From positions 53,957,554 through 54,021,553 of the forward strand of contig OX485803.1 in assembly GCA_950295325.1 (NCBI GenBank): a stretch of DNA of 64,000 nt, read 5' to 3'. Source of the DNA: Polytrichum commune. Lineage: Eukaryota; Streptophyta; Polytrichopsida; Polytrichales; Polytrichaceae. Made by a program: the position numbers and the translations under genes. Shown here piece by piece: positions 1-64,000 of this stretch. Every line of letters starts with the position of its first letter. The stretch's first letter is position 1. Under the pieces are notes generated by a model. The model was not told the origin of the DNA. It ran no database searches and saw only the letters and a list, made by a program, of their open reading frames with translations.

Positions 1-3000
1 GAGCTTCCCTTTGACCATGTGGCTTCATCCATTGTGATGAAGAGACTCTAGTAAGAACATGCAACTAAGAAGTTTGTGATTGATTCAATCCAATTATATC
101 ACATTGTATTAATTTGGGTCTTTGATGCCATTTATGAGATAAAACTAAATAAAGCTAACATTCTATATCTAGATTCTTTAAAATGTTACATATTCACCTT
201 CCAAGTGGAGGAGTATACAAGGTGAGAGGAAGCTCTCGGTCGACCATTGCTAACCGAACAAGCAAGAGAGTTGTTCTCAAAAGGACGCGAGCAACTATAT
301 GATGTTTGGAGTTGCATTTTATCTTATGTCGGAAACTTTCTAATTCCAACAATTACTCCATGCCCACCAATGCCATGGCTCCCAAGAAGTTTTCAAGCTC
401 AATTTTCACGATCCCAATAATAAACAATAAAGAATAGGATCGAACTCTAGTGAGGCCGAGAACAAGGAGGTAAACTCTTTTAACATGCATAAGTGCAGGC
501 GGATAGAGCAGGGTTTTGGCGGAGAGAGAGAAGTGAATTGCCGACGAGGACGTGGAATGTTGCAATATCCATTGGAGCTAGCAACAATGTCGCCTTTTGC
601 ATTGTGGGTAGAAGAGTGGGTGAGATCTGATGTAGCATGAGGAGCACGTGTGAATTATAAGGTGACGACACTAGGGTTTCTACCAGTGTTGGACCGATAT
701 ATACGTGAATGCAAGATATCAATAATCAACATCAACAATGGTATCAAATTAATAACATACCTGTGGGTATCAAAATTGTAATACCAATCAAATATTGGTA
801 TTTGGTGGATATGTCAAGGTGAGAGAATCCTTGTATACTAGAGTTATTGTTTGGGTCAATACCACTTCATAGCATATTGATAGTAGGGTGATTTTACCTA
901 GGCATGAAAGTTCTTGCATGGAATGTATACCCGAATGGTATCAAAAACAAAAATACCATGAACACCCACACCCTATTCGTGTCAAAAAGTGTGAAATCCT
1001 CATTATAGACATCCAAATGGTATCAAAAGAAGACAATACCAGTCCAACACTGGTTTCCACTATCCGCACACATTTGAATTTCTGGAGTTGTAATGGTGTA
1101 TGTATGGAAACCATTTCCAGGTAGTCGCCGGCGATGTAGAGCACATGCAAACAATATTTGATTCTGGAATTGCTTTGATTATGGAGCAGGGTCCCGATCG
1201 AGCATGGCAGAATAGAATAATGTGGTTGACTCGTGCTCGCTCCACATACGTTGAGACGTTGCAAGAGATGTATGATCATACCCTAGCGGTGCATGCTCTT
1301 CTGTGGAAGTTGGATGCATCTAGATAAGAACGGTTATGCCACAATCAAAAGATAGGTACAAGTTCTGGCTGGCGAACTTCATTCACCCGTAGACAGAATG
1401 AGAGTCTTCAATCGTATGCATTTCCAGAGCAAGTGACGTGAGCTTTCTTTGTTCACGATCCTTATGAAGTGGAGTGGCCGGTGGTGCTCCAAAAGCAGAG
1501 CCAAAAGGAGCATGAGCACGTACAGTTGCTTCCGACACCTCCGATCTGGTCTTGGTGCGGGGACTGAGAACGAATTAGAGCTGGCGGCAACATGGGTATT
1601 GTGCGAAGCAAGCTTGATCGCACAATGTTGGTGAGCATGTGTACATGGAATGAGGAAGGATGTAGGGTTGTAGTGCATTAGAGAAGTGTGAAACGGTGAG
1701 AATCTGTAGAAGCTTTTGTGCAACATGCGAGACATCCCGTGTGCATGGCCACAATTCTTATCAAAGAAAGTTCATTTCATGGTTGTGGTAGCGTTGGAAC
1801 ATGCATGTTTGGAGTTTTTAGCTCATGTTTTCCCACACATTGGTTGTGATTTGTTTCATGCTGGCCTTGAGTGGAGCATGCTATATAATTAAGTGGTTGG
1901 CTTTCTCACTTTGAACTCGGAGTTCGTGGATATAATTGGCACAATGTAGTACTTTTGCCTTGATTGGATATGCATGCGATTAGCTATGGTGGGAGACTTT
2001 ATAGGGGTGCATAAAGGCATTTTTGATCATTTGCAACGTTTGCCATGTTAGTAATGACATTTATGATCATTGTATCATGTGTCATGTAAGTGAAGGAATT
2101 GATAATCATTGTAGTGCTAGCTACGATGTTTGCCCTACATCCGTACTGTCCTCCTTCTATAATATGTCACTTTTGATCGCGAAAGAGAGTGTTGTATTAT
2201 TTGAATGTTGTATTCTATATAACACGACATTTTGGTCTCAAATGTCGTATTATCGAGGTTTTTCAAGACCACGGCCTATTTCAATGTATAATGTCATTTT
2301 GTATACACAATGAAGATATATAAGTATGAAAGAACTTTTTTATTAAGAAATATGTTCACAACGTCACACAATGTGGAGTTCAAGAAAGCTATTGTTCCAT
2401 GATGATCTCTTCACCATATCACACACACACTACAAAAATAAGAATTTATTGTCTTTTGATGATGTTTGTTGATGTTGAAAATTGACATCTTGTTCATCAC
2501 CCTTAAGAGATCGCATGTTCATCACCATTACAATTGAAAACATCAAAGGATGTTCCACTACAAAATTTGATTGTAATTGGGCACTATCACGGGCTTGAAG
2601 AAACTTGACTATTGGTGTTGGCTGGTCATTCACATCATTCTCCTTCATTCGCTCTTCATTCAAATCTAAACCCAAATGAGTTCCTTTTCATGCCAAATCC
2701 ACCAACTCAACCATGTTGTATGTACATTAACAATTCCCTCTCTTGCCAATTGCACATGTTCTTCAATAGGCATTTCTTCACTTCCAAGATTCAAAGATCA
2801 TGAAATAAGACTTGCCAGTTCATTTGCTACTTCTTTCATTCTTTCATTCTCACGTTCATCATCCATGGCACAAACGGCGCTCCAATCTATAGGTAAAATC
2901 TTGGACATCCTCCAGTTGTTTCGTATGACTTGAAGATTCATCCCTCTCCACACTTGAGAGCATCACATAATAGCATGCCTTACATTAGGCCTTCTCATTT

Positions 3001-4571
3001 CATGCCTCAAGTCCTAGTGAGTACTAATTATGCTCCGAAATCTCCCTGGACATTGGCACAATGATCATAACCAATGTAGAGGAGGTCAGTGCTTACCGAA
3101 TTGTGTGCAAGTTGTTTTATGTGTAGACGTGGTTATCAACATCAAAATGATTGAAATTATAACCGAAACAAAAAGTACCCACCACTCAAGACTGCTATCA
3201 CCTCTGGAGTCAAGAAATTGAAGACTGGCATGGTTAAATCTAGGAGTATAAGTTGGTGAGGATTAAAATTTCCAATCTAAAGAGTCATGAGATTCGAGTG
3301 AGAACAAATTTCCAATCAAGAAGAGAAATCTTGACAACTTCATAATTCTAGTTTGCAGATCTACCTATCCCTAATCCCTTCGACCTCCACCCAAACCTAA
3401 AGACTCAAAGTGCAATGTTTGATCTAAAAGCGTGGTTTAATAAAATTAACTTGAGATGGGTTAAGTAAGTTAACCCATTGATGTATTCCCCAATCCCAAA
3501 GTAGATCATTGTTGTGGGTCCCATCACATGTGCACGTTAATTACCTCTGTTATATGACAAATCAAACTAAAAAAAATGTTATAGTACAAGCGTTGTAGCC
3601 ATAATATCGGGGTGAATTGACCTAGAAAGTTTGGTTGGAGGAAATGCGTCGTATAATATAGGTGTTGTATTATCGAGTGTCATATTATCGGGGTTAGATT
3701 GTATATGATTACCATAACTAGATTACATGACCATTGCATTTGAGGTCTTATAAACACTGCCCTTTATGTCTTGTGTTAGTAGCATTGATATATGGTGCAT
3801 GTTTAAATTACTTGTGATGTATTTTAATGCACAAACAAGTGTTACAATGTTTCATGAATTAGGATATTTTGATTTTCTTGTGTGAAAAATTCCAACAACT
3901 TATGTCTATGAGAATCACAATTTTTACAAATTGAGTTAAGAATTGGATAATTATATTTTTCTTAACACAAGTGCTATGGGACAAACTACCCCACTAAATC
4001 CACAACATATGTATATGATACAAAATTGGAGGCTTTAGTTTTGCATGTTATGTTTCAAGTTTGAGCAAATCCAATCTCAAATGGCCAATGACTCTTGCAT
4101 ATAATACATGAATAGCAACCATGTTAGTATCCGACAAAAACCATGTCACGGGAATGGCACATGTATGGGCCGATGCTCATGCTATGATTGGACTATTATG
4201 GCCATGTGCATATGTGTGTGTGGAAAGGACATGAGACGTGACATGAAGATTGAAGGCTCGTGTGGTTGGTGTGTTTCCAATCTCACAATACTGATATCAT
4301 TCTATTGATAGTTAAAAGTTGCGTTCATGGTTTTCAAGGGTGTCAAGAATCGTGTAGGGTGAAGAAATTCAATAATGTAAACCACTTGTGTCCAATAATG
4401 AAATCATGTCCAACGTGGTGGATGTGAGGTTTGACATTATTGTGCATGCCACATTCACTATTGCTAGAGAGTTGCCATGAACTCTTCAATACAATGTGGC
4501 AACCTTTCGGGGGGTAAAAATTCATTCGGAGGTCAAATCGACCAATTGGCCGTTCTTATTTTGTTGTGTTT
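1..4571. other. Gene-poor stretch, no recognisable gene
   Basis: No reading frame here resembles a known family. The longest open frames (about 75-120 codons) have the composition expected of random AT-rich DNA. Short similar phrases recur, for example TGTCGTATTATCGAGGTT at 2243 and a variant of it at 3678, and several GGTATCAAA repeats at 740-1030, which suggests old mobile-element debris. I can assign no family. Confidence 0.5.
682..1054. repeat. Short inverted repeat pair, possible MITE remnant
   Basis: ACCAGTGTTGGAC at 682-694 returns as its exact reverse complement at 1042-1054. The 350 bp between them are AT-rich and contain four GGTATCAAA-like phrases. Outside the arms ACTA occurs next to both ends, which could be a short target duplication. 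The match is short, so this is only a candidate MITE. Confidence 0.3.
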
Positions 4572-4812
4572 CGGTCAACTACATTGTTTTGTCTAATTAG
4601 TGTGGGTTACCATTTGGAACTATGCATTGCTAGACCATTTTACTGAGGATATCATTTTTTTACCATCATAACACATGTAGTTAGTATGCACACCAAAAGA
4701 ATATGAAATAACTTAGTTGGTAAAAAACGACGCTCTCAATAAAATGGTACAACAATGTGTAACTCCGAATGATAACCCACACTAATTAAACAAAACAATG
4801 TAGTCTACCGGC
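4572..4812. repeat. Foldback element or MITE with long inverted arms
   Basis: The left arm from about 4572 (ACATTGTTTTGTCTAATTAG and on) is repeated inverted in the right arm ending near 4812, with scattered mismatches over roughly 80-100 bp per arm. Only about 30-60 bp separate the arms, so a transcript would fold into one long imperfect hairpin. No coding sequence lies inside and no clear target duplication is visible. Confidence 0.6.
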
Positions 4813-5509
4813 TAAGCCAACGTGGAGTGATAAAATGAGAATTTGGGATTGGTCGATTGAAAACCAAGTTGAATTGTTGTGATGGACTACCTTGTTTAAT
4901 CCTTATGAGATAAATTCATCATCATGGGATACGATGAGTTTGATGCATTTAATATCAAATCATACCAAAAACAAAAACATTGAAAAAGTTGAGTCCAAGC
5001 TCCTTTTTTCTCAAATAAAAGAATCAAGTTTTTTCAAACATTGTCTACCTGGTGAGTCTAGTGTAGCCTTAGAATGTGAGAATGTGTACACGTTTTCCCC
5101 AAACTTGGTCCTTGGCCCTAAACTCGCTACGAAGGTGGCTTTAAACCCCTTGGACAAATTGCCTTTCAATACAACTAAAACACATAGAGTGATCCTTGAC
5201 CTTTTTATAAATCTAATATACGGACCCCGAAACTTGCTTAGTTTTCCCTTAGACACCTAAACTAACAAAAGCTTATACTTAGATGTTTTATAGAAACAAA
5301 ATTAGTTTCTTTTGAAATTTGCATTTTTGGATTCCTCTAGCTAATGGCCACAAGATTTTTGTTCATGCTAAAACAAGTTACATAACTACACTAACCACAA
5401 TATATGTCTATAAAACTTGACCATAGAACAATGGGGGAGTTGTCCCATACCGGGGACAACGCCGTGCCTAAATCCTAAGAAGTCACTTAGCAATGATACG
5501 AAGAACTCA
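4813..5509. other. Intergenic flank of the Ty3 element
   Basis: One 122-codon open frame (4892-5260, plus) resembles nothing known and lies in AT-rich sequence, so I do not call it a gene. Nothing else is recognisable before the retrotransposon's target duplication at 5510. Confidence 0.4.
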
Positions 5510-5514
5510 CACAA
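5510..5514. repeat. Target site duplication of the Ty3 element, left copy
   Basis: CACAA sits immediately outside the left LTR and is matched exactly by 10065-10069 outside the right LTR. Five bases is the usual duplication made by Ty3/gypsy integrases. Confidence 0.9.
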
Positions 5515-5870
5515 TGTAACGTACCTTGCTAATACTTCATAAAAACAATCATTTATTGAGTAAAGCTCACCTCCCAACCTAGAGACACACCACAAAACAT
5601 AATGTGTGTTCTCTTTCCCCCGAGCCATATTTATACATAGTATCTATGAGATACTTTTAGAAGATTCGAGTCTTTCTATACATAGACTGAAGTCTCCTTA
5701 TCTATATGCTTAAATCACTTTTTCTTTTTCTTTTCATAGATAAGAATCATCCAACTTCTCGTCCTTCTCGTCCCTCGATTTCTCATTCATCCACGCTTCT
5801 TAGTCTTGAACGTTCATCCCTGCAATTTATTTCCATCCTCAACAATATGCTTCCCAATAAGTCCATTATA
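5515..5870 (-). repeat. 3' LTR of the Ty3 element
   Basis: It is about 95% identical to 9709-10064. On the plus strand it runs from TGTAACGTACC to GTCCATTATA. In element orientation it therefore begins with TA rather than the usual TG and ends with CA. The TATAAATA-like stretch near 5625-5634 (minus) is a plausible promoter box. Confidence 0.93.
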
Positions 5871-5883
5871 CTCTTCCCCTCTC
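5871..5883 (-). other. Polypurine tract of the Ty3 element
   Basis: On the minus strand this reads GAGAGGGGAAGAG and directly abuts the start of the 3' LTR. This is where plus-strand DNA synthesis is primed in LTR retrotransposons. Its exact junction with the LTR supports the unusual TA start of the LTR. Confidence 0.85.
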
Positions 5884-6301
5884 AAATTAAGTCATTGTCC
5901 GCAATGACAAAATTTGGGTAAGTTTCCCTGAACTCATTTTCTAACTCCCATGATGCCTCATCTTCAGGATAATCTTTCCACTTAATAAGAAATCTCCTGA
6001 ATGACCTATTCCTGAGGTGTTGCAAATCAACCTGTAAAATTCTTTTAGGTTCAGCCAACATCTCCCTTTCATGAACTACTTGAGGTAAATCTATAAGCAC
6101 ATGATTGGGATCATATACGTATTTTCTTAACAGACTTACATGAAACACATTATGAATTTTCCAGTCCTTGGGTAAGTCTAACGCATACGCCACTTGACCA
6201 ACTCTCTTAAGATTTTGAAATGGACCACAAAATCTAGGGGATAATTTTCTAAACCTTCCAAGTTTCAATCCAGAGCGTTCGATCCAAACACCTCTCGACA
6301 T
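5882..6301 (-). pseudogene. Integrase C-terminal region and chromodomain remnant (Ty3)
   Basis: This frame encodes the integrase C-terminal region, with the chromovirus-type phrase KLSPRFCGPF near residue 20 and NVFHVSLLRKY near residue 50. A chromodomain follows, with FLIKWKDYPEDEASWELE at about residues 103-120. The chromodomain of these elements directs insertion by binding modified histones. The frame starts just after a large internal deletion that removed the integrase DDE core: the preceding frame stops about 40 bp upstream in the HHCC region. The frame differs from that of RNase H, so a frameshift accompanies the deletion. Confidence 0.88.
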
Positions 6302-6338
6302 GATCTTTCACATTTCTTTTCAATCATGGCCAAAAAAT

Positions 6339-6614
6339 TTATTTTTTTATTGCCACATATGTTTTTTGAAACCTTGGATGCCCTGAGATAGGAATATTGT
6401 GACAATCATACATAATATTTTTCCTATAATCTCCCACCTCAGGAACACAAATTCTAGACTTATAATATAAAATATCCGCATCCAAAGTATAGGCAGAAAA
6501 CATATCAATTTCTTCTTGAGTTCTAGATTTTTTCGACAAACTCTCAAAATGAATAGAGAAGAACACATCATCCTTATAACATCCTTTGATTTGATCAAGT
6601 ATAGTGTCTTTCAC
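6339..6614 (-). pseudogene. Integrase N-terminal (HHCC) remnant (Ty3)
   Basis: It lies in the same frame as the RNase H region, just past a stop codon. It carries the integrase N-terminal lead (VPEVGDYRKNIMYDCHNIPISG followed by GHPRFQKTY), that is, the H-x3-H part of the zinc-binding region. The CxxC half and the following DDE catalytic core of about 200 residues are absent, because the sequence passes within about 40 bp to the C-terminal region. It cannot encode a working integrase. Confidence 0.85.
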
Positions 6615-7331
6615 TTAAGACATTGCATTTGAAAAAGGTCTACGCGACAAAGAATCTGCCACAACATTCTCTTTGTCTTTCACGTATTGAATCTCAAAAT
6701 TGAACTCTTGCATTAACTCCATCCACCGACTTTGTCTACGATTTAGATTAGCTTGGGTAGTCAAATATCGTAAGGACTGATGATCTGTCTCTATCTTAAA
6801 TTCACTACCTAGTAGGTAGTGACGCCAGACCTTTAATGCGTGAATTATCGCTAATAGCTCTTTCTCATGAACAAGATAATTCAACTCTGCATTGTTAAGT
6901 TTTCTGGATTCATAAGCGATCACCTTGCCTTCTTGCATTAGGACAACACTTATAGCCATATCACTGGCATCTGTGCATAAGACTAGTCCGCCTTTCAAAG
7001 GATCCATGATCCTCAAGACCGGGGCTTCTGTCAGAGCTTTTTTTAAAGCCTCAAAGCTTTCATGACAATCACGAGTCCAGGTGATTCTTTTAAATTTGCC
7101 TTTCAACAAATCCGTCATGGGGGCTGCAATCTTGGCAAAATCCCTTACATATTTCCGCATGTAAGTAGCCAACCCCAAAAAACGTCTGACCTCAGTCTTA
7201 TCCTTTAGCACGGGCCACCTAACCACTGTCTCGATCTTTTTTAGGATCAACTGAGACACCTTCGCCAGACAACACATGTCCAAGGTATTCAATCTGGGTG
7301 CGAAAAAATTGACATTTTCTTCTCTTAGCAT
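6615..7331 (-). pseudogene. RNase H and connection region of Ty3 pol
   Basis: The frame encodes the RT connection (EVRRFLGLATYMRKYVRDF) and a Ty3-type RNase H with LCTDASDMAISVVLMQ, the acidic KLNNAELNYLVHEKELLAI segment and ETDHQSLRYL. It ends with VVADSLSRRP, the usual tail before integrase. It is in a different frame from the upstream reverse transcriptase, so a frameshift lies near 7240-7330. A stop at 6615 separates it from the integrase remnant. Confidence 0.9.
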
Positions 7332-8631
7332 ACAATTTATGTCTTCTCATAACATCAAACACCTTCTCAGGGTGTTCTTTACGTTCCTCCTCATTTTTGG
7401 AAAACACTAATATGTCATCCATGAAAACAAGGGTGAAGACTCCTAGAAATTCTCTGAATATGGTATTCATGAGATTCATAAATGTGGCAGGTGCATTGGT
7501 ATGTCCAAAAGGCATTACCAAATATTCATAGTGGCCAAAACGACTATGAAAAGCTATTTTGTCAACGTCACTCTCTTTTATTCTTATTTGATTATATCCA
7601 GTTTTCAAATCAATCTTTGAAAACATCTTAGCCTCACTCAATTGATCCACCAATTCATTAAAAATGGGTAATGGATATTTATTTTTAATGGTAGACTTAT
7701 TGAGACCTCTATAATCCACACATAGCCTCAAACTACCATTTTTTTTCTTTTGGAATAATACAGAAGCACCCCACGGAGATTTGCTAGGTCTAATATAACC
7801 CTTCTTTAACAAATCTTTTAATTGAGTTTCCAACTCAATATTCTCTTTAAAATAATGTCTATAAGGTGCCTTAGCTATCGGTGCCACACCATATACCAAT
7901 TCAATAGCATGATCCACCTCTCTTTGAGGTGGCATTCTTGGCAACTCATCAGGAAAAATATCATCATAATTTGCAAGAAAATTCTCAATATTTATTGGTT
8001 TTTTGCAACTTGGTTCCAACTCATCTGAAACCTTACGAATATCAATTGCAAAGACTTTTTGTTTCTTTCTCAGACACCTCTTCATTTGTGTAGCAGAAAG
8101 TAAAGGTATTTTAGGTAGAGCTCTCGTACCTTTGATTGTGAAAGGTTTAGCGTCGAAAAGTTTGCCATGAACCTCCCCATGTTTGCAAGCAATCCATGCG
8201 TCCACGTCATTGAGCCACGACATTCCCAAAATGACGTCGTATTGAGTTCCTGTCCAAACCTCAAAATTTGCAATGGTTTGTGTTCCTTGCAATATGACAA
8301 GGACGTCCAACAATCGACAGTCAATCGGCTTGGACTCACCATTGGGTAAGAAAACCTTACAAGGTTTGGTCATAGTGACATGAAATCCCAACTTTGATGC
8401 AAATTTAGACGACATCAAATTATGGGTTGATCATGAATCAATCAGCATAGAAGTTGATTGAGTGCCAATTGACCCTTGAACTTGGAGCACCGTAGGTTCA
8501 CTCGCTACTCGCTCCCCACATATTGCAGCTGACACACGAACTATTTCTTTACCCTTGGACACCATTGTCGGTTCCACTTCCATTGCGAACGCTGCAGATT
8601 GTTTTGGACGTTTCCCGTTGATCGCAAACAT
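7219..8631 (-). pseudogene. Protease and reverse transcriptase of Ty3 pol
   Basis: The first part is an aspartic protease: LIDS is followed by a stop codon where glycine is expected, then STHNLM-like sequence and GMSWLNDVDAWI. The reverse transcriptase follows in the same frame, with PYRHYFKENIELETQLKDLL, GSLRLCVDYRGLNKSTIKNK, KIDLKTGYNQIRI and the catalytic VFMDDILVFSK. The 399-codon block covers the finger, palm and thumb regions. The stop in the protease active site and the downstream frameshift make it a pseudogene. In chromoviruses these domains normally form one polyprotein with gag. Confidence 0.92.
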
Positions 8632-9608
8632 TCCTTAGCCAAATGTCCTGGCTCATGACAATTATAGCATAATCCTTTCTTTCGGTGTTCTACTTGATCT
8701 TTGTAGGTGAGTTTATTGCTCGGTCGAACGTTGCTCTGTCCCTCTGGACGTGAAAACTTTTGGGACTTCTTCCACTTCCCTATCTTCTTTTCTCTACTAT
8801 GATCCTTACGGGAGACATCAAAAGAAAAATTCTTCTCTTTTGCTAACTCAACATTTTTAGTCTCAAACGTTAAGGCCATGCTATATGCTTTTCCAAGCGT
8901 ATAAGGCTTCAAAGCTTTGACATCATATTTGATTGAGTTTTGAAGTCCCGTAATAAAAAATATTTGTTTGTCTTTGTCAGACAAATCCAGAAAATATTCG
9001 ACTAATTCGTCGAACCTATCTTTGTACTAGCGAACTGACAATTTCCCTTGTCTAAGGTCTTTCAAACGCTCTTTCATATTCTGGATATGATCACGTGGTA
9101 AAAAATATTCTAAGAATAATTTCTTGAACTTAGACCATGTTTCCACTGGATCTTTGTTGGCTTCCTCCCTGTCAGTTTTAACATGGGTCCACCAAAGGTG
9201 GGCTCGTTCTCTCAACAAAAAAAAAAAAACTGCTCTCATTTTCTTCTTATCTGAGAGCTCCCCCTCAAACAAGTTTTCTACCGTTCCTAAAAATGATAGA
9301 ACTGCCTCAAGTTTAATGTTGGTTCCACCTAAAAATGTAGGTGGTTGCACGCTCTTCCGGATGTCGTGCAAGAGTGTGTTTTTATCTCTCTCAAACGAGT
9401 GTGATGGGTGAGTAGAAGAAGAAGAAGAGGTAGATCGTGAAGGAGATCTAGCTTTCCTTTTATTCTTTTCACGACCATGTGCATGTTTCTCCATAGCCAT
9501 AACGACGGCTTGGGAGATGGCATTGAACACTTGTTTAGGCAAGGGCTCCGGGTCAGGAATCCCTCGGCTTTGAGATTGCTTAAGAGGAGCACTACCAAAT
9601 GACACCAT
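8541..9608 (-). pseudogene. Gag of the Ty3 element
   Basis: The likely start is the methionine at 9608, giving MVSFGSAPLKQ. The capsid-like region includes KPTFLGG-type sequence (QPPTFLGGTNIKLEAVLSFL) and the basic HLWWTHVKTDRE segment. An in-frame TAG at about 9027 interrupts it just before the typical YKDRFDELVEYF. A CCHC zinc knuckle, CYNCHEPGHLAKEC, is encoded at about 8628-8669. Just after the knuckle the frame shifts relative to protease. Confidence 0.88.
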
Positions 9609-9692
9609 CGCGCTCAAGGAATTACAACACGGGAAAAAAAAATGAAGAATCCCTAAGCACAGTGCTACACAATGCAATTCAACGAACACGAC

Positions 9693-9704
9693 GCTTTGAT
9701 ACCA
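9693..9704 (-). other. Primer binding site of the Ty3 element
   Basis: On the minus strand this reads TGGTATCAAAGC, one mismatch from TGGTATCAGAGC, the common plant site complementary to the 3' end of initiator tRNA-Met. It lies 4 nt inside the 5' LTR, the expected position. Confidence 0.85.
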
Positions 9705-9708
9705 AAAA

Positions 9709-10064
9709 TGTAACGTACCTTGCTAATAGTTCATAAAAAAAATCACTTATTGAGTAAAGCTCACCTCCCAACCTAGAGACACACCACAAAACATAATGTG
9801 CGTTCTCTTTCCCCCGAGCCATATTTATACATAGTATCTATGAAATACTTTTAGAAGATTCAAGTCTTTTTATACATAGACTGAAGTCTCCTTATCTATA
9901 TGCTTAAATCGCTTTTTCTTTTTCTTTTCACATATAAGAATCATCCAACTTCTCATCCTTCTCATCCCTCGATTTTCCATTCATCCATGCTTCTTAGTCT
10001 TGAACGTTCATCCCTGCAATTTATTTCCATCCTCAACAATACGCTTCCCAATTAGTCCATTATA
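9709..10064 (-). repeat. 5' LTR of the Ty3 element
   Basis: This partner of 5515-5870 lies upstream in element orientation. The outer CACAA (10065-10069) is the right copy of the target duplication. A TATAAATA-like box on the minus strand near 9821-9831 may be the promoter. Confidence 0.93.
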
Positions 10065-10082
10065 CACAAGGGGTAAGTTAAA

Positions 10083-10760
10083 AGAGGCAATTTGGTTCTC
10101 GGGTCTTATGATGGATCTCAATCCTCACCATCAACACCAAAGTTGCATCCAATGAACGAAGAGAACCAAACGCTAGTTACAGATGAACCGGTTGAGAATG
10201 GAAAAATAACCGGTTGGGGAAAGTTAGCGTTCCAGTTAGAAGAATTATCAGGATATTCTATAATTTAATAAAGAAAAATCAAAAGATGTCAACATGTAGC
10301 CGGTTGTCTTGGAAACAACTAGGATCTCGACCGTTTAGACTATGCCCAAAAATCTCCCCGGACACTAGTTACATCCAAAGAAAGAAAAGGAAAACCAACG
10401 TCAGGCAATTCGACGTGAATTTGAGCCCGTTGGTCTTACCTTGCTCAAGAACCCCCTTTGTGAAGGGTGGGGTTTACTGCCTACCTTGCGGTAGGTGGGC
10501 TCTTGTTTGTAAATGGTTATATCCACTGTGATAGTCAAGGAAACACTGAGTAAATTGGGTCACAACTCCAGTTTTCATAAGAGACAAAGCACGTGGAACT
10601 TCAATGTTGCTTCACACAAGAACAAAATTTGAAGAGGTAATTTGGTTCTCGGGTCTTATGATACATCCACTGCGATAGTCAAAAGAGTGCCAAATGAATT
10701 GTCTCACTGTGCAATCTTTCGTAAAAGACAAAGGATGTGGAACTTCAGTAAGGTAGATGG
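10083..10760. repeat. Partly duplicated unit around an AACCGGTT-rich repeat
   Basis: AATTTGGTTCTCGGGTCTTA occurs near 10088 and again near 10638. A second unit (ATCCACTG[T/C]GATAGTCAA, then AAGACAAAG and GTGGAACTTCA) occurs at 10524-10600 and 10665-10755. The segment 10161-10278 (minus) is a copy of a dispersed repeat also found at 19288-19452 and 58597-58738. No gene is visible. Confidence 0.55.
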
Positions 10761-10930
10761 TTCTTAAATGATCACTTTTCCAACTAGCCCTATTCTCCTA
10801 GAGTGCGAAACACAAAATTAGTATAGATGGTTAGTAAATCCAAATCGAGGCCATAGCCACTTTCATGAGAGTTTTCGGAGCTCATATGAATATCTTGTTC
10901 ATTATCGAAGTGAAGGGTTTTGTGCTCATC
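10745..10930. repeat. Dispersed repeat of about 190 bp, copy 1
   Basis: The order of phrases GAAACACAAAATTA, AAATCCAAATCG, GGAGCTCATATGAATAT, TTCATTATCGAAGTGAA and CTCATCA is shared with 57532-57680 and 58129-58320. These are diverged copies of one repeat. Its family is unknown. Confidence 0.5.
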
Positions 10931-11529
10931 AAATGGTCATATAAGGGTGAGTGTCCATGTATTGTAGGCTGCACGCCCACTAGATTCTAGAAAATAGTGG
11001 GTCGGAGGTGTTCACATGTAGTTAAGCACAAGTTGCCATCCAACCACATATTGGTGGTTTGCTAGAATGTGGAGGGTTGTCGACATGGGTCGCTAGACCT
11101 CCATGCGCCCACTAAAGAATCTCTAACCTACAAGTGTTGATCACCGGATATTTTGATAACTGGTTTTAGAAGGTGGAGGAAGTTCATAGGTGGGTTCAAA
11201 TTTGAGAAGATGGAAGTTGCTAGTTGGCACATACGAACCTTGCCCCACCAATTTCCCTCTACTTTTGAGCGAGTTTGTCTTTATTCACACTAGAATCTGG
11301 TGGGTGAGTGGCGTACATGGAAACTCACCCTAAGTCCCTCATTTATGTTGACTTACCTATTGAGCCTAAAAAAAGTTATCATCTATATTTTGATCATGCA
11401 ATCCAATCATATTAAACACATGTCTTTTGAATATACGTTCTTGGAGCCACACCCAAATCACATACGTACGACTCAAATATGGATCTCCAATTTAGGTAAG
11501 TAACTGAATCAGGCGTGTCTACTTTCTGA
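10931..11529. other. Intergenic, nothing recognised
   Basis: There is no gene-like open frame, RNA gene or clear repeat between the dispersed repeat and the hAT element. Confidence 0.4.
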
Positions 11530-11537
11530 CCTGTAAG

Positions 11538-12444
11538 CAGGGGTGTTTTTTCACAAGGTCCTTAACATGTCTAGGGACATGTTCATAAAAAAAAAACATT
11601 TCCAGTGGACGGGTTCTTAGAAAATGAACCGGTTTTGGGACGTGTCAAATTCACTTTGGACGGGTTCTAAAAATAACATTTTTTTTAAATTAAAAAAATG
11701 GTACAAATATCAATTACGTTATGTCATATATGACATGTGAATATAAGCATAATGCAATCAAACCACTAATACCCAATCAAACTATCAATCTTGAAGTGCT
11801 TGATTCACCTGCATACATTAATTCATCAACCACAAAATTTAGAACCTTTTTAACATAATGTCAAAGATTACAATTGAAGGTAAACTTAGTAATTGAATAA
11901 GAATTAGTATATATAAACATGTTAAAAAGTTTAAAAATAAAGAGTTGCTTACCCTTCAAAGAAATGGATGAATTCTCCTATCCTTCATGTTTCTCCAAAC
12001 AAACATCACTGCATTCCAATCGATGTTAGTTTCAAATGAACCGGTTGAGTTTGAGTGACTGAGTCTAGTTCAGTTTCTCTGAACTAGTATGTGGACAAAC
12101 AGACAAAATGGGGCAGTGGCAGGCTGGCAAATTGGTAATTATAATAGAAAAAGCAGAAATGAACGAAGATAGTAAGATACTATTGTTTCCAAGTGGCAAG
12201 TGCACCAATCACATGCCGACATCTTTCGGGTTATCTTTATCGATTTGTTTTTTCCTTTAACCTTTTCATGGACGGGTTGGTTTAGAAATTACCGGTTTTG
12301 GGTCGGGTTGTTTTTTCTTCAACCTTTCCATGGACGGGTTGGTTTTGAAATTACCGGTTTTGGGACGGGTTGCAATTTTTTTTGCCTTTCAATTCGAGGT
12401 TTTGGGACGTGGACGGGTAAAAACTTTGTGAAAAAACAGCCCTG
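11538..12444. mobile_element. Non-autonomous hAT-type DNA transposon
   Basis: The ends are inverted repeats, CAGGGGTGTTTTTTCACAA on the left and the complement of CAGGGCTGTTTTTTCACAA on the right, with the CAGGG start common in hAT elements. A perfect 8-bp direct repeat, CCTGTAAG, flanks it (11530-11537 and 12445-12452), the duplication length of hAT transposases. GGACGGGTT motifs cluster near both ends (near 11615, 11658, 12270, 12333, 12366 and 12411) and could be subterminal transposase-binding sites. No transposase is encoded in its 907 bp. Confidence 0.92.
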
Positions 12445-12452
12445 CCTGTAAG

Positions 12453-13404
12453 TGAGCAAAATTTGGAGAGTATATTACATCCCCAATGATGCATAATAAA
12501 ATAGGCACCTGGAAGGATAAAGTCTGCAATCAACGTATTAAAAAGATGCTCACAACATGCTCTTGAAACCCTAGTCTCGGTTGTCTGTGTATTATTATTC
12601 TTGGAAAGATGCCAATCAGCTTACAAATCAATGCAACCGACACTGCAGGCACGCTCAACATGCTGCTTCCTAACATGGAAGTTGCCATGTGGTGGACCTT
12701 TGTACTTAATATGGACAACAAACCTCGGACATATACAAGGGTTTGTTTATTGCAGCAGAGTCGGATGAGGAAGGAATAATTTAGTTTAATGAGCTCAGTA
12801 CTCAAATAGTGGAAATGGTAACCAAGCAGTGTCCGGAAAGCGGTACTTATGAAGCCGCTCATTTGCTCCTTTTTGCATCATGCCGGATCATGGGTCGAGT
12901 AATGTGTAAGACATACCCTTCATTTTCCGACCACATGATGGCAAACCAAACGAACAACCCTTCCTTCGAGCCTCATACATGATAATCTCGGAAAGAATTC
13001 ACTTGTAACTCGCGATTGACTATTGTGATGTTCCAAAATTGGTGAATCGCATACTTCATTACCACTTCTACACAGCTTCATTGGCTATGAGTAGCACTTG
13101 CAACTATCTAATGCGACAGCTTCAAGTAACAGTCATATACAAATTATGTAATAAATAACGTGCTAGATAATAGTCATTGGGTGCACTAGATTCGCAGCCT
13201 CCGCCATGGCCGATCCAACACAACCTCACCAGCTACGTCACTTGCAACTATCTAATGATTATTTCATGTACAGTAATCTCCGGCTTAAGTACGCATCCTG
13301 GCTAAGTGCGCAATATTTTTGAGAAAAATCAGGGTTTATACTTTATTGTTTGAACATGTCATTCAGAGTCATTTTCCATGAACGCATGAATATTTTACAC
13401 TTGC
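12453..13404. other. Intergenic, nothing recognised
   Basis: Only short open frames without family resemblance are present. Confidence 0.4.
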
Positions 13405-13720
13405 AAATCAATGCCAGTTTGTTAATGCTTCGCTAAAATGTGTCAAACGGTTGTTGCAGTTCATCATACATCCGTCTAACTTCCGTTTGAACATCAGAGC
13501 AAAGCAATTGGTCATTGATGTCGAGGACAATGTTGTGTAGAACTTCAAAGCCATTGAAGTCGGTAGCACTTTCAAATTCAACAAATGTCTCGATAGGTTG
13601 GATTTTGTCATCGATAGGTGGTTCTTCTTCAATTCACATCGTTTCCATAACTTCATCAACGTCCTCCAGTATAACAACACAATATTCTTCGTTGTTTGCT
13701 TCATCGGCATTCAAAAAACC
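13405..13720 (-). pseudogene. Degraded coding trace of unknown origin
   Basis: One minus-strand frame gives a long acidic, coding-like stretch (EEEPPIDDKIQPIETFVEF, then FEVLHNIVLDINDQLL) interrupted by two stops. It could be the tail of an old transposase or gag protein. I do not recognise a family. Confidence 0.3.
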
Positions 13721-15871
13721 GCTCATTTCTTCTTGTTTGATGGAAATTTGCAAAGTACACACCTACCAACTAAAGTGCGCATCAATGGCTCCGGTTCAAA
13801 GTGTGTACTTAAGCGGGAGATTAGTGCAATTGTTGTTACATAGTTGATGAGGAAAGCCCTCCAAGACGAGAAAGCAACACTAGCAATGAAGGAGAAGAAA
13901 CAAAGAGGTTCTCTTTCAAAGAAGAGGAAGAAGGACCACCTTCACCACCTTCGCAACCTTCCTTTGTTTCTTCTTCCTATAAACCATTCAAACATGGTTT
14001 TAATTGCTCTTAAAAGAAATGTGTTTGAGGGCAAGGAAGACCCAAGGAAGGTATAAAGTGGCAAGGAAAGGTGAGGGATCGGAGGAGGAGGGACAAAACA
14101 CTGATTTGTTTTGTTCTTGTTACATTTACTTGGTTGCAAGAAGGGTGGCTTGAACCCAAGGCCTTAACATGGATCCCATGGGTGCATAACATTACTCAAT
14201 GTTGTGCTTTCATTCACTAGGCCCTAGGAATATAATCATGGGATGACTTAGATTCAGACCGAGCTCCCAACACCCCATAGTTATAATTTAGAGGGCCCAC
14301 TAAACAAATACACAACGCTAAGTAATGTTATGAAGTCCGAGGTTAAGCCGCCTAAGGCCAGAATAGCACTCAGATGGCACTTGATTTCTAGTGCACCCTA
14401 CCACATATGATCCAATCATAGTGGGCGTATTTGGGTGAACTGGATATTTTAAACCAAGGATGTGGGAACATAGGGGCTTGCCCTTGGGGGAGATAGGTGC
14501 CAACCAACTTTGTCCGTGCCCAATCAGGGTTTTCACCTTCGAAAGGAGGCAATAGTCGTCGGGGGTCCTCTAATTCTCGTTATGCTCATTTCAAGATTAC
14601 AAATAGTGTAGACCAACTTGAAAATGAAGCAACACCATAATACATGCTAGTGGCAACATTGGATCCATCGTCTTTCTTTCTTTCCTTTCTTACTTGGTTT
14701 TAGTTAAGTTTCCATTTTTGTGTATGGATTTAGAATTGGCCAAAGGTGAAAGATGGGGAAGGATCTCTTGCCTTCCTTTAGATATTTCTCGTCAATTAGA
14801 ATAACTTTTCTAATCTTCATAATTTGGTGAACATTTTTGGTTACCACCTAAGTTCATTTCTTAGTTGACATGTATGTGCCTAGGATTTGATCACATGTTT
14901 AATTAAAAACTTGTGTTATCCTCTGAGGGGTCGACTATTGAATGATTGCCCAATAATACATTGACATTTAATAACATACACGATAACACACAAGTTAAGA
15001 TGAGTTACTGAATTAGGCCCGCACCTGCTAGAAAACCTAGAACTGCCCTCTCAATTAGCTTCAATTCCCATCCTTCACATTTCATGTTGGAAACTCCTAA
15101 CCCAAGTGGAGTTGTGTTTCTTTGTGTCATCCCACATGTTTTATAAAGACAAACCAGTGGATTTTGTACGAGTGTTTAGAAGCTTCATTTGTGATAACAT
15201 CATTGTTGGCAGGAGGCTCACGTATTTTAGAGCCTGAGCTTTAAAGTGTTGGGCCAGACAAATCATGCTATGTTTAAAATTGCGAATTTGTTTACAATGC
15301 TAAATATTCAGCTTTAAGTGTCCTTACTAAGTTTCAAATTGAAATGGTTTCCTAAATATTTTTCTAAAGGCTCTTAAGGCATTTAAATTCTGAGCAGCTT
15401 TGGAGGACACAGGTTGCAATACCCATTCATCTATAATTGATTGCCTAAAAAATGAGCATGGAGGTGAAACATTGATCCATTTAACTCTGCTTCTTGTTTG
15501 CACTTATTATGAGCTCAAGTGGTGAACAGGTCTTGAAGTTAGATATCAAATAAAACCTGAATGGCACCTGAGTAGCACCTGAAGGGCCAAATTCAATGGT
15601 ATATTTGCTCAAAAAATTGTTCTGCACATAACACCCATCGGCTGGTGATACAGCACTTTTAACATGTGATTAGAAGTCTTAGATGTCAAGAAAAAGGAGT
15701 TGAAATGAGCTCTGTAAGCCACAGAAGAATAAGTGCACTAAGAGACTATGAAGTGAACTAGATGCACACATGATCGTATCAATTTGTGACTAAAAAATTA
15801 TGGGGACATATAAATTGAGCGCTATAATATCTATACACAATCAACAGTGGCCAAAGCTCAATGTATATAGA
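13721..15871. other. Intergenic, downstream of the IBR1-like gene
   Basis: No gene, RNA gene or well-defined element was found. Open frames here are short and lack family resemblance. The 3' end of the IBR1-like transcript presumably lies within the right-hand few hundred bases. Confidence 0.4.
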
Positions 15872-18800
15872 TTACAACCGAGATTGCATACCACCTGCAA
15901 CTACTATTGTCTCACCTGTGATATAAGATGCATCACTGGAGACCAAAAATGCTACTGTACCTGCCATGTCACCAACTGTTCCCAACCTCTTCAGAAAGGT
16001 TTGATTTTCAATATGCTCCACCTGCAAAATAGTAGTCGATCAAATTTCTAATATCGATAGTGTAAATAGAACCCCAAATCAATATCCCCCCCTCCAAAAA
16101 AATCTAAAACAAACAAACAAAACCAGTTTCAATGTTACTATATAAGATGGCATGTTTCAAACTTGAAGGGCTATAATGTATTCCTAGGTTCTGACTCTGA
16201 AGTCACATTGAGAAGGTTAAGAAATAGTGTAAATATATTCATGACAATATCCAAAGCTCATTGCAAACACACTGCGGTTTTCTGCGGTTTTCTGATATTG
16301 TTAAGGCATTAGCATATCATATGGAGTTCACAGGAATGAGAAGTGGGACTTACAAGAACAGGATTGCTCATAATGGCATCAGCAAAGTAAGTTGGAACAA
16401 AGCCGGGTGCAATGGCATTTACTCGAGTTTTGGGTCCCAGCTCAGCTGCTAGAGCCTGTCAAATCCCAGCCACAACACATCAACAGGCAGATCTAGAAAC
16501 TCATACCTACAGCCACTCAAAGATGCCAACTCAAAACAACCACTCGCATAAAGAAAAAATTGTTACTTGGTAAACAGCTGCAATTTCACATTTAACAATT
16601 TGGTACTGAGACGGCATTTCTTTTGACGACTGAGTTGAGGGGGTGTCAACAAGTATCTCATGATTTCAAAAATCAATGTTTGTCTCCAGGGAGCAGATGA
16701 AACAACATTTATACAGTTATATTAAGAAATACAAGACCCCAAAATCATGGAAGATCCAACAGCATATCTACGACATGATAAAAAAAACATCTTTGATCTT
16801 ATTCACACCTTCGTAAGCCCAAGAAGTGTTGTCTTGGTGACACCATACATAGCCAGATTAGTTGTCGGATTGTAGCCTGAGATTGATGATATGAAGACGA
16901 TCGATGAATCTTCAGAGAGATGTGGTACTGCTGCCTGCATAAGACAAACAAATTAATTCAGTGTTTCACAATATAATTGATTTTGCATGAACCCAGAGGT
17001 GCTTTTGTACACCACCAGTTCTAACATAGAGAATAGCGATCCTTAATATTCTCTCATTCTACTTCTCGAGATTGAAATTGTACAGCCTTGGATGTGTGAG
17101 ATTGTGCACCTTACCTCTCTGGAGTCCTACATTCCAATTCTCAAATACTATTTTTTTTTGTGAAACATTGGAATCTTTGAGCCTGCATCAGAATATATAC
17201 AAGAAAAAAACAACAATAACTTTAGCCATGACACTTGAATCATCAGCTGGCCTTAGCAAATTATTGTACCTGAACAATCTGCACTGAAGCCTTCACATTC
17301 ACTTCCCATAGTTTGTCAAGTGCTTTCTCCGAAATGGTCACAATCGGATCTACTGAGGGATTGGCTGCCGCATTTGACACCAAAATGTCAATCTGTCCAT
17401 ATTTCTGAACATTATACAGACAATGCCACACAATTTCAAGCAAATAAGGAACCCGCACTTCTTGAAACTTCATTCTTCAGGTAACATCAACACAAGCAAA
17501 TGGATAGGAGAACCAGAGACTAAACCTCTGCACATAGCCCAACTGGAAAAAATAAATACAGTATTAGCATTATCCTCTAACTCAACATGCCTTTTGGTCG
17601 GGAGTTGCTTGTTTTGCATACAACACCTTCCATGTTCGGTAAGTTTGCAGTGCATGCTTGGAGGTAGTGTGGAGGTTTGAATGAAGAACTTTCGACATTG
17701 GTTAATTGAGGGTCAAACTCATTTTGGCATGCCAAGAGGAGCTTAAATGAGTTGAACCCAAATAGGTTGCTCTTCATTCCATTCCAACATTCCCTCCATG
17801 CATGCATCACAAGTGGAAAGAAATCGTTGATGTTTCATGCAAAACAACCAATAGAAAATCATAGGGGACCAACTCCTGACCAAAAGTCCCATTATGTTAA
17901 GTCTAACTTTAATGTGTGCAACAGAATTAAAATATATAAGAGCTCACCTGGACTGTGGACTTGATTAGGTTCTCCCTTTGCTCTGCAGAGGACACATGAC
18001 ATGCCATACCGAACACCTCGATCCCTTTGGATTTCAGCTTCTCAACTGCCTCGTCTACATTTTTCTGTCCAACAAGAAAATCAGCACTAAAAATAAATCA
18101 AACTCCTCCTACCTCATTCATTCATTCATTCAAGTATCCCCAGCAGTCAATTCCTGAGCTGAATTTAGAGAACAGATCTCAAATCCCTCTGAACCACACG
18201 CCATGCACAATTAACAAATACACAACTAAATAATTAACAATTAACAATTAACAATCAAACCATTACACTTTTCCCCAGCATGGAACAGTATTTGTAATGC
18301 ACTAACTGCCTAGAAATTTTGTTTTGACCTATTTCACAAGTGCAGAGATACTCAACCTGAATCCTTGAATATACAAAATAGTTTGGAAAAATACAAGAAA
18401 ATAGCCGAGGAAGAAAAGCTCTAGATATCACTGTTATGGTGGAGTAGGGGTTTTGATGGAGGTTATGGACAGACAACAATGATTCACATGCAAGGGACGA
18501 AGTCTGACAAGATCTTCAACATTAAATAACTTACAATTCTTTACATTTGAGTCGCATTTTTGTATAACCTTAAGTTGCAGACAAAGGACATTAAGAATAT
18601 AAAAAACAAAATGGGTCCTCCACTATTTCTGATATTTAGCGTCACGTACACTAATCTCTCAAACATGACACTAATTCACAACGTCAGTCAAGTTTTGCGA
18701 TGAAATAACTGGAAAGAACTTCTTGGGTTTGACCTACTTCACAAGCAAAGAGATACTCAACCTGAGACCTTGCATATACGAAATAGAAAGAAAACGATAT

Positions 18801-18956
18801 AAAGAAAAAGAGGTGAGCAAGCACCTGCTTGCGGGAGGATATAACAACAGAGGCTCCCTCGAGGCCCAAACGCTCCGCGATGCCAAACCCAATTCCTTGA
18901 GTGGAAGCTGTGACCACCGCCACTTTGCCCTCCAATCTTCCACCCGAAATCGCCAT
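15872..18956 (-). CDS. IBR1-like: IBR1-like peroxisomal short-chain dehydrogenase/reductase
   Basis: Six exons join into a 253-residue protein: 18956-18825, 18064-17948, 17404-17270, 16934-16809, 16455-16354 and 16021-15872. All introns are GT-AG and every exon is a multiple of three. The start is ATG at 18956, a few residues before [20 protein letters not shown]. The classical SDR features are present: the cofactor motif TASTQGIG (about residues 16-23), SNAAAN, catalytic serine in SSISGY and YGVTK (Tyr-x3-Lys), then [10 protein letters not shown] and [13 protein letters not shown]. The protein ends in SRL, a canonical peroxisomal PTS1 signal. Arabidopsis IBR1 (SDRa) has the same size, motifs and SRL end, and acts in indole-3-butyric acid to IAA beta-oxidation. 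The assignment is strong for the family; the substrate is inferred. All exons appear intact. Confidence 0.95.
18324..18786. repeat. Direct repeat within intron 1 of the IBR1-like gene
   Basis: A segment of about 59 bp starting TTTGACCTA at 18324 recurs at 18728 with about 85% identity, both holding GAGATACTCAACCTGA and ending near AAATAG. The two copies lie about 404 bp apart inside intron 1, so the intron grew by an internal duplication. Confidence 0.7.
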
Positions 18957-19287
18957 ACCCACTTCCCCAATTCACCAGATTCTCTTCTCTTTCTAGCTTG
19001 GTGTGTTCAATCTGCAAATGTTTAACCACCGGCCAACAAGGTTCTACTCGCTTCAGTGCCCTGTACGCCTCGATCCTGACATCAAATCGAGGTTTCAATT
19101 TCTCAACAAATGCTTGCCAACGAGTCCCACTCTAGCGTACCTCACCGGCTGCCCACCGCCACGCTCAATGTGTGGGCTCCAGCATGGGTATAAGAATAGA
19201 TTTTATTATTATTTTTTGTTTTTTTACAGAATAGTGATCCGGGAGATGTTGGGCATAATCGGTTGAGATCCTAATGTTTGCAAGTCC

Positions 19288-19452
19288 AACCGGTCATATG
19301 TTGACAACCTCCGGTTTTCCTTTATTAAATTAGGGTATATTCTATAAATTCTTTTAAAATGATCGGTAATTTTCCTGCAGTCTTGAACTTCAATCGCTTA
19401 TTTCTCAAACTCAACCAGTTCATCTGTAACTAACTGCCAGTTCTCCCCAATC
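19288..19452 (+). repeat. Dispersed CCGGTT-rich repeat, copy 2
   Basis: The phrases GGTATATTCTATA, ACTTCAA, TTTCTCA and AACCAGTTCAT, followed by GTAACTAAC, are shared in order with 58597-58738 (same strand) and with 10161-10278 (opposite strand). The family is unassigned. The copy ends just before the copia element. Confidence 0.6.
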
Positions 19453-19488
19453 ATTGTTACACAAGGCCAACAAAGCCAATGCCAAATG

Positions 19489-20034
19489 CGTTAAAGTAAA
19501 AGCTAGCTATATAGAAGTAAGAGCTAACTAGCAGTTAACTTCAGTCCTATATAGAACTACACTAAATAGGTAGATTAGTGTTGGAAACACTAATAGTCAA
19601 CGAAAATGCTAAATGTAAATTGTCTCTATAGTGTTAGAACACTAAATGTCAACTCTAACACTATTTGTACCAAGTAGTAACTTTCAATATTTACATGAGC
19701 GCATTTAGTGTTGGATGATATTTTGTAAATCTTGGAATGAAGAATTGAAGGAAGAAGAATATGAGAACCTCGTAAAAGGTATAATTTGTTCAAACCCTAT
19801 TCAAACACTCATTGTAATATCAATTGAAAATTAGTGTTTTAGGTAACCATTGCATCTAACACTAATCTTCATCTAACACTAATCTACCTATTTAGTGTAG
19901 CAGTTTACTTAAGTACGATCTATACATCACCTAACATTGTAATTCCCACCTAACCTATAAAAGGCGGCTCTCTCATAAGGAAAGACACACAAATTCATTT
20001 ATGTTTTGTAAGAGTTTGTACTAGAGTCGCAACG
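19489..20034 (+). repeat. 5' LTR of the copia element, split by a MITE
   Basis: About 206 bp of LTR are split at 19558-19559 by a 338-bp insertion. The box TATAAAA at 19956-19962 is a likely promoter. Just inside the end, GTTATCAGCAC resembles a tRNA-Met-derived primer binding site. Confidence 0.85.
19560..19897. mobile_element. MITE with CACTAAATAGG termini, inserted in the LTR
   Basis: The 338-bp element has 23-bp perfect terminal inverted repeats starting CACTAAATAGGTAGATTAGT. It splits the 5' LTR, and TA occurs on both sides while the 3' LTR has a single TA at the same place, so the duplication is TA, as in Tc1/mariner-type elements. Related copies lie at 45950-46349 and 47165-47333. No coding sequence is present. 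Confidence 0.9.
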
Positions 20035-20074
20035 TTATCAGCACAATTTGTTGCTTTTGCTTTGCTTTGTTCAC

Positions 20075-20680
20075 ATGGCGGAACCTTCATAAAAGCGACT
20101 CAAGGAGAACAACAAAAGGTTGCAGCCTCTCTTGTTCAAAGCCCTAGAGGCGGATGGCAGCAACTACCAGGAGTGGAGTATCGGCGCCAAATCATACTTC
20201 TGCGCCGAAGAATTAGACGGCACCTTGGAATCACCAACACCAGGAGACCTTCCAGCACCATCGAAATGGAAGGCGTTTCTCATCCTGAGGAGGCATATGG
20301 ACGCTTCCCTTAGACAACAATACATCCAAGTTGACGATCGTCATAGCTTGTGGGAACAACTAGAAGCAAGATTTCACCATGAGAAGACCATCTTCCTTCC
20401 CCATGCTCGCAACGATTGGATACATCTAAGGGTTATGGATTTCCCTAATTTTTTGGCGTTCAATGCAGATCTCACTCGAATTACAACCCAGTTGCAGTTG
20501 TGTGGAGAGGAAATCATAGAGAAATAACTCATAGATAAGATTCTCTCTACATTTTCTCCTGCTTCTGCCCTTATAGCACAGCAGTACCGCAACATGAAGT
20601 TCAAAACGCATTCACATTTAATGTCTTATCTTTTGCTTGTGGAGAAACAACAATTACTCCTATTGCAGAATGCATAATTA
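20075..20680 (+). pseudogene. Gag of the copia element
   Basis: Translation from ATG at 20075 meets a TAA after five codons. The same frame then gives a copia-type capsid region with DGSNYQEWSIGAKSY and [14 protein letters not shown] up to a stop at 20527, and continues beyond it. The protein is of the UBN2/copia gag type. It is not translatable as it stands. Confidence 0.85.
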
Positions 20681-20686
20681 AGACCC

Positions 20687-21281
20687 ATGAAGGAAGCACA
20701 CACTATGGAGATGGTGGCACGGAAACCACGAGACACGAGGACGAGGAAACAACCAAGGCAGAAGCGGCCTCAACAACCTTTGTCAAAACCACGAGATAAG
20801 TCATATGAGAAGCCTTACTCTGAAAATAAGTTCAAATCATCGCGTGAAACTCGTGATTGTCATAGCTGCGGTAGATTTGGACATTTAGCTAGAGACTGTA
20901 AAACTCCAGAGTATTTTGTAAAAATGTATCAAGAGTTGCAGCGTCTAAAGTCTAGACAAAGGGAAACTCACACACTAGATGCTCTGCAACTAGATAGTGT
21001 GGATCCTGAGAACTTTTATGGTGAGTATGGATAAATCCAAGGCTATTTATGATATAGCCTTGTTGGATAGTGCCACCACTCACACGATGTTACGATATCC
21101 AAAGTATTTTACATTTTCCAGCCACGAAGTTGATACCTGGCAAGAGTGTGATGTGACCACAATTGCTCGAAGACATAATTTAATATTCCGTGAGGGCCAA
21201 GGAACTATAGTATTGCCTAGGGGGGGACCCCCTTCTGGTGTACAAATGCAATGTACTCTCCCACAGCTCCCCGCAGCCTGA
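20687..21281 (+). pseudogene. Nucleocapsid knuckle and protease of the copia element
   Basis: A basic region leads to the CCHC knuckle CHSCGRFGHLARDC near 20857-20898. About 150 bp later, in another frame, comes the protease active-site segment ALLDSATTHTM, followed by a typical beta-rich region. A frameshift separates the two at about 21000-21035. Confidence 0.85.
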
Positions 21282-22696
21282 TCAGCTACCGGGATCTCAG
21301 GGCTAATGGGATCCACGTCCTCACTGCGCTGAGGAATGGTGAAGAAGCATTAGAGCTCAAGCAAGGATCGCGTGTCCTTGCTACCGTGCATGCGGGAGCC
21401 AATGACTTATATGAGATACACATTCACACTAAGGTGAATGTGGACCAAGCATCAGAGCTAAGACAAGGGTTGCGACCACTTGACACCGCACATGCGGAAG
21501 CCGATATCTTGAGAATATCCAGTAGCGCTACGGACTCTACTGATGGAGACACGATTGAACATCCCAAGGGCTTTATTTTCTCCGTGATCTCTTCAACCAA
21601 GGTTGAACTGTGGCATAGCATGTTAGAACATCTTGGGACCACGATGTTCTGATGCATGTTACCAATACTCACATGACATGAGGTTTGCCCCAGCAATGCC
21701 AGCAAGGTGGGTGATTGTGTTGCGTGATCGCAAGGAAAACTGATCCAGCGACCGTCCCGGTGGAAATTTCCAACTGAGCTACCATCGAGACTTCAAAGAT
21801 TGCAAGGTGATGTCTGTGGACCCATCAATCCTCCATCAGGTTTTTTCAGATATTTTCTGGTCCTAGTTGATGCATCTGGAACGCACTTTGAAGTTTCACT
21901 TTTGAGTACCAAAAACATGGTTTTCCCAAAGCTATTAGCTATGTTGCTCAAGTTCCGAACTCACTATCCGGATTACCCTGTGAAAATGTTGAGGATGGAT
22001 AATGCCAAAGAATTCAAATCTCAATAGTTTGAGGACTATTATATAGCATCAGGTATTAGTTTGACTTACTCAGTCCCTTATGAGCATTCTCAAAACGGTC
22101 TAGCTAAAGCTTTTATAAAGAAGATTCAGCTCATTACACAACCTCTTTTTATACATGCTAAATTTCTTTCTAGTTTTTGGAGACACGCTGTCCTTCATGT
22201 TGCTACTCTCCTTAGATTTCGTCCTACTTTACTTAATGATCATTCTCCCTTTGAGCTAACATCGGGCCATGTTCGTAATGTTGCTCACTTGAGAACTTTC
22301 GGATGTCAAGTTTGGGTTCCCGTAGCTGAACCGCATAGAAAAACAATTGGTAGACATCGTCAAGAAGGTATCTATGTAGGCTTTTACTCGCCTAGCATTA
22401 TACGCTATGTCATTCCCTCAGTCGGGACCCTCCAACGAGCTCGATTCCAGAATTGTAAGTTTGAGGAAACTCATTTTCCATCGATAGAAACTCCCAAACC
22501 CAGTCTTAGTTTGGAGTTTTGGGCTCCAGAGACATTCACTCTGAACCCTGACCCTCAGACTGCTCTCGCCGATTCAGAAGTTAATAAAGTTCTGCATTTC
22601 AAGTCTCTTGCTGAGAAATTACCTGATGGTTTTAGCAACAGTGCTAGAATCACCCGCAACCCGCTACCAAGCGTTGGCCTCGGGGAGTGCACTTAA
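21251..22696 (+). pseudogene. Integrase region of the copia element
   Basis: A GAG-pre-integrase segment ends in VELWHSMLEHLGTTMF. The integrase core follows, with FLVLVDASGTHFEVSLL (first Asp) and LRMDNAKEFKSQ (second Asp). In the third catalytic segment, HSQNGLAKAFIKKIQ, lysine stands where the family has the catalytic glutamate. Stops at about 21652 and 22027 break the frame. The reading frame is cut near 22679 by a MITE. Confidence 0.88.
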
Positions 22697-23092
22697 AGTT
22701 AAGACTAGGAATCACGTGAGTGCGTACTTTTGACCCCCCTATGTATGTACTAAAAAATCATCTAAAAATTGTAAAAAAAATATGAAGTTGCTAAACACAA
22801 TCTAAAGTTCTTGTTGTATAAATTTCAAAAAATAATCAATTGTAAATATTTTTAAATTGATTTTTGAAGCAAAAAACAATGCATTTTAGTTCAAACTTCT
22901 ATCATTTTTTTTAATAAATTTTAAAAACTTCTCGTCCTGAAAGTTATACCAAGTGATAGATACATATATAATGATTTGGCACTTAAAAAGTCTCAATTTA
23001 AAAACTATTTTAAGGCCAAGTATTGTAGGGGGTATGCCATTAAAACGCACTCACGTGTATTCCTAATCTTAACTTTAAGTGCACTCCCCGAG
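22679..23092. mobile_element. MITE with 8-bp target duplication, inside copia pol
   Basis: The 414-bp element starts CTCGGGGAGTGCACTTAAAG and ends with its inverted copy; the inverted repeats run about 47 bp with a few mismatches. GCGTTGGC (22671-22678) and GCATTGGC (23093-23100) flank it, an 8-bp duplication with one change, consistent with hAT. Removing it and one copy of the duplication would leave the copia coding sequence continuous. There is no coding capacity. Confidence 0.9.
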
Positions 23093-23100
23093 GCATTGGC

Positions 23101-24448
23101 TCATCACCCGTCACTATTTTGCCTCAGAAACGTCATCTTGACTCAGTCCTATCTTCCTCTAAAATGGTCCAAATTGATCCTCTTAGTCTTCATAGTAATC
23201 GCTCGATCGTCTCTGATTTTGATCATGTGACGCTAGATGAAGCCAAGTCTAGTCTTGATTGGCCTAAATGGTTAGCAGCCTTAAACGTTGAGTATCCTTC
23301 CTTGAGGAAACACAAAGTATTTGGTCCTTTGGGTACTAATCTTGCCACCAAACCGGTAGGTTTCAAACTTATTTTTACTAAGAAAAGAAATGCCCAAAGG
23401 CATGTTGTTCGATATAAAATCCACCTAGTCGCTCAAGGGTTCACCCAACAACCTAGAGTAGATTATGAATTTATTTATTCTCTTGTTATGGACTCGAATA
23501 CTTTTCGTTACCTGTTAGGTATGGCCGTGCAATATTCCTTATAAACTCAACTTCTTGATGTAGTTATTGCTTATCTTTATGGTCCCATAGACGTTGTCAT
23601 ACATATCAGACCTCCACCTGACTTCCTCTCGGAAACTCCACCAGAGGATACTCAAGGATCTTATTATGGCCTCAAAATCTAGAAAGCTCTCTATGGCTTG
23701 AACAAGCCGGTAGAATGTGGTACAAGCACCTACAGGATTTCTTGCTTCACCACCAGTTTCAGCATGATCAAACTTTGCCATGTCTCTTCACCCTGAAAGA
23801 CAAAACCGGCTTTGTGATCATTGCAGTATATGTTGATGATCTTAACCTTATAGGCACACCGGACACTTGTAGTCGTGTCATGAGCTTGCTCACCGCTCAA
23901 TTTGAAATGAAGTTGTTAGGCAAGACTATTTTTTGACTAGGTCTTCAAGTGGCTCACTTACCTGATGAAAATATTCTTCTCAAAATCTAGAAAGCTCTCT
24001 ATGGCTTGAACAAGCCGGTAGAATGTGGTACAAGCACCTACGGGATTTCTTGCTTCACCACCAGTTTCAGCATGATCAAACTTTGCCATGTCTCTTCACC
24101 CTGAAAGACAAAACCGGCTTTGTGATCATTGCAGTATATGTTGATGATCTTAACCTTATAGGCACACCGGACACTTGTAGTCGTATCATGAGCTTGCTCA
24201 CCGCTCAATTTGAAATGAAGTTGTTAGGCAAGACTATTTTTTGACTAGGTCTTCAAGTGACTCACTTACCTAATGAAAATATTCTTCTCCATCAAACCAC
24301 CTATACACAAAACCTCTTGAAAAGGTTTAATATGGACCATGCGAGTCCACTTTCCGCCCCTATGATGGGACAAAGTAGAACTTTTAATTATCCCTACCGT
24401 CCTTGCAAGGAGGAGGAGGAGGAGGGGTTCTATGATAAGAACAGGTAG
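23101..24448 (+). pseudogene. Reverse transcriptase of the copia element
   Basis: The N-terminal part carries WLAALNVEY, VGFKLIFTKKRN and HLVAQGFTQQPRVDYEF. The catalytic part carries the YVDD box in IIAVYVDDLNLIGTP, which appears twice (23715-23936 and 24023-24244) because of a 308-bp tandem duplication. The thumb-like QNLLKRFNMDHASPLSAPM follows. Stops at about 23544, 23681 and 23936 and frameshifts make it non-functional. Confidence 0.9.
23671..24286 (+). repeat. 308-bp tandem duplication in copia reverse transcriptase
   Basis: 23671-23978 and 23979-24286 are direct copies, both starting CTCAAAATCTAGAAAGC and differing at only about four positions. The unit includes the YVDD catalytic box. 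The duplication is much younger than the decay of the surrounding element. Confidence 0.93.
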
Positions 24449-24493
24449 GAGCCCTTCTATATTTGTCTACATACATGCGTCCAGATATATTTT

Positions 24494-25134
24494 TTGCTAC
24501 TAGTGTGCTTGTCAGGCACAGTTAGAGACCCGGAGCGCGTCACTGGAATGGAGTCAAGCATTTGTTCCGATATCTCAGAGGCACGGAAGATTTGGGTTTG
24601 CACTACACCAAGGATGGAACTCCAGAGATCACTGGATATGTTGATGCGGGTTTCAAGCCAGATAAGACTTCTGGGAAATCCCAGATTGGATACATTTTTC
24701 TCAAGAACAATGCACCGATATCATGAAAGTCTATGAAGCAGACTGTCACGACCACCTCTGTAAACCACTCGGAGCTTATTGCGTTTCACGAAGCTACCAG
24801 AGAGGCAGTGTGGTTACGCACCATGCATAGGATTATCACGGAGCAGTGTGGACTCGCCCAAGATAACAAACCGATTGTTATCTTTGAAGACAATGTTGCA
24901 TGCGTAGCGCAAGTAGGAGTTGGATTCACCAAGACTAATCGGGTCAAGCATATTTGCCCTCAAATATTTGGATTCACTCAAGACCTCATATAGAGCGGGC
25001 AAATTGAAGTAAAGAAGGTTGATTCAGCTCACAATATAGCTTATATGTTGACCAAGGCTCTTCCAGCCTACACTCATAGAAGATTAGTGCAAGAGGTTGG
25101 GATGAGATTTCTTCATGAGATGGTTCATCTATGA
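24494..25134 (+). pseudogene. RNase H of the copia element
   Basis: Segments typical of copia RNase H can be read across frames: GYVDAGF-like residues near 24640, SVNHSELIAFHEATREAVWL, and IVIFEDNVACVAQVG followed by TNRVKHI. The tail resembles the copia C-terminus. Stops and frame changes show decay. Confidence 0.82.
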
Positions 25135-25228
25135 GTTATACTCTTTTCTAGATCTGTGAATTTCTCCTGATTCAGGTTTTTTTATCACATAGTAGTTTTT
25201 AACGAGGTAACTCTAGATCGAGGAGGAG

Positions 25229-25434
25229 TGTTAAAGTAAAAGCTAGCTATATAGAAGTAAGAGTTAACTAGCAGTTAACTTCAGTCCTATATAGAACTAG
25301 CAATTTACTTAAGTACGATCTATACGTCACCTAACATTATAATTCCAACCTAACCTATAAAAGGCGGCTCTCTCACAAGGAAAGACACACAAATTCATTT
25401 ATGTTTTGTAAGAGTTTGTACTAGAGTCGCAACA
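25229..25434 (+). repeat. 3' LTR of the copia element
   Basis: It matches the two parts of the 5' LTR and keeps the empty TA site where the other copy holds a MITE. It has TATAAAA at 25356-25362. A purine-rich tract precedes it. Confidence 0.88.
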
Positions 25435-25622
25435 TCATTAAGAACTGTTGTGACAATACTACAAACTCTTACATCAGACAAACTCTTGCACATGACAAAC
25501 GGTACATAACTAATGTGTGTCAACTTTGTGAGAGAGAGCCATCTTTTATAGGCTAGGTGGGGGTCACACTGCTAGGTGATTTTAAGATCGTACTTCAGTA
25601 AAATGCTAGTTCTATATAGCAC
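25435..25622 (-). repeat. Inverted, diverged LTR remnant of a related copia family
   Basis: Read on the minus strand, CTATATAGAACTAGCA, then GTACGATCT, CACCTA, CCTATAAAAG, GGCTCTCTC and AAGAGTTTGTA follow the same order as in the neighbouring LTR, with insertions and substitutions. It abuts the 3' end of the copia element tail to tail. Confidence 0.75.
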
Positions 25623-28600
25623 TCAAGCTAAATGTCTAATTCCCTCAATTGCAACCATAGGCCATATCACATATGTGTGTCATTATTTCAAAACACAATT
25701 CACAAATTTGTATCTTCCTTAATAAGAGATTTCACTATTGTAGCTTCATTCTTTAATGATTAGGATATCCTCAAAGGTTCATTTGCTTGATGATTCTTTG
25801 CATTAACATTTGGACATACATTTAGCATTTTTAATATCATTCTAAATTATTTCCAATTCCAATTAAATAAATAAATCTCCCCACTCTTTGGGTTATGAAT
25901 ACTTATCATGATTTCATTCAAGACTTCATTTGGCCCGCTTCGCAATGCCTTGATCTTTCACAATCGATAGCATGTGCACAACCTTTCAACATTTTGTCAA
26001 TGGGCATAATACTATAGTATATAAAAATTTATTACAAAGACGATGGTCTAGGTAATTTAATTCTATTAGTTATTGAGTTTTATACTTAGGCAACTTGTGA
26101 CCAAAATTTTTTCACAACAACCAAATATTGATTCTCTCAATCATGGTAATATTTTGTACATGGTAATATTTTTTTAACATGGTATTGACTTGCAAAGTTC
26201 TCTCTCAACCCATAATGAAGACCTGAATTCCACCAATGTTTTTCACTACGTAATGCCCCTCTGTATGAAGACAACTATATTCTACAAACTAGGTATTTTC
26301 CAAATTCTTTTCCTCCAATTTCACCCAATCATTTGTTTCATCAAATTTTAAACTGTGATTTAATTGCATTTATCCTCGCCTTCCACTCTTCAAAGACAAA
26401 AAGGGGATACATTTTGAGGATGAAAGCCTAATTGACATCATATGACCTTAATTAGAGATGAATTCACTCTCTCTATATCAGAAGGCTCAAATGACTGACA
26501 CACTTTAGATTTTTGCTTTTTTTCTCATTTCTTCTCACTTTTGGCATTTGAACATGTTGACCTAAATATCAGATAGTAATGAAGACATTAATCTCTCATT
26601 TGTTCATCTTTAGGTAATTTCTCAATTGACAAAGTATTATTATGATTTACCACTTTGAGTCACACTTGGTAGTAATCTTTGTTAAATTCTAACTTTCACT
26701 CCTTGGTGATATTATTTCTTTCATTTTCACTCATTGTTTCACAATATTCACTCATTTTGCTCTCAATAAATTTGTCTTTGCTCTCAAAGCTATGGCTAAT
26801 CACCTTTATGAAATCTCTTCGTTGCGCTCTGAAGAATCTCACTCACATTGTTCAAGCAATCTTCTCTTAGAAGGCCTTTCTTTCAAGATTATTAATGTTG
26901 CCTCTTCTACAAGTTTTCACTCATTATTTATGGGCATATCTAATTCAAACATGTTTTCCCCAAATGCTATGTGATATAATAAAATAGGCTAATTTTTTAC
27001 TTGGCCCACTACGATGTCTTTCATTCTAATCCCCCTCTTTGTTTTTGGCCTTACTCACTCATTTTTTTTCTCACAATGCACTCCTCATAATTATAGTCTC
27101 AGTGAATTCAAAGCCATTGGTTCATGTTCTCAAACAATAGCATGGTTATGTTGGAGTTATCCATCTTTCATAATATATAGTCATATCCAAAGCATAAATC
27201 GAATATCAATAAAAGCTCAAAATAGCAAAACAACAATGTTTACATGTTGTTCTTCAAAGGAGACCACCATGTTTGCACTGATCCCATCCTCCAAGGTGTT
27301 AGACAGTTGTGCTACTTGACACCATCTCCTTGTCGTCGTTCCCATCCTTCCGCCTCTTAGAAAACAATTGTTTGTTTGAGAAGATGAGTGAACTCTAGCC
27401 ACGGGTAGATCACTCCATTGTCAAGTTGAACACCATGTACGACCAAAAAAAATCTTCTTTTGGTAAGTTGCACCACCAAAATGGGTCAAAATTTTATCAA
27501 AATTTTATCATGAGTAGATATACACAGTACCTATGACATAGGTAAAAGTGGTAACTAAATTAGATAATTTGTTTTTTTCATAAAACATACCGTTTCTAAC
27601 TAGAATGACACAAAATTGAACTAAAACATTTATTAAAAAAATTTAAAGATGACTAAAAATTTCAAAAAAATATACAAAAGATACTATCAATGGTTATGTA
27701 TATGTAGAAAAAATATCATAAAATTTAAAATTATATATGGCATGTAATATAGGGGTAGCAAACTTTGTCCGCACGTGGTGTCAACTTGACAATGAAGTGA
27801 CCTCCCCGTGACTCTAGCCTATGGCCAACCGGCTTCAATTGTCTCTTTCGCGACTCTTGATAATTACGACTACGGCCTTTACCCAACTATTTATAATTAG
27901 TTAGTGGTATGTGGTTTTTTCCGTCACTATGGTAACTTGAAAACACTTTCTATGGATATGTTTACAATATCTGTCATGCTATCCTATTTCTCATTCATCC
28001 AACACAACATTTGGTAGAATTTGCATCGTAAGAAATGGGTGATAAAATTTATTATCATAAGTGATTGGAAGTATCAATGTTCATGCTTGCAATATCTTAG
28101 TATCTATTGAAAGTAAGTTGGATATGAGTTATTGATTGCTATAGCCACAAGTTGATTGTCATTTCAATTTGAGGCTCATTCTACCACGTTTAAATTGAGG
28201 AATTGGTTAAAGACAGGAATAACGTGCCCTACGATGCATACATGATTTAAAAAGACCAATTAGGTGTTTTACATGTGTTTACGACATCGCATTATTGATT
28301 CATTTGTAATTAAAATTATTTATGGTGAGTCACACATGCAATATCCCAAAGGCTAAATCCAAAGAAGAAGAACATGGTCTCTTAACATGATATGTGGCAT
28401 TGGCCTATAGTTGCAGCTAACATGATACTTGGTTACTCTTTCAAAGACCAAATAAAAGATAATTACTAGACTATGCAACTAAATAACCATAAATCAAACA
28501 AAAATGGAAACCATGTAAGGGTGACAACACAACCTATTTAAGCTATATTAAAAGGGCTAAATTAACATGAAACTAATGACTACACCAAAGTGCCCTTAGC

Positions 28601-31600
28601 TTTGGTAAAAAAAATAAAAAATGAATTATTACATGCAAGACAATTAACAATGGTTGACCATGTGATTAAGCACCGCACAAGGTTCAAATAAAATAAACAC
28701 ATTGGGTAAAATACGTAAGTTCAATGAAATCACAAATGCATGTATTGTTGATGGAAGAACTTTAAATCTTTATCCCATAATACATTATATTATTAAAATT
28801 TCAAATCTGGAATAACATGAAATAGACTTCTGTTTGTCATAATTAAACTTATTTGAGACACCTAGATGATATGAAATCACCTTTTAAGTCTTCCTATTGT
28901 GATCCCTAGAGTTTTCCTATCCAAAACCCAAACCACACCACTTTAATAATATAAACATATTACGTAGTCATTGATTCAATGGCATTTTGTTGAAAACTAC
29001 TCCCAACACCTAAGGCAAAGGAAAATATTGTTTACATCCAATTGTCATGTATGGACTGTAGTAAAATCTTGGTTACAAACAAACCCATGCAAACAATCAG
29101 GGAAGACTTAAAAGGTGACTTGTATATCGTCTAGGTGTCTTAGATAAGTTTGGTTACGGAAAACACAAGGGTATTTCACTTTATTTCAGATTAGGAATGA
29201 CAATTGGTTTATGGATAAGGGATAAAAACTCTAAAAACCTCTCCAGGTCAGTACACGCAAATGTGACAGTCTCTCATCTCACTCTAATTTCCCAATCAAT
29301 CGTCTGGTAGTGAGTTCATTTAGATCAAGTGCAGTGCACAAACATAGGCACAACCATAGTCTTGCATAAGTATCCCATTTTTGTCTCGTTACCAAAGCCA
29401 CGGGCACTTCGGCGTAGTCAATAGTCTTTCATTCATTAATATCATTTAATGTAACTTGAACATGCAGTGCGGTAATCCTTTCAAGATGGTCCGTCTTCTT
29501 TAATTAGATCCAATCTTAATTATATGGTCCGACAATTGTCTTTTACCTGGTCTTGGCCAAGGCAATCATTATCTCTTTCCTCAAGGCAATAAGTCAAAAC
29601 CCACTTATGCATGTTAACATATTCTCACATCACTCATAAACTCATTTCGTTGATTTAAGGTTCCAATTCCATATTTTAAAATCTCAAAACCTTTAATTCA
29701 TCAATTCATTCCATTTACCATTCTTATAATTAATGCTTAAACAATCCAATTCGTAAGGGGAATGGAATTATACATTAACCTTAATTCCCTTAAGGTTTTA
29801 ATTAGCAATCACGACTTACCGATATCATAAGCGGCACGTCCTTTTGTCTTCTCCGACTCCGGTTAACCTTTCGCAGTCAATGGTCTTGATACGTTGACAC
29901 TTTATGTTTCATCAAAGGTTAGCAACAATTTCTCCATTTACACTACAACGACCATAGACTTACTTGTTCAATCCAACAATTATATGCAACGACAAATCTC
30001 ACCTTTTGCTTCCGAATCATGACCTCAAAAAGTGGAATTGAAGGTTACGAGGTTAATTCATTATATCGGTTTCAAGTTTGATTAATGCGAGAACAAATCC
30101 TTACAAAATTGAGACTGGCAATTTGCTTAAGTTGCATACTTAGAAGCCTTAATTATCTAACCGATCACAATTCAACGAGACAATTCATTGTCTATAATTC
30201 CATGCTTAATGTATCTCCAATTCCTTGCTTCCTAATCACTCTAAGATTCCATTCCTTCCTCGAGTAGGCTACCAGATCCTATAATTTACTCTCAATCCGC
30301 ACAAGACAATAGACTGACCCATTCGAACTCTCGTGTGTAATACTCGGAAATTATTACCAGAATCCGAGTCTCTTTGCTCATCTATCTTAGACAATGGCCT
30401 CGTCATCATTCACCAAACTCCATCAATGGCTTCCTAAATGATTTGACCAAACATTGTGAGTATGAATATTATCAATAATATATTATTTATAATAAATTCA
30501 ATCAACCAAACCTCATGTATTAGCCCGGGTACCGAACAGAAGTCGATCTACGATTATAAAAGCAGTTTAGACTAGGCCATAGCCTCAAATTACTTACAAG
30601 TCTCGCACTCGAATACACAAATTGCCATATTAGTCGACAACACACCCACAGGGCATCTCACAGTCGCTCAACGAGATTACAGTGTTCGCAATTCAATTAA
30701 TGTATGGGTTTCCAGCAGATTGCATTGCTTCAATCCCTCCGGAACAACAAACAATAGACTTGAAATTTAACTAAGAAGTTAATCGTTAATTGCATAAAAT
30801 CTCACCACTAAAATATATGGCTTTATACACGTATCCTGACATAGAAGACAAAACTCGTAGCTAATTCAAATATTAATGTAACCCAGTCCATTCACCCTGG
30901 AATTACTTCAGATTGTATCTCAATTCCCAAAAAATCATTCAAAAGACAATTAACTAGGATAGATTTCAAAATGTTCTACAATCAAATCACACCTTTCCTC
31001 TTCGGCTCTCCCAACCTTTGCTCAACTTCCGAGAGATAATTATGAGTTCTCAACTCCTTTGTATCCCGCACGAGCCGGTTGAGTCCCCGTAACTACCTCG
31101 GCTACAAACAAACTATTGTCCTTACTAATTATTGTTTCCAATCTCACAAGACTATTGCCCGTTCCCACTAGTCCTTTGAGGCAATGTCTACATGAATAAA
31201 GGTTCTATTTTCACTTGTTTCAGAAATGAACCAAAAAACTTGAAATTTACTACTACTTGGACCAAGCATGAAGGAATTCTTGCATAAATTCTTCAAATTT
31301 TCACCGTCATTCTTTGGACGTGTTGCAAATGAGAGAAAATAAAATAAAATAAAATAAAATAAAACATTCCATTGTGCAACAACTTTATAAGTAGTGTGGT
31401 GTTGGATTCCTTTCACATCCCAACATCTCACTCATGAATTTGCAACAACATTGTGTGTCATCCAAACACTTCCACAAAAAATAATGCAATCCGTTTGATT
31501 TCAAGATTTACAAGTGGCATGTGTTATTTTCTTGCTCAATATCAAATATTGTAAGTAGGTCATGATCACAAAAGCCTCACTCGATAATTTGCTCATGGCC

Positions 31601-34600
31601 TCTCATTGATATATTATATGCGCTCACTAGATTCAAATCATAGCAACATACAACAATGGACTTGCAATTGTAAGAGTGTAGTACATGTTTTTAAGAAGTT
31701 GCATTACTTTCTTGACTGAGAAGACATTGTACGCAATATGCATTTATATTCTTTGCATAATAAATAGCACACAAGCTTGTACCAATACTCACTCAAGTCT
31801 ACATCTTCTCTATGATTCTACAGTTACTTCTATAGACAACCTAAAATTTTTTTAGCATGAAGGATAAAGATTATTATGATATAACCAATAGATCAACTTA
31901 CAATATAGTATAATTTAATGGATATTAAATAATCAAGCAAGTCTTTCATACTTTTTTTTTTTCATATACATTTTCTTAATACAAAATTTTGTGGAGCCAA
32001 TTATTTAGTTTATTGTATTGATGTTGTCAGGGGTTTCATGTTGTTTGTTGACCTCTTTCCATAACGGGGGGAGGGGGGGGGGGATGTTTTGGTGCCAAGT
32101 GATGTGCAAAGGTGTAATGTCGGTTAGTTTAGGCCTGCAATCATGTGTTTGGAAGGTGGCGAGGGTAATTGTTAATTTGATTACCTCTTCGCCTCCTATT
32201 GCCTCAACGCATTGACATTGTTGTAGGCACAGTGAAGTATGTCCAAGGAATTAAGAAAGAAAGGATTCGCAAAAAGAAAAAAGCCAATGATTTACCCTCA
32301 GTGCTCCTTGATGTGAGAAAAATTGGACATGATGATTGATGAAAGAGTTTGATGAGCGGGAGGTATAGTTCTTGATAAATAAAATTGCGAGCGCCAATGA
32401 TTGCCACGATCCTCACGTATTTTTCCTTCCATAGTCAAGACTCTTGTTGAAGTGTGGTGCACTCTTTTAGATATGTGTGTGTGTATGTGTTGAGGATGTG
32501 GAAGTAAATAGGATTTTTGGATTGAATATTGGTAGTTCACTTGGATTGTTTTCACTCCTTACTTGTATTACTTACTATTGCTTCGTGACTTCTGTTTGGA
32601 ATCCCTTTCTTCAAACCCTAAACTAACTTCAAATGTCATGCGTCTATCAATAATAATTTATGTGGATTGTGGCAATGGAAGTAGAGGTGTCTTATAGCTT
32701 CGGTAATTTCAAGGTTGTTCAAATGCTTGGTTGTATCATGAATGAAGTTCGAATCTCATATTATTCGTAATGTGCTCAATTGTCATTGTGCATTACTTTT
32801 TGATGCAGTAGTTGCAAATTTTTTGGAGGGATCCATTCTAAGGAAAATTTGTATGCAAGGATCAAAATAAGGAGTGTGTCGAGGCACGATGTTGGTGACA
32901 ATGACTTTGCCTTACTTGTTAATTCAAAGTTCTTATGTGACAAAGTACATAGTGTTGCTAACGTGTTTGTATGTGGATTTTTTCTTTCCTAAAATATTTA
33001 CTAAAGGGTGCATTATATTAATTGAATGCCCAAATAAGTAGTGTTGAATAACGTATATAATGAAAGATATATTTAAGCATTCATTGAGAGAATTTATGAA
33101 AGATGGTAACACAACGATACGGATGTATGTGAAGCTCATTGTGAGTAATAAGGATTTGAAGTTATGGACCACCTTTTATGATGTTTTCAAATAAGAGCTT
33201 AATAGCTCTTTTAATAGCTCTATCCCATTTTTTTACCAATATCAAATTTGTTTATGGAGAATGACAATACTTCTAGAGCCTCCTTAGTGTCCTCTTTATC
33301 AAATGATGAGATACTTATAGATTCCAACCTATGGGAGTATTTAGGATACTATTTTAAATTATGAAGTGGTTACAATCAAAGAACCCTTTGTTTGCACTAA
33401 ATGGTGACAAATGCATTACTTTAAAAAAAATTCCTTGATGTGTCTATGTCTTTATTGAATGTGGATGTAGTCTTCCCCACACCCTTTTGCTACTAATATT
33501 TGAGGATATTTTATTTCATCCTCGACCATTGCAAAGCACCCTAGAGATCAAAGCAAAAAAGACAAATGCGGCCATGGAGAAGACTCTGATGGATAGCCGC
33601 CATCGAAGTGAGAGAGAGGGAGTCTAGGAATGGCGACAAGTCGGCGGGAATGCAGTTGGGAACAAGAACCGATTGGGGAACGCAACCTCGACCAAAAAAT
33701 GAGCAGCCATTGGACCATACTAAACTTAGTAGAAAGAGTTAGACCTCGTATGGAAGTAAGTAGATGACAAACATACCAATGGATGTGAATCCCTTGAATG
33801 AACATTAACCAATTTTGAATGGATATACCGGATGAGATTGCACGAGATGCAACGGCACGTTTAGGCATATGGTAGAATGCACCACATGTCTTTCACGGGT
33901 ATATACATATATAACACATGAATATTTCCCAAAATATATTTTATATGATAAACATACAAATTCAGATTATTTAATATTAAAAATAGTAAAACTAAACATT
34001 TGACAATAGGGAAGGGAAGTTTAACCACCCATTAAGGAAACCATAGATTTTAGATCATGTATAAAGGGGCACAAAAGACGCCTAAAGGATCTTATTCCAC
34101 ATTGTACATTCCATGTGAGCGTCGAAGACTTTCGGGAGTGAAGACCTTGACGACATGAAGACTCTTGGAGACTTGAAACCTTTGAAGACTAAAAGACTTA
34201 GAGAAATCTACCAAAGCAATCTCAAATCCAAGACTTAGAGAAATTCATCCAATTTTTTTCTTAAAAGAAAAGACTTAAAATACGAGAAGTGAGCCTCAAC
34301 ATGAACTTATGGAAGGTTTTCCAAAACATGTGATAATACTAAATCTTAAATTGATAAGTTAGTGAACTTACCTATACATTAAGGTTCTCAATTAGCATCG
34401 GATTTGAGGTTTTGAGTTAAATTTGGAATGATGTGTGAAATCTAATTTGGCATGTGTAAAGCCATCATGGGAAAAAGAGATGATAGTGGAAGAAGGATCA
34501 TGAAGATGCCATCAAGTAGTCCAATTCACCCATACATGAAATTTAACTAGGATAGCCACATCATAAGGAACATCATGCCAATCTAGACCTAGGTGTATTA

Positions 34601-37600
34601 AAATTAGCAAGGGAATATACTCGAATTATGATTATATGCTTATGTGAAGATCTTGAAACTTTGACTAAACACTTTTGGAATTGGATCGAATGAATGTTGA
34701 TATAAGCCATGCAAGCCATGAAATGAATAAGAGTATTTACAAATGATATTAGGCATTGGAAGCGATGTTGGAAATATGAACTTTTTCTATTCCAAGACTC
34801 TTAACCTTGATATTAGAATCTTAGGGAAACATAAACTTGTAAGTCTTGAGCACCTACTCCATGGATATTCCTAAGAGATTGAAAAAATAAATTCTTTGAA
34901 ACTAATAAAATATATGTATATTGAAATTACAAAGGGATAAGAGATATAAAATTACCATTGATGGATGCATCTAGATAACCTCTGATTTGGAGGAGTTCAA
35001 AGTATACCTAGAAGGGAGTAGTTATCCTCACCCCTAGGGATAGGGATTCACTAGCACACTTCATAAGGCAAGGTATTACATACAAACAATTTGGATTAAT
35101 GTTTTAGGTTTCCATAAGAATTTATAATTTACTCAAGGCGTGATATTTAGGCAACCGGTCAAGTAGCGGGTTGCACCGTCTAAGGTTGAAAGACCCTTTG
35201 ACCAAAAGATGACCTCAACAACCATATTTAAAATACCGACTATCTTTCCATTAGACAGAGGAAAAGGTTTTCTTTTAGATCTAGAAGCTTTGGACGCATC
35301 CTTCATGGGTGCAAATACTATGTTTAGTGAATTTAGATAGCATATGATTCTCCTTTTTAAGGCCATGGTTAATGAATGTTGATAGTATACACTTTAATAT
35401 GATATATTTATTAGTTGACCACATACATATCATTCTCTACTAGGATGTTAGTCATAACAGTTGTAAGTTCCCTTTTAATTCTAGTAAGCATCAACATGCA
35501 CAACTTTTGTTCCATACTATGAGGAAGTAGCATTATATTATCACATGTTGAACTAATAGGAGTGTTAATATAGCATGGAGCTTTTTGGCACCTAAAGAAT
35601 TTTCTAGATGTGAAGCAATAGAATGAGTAAGCCCTACATGAGCTATAAAATTTGTATGCTCAACTTCATGTGTAAACAAGTATAACAATACATCTATTAT
35701 CATACAACCATTGTGTAAATCTATTCATCTACCTCTATTACTGCTTCTTAGATCTCTAAGTGATCTCTATTTGTTCTCATATGAAGAATTACATATCCTA
35801 GATCTATTATCCCATTAAAAAAATCACATATATCATATGTTTTGGCTCTGTTTCTCTAGAGCGTTTGGATTTTGATATTATCTTATGTATTATGTCGAGT
35901 TCCAACATCTACACACACTCAAATATTATTTAATATCTTTGTCTTCATACATGCTTTAAAATTTTAGAGGATGATGCATATGTATAGTTGTCCTATGATG
36001 TTCTATAGAATAATAGGTGGTAATATACACCATCAATATATTCAAAAGAGTTTTTAAAGAAGAGCTCAATGATCTCATCACCACTTACTATTGATGACTC
36101 AAGTAATTGTATTTTTTGCGACATCGTTATTGATGACACTACGTATGTGAGATCTTTTTGTTTTCATAGAGTATCATTTTTGCACATACGAACACATTTG
36201 ATGTCTAGTTCGTACTATCCTATTGCACATACATCAAGGGACGTAGAAGCCTCTAATATATTTAGATCTATGCATTCAAAAGTGCATTGTAGTATTGCTT
36301 TGCATTTTCTCCTTTAAATCTCAATGGAATATTACTCTCATTGTATGCTTATTTTTTATTGCATTTTCATCTCTAGTTCCTTCTTTGGGCATGCCTTTCC
36401 ATCAAATACAAACACTCAATAAATCTTATCTCTAGGTATCATTAAGTATCATCTCTAAGTATTGCCTTTCTAATCATATCAATACAATATGAACCATGCT
36501 TTGGTATTTCAAATGCTTCATGGTTTAATATGCCCTTAGCTTCCTTCATAAATAACTTCTTTATATACAATGATGTACAACACATTTAGTTACAATAAAC
36601 ATGAAAGCTTTAACATTAACGACGACAATTATCATCCTCCGTATATTGTACAAGGGGACCCTATGTATTAAGGGTAATAGTATTATCAGCATTTCGATTG
36701 GAGACATGAAACTCTTACTATTGTGTTTTTTTAAAAAAAAATTACAAAATCGAAATATCTTTGTATCTAGTAGAGATAATAGTGATATAATATCAATATA
36801 AATGTAATAGTGAGATTGTTGTCTTTACAAGATGGCAATGTCAATAGCTAGAAACATGAGAAGGAGAACTTTGAGACAAACACTAGTTTATCGAGCAAAG
36901 ATCTTGAGAAGGGTATTGGTATTGTTTTTGTATATGTGAGACTCATGATGCTAAAGACAAATGATAAAAAGTTTGAGAAGATCAAGATACTCAACATATG
37001 GTAAGAAACATATACGTATTGTATTTGTCATAAAAGACATCAGTTGTAGAGATGGTTGCCTATTAAGTAGTACGTAGTCTTTATCCTTTTGTACTTTAAT
37101 ATTGTTGCAAAAAAGAAGTAGGAATACCTACTTCATAATCTTTTATATTGGAATAAGGAGGGATTCTCATCTCTTGCGCAATGTTTATTTCTCTTGCCAA
37201 GGATATACTTTCTAAATATTCCATTGTTCCAAGTATTTATTTATCAAGCATTCTTCATTGTTTCCAAAGGAATCCCTCCCCAATTATTGTACAAAAAAAT
37301 TGTATACAAGGCTACAAACAAGAGAATTGTATTATTTGGGAAAATGTTATTTGACAAGTCGATTATTGGCAATATGCTATACAGTCGAGTCCACTTTCCC
37401 AATAATAGCTTCGCTATAGGAAATGGATTTGGAGAAGTTATGTCATAATACGGTGGACCACAAGCATGATAATTGGTATGGGAGAAACAACAAGAGGTAT
37501 TGTGAGTGAGCATCTTTGCACATTCCTAGAATATATGATATACAATTACTCATACATTGTGTTCGTAGCCAAAGTAGGGAGGATGGATAAGACTCATGCA

Positions 37601-38820
37601 ATTACTTGGAACTCTTTCAAAATGGATATTTAGAGGAGGGGGGAATAACTTTGCTAAAATTAATTTGTATCACGATATGCAAGAGAATGCTCTATTAAAC
37701 CAACAATGATCTTGATCAAATAATTACATGTACGTGTTGCAATTCAGAACATACAATACTAAGATAGTAGGCACTTGGAACAAATAAAACATTTTTGATT
37801 ACTAACTAACAAAAGGTTCGCATTTCCACGTCATTGGAGAATTTTATGTCCTTGTCCCAAAAGTGGCTCCCATTTGTTTGAATTTGTTTTGGCTGTCCTT
37901 CATCTAACATCATAAGACAAGAAGATGATTTTTTAATAATAAAAAGTATGATGCAATATCATTGCACCCTATACTTTGGAGGTGAACATGAAAGGTTGTT
38001 TTACTCTTAATATTAAAATATTGTCACGTGTGGATGTTATTGTTAGGAATGATTGGATTTCACCTATAACATGTTTGGATGAAGCGATCCTCTAGTTAGC
38101 TCACTCCAAGCACAAAGTGACCATCATTCATTTGTTAAATACACCCGTGCACGTGGAGCATTCTTGCTAACTCCCACTAGCAAGATTTTAAGCTTCAAAG
38201 AGCACAATGGAGTTTGAGAATCATCTCGGTTCAACATATCAATTCTTTTTACAATTCGATGACTCAGTGATACCAAGGGGATTTGACAAACATCTCATGC
38301 TCGATGAGTTCCCTAGTCATATTAGTGAATGGGTTTCTTCTTTTGAATTTGGTGACTTAATTGTCCTTGCATTATAGTAAATCGTGGACTCCATAATAAA
38401 CTAGATGCAAACTAGCAATGAAGTGGTTTCATTTTAATATTCTTCACATTGATTGTGTAAGTTGCAAATTCTTTGGATCAAAGTTTTCAAAATGAGCCCT
38501 TATAACTACCCAATCTAAAATTGATGAGTATATATATACTTGGAATCTTTTAAGTGAATGAATCTTCTAATTGAACATTAGAGTGGTTGTGTTCATTCAT
38601 TACCAATTGCATACTCACACAATTCATCACCAGTCACAAAAAATCATCTCATGTGATAAAACCATGTATGTTTTTTCTTGAAATTTTCTAACTGTTGCAT
38701 TAAGAGATTTCCATGTGAATATGCGTGACCACAAAAATAAGATGCCTTGAACTAGCTCAATTTATGTCAAAATATATGATAAATCTTCAATTCTGACAAA
38801 GTAGCATAATTTATGGTACA
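25623..38820. other. 13-kb intergenic region without recognisable genes
   Basis: No open frame has family resemblance; the longest are about 80-105 codons. Simple repeats are present, such as (AAAAT)n near 31335-31363 and a G-run at 32068-32081. The block 29.2-31.1 kb has a more even base composition than its neighbours and may be an old element. I can name none. Confidence 0.45.
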
Positions 38821-38829
38821 CAACTTGAT
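38821..38829. repeat. 9-bp target duplication of the giant MULE, left copy
   Basis: CAACTTGAT recurs exactly at 54062-54070, just outside the matching terminus. Nine bases is the most common duplication length for Mutator-like elements. Confidence 0.8.
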
Positions 38830-38868
38830 TGGGCGTTGCTAGGGCATGAGCGTAGAGCGTAGAGCGTA
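38830..38868 (+). repeat. Left terminal inverted repeat of the giant MULE
   Basis: It begins TGGGCGTTGCTAGG and continues into three GAGCGTA heptads at 38848-38868. The last 25 bases match the right end exactly when inverted. A further GAGCGGAGAG phrase follows at 38884. Confidence 0.82.
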
Positions 38869-39284
38869 CATTTTCTGAATTTTGAGCGGAGAGGAATTAT
38901 TTTTAGTAATTTGTTGTCCAAAAATAGAAAAATTATTTTTGGGAAACGTATATTCATCAGAATATTCGAATATTATAGTCTTATGACCGTGGAATTCAGT
39001 ACCCATAACCGTGCAAAATGGGCTTGACATGGAATAAATTTATCTGTGACCGAGTTTTGGAGGAAATAGAAGACTTCATTGAATAGAACTAAAAGGACAC
39101 ATGTTCACGGAACAACACAAGTGAAGGACAAGTACAAGTGATTCATAAAGTTAACATAGCGAACAAATAATATATATTTATATATACGTATTCACTAAAT
39201 TGTGAAAATACATAGAGTGACGTGTGTCATACACGTTTATGAAAAAGAACATATATATGAGACTAATAAATAAATCTGCTGAAT

Positions 39285-42200
39285 TTAAACTGTAGCATGG
39301 GCTAAGATCCCCCTTTCAAGAATTGTTTTCACCTCCTTGAAACTGAGGGTAGGCGCATGCATGAAGAGGTCATGGTCGGCCTCTAGTTTGCAGACTTGTA
39401 CGTAGAGATAGTAAAGATGCTTACAAGGTCGGAATGGACACCCGCGTCTACCCAGCTTAGCCATTGTCTCTTTAAACGCCGGGCAATTGCAGTCTGGGTA
39501 GGCACTGATTGAGAGATGGTAAACTGACTCCGTGGGAGCTGGTTTAGATTGCAAAGTTACAACGCATCCAAAACCGGGTTGAGGTATCATTACTACCTTC
39601 AGAATACTTGCCTTCATTGCTCTAGCGGAATCAATGTTCTGCATGTGCTTCAAACTGGCACAAGTGATTGAGCGGCGCATGTTCTTTGATTTTCGTGTTT
39701 TTGGATAAACGTCCGCATTATCTGGCATTGGAACCTGTGACAGATCCGGTGGCGGTGCTACACTGTTGAACGTGCGGCTCATAGGAACGCTTTGCTTTTG
39801 GGGAAGTTGAAATCCCGCATTCTCCAACGCCTCAATCTCGGAACATGTGAGATTGGTCCCTATCTTCACAGGCCAAACCGATGGGATGGGAGGTCGTTCC
39901 TCGTAATCCGAAAATGGCTCTATCCATCGTCGACGATGCCCCTTCACACACCTCTCAATATCGTCAGCACAGAAAAAAAACTGCTCCACCACCTTCTGGT
40001 TACCTTTTTGAGGGTGGGTCCAAAGGCTAGTGTATGTGGGAGTTGGGGTGCTCTTCCCGTTTTGGACGATACGGGATGTACACTTCTTTCGAGTGACAGC
40101 CATCTACGCCCAACAAGCCTTCGCAGAAACCTTATTAAGTCGGGCAATGTGCCATAGCTTCTCATTCACACGAGTCTCCTCCACGGCCGTCACCCGTCCA
40201 ATATCTATGCCAGTTGAGGCAGGGGGCTGTGTTGGGCGTTCCACTTCCACTTGAACTTCCTCCTGGATGGTACTCAGATTTTGAGCACGAGCACGTGTCA
40301 CCCTCCGACCCACTCGAGGACGTGAAAAATTAACAGTGTCTGGCCTATGAGTTTCTTCTTCGGCGCCAAGGGGAAGATCCGGCTTCCGTTTCCTCGACCC
40401 AAAAACCTCAGCTCCTTCGAGGTGTGCGTCTCGAGTACAGGAATCTTCGGCTCCGGGCATGTTCAAGACGGCTGCGTTCAGGGTAGTCGGATCCCCGGTT
40501 CGGTGAGCTCGGCGTTGGGCTGTCCGAAGTCGAAGTTCTTCTCTCGAGGGTCCAGAGCCTACCGCTCCACCTTTGAGGTATTGATAGTACCCCACCACTT
40601 GCAGGAATGCTCTAACGTAATCGTCGACGGCTGCTACGTAGAGATCGCCACCCCTATTGCCGGACACTTGCAACCATTTGTTGTGAACGGTCTCAGCAAG
40701 GTTGCAAGAGGGCATTTCAGCTAGTTCATCCGGAGAAAGTTTCTTCTCCTGTACGAAGGCAATTGGTTAAGAAATGTTCGGAAACTCAAGTGAGCAAGGA
40801 GGAGTCGTGGTGGGCCATGCCATTTAAAAGCAAAAGATTTAATATTGTTTAGATACTACATTAGACGCAGAGAAAAAAGTGCAAACTTAAAGAATTGAAT
40901 AATTTGAATGAAAGAGTGTATACTTACCAGTTCCATGAAACCACCCCACTGCATGTATCGGAAATGCCAAAACGCAAGCCAATGGTTCAAATGGTGGAGG
41001 CCTGCGTCAGAGGTGGCACCCGAAGATGTCCACCAGGCTTTGATTGCCAAATAACGTGTTTCAGCCTCTGCCACAGACCATGCATCTTTGTACTGCATAC
41101 ACAATTTCTTATGTTGATCTTGCAATTCGTGCACGATGTATTGTTTGGTGTGTTTTTGTAGGGATTGCGCCCAATGGAAATAACACGTTCGCTCGCGGCC
41201 TTCCATGGGTATTTTTGGGTATCCGGATCCGTATATGATACGCACAGCGTTCCAATTGGCTTGAACACTATCCGCCATGAAACCTTTGAACTGCAGCTTG
41301 TGTATTCTATGCCTACCCATGACGTGGTTAAGGTTCTTCCAGAACACGAGTTGAGCATCTTTGTCCTCATACTGGAAATCACAGCAAACAATGGTGAGTA
41401 CACGTTGGTAAGAGGAGTCGTACACGTGGCAGGCCATGGTGGTCCAGTTGGCAACTCGTTTGACATGGTCAAACATCATCCATGAGTGCTCTAAATCGCC
41501 GCTAGGTTGCATTCGGCGGACAAGGTCAACACCGCTGCCAGGTCCCACCTCGGACATCTTGAATATGAAGACCTTGTCGGAGTCGTCAACTTGGCCTGGA
41601 AACATGTTTCGTTGCACGTAGGCCCAGTTGCTAAGCCCTCTAAGCTTAGTGATGCCATCAAGAACGCCATATCTGCGTAGATACTTGAAACTGTAGACAC
41701 AGTTTTTTAAGTTAAGGGAGTTGAGCTCCTTGCAGCATTGGAAGATAGGCTCTAGCTGTTCCAGAGAAAGTAAGGTGGGAGGGTCGTCTTCTTCGCGGAG
41801 CAAGACGTTACCTAAAACATCCTTGCTAGTTTCCAAGACTATTTTGGAAATGGTAGCTTGCAGGTTGCGCTCAACATGTTGTTCGATCAAATCGTCTATT
41901 ATCTTCCGCGTGCCCCTATAGTCTCCTACCTTGACAGGATGTTTATGGTTGCCTACATGGACGCAAGCACGCTCTTGCGTATCATCTCCAAAAACGTAGA
42001 AGATTTTTGCATCACAAGAGGCTACACAAAAAGGAGGTTCTTTACAGATCTTACAGACTATTGTTGAAGTTGGAGGTGGAGCGTCTGCAACAGGGAAGGC
42101 ATCTTTGGAAGAACCTTCGAACTCGACCTCATTCACTCCAGATGCGCGTTCAGGCCGCTGCAGAAACCCACATTTGGGATTGTGGCATTGAAGATGACCT

Positions 42201-42454
42201 ACACAGTTAGACGACCGGAATGACAGCCCCAACGTATTACTGATGTTAGTAGTCATAGTCTTTGTCCACATATGGCCATCGTAACGTTTGTCCATACCTT
42301 CCATAGATTTAGCATTCATCTGGACGGCAGATGGAAGGGTGGGAGGAAGAATGAAGATTACATCCCCATTGAACGACGGTGGCAAGAAATCTACGTTCTC
42401 AGTACGGATGGAATCATAGTTCAGTTTTTTAAGGACTGACTTGCTTCCAGGCAT
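39285..42454 (-). pseudogene. MULE-type transposase with SWIM zinc finger, one in-frame stop
   Basis: Exon 1 is 42454-40928 (509 codons) and exon 2 is 40748-39285 (488 codons with the final stop), joined by a 179-bp GT-AG intron that keeps the frame. Residues 84-95 and 134-147 hold cysteine clusters and ACVHVGNHKHP at about 163-173 ends in HxH, resembling WRKY/GCM or FLYWCH-type DNA-binding fingers. The catalytic region has VYDSSYQRVLTI (Asp346), FMADSVQANWNAV (Asp395) and RTCYFHW (CxxH), the usual MULE pattern. A SWIM finger (CNC near 39490, then CKH) lies near the C-terminus. A single TAG at 40104-40106 interrupts exon 2. The next codon is ATG in the same frame. It would cut and paste the element by binding its termini. 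The family call is good; the third acidic residue is not assigned. Confidence 0.85.
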
Positions 42455-42489
42455 ACTACCCAGGGAACGAAGGGAGGGAAGAATGTTTA

Positions 42490-43038
42490 TTAGTTTAGTA
42501 GTTTGCGAAGGTATAAGGAAAGGAGTAGTCCTACGTGAATCTTGAGAAGAGGAGGGAGATGGATGCTTAGCATAGACCGGATTGATGGATGGGAAGGCCT
42601 CCCCTCATCATCAGAAGAATCGGACAAATCGATGCTAACGCGGAGACCTGGTTTGATCTTGATACGAGACAGTAAGGGGGCTTCAGTGCACAGTGTGGAG
42701 GAACTGCGAGGAGTGAGTAGGACTGTAGAAGCGTTCATGGACTCCGACAAGCCAAAGACGCGATACCTTCCGGGCTTGAGTTTCCAAACGCGAGCATTAT
42801 TATCTAACGTTACGGGCTGGACGTATAAGGAATAAAAGACATTTCGAGTTTCCGGATCGACAACATCTGTCTCTAACCACAAGCTGTCAGCATCGAAACC
42901 ATAACGAATGGATAGCCACTGGGGAGTGAGATCAACAGTTCCATCAGGGCCAGTAGGTATGCATGTAGGGATAAGAGATCCAGGAGAAACAAGTTCGATG
43001 GCATCGAAGAGTGGAGCTTGGACAGTAGCGGAAGACAT
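42490..43038 (-). CDS. Unknown MULE-borne protein or upstream exon of the transposase
   Basis: From ATG at 43038 there is an open frame of 182 codons. It contains WLSIRYGFDADSLWLETDVVD, KPGRYRVFGLSES and the acidic patch DLSDSSDDEG near residue 155. I recognise no domain. It ends 35 bp before the transposase ATG, in another frame. The minus-strand stretch 42530-42450 has possible intron signals (GTAGGA, CTAATAAAC, a pyrimidine run and TAG), so part of it may be an exon spliced to the transposase, although the simplest join does not keep the frame. Confidence 0.5.
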   Translation of the reverse strand: MSSATVQAPLFDAIELVSPGSLIPTCIPTGPDGTVDLTPQWLSIRYGFDADSLWLETDVVDPETRNVFYSLYVQPVTLDNNARVWKLKPGRYRVFGLSESMNASTVLLTPRSSSTLCTEAPLLSRIKIKPGLRVSIDLSDSSDDEGRPSHPSIRSMLSIHLPPLLKIHVGLLLSLYLRKLLN

Positions 43039-43200
43039 TGAGAAACAATTTGACAAAGCTATGTGAATGCATTTGCAAAAGGGGGATTGAAAAAACATAA
43101 TGGGATATATACATGAGAGGTTGATGAAATCGTTGGACATCCCAGACATGTACAGGATGTAGTCAGAAAATGTTTGGTTAATTATGGGAAATATTAAGAA

Positions 43201-43638
43201 TCATGGAGTGCCAGACGAAAATGGGGCATTTTCCATATGGGGCCCTTTGCCATATTTCTCACCGTCATGTTTATGACAATGGTCAATCCCTAAACTACGA
43301 ACTGCAGTGCATCCTACGCAATCGAGTTTCTGACCTTTGGCACTCCTTAATATGGATCTAGAGTAAGTGCCAGGTTTAATAATCCCTGTTCTAGAATAGG
43401 CATGAATCTTGAAAGTAGACTTGTTTTGTATCAGTGTTGCATCAACTGCCCGCAAAGATGGAGTCTGTGGTTTAGGAGTGTGAACGACGACCGCCGGAGT
43501 AACTAAGCAGTCAGGAGGGTTGGCAATCTTCATGTTGTTGACGTCTGCAGAACCATCGATGGACAACATGGTGTGAAGTTGAGATGAACTAGGAGCACCT
43601 AATGGAGCAAGGCTTGGGAGACGTGAGTCAGTACCCAT
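43201..43638 (-). CDS. Unknown MULE-borne protein with Cys/His motif
   Basis: The frame from ATG at 43638 has 145 codons. Its C-terminal half holds GTYSRSILRSAKGQKLDCVG and then CVGCTAVRSLGIDHCHKHDG, that is, a CxxC pair followed by DHCH. That pattern resembles a treble-clef or endonuclease VII-like HNH site, but the motif is too short to be sure. A TATA-like box lies about 55 bp upstream. It could be the first exon of the transposase transcript or a separate gene. It has no premature stop. Confidence 0.5.
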   Translation of the reverse strand: MGTDSRLPSLAPLGAPSSSQLHTMLSIDGSADVNNMKIANPPDCLVTPAVVVHTPKPQTPSLRAVDATLIQNKSTFKIHAYSRTGIIKPGTYSRSILRSAKGQKLDCVGCTAVRSLGIDHCHKHDGEKYGKGPHMENAPFSSGTP

Positions 43639-43689
43639 TGGAGAAGAATATGATGAGATGACATGAAGGAAAGGGTACCAATAATTGGG

Positions 43690-43699
43690 TATTATATAC
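43690..43699 (-). promoter_or_regulatory. TATA-like box for the leftward MULE genes
   Basis: On the minus strand GTATATAATA lies 52-61 bp upstream of the ATG at 43638. This spacing allows a short leader. It is a sequence match only. Confidence 0.4.
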
Positions 43700-43701
43700 A
43701 C

Positions 43702-44299
43702 CTTGGGTAGACACCAATACCCAAATATATGACAACCTATTAGATTAATTAATAGTCAATATTTATTCATGTCAATTCTAGACAACCTGTTTCATGTAGG
43801 ATTAGAATGTACTCCAGTAATAGTCATTACTTTATGACCACCAAATATGATACATGTCAGTATAGACTAATTTTCCTACGCACTAAAAAATAACTCATTC
43901 TTGATAACCTAATATATGCTATGCCGAAATGATGAAGTTAAACCCTAAAGGTGTATGTACCTTTTATGGAAAAATAATAAATTTGAAAATTTGTGGAGGC
44001 CGTCATTGTCAAGAGAGATGCATAAATATATCGACAAATTCGAAATAGATTAGTAACTGATGTCAGTGTTGTCAGTGATCTAATCTCGGATACCGCGTTT
44101 TATTAAACGCGGGAATATAATTCGATGACATAGCTTGATAGAAATTAAATACAAAAGAAAGGGATACGGAGGACTAGCTTGGGAGACATGAACGTACGAT
44201 TAGTTCCGGGAGGAGCATCTCGTAAGAGTAGCTAGTGTGCATGAGAGTTTGTGTAGGAGCAGAGAAGTTCGGGCATTGGTGGGGCATCGAGACACACAC
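43702..44299. promoter_or_regulatory. Divergent intergenic region inside the MULE
   Basis: About 600 AT-rich bases separate the leftward and rightward gene groups. There is no gene in it. A bidirectional promoter is the natural inference from the gene orientation. Confidence 0.45.
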
Positions 44300-45419
44300 A
44301 TGAAGGAAACATGGCACACAACAGTCTCTTCAGCGGAGCCGTCACGGAAGCCTAGGAAGAGGAGGGGCAAGACGAACTTCAGCAACTCGAAGCAGAAGAG
44401 GCGCGATGCGAAGGATCTGAAGAAGAAGGACACCCCAAGCATTGAGGGTCGTGGAACTCCATCGAACTTGAGCGATGAAACGGGAGAGGATCATGGAGGA
44501 ACTTGGAGAGGGAGGTGTAAAATACGGTCGTTACACCTAGAGTCGATAGCAGAAGCTGAGGACGCGGGCAAGATTCACGGGACCTCAGTTGCAACAGCGA
44601 TGGACGAGAGCAAACAAGAGAAGGAATCGAGTAGCAGAGCGAGTGATGCTAGTAAGATGGATTCACCTCAGCAGACAAGTGATCCTCCCGCGGACGATGT
44701 AAGTGTTTTCCTTGGAGGCTTAAGCTTCTGTTGAAATCCTAATCATTGCAGTAGTTTGAACTAACGCGAGATATGTTTGTGATTCATTAGCGAAAAGATA
44801 GCCCTGATAGCGGACATATCTATAGAGACACGGATGATATAGAATTTCCTGATCACGAAGTGACAGCTTTAGAGGGAGAAGAGAAGCGCACAAATTGTAT
44901 TACACCGGCTATGCGGGGAGGCACGGGACATCTGATGGAAGCAAGAGCGCCAAACAAAGAGGCCTCGAAGGAGCAACGCAAAAAAACTCGATCGGAGACA
45001 CTCGATGATTCACAAGTAAGACAATCATTCCATTTGCATCTAGACTTCTCATTGCTGACTGAACATGAAACTGCATTCAGCTAAATTTCCCGGCTTTTGA
45101 TAGAGGTGAGAAATTCACCAATCCCACAGATCCGTGGGATTGGAGAATGTATTTCTTGTTGGGAACAACAATTTACTCCCGATTCATCAGATTAAATTTT
45201 GCCTACCACATCAAGCAACGATACCGACATTCATCAATCCTACGGATCTGTGGGATTGATGCATGTGCATATATTTTTACATCGGAACTAACATTCATCA
45301 ATCCCACAGATCCATGGGATTGGCAAGTGTTTACGCAGTTGAGCAACGATGCCGACATTCACCAATCCCACGGATCCGTGGGATTGATGCATGTGCATAC
45401 ATTTTTACATCGGAGCTAA
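44300..45419 (+). CDS. Basic, probably nuclear protein of the MULE, unknown function
   Basis: Exons 44300-44698 (133 codons) and 44791-45015 (75 codons) are joined by a clean GTAAGT...TTAG intron in phase. The first exon is very basic (PRKRRGKTNFSNSKQKRR, DLKKKD), suggesting nuclear or DNA-binding location; the second is hydrophilic. After a donor at 45016 two outcomes are possible. A third exon at 45081-45419 keeps the frame and would translate the first palindromic repeats as NPTDPWDW. Alternatively, splicing in the same phase to 49091 would fuse these exons to the ParB-methyltransferase gene. I recognise no domain. Confidence 0.55.
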
Positions 45420-45767
45420 CATTCATCAATCCCACGGATCCGTGGGATTGGCAAGTGTTTGCGCAGTTGAGCAACGATACTGACATTCATCAATCCCACG
45501 GATCCTTGGGATTGGCAAGTGTTTACGCAATTGGGCAACGATGCCGACATTCACCAGTCCCACGGATCCGTGGGATTAATGCATGTGCATACATTTTTAC
45601 ATCGGAGCTAACATTCATCAATCCCACGGATCCGTGGGATTGAATAGTATGCACATTGTCATGTAACAAGACAAACATTAATCACACGGATCCGTAGGAT
45701 AGGAGAATGTTTACATTCATGGGCAGCGGGGCCCACGTCTTGCAATCCCACGGATCCGTGGAATTGA
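45120..45767. repeat. Array of ten GATC-centred palindromes with 64-bp period
   Basis: The unit is a 22-bp palindrome made of AATCCCACGGA and its complement. Copies start at 45120, 45236, 45300, 45364, 45428, 45492, 45556, 45620, 45680 and 45744, so spacing is 64 bp except for the first (116) and one at 60. Spacers come in two types, one with GCATGTGCATACATTTTTAC and one with CAAGTGTTTACGCAGTTGAG, partly alternating. The arms vary, but GATC is kept in all ten. A further copy without GATC lies at 48979-49000. The array may be a protein-binding or methylation target, or an intronic satellite. Confidence 0.93.
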
Positions 45768-45949
45768 TGAATGTGCATAAAATCTCACAGAGGAGGCTAT
45801 AGTCTTCAATCCTACGGGTTTTTATTTTGCCAAAAAGTGACATTTTTCATGAATTTTTCCTATTTTTTTCATGATAAGTCAGTAAACTTTATGAATTACG
45901 AGAATCTATACACCATTTTCTTGAAAATAATCTAGTCTGTTTGGAACTA

Positions 45950-46349
45950 CACTAAATAGGTTGATTAGTGTTAGATGAAGATTAGTGTTAGAGCCAATAG
46001 TTACCCAAAACACTAAATGTCACTTGAAAGTACAATTAGTGTTAGAATTTCTTTTGTCTTTATTTTGCATTATCTGAGTTGGGTTCTATTAAGTTTAAAT
46101 TTTTGTAATATCAAATTCCTAGCATATTACATTTTATATGAGGCTCACATATCCTACCTCCAATTCTTCATTTGAAGATCTACAAAAAAATCATCTAACA
46201 CTAAATGCGCTTATGTAAATATTCAAAGTTACTAATTGGTACAAATAGTGTTAGAGTTGACATTTGATGTTCTAACACTATGAAGACAATTGACATTTAG
46301 CGTTTTCGTCGACTATTAGTGTTTCCAACACTAATCAACATATTTAGTG
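45950..46349. mobile_element. CACTAAATAGG MITE, second copy, inside the MULE
   Basis: The 400-bp element has the same termini as 19560-19897 but lies in inverted orientation relative to it. The left end is CACTAAATAGGTTGATTAGT and the right end is a slightly diverged inverted copy. TA precedes it, but AA follows, so the duplication is not preserved. It interrupts the MULE, so it inserted later. Confidence 0.85.
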
Positions 46350-47164
46350 AAGTCCGCCGACTGGAAGGAAGGGGAATCTTTTGAGCTGCCCAAGGGTGAG
46401 AGGCGGGCAGCGGAAAAATAGGAGGCCTTGAGGGGGGTCCGGGGAGAGCTGGGGCTTCTCTCTCATTTCTCTCTCTCCCCCCCTCAGGCTAGCTGAGAAA
46501 CTCTCAGGGCTAAGCCCTACCGGTTTTGGAAGCCGGGAAGAGGGTGCAGTCACGGGAGGTGAGAGGAAGGTCTGCGGGCAAGGGGGCACCAAGAGCGGTG
46601 CTGCTAGCTGCAAAGATGGGGAGTGGAGAATGAGAGGACTGTCAAATCCACAACGCTGCACAGAAAAGTTCGAGAGGAGCAAGAGGGCTTCTCAAGATAG
46701 ATAGATAGATAGATAGATCAGGGGAGAGAGTCATCATACATGAGCTTCATGGTGAAGTAGCCTGCCTCCACTCAAATCACTTCACATGCTTTCCATTTCG
46801 CCTTCCTGCTATATTTTGGATTTTTGCATTTAGCTACGAGCAGGAACCTCATCTCTAATTTACCAGGACCCATCTGTTGAGCTGGTGCAGCCCTGAGCTA
46901 AATCATCTTCTTCCCGCACTGATCAACATCAGTTGGGCATGCATGCACTGATCAAATTAGGTTTTAGTGGTGTTGGGTCCGTGCGACTCAATAGATGCAA
47001 AAATGAATTAGGTGTTTTAGCAGACGGAGTGTGCGAGCTGAATCCCTCCTCTAAGGTGCTCCAAGTTATTGGCCAACGCTCAGGGTTACATACGGCCATA
47101 TGCTTAGCCTGAAGCAATATGAAGAATCATGCTTCAGATTGGCAGACGTTGCTGCCTTTACATA
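46350..47164. other. GC-rich block between two MITE segments
   Basis: This 815-bp segment is richer in G and C than its surroundings and includes a (GATA)n tract near 46697-46716. It lies between two directly repeated 169-bp MITE halves. Its texture resembles a captured gene or leader fragment, but the open frames (up to 112 codons, minus) are not recognisable. Confidence 0.4.
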
Positions 47165-47333
47165 CTACAAAAAAATCATCTAACACTAAATGCGCTTATG
47201 TAAATATTCAAAGTTACTAATTGGTACAAATAGTGTTAAAGTTGACATTTGATGTTCTAACACTATGAAGACAATTGACATTTAGCGTTTTCGTCGACTA
47301 TTAGTGTTTCCAACACTAATCAACATATTTAGT
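47165..47333. repeat. 169-bp duplicate of the MITE right half
   Basis: It matches 46180-46348 with one mismatch in 169 bp. Both copies run from CTACAAAAAAATCATC to TATTTAGT. The left half of the MITE is missing, so it arose by segmental duplication rather than by separate transposition. Confidence 0.92.
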
Positions 47334-48978
47334 CAGTCCATTAAGGCCGGGCTGCCTTTGGGTTAGGGAAAGGCTAGGATCTCAGATTTGACAGATGCTC
47401 TACAACTATCATTCTGGATGAGGGCGAAGAGTCAAAAGCATAGATGGTTGGACATACGAAAGGTCATCTCTATAGGAGTAGCTTGCGTATGGATTCATTA
47501 TTCCAGTATGAAACTTGTTTATATCCTTGTGAGGTTTCAGAACCTTTGTAGCCAGTTCCAAAGAAACTCTGCTTTTGCAATTGATGCGAAATATGGCCTC
47601 CATGCCTAGCTATGGTGGTGTAATGATTCTTGTGACTCATTTGAACTCTCCACATGCAGATTGCAATGATATGAATGACCACACTGGGGTTGTTGAAAGG
47701 ACGAGTCCATGATCATCCATAGTAGATTGGGAAAGGATGATAAATTTAATGAAGACTTTGTTTATCATATCTTGTCATCCAATCATAAATTTTTGGGGTT
47801 TCTTTATCGGTTTTGATTGAAATTATTGTTATCAATTAGGTAAGGTCAGAAGGAATTACTAAATGCCAGTTCGAATTTTACTTGTAATGTGGGAGCAAGC
47901 AGGAGGCGAATTCATGAGGTGGCGTCAACAGGCGAAGAGTCGCAGAGGATGCACAGACTACAATGTCAGAGCAATAACCAATCAGCCAGGCGTCAACAAA
48001 TTTCAAGGTGATTTCAGTTACCCTATCTGAGTAGATAAGGACTGTTGCTTATGGCTATGGTTTATCATCTTAGATCTTCACAAAGAGTACCCAGGCGCTG
48101 GTTGTGATAGATGTACTTCATAACAGAAATAACTTATATACTATTCAGGTTGCAATACTCTCTCTAGTTTTCTGTGGAAGGAAGGTACATAAACCTTGGT
48201 AAGGTAATTTCATGTAAGTACCTGACATAGGTTGTGTGCCATGTAGACATATATACTTCTTTCCCCCAGATAATGTCAGTTAGCGCTTTCTGTGAGTACA
48301 GGCCTTTATCTACATTGCTTCTTTCTCTCGATTCTGTGATTTGAAAGACCGTCCTCGCGAAGTTGATCGATAGGGAAATGCATAGGTTTCTGATATGCGG
48401 TGGAGCGGTTGTTGGATTAGGTTCCTCGTGGTTCAATCTTGTGAATTGGCTCAAATTGGTGATGTCTTGGACTAATCCGGCTGCTGCTTGAATGACTACA
48501 GAGCTTGCTGGAAGAAGGTGAGGAGATGACTATTGCTGGGCACGTCAAGGAGAAGAAATTCCTTCGTCTCAGGCGCTCCTTGTGAGGGCCACAGGGAAAT
48601 TGCCTAGTGTTATTCTAGTAATTAGGATAAGTGGTGCAAGGCTGCAGCTGCATGAAGCTTAATTCCAGTAGAATGTTACTTTAGAGATGCACATGATCAT
48701 GTTTGGCTACCTGTAGAAGGGACTGCTGTCACAGTAGTATCAAAGGTAGGGATGCAAAAAGCGAACTCTATGTATGAGCAAAGCATTTGTAAATGCTCTT
48801 GAGAAAGAGAAAATCAATAAAGAAAAGGTGTTTTACACACCACTTGTGATCAAGTCAGCTGAGAAATGGAGGTAAGGGGTGACCAATTGAAGTTTAGTTA
48901 GTGAGGGAGGACGCCCCCCACCCGGCAGATTTTCACTCGTCAGGCACCTCGGTTGCGGCTTCGTGGACAATTTGCTCC
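47334..48978. other. Non-coding part of the insertion within the MULE
   Basis: No conserved frame is present. It has transcript-like texture with possible splice signals, but I cannot tie it to a gene. Since palindromic units occur on both sides (45744 and 48979), the segment between them probably interrupts an originally longer array or intron. Confidence 0.4.
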
Positions 48979-49000
48979 AATCCCACGGACCAGTGGGATT
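48979..49000. repeat. Isolated palindromic unit outside the array
   Basis: It matches the 22-bp array palindrome except at the centre, where GGACCA replaces GGATCC, so GATC is lost. It lies about 90 bp before the acceptor at 49090, supporting the idea that the array belongs to the same intron. Confidence 0.8.
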
Positions 49001-49090
49001 AAGAGATATGGTCAAATTTTCACAATTTCTTTGCTGCTTCATCTCATTAGTCTTTCATTTTGTTAATGCCATTTGTTTCTCTCTATGTAG

Positions 49091-52000
49091 GAGTTGGAGG
49101 GAATGGATCTCTCCGATGATCTTGTGGTCTTGGAGCCCTCTGTGGAGGAGGAGCAAGCGGAGGATGCTGTGGACTTGAACAACGTCGAAGAGCTGGAGGA
49201 TATTGAGGAGGTTGTTCCAGAACAACTCGAGCAAGTTGACCGGGTGAACACCGACGTGCAGGAGGTAGTTGATTTAGACACTTATGTCTTCCGTTCTTGC
49301 ACCTGCCCTCCTTTAGAGTCAGTGGTTGAGTTATTCTCGTGTGTACTAAATTGAATCGGATGTTTGTAGACTCCCTCTAGACTTCCCGAGGAACCTCCCG
49401 AGTCGGCTAACCCCGAGGAGAGTGAGGTCAATCTTCGAGCGAAGCAGAAACAAGATTCGACGGCAGTCATCAATCGCCTCCGCATTCGGCCTCTTGAGAA
49501 GTCTCGACTTTGCATCCCCCTCTGCCGCTTGCGGGATTTGCCACTCGTTCGGCCCATCAACGAGTTGGATGTCCAGAGGTTGGAGAACGAATTCGTTACG
49601 GGGTACCGAGATGGTGACCGTGTTCTCTATGTTTCCATCTACAACAACAAGGACGACATCTTGGAGGTCACGGAGGACATCTCGTCCACCTAGAGTCCGT
49701 TGTGGAAGCTTGAGAGTGAAAGATTCGATGCATGGATGGCCGCCGACCCCGATCTTGTCCACTTTGTGGGCAAGATGTTCTACGTGTGGGAGGGGAACCA
49801 CCGGTTGACCGCTTGGTGGCGCCACGTGAACAGGTTCCATCCTACGGAAGAGGCGTGGCATATCTCTCCCTATTGTATTGCCTTGGATTCGCGGAAGCAT
49901 AGTGGCGTTCTCATGAATGCCATGAACGACGTGAATTGGTATGTCTCTCTCTATTCTTTGCTACTTCATTCTTTGTTTGTGAGTGTCTTCTCATCTTGTC
50001 TTCTTCAATTTTTTGTAGGTCTATCAAGAACGACCACGTCAAGTCCAGCCTCCCCTCCAAGCTTCACCGCATCCGCTACTTTGGGACCTTGGAGTTGGAG
50101 GACTTCAAGGACCTCATTTCCAAGGAGGATTACTTGGCTTGTATCAATGCCAAGAGGAAGCACAACACTTGGTACCCCTTGACCATCGACGTCTTCGTCT
50201 CCTTTCTCTACAAGGTAATCACTTCCCCACACTTTGATTTCTCTCCTTTCAATTTCCATCTTCTTCGTTGGCTTACCTTTGCTTGCAACCAGAGAGAGAT
50301 CTCCACCGCCTCCGACGCTGCAGCTAGAGCTTACAAGGATGAGACTCCGGCCGATCAGAGGACCGCTCTCGGTGTTTGGAGGGCCATGACACTTGCTGAG
50401 GAGAAGGCCAGAAAGTCCATTCGCTCCAAGAGCTTCGAGAAGTATGTGGCCGTTGCCAACTCCGAGAATACCGACGTCTTCTTTGATGAGGTGCTCCTCT
50501 TCATCTTCTCTTCTCCTTCGATTTGTCCTTCATGATTTCTTCTCGATTTTGCTAACTCACCTCCAATTTCCTCATCTAGATCAATCGGCACTCTCGGTGA
50601 ACACGGTCCCGGACATGACCATCGAGAAGCTTTCTAAGGTGGCCAACACTCATGTCCCGTGTCATTTCAAGGCGAAGTGGCTCCGTTGGTGGAATTCCAC
50701 CATGACTGTCCGAACCGGCAACAAATTCCCTTCCATTGTGCCCCTTAAGGAGAGGGTCCTCGAATCCTGGCTTCATAAGGCCTCTTTCTGGGCTCAAGTG
50801 AATCTCTCCCCTCCTTTGGATTGATTGTTTTCTCTACGGTTGTCTATCCTCATTTCTTGTTTTTCATTCTATGACTACAGTTGGAGGACAGGGTTGATTT
50901 GGAGTTCAAGTCCTTAGAGGCTAGCCTTGGTCGCGCAATTGGGATGTGCAAGGGGGTGTGTTATGTCCACCAAAGTTCGTGGATGGATGGAGGATCCTTC
51001 TCTGGGACCACGCCTTCCCGCATTACTTTGAGGAGAAGTCAAACACGAAGTTCCTCAAGGGCACGAACCTCACTAAGTTTGAAGATGGTATCAAGATCAT
51101 TCACCATGTCCTTTATAGGTATTTCTTCCTCCTCTCCACTTGTCCTTCATTTTCTTTGCAACACTCGAACTTCTCTCATTTTTTCCCATGTCGTTTGCTT
51201 TAGGTACATCTATCACGAGCTTATTCCGAAAGAAGCTCTTTCTGCCTCCTTTCTACCGGTCTATGTCGAGGAGTGGGTTCTGGACTCCTCCCCGAATTTC
51301 ATGTACACTGACGAGCACGATGTTTACCCATTTGCTCACCTCAAGCATGCAGGGTGGTATTTGGACTGTTCAAAGGGATTCGTTCCTCCCTCGGAGGTTC
51401 ATTTGTTCACCTCTTTGAATGCTGAGGCACCCGCTGATGTTGTCTTTCACGAGCCCGTGGTCCCCGAGGAGTCGGTGAAGGGTACGAAGGCATCAAAGGT
51501 TGTTAAGGAAATCAAAAGCAAGAAGGTGAAGGCGGTCTCGGGTACTCAAGCTTCCCAAGCCACTGTGTCTACTCGTTTTGCTACGAAGGCCACCGCCGAG
51601 GCTTCCGTTGCACCTGCTGCCACCTTTGTAGGTAGCCCATCCCTCCCTCTTGCCTTGCATGCCCCCGCTCCTTCTCACAGCACAGCCACTGCCCCCTCTT
51701 TGATTCGCAAGAGGAAGGCATTCGCAGCAGCAATGAGTGCTACATCCTCTGAGACTGCTTCTACCTACAGTCTCATTGAGAATGTAGACATCGGAGTGCT
51801 CATGGACCACTACACGAAGACCAACTCCCACCAAGCGGCCTACCTTCGCATCGAAGAATTCCTTGTCAATGTAGGAGTCCACTTCTTTTTTCATTCTTGC
51901 ATTCATTTCTATCTTGTGAAGCATTCCTCTTCTCTTCTCAACCTTCTTCTTTGCTCTACAGGTTGGTGTCAGTCGGACTCGCCTTAACAGGAATCCCAAG

Positions 52001-53255
52001 TCCCATACCGGTATCGACCTTCTCCTTGTCGATGTACCGGACAATCTCCCGGTGCCCGCCATCTCGACTTCGCCATCCGACATTCCAGCGTGGAACCGCC
52101 GGGGTCCGAGTTTCTTTTATGATGTCTTTACTTTCGCAGAGGACAACCTCCATGACAACGGTGTCCTCGTCATCATGCACCCCGATGCCCCCAAGATGCA
52201 CGACGACATTCGCGATTGGGCCTTGGAATGTCACTTTACTATCGCCAGGGACTGGTGGGGCGTGAATGATCTTCACCTTACGTCCGCACAAGATCCCAAG
52301 ATGTTTGTAAGTATTTCTTCTCCTCCTCTTCATTTACTTCAAGTTGTACATTTTTCTTTTTGTCACTAACTATGCAATTTTCTTTGTAGACAAAACGCTT
52401 CTTCATCAAGGTTCTTGTGCCCCTCAGCTCCACTCTCTCCGTTTACGAGGCGGAGGACTATTCGAAGTTGGGCTTCTCATTGGAGAAGGATTCCTTTCTC
52501 CACAATTTCACGGATGAGGAGAGCCAGCTCATGAAGGATGGCAAGGTGCCATGGAGAGGGGCTCGAGAGAAGAGCATGGAATTCTTAAGCATTGTTATCC
52601 AAACGCTCACGAGGAAGCACAACATTGTCATGGATTGGCAATGTGGCACAGGTTTCTCTTTGCCCTCCTATACTTTGTCTTTGAGTTTCATTTCTTGCTT
52701 TTGCATTTTTAATTTTTTTCTCTACCTCACTCAATTTCTTTTCATTTAGGTGCATCCATCACTGCGTGTCGTATGGCTGAGCGCCACATTGTGGCGCTCG
52801 AGCGAGACTCGGAGATCTTCGAGGCCGTCCTGCTGCCTATGCGGGACTCTGTACCTCCGGCCGAACCCGTTGTCGCACATCCGGACCCCTCTTCTACTGA
52901 ACCTCGGCAAAAGCTCCTGAGGCGTCACAGAAAGTGTGCGTAAGTCTGATTTCTAACTTAGCACCTCTTTCATTGGTTTTTTTTTCATTTCTTTTCTTGC
53001 TTTAGCTTATGCATTCTAGTATGTTGCTTTGTGTGCAGAGTTCCACGGGAGAGCCCTATCCGTGTCCTCAACCCGGACATGTTTCGAAGCCCTCCACGGG
53101 CGTTCGAACTACCTTCGTATGCTGGTGGGCTTGCCCATCAGTTCGCGGTCGCACCATCTCCACCTATTACTCGCGCTCGTCCTGTTGATAGGTGTGTGTT
53201 GGAATATTTAGATGTAGAGGCCAGGCAGGGAATGGAAAGTGATAGAGATGACTAG
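49091..53255 (+). pseudogene. ParB-like plus DNA adenine/cytosine-N4 methyltransferase-like gene
   Basis: Eleven exons fit GT-AG rules: 49091-49264, 49370-49938, 50019-50214, 50293-50490, 50580-50797, 50881-51118, 51204-51870, 51962-52306, 52390-52651, 52750-52939 and 53039-53255. The first ATG is at 49103. Exon 2 encodes a ParB/sulfiredoxin-like region: PINELDVQRLENEF and then FYVWEGNHRLTAWW. A lysine/alanine-rich linker lies in exon 7. Exons 8-10 encode an N4/N6-type methyltransferase in beta-class order, with a motif IV-like DLLLVDVPDNLPVP (DVPD instead of DPPY), DNGVLVIMHP, and the AdoMet-binding MDWQCGTGASITACRMAERH then ALERD. Lesions are an in-frame TAG at about 49691, a lost base near 50586 and another near 50973; exon lengths agree with one missing base in each of exons 5 and 6. 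ParB-methylase fusions are known from phages and bacteria. It sits rightward, opposite the transposase. Confidence 0.78.
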
Positions 53256-54023
53256 GCGTTTTTTAAACTATGAATAGCATTATAACACAAAAAATATATG
53301 TTTTCTTGCCTCCAAACACCCGTGGGGCGTTTGGTTATGTTAAAGGGCACATGCGTCTCTAAAGTGATGCTTGGAATGGTTGGAGCTCGATGTTCTTCAT
53401 TTGTCATATAATTTCTTATATGAAGTAGTAAAAGCCCTTGACATAGTAATTGTTTCCATTCCCCACACATCATATAAGCTTTATATCTAGGTGGGGGAGG
53501 GAATTATTGCATACGAACGTATCTATCACTCGTCCACCGTGAAAACCCTAGAATAGTATGTAACTTTGAGTACTATTGTTTCTTATTAATTTGACATCAA
53601 AATTTGAGGCCAATCAACCTAAAGAATATTCACTTGTTGGATTGTATAAACTTCGCCATTTAAATTATTGTTTCGAGGATGCCCGCATCTAAATGATGAA
53701 GCCAGCCCTAATTACGCCCTTAGCCTTAAACACTAAAACAAATTTGTGAATTAATTAAAACAGAATTTCATTTCAACCTTGAACGGTCCTCATTTAAATC
53801 ACCCTTTCATTTAAATGATGACGTCAGCCCTAATTTCACTATATATATAATAACAAAAATTTGCAGTAGGACCCCCTTCCACGGATTTGGGGTACCCATT
53901 TCCCTAAAAATATACATTTATAATTTTGTCCGGACCAAATTCAGTGGTAATAGGATCCTTATGTTTCAATAAATTTTTGAAAAGCGAGCGGAGAAATTCA
54001 CGAAAACATGACGCTCACCGCTC
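53256..54023. repeat. Right subterminal region of the MULE with direct repeats
   Basis: A unit of about 29 bp, CAT[C/T]TAAATGATGA followed by GTCAGCCCTAATT-like sequence, occurs at 53686-53714 and 53808-53836, 122 bp apart. Related CATTTAAAT phrases lie between. There is no gene after the stop at 53255. Transposons often carry such repeats near their ends, but a binding role is inference. Confidence 0.5.
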
Positions 54024-54061
54024 TACGCTCTACGCTCTACGCTCATGCTGTAACTTTCCCC
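54024..54061 (-). repeat. Right terminal inverted repeat of the giant MULE
   Basis: On the minus strand it begins GGGGAAAGTTACA, followed by GCATGAGCG and GAGCGTA heptads. Further GAGCG phrases lie just inside. Perfect agreement with the left end covers 25 bp. Confidence 0.82.
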
Positions 54062-54070
54062 CAACTTGAT

Positions 54071-57000
54071 CATGTATTGCGTAATGCAACCACATTGCAA
54101 TGTCAGGCTGGAACTACATAGGCGTATTGGTCATATCACAAACCTATTTATTTTGCATACAAATCATTAGATCAAGTCACCAATTTCACATTGTTAAATA
54201 GCGGAGTATTCTTACAACCTGCCACTTGTTTAAAAAACATTGTGGACATTTGGCTCCAATATTCTTCATTCCATTGTTGTTTTTTTTGGGTAATTTCAAA
54301 ATAATTGTAACCATCCTCGTCCTATATAACCACCCAAAACATTGATGGACATCATTAGTAAAAACCACCTAATATATGTCGAACATTCAATAACTACATA
54401 CAAAATTGCATACATAAGAGATGTATTGAGTTGTTGAACAAAAAGGAGAGCCGAGGGGGAGCCTTAGCGATGTAGCTCATTGCAATGAAAATGGCTCAAT
54501 GTACAAGGTGGAGCTCAACATTCTAAAAAAGAAGTCAAAGTGTGAGGATATGGGAAATGGTCACATCGATATGCTTCAACTCAAATATAAAACAAATATA
54601 CAATTTGGAAGATGGGCCTTGGTTGCTTAAACACAACATTCGAGTGTCTTCATGTGACCATGTAATATTATATTGTCATGGAAACTTTGCGTATGTTTGA
54701 ATGCTCAAATTGCGCATGATATGTGCACTCAACTCACGTTGTTTATTAAAAATTCAATAAGAATGAAAGAGACAAATGTGCAACACCATTTTTAAGCCAT
54801 TGGAATGTTCTCTTTAACCAAGTCAACAAATTGTACATGCTTAAACCCTTACTACAATGTTGCCCCATGTTAAAGACAAGCTTCGTGCGCTTCAATCTAC
54901 ACCTAAAGACAAAGTACGGCTCGGATGAGGAGCACATATGAATAGGTTTTACCACATGTACCTAAAGTTACTATGAAACCCAAAATCGGATATCCACATT
55001 AAGATACTACATTGAAGATAACTGTCTTAATTTTCTAGTTGAAGAGCAAAGGGCACTCCATTTCCCAAAAAAAAACCCAAACAATATGGCCTAAAACTAT
55101 GCCATGTGTCATTCACATTGGTTGAGACTCTCGAGGGAACTATATTATGGCATTAGCAAAAATGAACTAAAAGCACGAGGGGATGAACGATATATGTAAT
55201 TTGGGGAAAAAGACAAATGACAAATCGAATGTTCTAGAACGTGCAACGGTTCATGAAAAGGTGGTCAACTCTAACTTTAAAATGTTTTAAAAAAATCACA
55301 CCGTTTCAATAAAAAACATGTTCTACAACCATTGTAACGTGGGCTTGTCTATAATGAACTATTCCAATTGAGAGAATATTTTTGAGTTATTTCCACTTCC
55401 AATGCTCATGATCAACCATGCTCTACATTTGTATCCATGTGAAAATACAGTAGATGGAAGTTTAGCTCATGCCATTTCACACACGAGCCAAGAGCCGTGA
55501 CCATGAAATTATGAGAGCCAAAAAGAAAGTGTCCAAAGGCCGTTTCAAGACACCTCCTAACATCATGTAGTGTGGTGACAAACCCTCAAGTGTAGTGTGA
55601 AGCCATATGTGACCGGGCCCTCAACTAAATGCTATTTCAATGAATTTCTATTCATGCAGGTCCTCACACATGATAAAATAGAAAAAATCAACAATTGTGA
55701 GCATTCGGAGTGCCATGATCTCTCGGTTTTGTGGTAGGCCTACCTCAAAGAGGTGGTTTTAAAAAATATTCCAAGTGACCATGAAATATGATCCATTTGA
55801 TACCATGTAGGAATCCATGTAGACTTTACATCCATCATCTTGCATTCACATGCTCTGTTGGTCCCTCGAGCATAGTGTGAATTAAACTTGGACCGGCTCT
55901 GCCTTTTCCACCAATGAGAGTGCTTGAAATGTAATGGTCACGGGCTCTCCGTCTCGTGTGTGAAGTGGCCCTCATTTGACACTGCAATAGCCCAAAAGTA
56001 TATTATTGGTTTAGAGAAGCTCTCTATGAATATATAAAACAAATTTGCATGAAAAAGGAGATTCTTTTCCATGAATTTATAACCATCACCATCGTTTTTT
56101 CCATTCCTATGAATTTGTGCGGTTGTGCGATTGATGTCAATGTTTGTGCAAAGTAACTGTGTCTCCCCTCTCCTTCCCTTCCTCTCATGCAATAGGTGAT
56201 AAATATTGTAAATGATACCGATAAGTTCATAAGTGCCACTCGTGTGTTTGTTCTTATCAAGTGACACTATTATAGTGCACCAAATCAACGTATTCATAAC
56301 TAAGTACGACTTACTATTAAGGGTTACGCAATGCTACAACTCTCTATTGCATATGTCATTTTTCTTTATCAAGTAGGCTCTCTTACGTGTTATGACATGT
56401 GTACATTACAAGAGTTTATGAAATGTTGTACAAAAAAATGACATTTGTAATTAAAACGTGAGAGGTTTGTATGACTTTGAATCACATGAAATTGACCAAG
56501 CAATGCACATTGATTATGATATAATTGTTACCAACCTCGTGGTGTCACATACTGTATATCGGGGCCCATGAATAAGTTACACTATTTACCAAGATGTCTA
56601 AAATCCATGTACAACATAGATAAGTTTTTGTTATTATTGTTATCAAAAACATAGACTTAACATGAGTTTAGAAAACATTGTAGAGGTGTGTTTGTTGACA
56701 ATTTACAGATTTATGAAAGGAATTTAATAATATAATAGATTTAAGACCTAAGAAATGTATGGATACATAATAAATTACATGTAACTTATTAATTGATTTA
56801 AAATTGACAATTAACATAACAAGGTGTCCAATAAAGGGTGGAGCTACTAAAAGTTGTCACCCTACTCAATCCGTAATTCCTCACTTCTCATTCCTTTACA
56901 CTAACTAGTGGAAAAATTAGTGGACGTGACATCTCTACAATAATAGATAATTGCAACGGACACGGACAACATGGCCCAAATTAGTTGTGGCACAAGAGGA

Positions 57001-57531
57001 GGTTGAATGCGGAGTGAAACATCAATCATGTTTGAAAGTTGGAGGCGCCGTAAAGAAAATCCCACGAACAAATTCATCCCTTGTTTAAATTGAAATTCAT
57101 GACATACTTAGGAGTGGTGGAGGAACCCTTCCGAAACATACATCCCTTCTAAACCTACATTTAGCCTTGGATCTAACATTTTACGGATGACTCTAGCGTT
57201 GCACAACATTCAATAAAAGTTATCTCTCTCGTACTTTGTGATGCAACAATTTTGTTCACTTTTGGTTGGCAGTTGGGATGCAAGGCATTTTGCTAAACCT
57301 CCAAACCAAAAGCATGGTGTATGTAATGAGGTCAATTGACGACTCCCACCAACATGGTTGAACTTTTAAAACACTTTATAGCAGGGGCAACGGCTGGGCG
57401 TATCCGTCCTGCCACTTGTTTGTTCGTTGATGTGTGAAGTAATTTCACACTACCAAATAATTTCGCATGAGATAATTCACTACACTTTCACCTTTGCCAC
57501 GAGCTAACGTACTTACGTAAGGTGGGGAAGA
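54071..57531. other. Intergenic, nothing recognised
   Basis: The region is AT-rich with short open frames only. I saw no RNA gene, repeat family or coding trace that I could support. Confidence 0.4.
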
Positions 57532-57680
57532 GGTCCTAAACATATGCTTTTTAGTAGTGCACAAAATTAATGCAAGGTGAATAGCGAATCCAAATCGTGC
57601 CCGCAACCAACTTCTTCATAGTTATCGGAGCTAGTATGCATATCTTATTCATTATCAAAGTGAATATTTTCTCTTCCTCC
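57532..57680. repeat. Dispersed repeat of about 190 bp, copy 2
   Basis: It shares ACAAAATTAATGCAAG, AATCCAAATCGTG, TCGGAGCTA and TTCATTATCAAAGTGAA in order with the copy at 10745-10930, and most of these with 58129-58320. Confidence 0.5.
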
Positions 57681-57714
57681 CTTTTTGTTTCACTAGCGCA
57701 TGTGCCTTAGGTAA

Positions 57715-58109
57715 GAGCATCCTCAGTCGGTCTAGGTAAAGCTCACTGCAAACCAAGACCTATCTTGCTTAAAATTGCTCAAAATTTAGAGGGAGTGCAC
57801 CAAATCTTGCTTTAAAATGGACAGATCCTCCCACACTCCCTCTAAATGTCAAAAATTTGGAGGGAGTGTGGGAGGATCTTTCCATTTTTAAGCAAGATTT
57901 GGTGCACTCCCTCTAAATTTTGAAAATGTGGTGTTTTCAATGAGGGATTTCACCTACATCAAATTTTTACAATTCTTTTTTCTTGAGAAATATCTCACGT
58001 TTATTTAGGTGTGCTTCTAATGATGGTAATTTCAGTTTCTAATTTTAGGTCAGTCAAAAGATAGGTTTTGGTTTGCAGTGAGCTTTACCCAGACCGACTG
58101 AGGATGCTC
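57715..58109. mobile_element. PIF/Harbinger (Tourist-like) MITE with internal hairpin
   Basis: Terminal inverted repeats of about 50 bp begin GAGCATCCTCAGTCGGTCTA and match the right end nearly perfectly. TAA flanks both sides (57712-57714 and 58110-58112), the 3-bp target typical of PIF/Harbinger. Inside, 57781-57847 and 57854-57920 form a second, almost perfect hairpin with arms of about 67 bp and a short loop. There is no coding sequence in its 395 bp. Confidence 0.93.
57781..57920. repeat. Near-perfect 67-bp hairpin inside the PIF MITE
   Basis: The left arm AAAATTTAGAGGGAGTGCAC and onward pairs with the right arm ending CCCTCTAAATTTT; only a few mismatches occur around position 57815-57823. 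The loop is about 6-7 nt. A transcript of either strand would form a precursor-like foldback. Confidence 0.9.
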
Positions 58110-58128
58110 TAAGGTACTTAAAGTAAGC

Positions 58129-58320
58129 ATGTCTTAAATGAGCCTTTTTTTAGCTCTACACCCTCTCTTCTTGTAAGATATGAAACACAAAATTAATGCA
58201 AGATGATGATTGGACGTGAATTCAAGTCATGCATGTAGTCATTTTCCTCCTAGTTTTCGAAGCTCATATGAATACCTTATTCAAAACCAAAGTGAATGTT
58301 TTCTTTCTCATCAAAAAACC
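58129..58320. repeat. Dispersed repeat of about 190 bp, copy 3
   Basis: This diverged copy has GAAACACAAAATTAATGCAAG and GAAGCTCATATGAATA. With copy 2 it brackets the PIF MITE. Confidence 0.5.
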
Positions 58321-58596
58321 GCATAGGTTGTCATGCTAGTCGTACAAACCTATGTGTTCAATCCAAAAATGAACAAACATGCACTTCCAATAATCATAAC
58401 TAAACCATAACTAAATCATAACTAAACCATGGGAGATCTAATCTTCACTCTGGTTTTTGTTTGATGTTTAATCACAAATTTGTTGATGCAACACAACTTT
58501 AAAGATGTAGATTTTATCAACAGAATATGGAGAGCAAGAAAAACAAACCAAATAACACTCACATACTCTTAGCAACTCCTAGTGATTCTAAATCCA

Positions 58597-58738
58597 GCCA
58601 GTTAAATGTTGACATCTTCTAGCTTTGCTTTATTTATTTGAGGTATATTCTATACATTCCTCTAAAATGTAAGAACTTCAACCAATTGTTTCTCATACTT
58701 AACCAGTTCATAAGTAACTAACCACCGGCTCTCCCGGG
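58597..58738 (+). repeat. Dispersed CCGGTT-rich repeat, copy 3
   Basis: It shares ATGTTGACA, GAGGTATATTCTATA, AGAACTTCAA, TTTCTCATACTTAACCAGTT and GTAACTAAC in order with 19288-19452. Confidence 0.55.
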
Positions 58739-61700
58739 ACATAGGCCCACAATTATTGGCGGCAGTGAACGGAGTTTGCCCGTTCACTTATGCCCACTAC
58801 CAATATGTGTGGGTGGCCTATAAGTTAGGTAAAGCAGGCCTAATATGGTTACTTCTTTTAATTGTACACCTGTACTTGAGTGGGTTAGATTATATGCAAG
58901 ATTACACCAAACATTTATGTGTTTAAAAGATATTAGACTATGTGTTCAATTTTTGTTAATCATTATACTCTCAACAGTCAACATAAATGTGTGGGTGTGG
59001 GGGGGGGGGGGGGTTGTGGCCTTTTTTGACTCATTGTTAGTGGACTTTGACATTTCACAACAATTTGAGGATAGCTCCAATAGATAGATAGATAGAAACT
59101 CCGGTCCCTTTTTAGCACGGGGCCGGCGTGAATAAAGTGAATAATAGATAGCTCCAATACTTTATATGATTGATCATGACTTCTTCATATGCGCTTGCAG
59201 AAGCACAAAACGTGAACCTTGTGATTCCAAGTAGTATAAGGTAGCAAGCAACACAAAATCAACCAAATAGAACCCAACTACATTGATATGTGCAACCCAA
59301 AGAGGTGGACTCTTCGTTATATACTTAAATGAAGTGTGTTAGTGACTATGAAATAAAAACCTCGATAAATGAATTTTTTTATTAAAATAAATAAATGTAT
59401 ATGTACTAAGGGTAGGCTTAAAAATGGATTGATGTATTTATACGAAGATTCTTAATTTAACACGAGGAATGCCTCCACTACATACACAAAACACAAATCA
59501 TGAAATGAATAGGCCTTTATTACATGAACAATCTACTTTCACTTTTCAATGAGAAAGTCATTGAAGCCAACGCAATAATAATAATAGATGAATACAAAAT
59601 TTGGATGAAAATGACACATCTATTATCATTTTTTCTCTCTAAACTTTAGGGTCCCCTTTTGTACATCCACCTTGAACACCTCAACTTTCTTTATAACATT
59701 TTCAAATGCACACATTGGAGAAAAACAATACCTCTCCCTTATGTAAACAATGTACGCTAATGACTCAAACAATACCCCTTTTTACACTTGTGTTAGTTTG
59801 TAAATGGTATGAAGAGTTTGGCCCCCATGATGTGCCATTAGGTTGGAATTTGTGAGTAGGTTTACCCCTTACCCATGCAATTTAATTTGGGTCAAATCAA
59901 GATCACAAAACTTATAACTTTGTTCATTTATCTGTATAGCGACCATACTAAAGAGAACACATAGTTTGTTACTGTGGCAAGAAATATCTAAGTTGGTGTG
60001 GAATGTCAATTAGAATAGCATGGGTCAACTTAAAGGTAGACATGTCTAAATGGGTGATTCATCTTAAACAACACACCTATATTTGATTGGTGAATGGTTG
60101 GGTGTGGATCTAAGGATGGACACCAACAAGGCATGTGATGAAAAGAAATTGAAGTTCATGCTAATAGTTGTATATACACAATAGTAAACACATTTCTTTA
60201 TTTCAATTCTTTTGCAGGAGGGGAACCATACAATTAATAATACATTGTAGAATCTTCATGTTGACAACGAGTAAGAATTTCATGCGAGCTTCGAAAATCA
60301 TAAGGAAAGTGGCTACGGGCACAGTTTGGATTTGCTAATCATCTCCCAATAATTACATGATTTATATCCTACGAGAAGTGGATGGAGAGAGAAACATGGC
60401 CGTTTAATCCCTAACTTCCCAAGGCAACCACTTTATGATTGATGGATGATTTCTACCCTACATTAACCCCATCCAACTCATTAATTTGTAACTGGAGATA
60501 CTTTAAATATCAAGCCATCATGGTTATCTACCCCTGGAAACTTGACATGTGCAATTTGAAGATAATTAGAATGTGTAAAATAGTAATAAGATGAGAAGTG
60601 GACATTGTTTGTTATGTTGCGAGCTCATGTGAGGGTGTTGACTCCAATCAATGGTTGCCAATTTAATGCAAAGTTTGCATGAACGTCAATGATGCTTGAT
60701 TTGATAAAAATGAAATATATTTTGATGTTCTTGTAAATATGGCCTTTGTGCTCACATGAACCACTCAATTAAAGTTTTGGACACTCTTTCATCTTTAAGA
60801 AATTCTTTGCATACATGTAGTTAGAAAAAAAAAAAGTGATAGTTTACATACTCCAATTGCAAGGTGGCCAACCCTTTGTGATTTGCACAGGTGTGGCTTG
60901 AGAACTTATGGAGGTACTCGAATATTGAGTTGTAGCCATATACTGGATCACACATGCATATTCACACATTTCCCAAGTGACTTTGGTTGGTCTTAAGGCA
61001 AAAAATTCGGGGTAAAACATGAAGTTACCATTTGCACCCCTTTCTTCAATTGTTATGATTTGAAAATCCAAATGGCATTTTCATGCCCAAATTTTCCGTG
61101 AAATAATTAATCTCCCATGTTTCAAGAGCCTACATAAGTATCCCATCTAACCTCAAACCTTGTCCATGAGAATTCCACGAACAAGATCGAGTGAAATGCA
61201 CTCAAACAACCCCTTTCATAGCCTTGGGAAGTTAAGAGTTTCAACCCACCTAGAAAGACCGAGACAACGCCAATCTAGAGGGTTGGCATGAATGAGGGAC
61301 CCTTGACCTTGATTATAGCTGCGAGCTTGTTATGTATAAGATAGATGAGGTTGATTTGGTTAGCTTCCTTATAATCAGACACTTGTTTTTGGCTCCCGAT
61401 TGGTGGTACAAATCGCTCTAATTCGGTGGGTGAGTAATACATGGTGATGTAGGCGTCACCTTGATGGTATTTGGGTTAGTCACCTTCGCAAAAATAAAAC
61501 TACACCCACCATCCTCCATATGTGATAAATGTTATAATTAGGAGTGCTATCCACCGAGCTATGACACGCTTGATTTTTGTGAGTGGGGTGGGCAAATTAG
61601 GAAGCTATAACTTGGGCTAATTAGGAGGTGGCATGTGGTTGTGAGGTGCCGACTAACTTGTATTATAGGTATTTGATAATGAAAAACCACGTCGGCAACA

Positions 61701-62370
61701 TGATTATAATTTACCCGTGACCACTTTAGTGACACGACACAACCAATGTTGGCATTAAACTTGGTTATTGTTGGCAAATGACTCATGCATAATTTGCTAA
61801 TGATGTCATCCACTTACACAACATTGAATGTTAAAAGAGTCCCCCTCCATAACACTAGGTTGGTAAGCAAAGAATATTCGATTCCGGAGCCTAGATCAAC
61901 ACCTTCCTCAACTCCAATTTCAACGATTCCAAATTCTTCAGTCTTGATTTGTGATTACCAACAAGCTGGAGCTTGTAATGCTCGAATCCATCGGCTGGAT
62001 GACAATTCCACGAACATGGAGGTGTCCACATTAGCCTCACGTACGTTACGCATGGAAACTCGAAACGCATTTACTTCACTCCCGCTTACCTTAATTGCAC
62101 ATATCACAAAAGTGCACCTTACTAATAAGGTCTCCCCAATGATGATACGGTGAAACGCTTGTATAGGACGCCACATGGAACCCCAACCCCGAGCACACAT
62201 CGTAAAGCCAAGTGGTGAGCCCTAACTAACTTAACATAACTATTTGTACCACCTAACTACTTCCCTACCTAAGCTCTACCTAGTAAGGTGACAGCTTTTG
62301 AGGTAAGCCTGTCCTTGAAGCAGGCCGCGAGACCTAGTCTCAGGGCTTTTAGAAATTAGAGCTGGCACCT
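58739..62370. other. Intergenic, upstream of the synaptotagmin gene
   Basis: No gene is recognised. A G-run lies at about 58998-59012 and short (GATA)n tracts near 59081-59095. The last few hundred bases become GC-rich and presumably include the synaptotagmin promoter. Confidence 0.4.
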
Positions 62371-62698
62371 CGCCATCTCGACGCGGCCACCCACCGACAC
62401 CTCACCCATTTGGCCCTCCCCCTGGCCGCCACGTCACCGGCGCGCCCACCCGTCACCCGTCACGCGCCCGTCGTCTGGCCATGGCGCCACACGGACTCAC
62501 CCCCATCCACCATGGCCAGCCCAGAGACTGCAGATCTCCACCTCACCTCGCCAAGCTCTCTCTCCGCGACCTCCCTCCCCGTTCACGAGGTTGCAACTTC
62601 GCCAGGGGCCGCATTGGAGGTTGTGGTTGGGAATCCCAGCGACTGTAGGCTGGCGAGCGAGCGAGCGAGCGACGCCGTAGCGGATTGCGCGCGCCGCA
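62371..62698 (+). promoter_or_regulatory. GC-rich promoter/leader of the synaptotagmin gene
   Basis: The 330 bp before the start codon are strikingly rich in C, G and CpG compared with the rest of the window. A (GCGA)n run at about 62653-62672 lies some 30 bp before the ATG, within the likely 5' untranslated region. The transcription start is not determined. Confidence 0.5.
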
Positions 62699-63934
62699 AT
62701 GGGAATCGTGAGCACCATTCTGGGGCTCATAGGGTTTGGATGGGGTATCAGCTTGGGCCTCGTCGTCGGCTACTTCCTCTTCATCTACATGCAACCTACC
62801 GATGTGAAGGTAACTAGCCAACTCTAATTCCCAATGTGACCGTGAATGCGAGTGTGGTTTGCTACGTGTTGGTGGAATTTGGTGTTTTAGAGCGATTTTG
62901 CTTTTTTAGGGGGGTTTTTTTAAAGCTTTTTGTTAGCTGTCTGCAGCGGACGGAGGTGAAGGGAGTGCGATTGAGAATGGGAATGTGATTTTGATTTTGT
63001 GTCGGAGTTTTGTGGTGTTGGGGTTTGAGGAATTTTGGGTGGTTTTGGCGTTTTTGAGCATCCTTTGGGGGGGTCATCCTGGCAGGGATGTGAAGGGAAC
63101 GTTGGGAATGTGAATGTGGATTGTGTTGTTTTGTTGGAGTTTTGGAGTGTTGTCTGTTGTGGATTTTTTGTGTTCCAAGAGCGCGTGTGAGGGTTTTTGG
63201 AGCTCCATTTCAGATAAAAGCTCTGGTGATTTTGAAAATATTGAGGTGTCGAGGGGTGGATATTTAAGCGATTTTCGCACAATCTGGCCAGGATTAGCTT
63301 ATGTGTGGGGTTCTACAGACATTCAGTGGCACTTTCCTTACAGTTTTGTTCTAAGTACGGTTAACTAGTGACAATGTCACTAGTTGGGGTATGTTTATCA
63401 ATGAGCGTTGTTGCCAGCATGTAATTGATATTTATGCATAGCTTCCACAAGCCCTTCTAGATTTGCAGTGATTTCTTTTCAAAGAAAGTCAAGGGCGTTT
63501 TGAGCGGTTGGTTAAATTAGAGGGAAGATTAAGTGTAAACTCATCTAGAAAAAAAAAAATGTTAGTGGCAAGGCTTAGGTGCACTAAACTTGCACACTAG
63601 CTGAAACAGGCAGAGAGGACGCAATTTAACTGGTATCTCTGGGCCTTGTAATGTGATTCTTTGCTCGTCTTGGAATACTGCTTGATATTAGAGGTGTGGG
63701 CCATCTAATTTTTGTTTCTTATGTAACCTAATGTTTTGAGGGTGATATGTTTGTTTATGTGTAAAATTAAATAGTAACATTCGAAAATGAGGTTTATGGT
63801 CTATGCACAGAAAACTAAGTTGTGGTGTGGTGCAGGATCCCATAATAAGACCACTGGCAGAGTTGGATGCGCAGTCTCTTGAAGCCCTCTTGGAGGATAT
63901 TCCGCTATGGGTGAAAAATCCAGATTATGATCGG
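62699..63934 (+). CDS. SYT: Plant synaptotagmin, first two coding exons (gene continues off the window)
   Basis: Exon 1 is 62699-62809 (37 codons) and exon 2 is 63836-63934 (33 codons). The intron of 1,026 bp is GT-AG in phase 0, and a further donor (GTACTT) follows exon 2. Exon 1 encodes an N-terminal membrane anchor, MGIVSTILGLIGFGWGISLG followed by a hydrophobic run and a YxxQPTDVK-type end. Exon 2 encodes DPIIRPLAELD and IPLWVKNPDYDR, the lead into the SMP lipid-binding domain. This matches Arabidopsis SYT1 closely in motif order and exon boundary. Plant synaptotagmins tether endoplasmic reticulum to plasma membrane and carry C2 domains further on, outside this window. The start is the first ATG after the GC-rich leader. 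No defect is seen. Confidence 0.95.
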
Positions 63935-64000
63935 GTACTTACTTACAGAAAATCATCCTCGTATGCACTGTAGCAAATTTTCAGCAGCACAAGTACTTAT

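Follow-up and report, generated by a model that had tools for sequence, protein, structure and literature searches.

The 64,000-nucleotide window of Polytrichum commune DNA analysed here contains, at 49091-53255, a disrupted copy of a gene with 11 exons, whose intact relatives encode a single protein, ParB-like in its N-terminal region and with a permuted methyltransferase (MTase)-like domain at its C-terminus. The gene is a long-standing resident of a MULE-like transposon lineage, not a recent capture, and long palindromes 5' of it differ in sequence between subfamilies. Judging from sequence, we consider it somewhat probable (roughly 55%) that the product is a self-targeting transposon protein resembling VANC, the methyltransferase activity being altered or lost.

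The ParB-like region lies in exon 2, which encodes VWEGNHRLTAWW within the open stretch 3' of 49694, and the MTase-like domain in exons 8-10, with MDWQCGTG|AS spanning the join of exons 9 and 10 (Table 1). All introns are GT-AG and 78-105 nt long; the 5' end of exon 1 is putative, position 49091 lying directly 3' of a possible splice acceptor. The window copy is a pseudogene: exon 2 is interrupted by an in-frame stop, and the reading frame shifts in exons 5 and 6. Among the three sister copies read, those at C2:22.69 Mb and C7:13.10 Mb are open across the same 11 exons and encode 1088 amino acids; the third (C6:44.2 Mb), read only as far as within exon 11, has no ATG and roughly 1 kb of inserted sequence in exon 3. 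The motifs and predicted exons described in the initial annotation are real, and the introns recur in the sister copies.

Table 1. Features of the window element and of the gene that it carries (window positions).
Feature	Position	Strand	Remarks
MULE-like DNA transposon	38830..54061		15,232 bp; 9-bp flanking direct repeat, inverted repeats
Left target site duplication	38821..38829	+	CAACTTGAT, 9-bp direct repeat
Right target site duplication	54062..54070	+	CAACTTGAT, 9-bp direct repeat
Left terminal inverted repeat	38830..38890	+	GCATGAGCGTAGAGCGTAGAGCGTA core, 25 bp, perfect
Right terminal inverted repeat	54000..54061	-	pairs with left repeat
Transposase-like gene	39291..43200	-	ORFs 42604-40862, 40766-40107, 40103-39291 plus upstream ORF
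Short basic ORFs	44204..45090	+	possible 5' exons or separate small gene; by eye
Array of 10 palindromes	45120..45765		AATCCCACGGATCCGTGGGATT; 0-3 mismatches, mostly 64-bp spacing
Nested insertion-like segment	46180..47333		between 169-bp direct repeats, 99% identical
Single palindrome, candidate operator	48979..49000		about 100 bp 5' of first ATG
Exon 1	49091..49264	+	acidic N-terminus, first ATG 49103
Exon 2	49370..49938	+	ParB-like region; in-frame TAG 49691-49693 in window copy
Exon 3	50019..50214	+	open in two sister copies; third has insertion
Exon 4	50293..50490	+	open in two sister copies
Exon 5	50580..50797	+	frameshifted in window copy
Exon 6	50881..51118	+	frameshifted in window copy
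Exon 7	51204..51870	+	linker
Exon 8	51962..52306	+	MTase-like domain, motif IV DVPDNLP
Exon 9	52390..52651	+	MTase-like domain, SAM-binding motif DWQCGTG begins
Exon 10	52750..52939	+	remainder of SAM-binding motif and following stretch
Exon 11	53039..53255	+	C-terminal tail, stop

The gene is present in many copies. Translated exon 2 gave 1262 first-look candidate sites in the moss's own genome and translated exon 8 gave 1021; 150 sites were scored per half and every one of them matched (E <= 6.3e-58 and E <= 1.4e-23, respectively). Because both translations match all scored sites, the gene is not a product of chance, and a chance open reading frame is ruled out by the genome-wide exon-2 matches together with the open sister copies. 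The two halves travel together: at 88 of the 150 scored ParB sites a scored exon-8 site in the same orientation follows no more than 5 kb further downstream, giving at least 88 sites with adjoining halves, and at a single site was an exon-8 match within 5 kb upstream or on the wrong strand. The median separation is 2577 bp (97 sites with exon 8 within 20 kb). Exon 2 is under purifying selection, with dN/dS values of 0.085-0.22 in the six between-lineage pairs yielding finite values and of about 0.1 in five of them.

The transposon setting given in the initial annotation was supported by the target site duplication, the inverted repeats and two sister copies sharing a right end. These two (L133 and L135) match the window up to ...GTAACTTTCCCC (window 54061), beyond which the flanks differ; the left end (38830) is placed by the direct repeat alone, and of 19869 pairs of 40-bp stretches drawn at random, 97 had a 9-mer in common by chance. 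Terminal inverted repeats are present, as in the MULE superfamily, with the perfect core beginning 14 bases inside the left end and the outermost 13-14 bases unaligned. Their local score of 41 may be compared to those of 1907 random pairs, one of which was higher (73) and the next 31.5. The duplications, 9 bp in the window element and 9-10 bp in an element of subfamily 3 (element A), are within the 8-11 bp given for MULEs (PMC6446971); in a further element, B, the flanks are alike at 8 of 10 bp in a by-eye comparison. The common right end with differing flanks and the 9-10-bp duplications are signs of mobility.

The transposase-like gene is divergent from the ParB-MTase gene. ORFs 42604-40862, 40766-40107 and 40103-39291 share 50%, 47% and 37% identity, respectively, with a gene on the minus strand of element A, whose product matches the SWIM zinc finger weakly in Pfam (E=0.039, under cut-off). 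A Pfam search of these ORFs and the element A gene returned no transposase or MULE domain, and the DDE resemblance is by eye only. Scans of viral contigs with the transposase ORF and with the MTase half yielded no relative. Element A has the same layout as the window element, with the homologous transposase-like gene on the minus strand, palindromes and a plus-strand ParB-MTase gene, although identity in the MTase half is as low as 22%.

The permuted N4/N6-MTase-like domain noted at the outset was upheld, its homology to methyltransferases being solid at the sequence level. The window copy matches a PHROG methyltransferase at E=3.7e-5 and Pfam N6_N4_Mtase (PF01555) at E=0.0045, the latter score of 17.4 bits being below the Pfam gathering score of 26.7 bits, as is that of the Ceratodon protein described below (15.7 bits). 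L090, a diverged relative from this genome, aligns to positions 1-216 of the 221 of PF01555 in beta order with 32.5 bits, and another, L091, reaches 35.3 bits, both above the cut-off. Motif IV precedes motif I in the profile alignment of L090 and likewise in the window protein.

The consensus of catalytic motif IV in N6_N4_Mtase enzymes is [DNS]-P-P-[YFW]. None of the 28 copies read has canonical DPPY; 25 of them have D-x-P-[E/D], two A or G and one Y at the last position. For example, the motif is DVPD in all four subfamily-1 copies, DVPE in L136, DIPE in L137 and DIPD in L088, while 20 further copies have D-[V/I/M]-P-E (18) or D-V-P-[A/G] (2); the sole aromatic is that of DIPY in L089. The aromatic is thus missing in 27 of 28 copies, and methylation may therefore not happen. 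The SAM-motif region is kept despite the altered motif IV. The departure from DPPY had been overlooked in the initial annotation.

The assignment of exon 2 to ParB, which is based on the motif and the domain order, is not proven, significance having been reached in none of the comparisons. The ParB/sulfiredoxin fold has a GxxR-type nucleotide-binding motif after a beta strand; in our alignment (A1) VWEGNH is invariant and the R nearly so, a likeness to the ParB motif only. No ParB match was returned by the exon-2 region alone against Pfam, PHROG, NCBIfam and PDB, or by a 20-sequence exon-2 family against PDB and Pfam. Similarly, hhalign of one and two sequences against phage ParB gave nothing significant, shuffled queries scoring equally high, and tblastn, run with one copy against phages and with a second against plasmids, found chance-level matches only. 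Single-sequence AlphaFold prediction of exon 2 had a pLDDT of 31, and a predicted structure of the Ceratodon protein with window exons one of 42.7, both too low for use. Profile-profile comparison with phage ParB failed to bear out the ParB domain initially proposed, its score of 16.7 being inside the range of 100 column shuffles; what stands is the motif, which is present and aligned with that of phage ParB as expected.

The palindromes accompanying the gene had also escaped the initial annotation. Perfect palindromes of at least 20 bp number 21 in 30 upstream regions, compared with 0 in each of 20 shuffles. A single palindrome occupies the same position (-475) in all ten subfamily-1 loci, the window included, and is perfect in eight, with one mismatch in L110 and two in the window copy; in the sequence read, two of these loci (the window and L112) additionally have the array. 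Sites of the type CCCTCTCGG-NN-CCGAGAGGG are present within 1.5 kb 5' in 15 of 20 subfamily-2 loci, L115 having a single one, and absent over that distance from the other five. For subfamily 3, element A was the one element scanned, and has five sites of the type TTGTGCGC-NN-GCGCACAA at 3.2-3.8 kb 5' of the ParB exon. GATC occurs inside the subfamily-1 and some subfamily-2 palindromes, and is absent from subfamily-2 sites with an AA or TT centre and from subfamily-3 sites. Different palindromes of 18-26 bp in three diverged subfamilies would appear to resemble cognate binding sites.

In the reading we favour, the ParB-like half would recognise the element's own palindromes, as ParB does parS, its targets being the array and, in the subfamily of the window, also the single site just 5' of the gene. 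Recognition would gather the protein at elements of the same subfamily, and there the SAM-binding half might modify element DNA with an altered active site or serve purely for binding, without catalysis. The element would probably benefit by being marked or shielded against host silencing, or through help with transposition, in the manner of VANC in VANDAL MULEs; the palindrome adjoining the gene could allow autoregulation. Several points run against this mechanism: ParB homology did not reach significance, some subfamily-2 loci have one site or none within 1.5 kb, the sites of the one subfamily-3 element scanned are distant, the motif IV aromatic is generally lost, and the window copy is unable to make the protein. 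The transposase, not the ParB-MTase protein, could also be what binds the palindromes. A more specific and quite speculative version has a ParB-like, possibly nucleotide-switched clamp loading at the subfamily-specific palindromes in parS-like manner and spreading over the element, together with a methyltransferase-derived domain whose altered D-x-P-E active site would have ceased to carry out canonical N4/N6 methylation. Palindrome and protein would co-diversify, and each subfamily would therefore address its own copies only.

It is not far short of an even chance that base methylation has been lost altogether, the MTase-like domain being a scaffold for SAM or DNA binding in a purely sequence-specific transposition or anti-silencing factor. 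The acidic replacement in motif IV is widely shared, extending to DAPE in the Ceratodon protein, unlike random decay. Preservation of the SAM-motif region fits such a scaffold, yet it also suggests that the cofactor is used; motif IV retains its Asp and its third-position Pro, and one copy carries DIPY. That same copy would suit an active enzyme that marks or shields its own element with 4mC or 6mA, a role proposed for the algal proteins; these share the architecture and, in Ectocarpus, nearly the length (1088 compared to 1104 aa). The GATC of some palindromes is, speculatively, a conceivable adenine target, but other sites lack it, and with the aromatic so generally lost an active enzyme seems rather unlikely.

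Similarly doubtful is the suggestion that the palindromes are transposase binding sites or structural repeats unconnected with the ParB-like half. Plant DNA transposons commonly have subterminal repeats to which transposase binds, and in both the window element and element A the array separates the divergent gene pair. However, the arrays lie within the elements, not at their ends, one site keeps a fixed place beside the ParB-MTase gene throughout subfamily 1, and long palindromes would suit a dimeric ParB-type binder. Finally, several MULEs are described as having acquired host genes or fragments (PMC6446971, PMC13317346), and the gene might be such a Pack-MULE-like passenger, a captured cellular or viral gene without a role. 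This is most improbable: recent capture or passenger status is rejected because of the layout common to elements so diverged in their MTase halves, the selection on exon 2 and the two halves lying side by side.

Whether the fusion was known had been left open initially. The architecture itself is not new, since the Ectocarpus transposon Sola1-1_Ec32 is described as encoding a ParB-MTase accessory protein, and transposons of red and green algae are said to carry such proteins too (PMC12477816). As there, a ParB-like region and an N4/N6-MTase domain are found in one protein of about 1100 aa, in a large DNA transposon and on the opposite strand to the transposase, ParB and transposase being identified here at the level of resemblance. 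The host (a moss) and the MULE-like carrier are different, and motif IV is altered in the moss copies, the Ectocarpus protein being compared by its description only. Furthermore, the palindromes here differ by subfamily, whereas the main text on Ectocarpus does not contain 'palindrom' (PMC12477816). In the literature searched we found neither subfamily-specific palindromes 5' of a ParB-MTase gene nor D-x-P-[E/D] in place of DPPY in a ParB-MTase.

VANC proteins are anti-silencing proteins of VANDAL MULEs, with binding and anti-silencing established by experiment (PMC5735166). The moss protein, similarly MULE-encoded and with noncoding motifs that differ between families along with the protein, would be a functional analogue only, its function being inferred. 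VANC motifs are described as 8-9 bp long and accumulated in noncoding DNA of the element as tandem repeats in one orientation (PMC5735166), unlike the 18-26-bp palindromes of the moss. The order of a ParB-like region and then a permuted MTase also recalls phage ParB-N6_N4_Mtase fusions (PF02195 plus PF01555; L001, P0004-P0123; PMC12704722), although the moss protein is enlarged by long additional regions and by further sequence ahead of the GNHR motif. The 426-aa L001 protein carries DPPY, and a ParB domain is listed for its close relatives, P0004-P0123. Bacterial-type N4/N6 MTases of eukaryotes include bdelloid rotifer N4CMT, fused to a chromodomain, and a Marchantia 4mC enzyme, said to have no additional domains; both are described as host enzymes, unlike the transposon gene of the moss (PMC8885841).

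The broken window copy had no match among 5.8 billion proteins, while a four-sequence profile found P0124 and P0125; no named Ectocarpus, red-algal or green-algal ParB-MTase protein was returned by these searches. P0124, the Ceratodon purpureus hypothetical protein M758_9G084500, is homologous over 69% of the protein (E=2.7e-110, 32% identity), and its 758-aa gene model starts 3' of the ParB-like region.

These results extend a little-studied class of transposon proteins beyond the algae, to a moss, to MULE-like elements and to high copy number. They also offer concrete candidate sites, differing between subfamilies, for the proposed binding of these proteins to the transposon that encodes them. 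The widely shared loss of the DPPY aromatic warns against inferring an active methyltransferase from domain matches alone. If the palindromes are cognate sites, the moss elements would be a second plant system, beside VANC, with a transposon-encoded, sequence-specific epigenetic address.

The proposal that a spliced gene occupies this part of the window was borne out by translation in all frames, which gave 11 exons joined through GT-AG introns of 78-105 nt. The window copy is a damaged one: a TAG interrupts the frame of exon 2, and exons 5 and 6 are frameshifted. The same 11 exons are open across 1088 amino acids in sister copies on contigs C2 and C7. These, together with a third sister on C6 that is without an ATG, has its exon 3 interrupted by roughly 1 kb of inserted sequence and runs to the end of the stretch read in exon 11, were assembled from overlapping loci. 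With the exon-2 translation as query, the window's own genome (407.8 Mb) yielded 1262 first-look candidates, and with that of exon 8 it yielded 1021; all 150 candidates scored in each case matched, at E ≤ 6.3e-58 and E ≤ 1.4e-23, respectively, so this is a gene family and not a chance reading. Among the matches listed, eight copies of the diverged subfamily 2 have identical exon-2 scores, suggesting a recent burst. In protein searches the only named match to the family profile came from the moss Ceratodon purpureus, which makes a moss the likely host. A further protein of 309 amino acids (P0125; 60.6-kb contig, source ena) resembles exons 3-5 with translation continuing across the introns, and matches the family at E=7.9e-54; it is probably plant DNA within another public assembly.

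Coordinates of features in the window and in related loci
Feature	Position	Strand	Remarks
Ty3/gypsy-like retrotransposon remains	5885-9722	-	by eye
Ty1/copia-like retrotransposon remains	20093-23933	+	by eye; 308-bp tandem duplication at 23671-24289
Carrier element	38830-54061		15,232 bp; CAACTTGAT flanking both sides
Divergent transposase-like gene	39291-43200	-	inside carrier element
Tandem array of AATCCCACGGATCCGTGGGATT	45120-45765		x10, 0-3 mismatches; mostly 64-bp spacing
Possible small nested insertion (LTR- or TRIM-like)	46180-47333		within carrier element; a pair of 169-bp direct repeats at 99% identity, 985 bp from start to start
Single AATCCCACGGATCCGTGGGATT palindrome	48979-49000		about 100 bp 5' of first ATG
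Spliced gene	49091-53255	+	11 exons
MITE-like element	57714-58110		inverted repeats of 53 bp (96% complementarity) separated by 291 bp
Kinase-like fragment	L090 1600-2761		5' of ParB-MTase gene in subfamily-3 elements
Subfamily-2 copies, exon 2 at 220.5 bits	C4:57.23, C4:4.77, C1:62.62, C2:56.50, C3:8.69, C3:55.76, C4:30.65, C5:43.38 Mb		

The two halves of the gene travel together. At least 88 of the 150 ParB (exon-2) sites are followed on the same strand, at no more than 5 kb, by a methyltransferase (MTase) exon-8 site, and at least 97 by one within 20 kb (median distance 2577 bp); among the matches listed, a single site has one at up to 5 kb that is upstream or in the opposite orientation. 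Selection on exon 2 was assessed with a simple Nei-Gojobori script in ten pairs. The six between-lineage pairs yielded dN/dS values of 0.085 (with dS nearly saturated), 0.096, 0.093, 0.101, 0.099 and 0.218; two of the other four were saturated, and the two near-identical pairs gave 0.5 from few changes.

An alignment of 20 exon-2 sequences comprises 161 gapless columns with a mean identity of 83%, strong conservation being seen at VRPIN, RLENEFV.GYR.GDR..YVS and VWEGNHRLTAWW; in order and motif the region resembles ParB/sulfiredoxin domains. Profile searches of Pfam, PHROG, NCBIfam and PDB returned no ParB match for the region, and tblastn against phages and plasmids gave chance-level matches only. 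When the alignment was compared through hhalign with 73 phage ParB sequences, VWEGNHRLTAWW fell opposite IIAGHGRVQAA, at the expected place, but the score of 16.7 lay within the range of 100 column shuffles (mean 12.8, maximum 22.0), a weak test given the low diversity of the phage profile (Neff 2.2). The ParB assignment of the initial annotation finds support in motif and order, and none in library matches or profile-profile scores; we consider the region ParB-like with a probability of roughly 0.7.

The permuted N4/N6-MTase-like domain stood as regards homology and motif order, while its catalytic motif differs from the canonical DPPY. In profile searches the SAM-motif region matches a PHROG methyltransferase (3.7e-5), CcrM (0.0011) and DpnA (0.027), with Pfam N6_N4_Mtase at 0.0045, below the family cut-off; tblastn of this half against phage methylases gave 5e-5 at best. 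The Pfam model did pick up, above cut-off, the diverged relative at L089/L090 (C1:9.66 Mb), which shares 22% identity with the window protein across 470 amino acids (E=7e-24); its alignment at 32.5 bits spans profile positions 1-216 and therefore shows the permuted order. Motif IV reads DVPD in the window copy and three sister copies, DVPE in L136, DIPE in L137, DIPD in L088 and DIPY in L089. In 20 further copies, from the exon-8 matches listed, it is D-x-P-E in 18 and D-V-P-A/G in two. The fourth position is E or D in 25 of these 28 copies, A or G in two and Y in one; the Ceratodon protein, P0124, has DAPE. The replacement looks selected rather than decayed, because it is common to lineages with exon-2 dN/dS near 0.1. 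Strong N6_N4_Mtase matches (98.5, 68 and 55.4 bits) were also seen on the very small contigs C10 (47 kb) and C12 (61 kb) of this assembly, in which seven contigs of 42-78 Mb make up 406.1 of 407.8 Mb; these are perhaps bacterial contamination.

The inverted ends of the carrier element have in common a perfect 25-bp GAGCGTA-rich core starting 13-14 bases from the ends. Their score of 41 was exceeded by one of 1907 random pairs (73, which may be a genuine repeat within the window), the next scoring 31.5, and the right end is common to L133 and L135 up to window position 54061, after which flanking DNA differs. The minus-strand gene has no Pfam transposase match; it is 50%, 47% and 37% identical over three ORFs to its relative in element A, which has a weak SWIM finger match below cut-off (E=0.039). 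MULEs have target duplications of 8-11 bp and often SWIM fingers (PMC6446971). We regard the carrier as MULE-like, with membership of the transposase family itself a candidate assignment.

Elements A (C1:9.65 Mb) and B (C4:44.1 Mb), both of subfamily 3 and copies of a distant second element, have about 15 kb in common in several blocks. Element A, flanked on both sides by TCTGTTACCT, presents the homologous transposase-like gene on the minus strand, then palindromes, then plus-strand genes including a kinase-like fragment and the ParB-MTase gene; the flanks of B, compared by eye, agree at 8 of 10 bases. The ParB-like parts of both contain stops, those of A being 33% and 40% identical to the window's (E=4e-14 and 2e-8). 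The kinase-like fragment shows GRGSYGVV, HCDLSFTN and GDWGSA by eye, with a non-significant Pfam match (E=0.21).

Palindromes recur upstream of the gene in each subfamily. The single 5' palindrome occupies the same place in all ten subfamily-1 loci (window included) and is perfect in eight; the array is present in the window and L112, the other eight loci covering shorter upstream sequence. In subfamily 2 the sites are different and read CCCTCTCGG-NN-CCGAGAGGG; 15 of 20 loci carry them no more than 1.5 kb 5' of exon 2, mostly in arrays at about 95-140 bp (L115 has one only). Within that distance they are absent from L122, L123, L124, L127 and L132, among which an unrelated AT-rich palindrome occurs once each in L122, L124 and L127. 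In L136 an array of the subfamily-2 type lies between exons 2 and 5. In subfamily 3, where element A was scanned, five TTGTGCGC-NN-GCGCACAA-type sites, one imperfect, lie 3.2-3.8 kb upstream of the exon with the ParB-like region. Perfect palindromes of at least 20 bp number 21 across 30 upstream regions, and every one of 20 shuffles in two-base blocks gave zero; five occur downstream of the exon-2 start, four of subfamily-2 type and one unrelated (L105). By eye, CCC..CGG-NN-CCG..GGG is common to subfamilies 1 and 2, the spacers measuring one and three bases.

A ParB-MTase transposon protein is of a kind already known from published work. The literature searched in full text, openly readable and mostly without subscription papers and preprints, held no report of one in land plants or MULE-like elements, nor of one with palindromes or an altered motif IV. 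Since motif IV is replaced, a non-catalytic role or altered activity of the MTase-like half is at least as likely as methylation. The simplest account using every part is that the ParB-like half would bind the element's own palindromes and so deliver the MTase-like half onto the element, where the pair may mark or protect it, conceivably through methylation or anti-silencing, or aid its movement. An analogous role is described for VANC of VANDAL MULEs, which acts via short tandem-repeat motifs that change along with the protein (PMC5735166).
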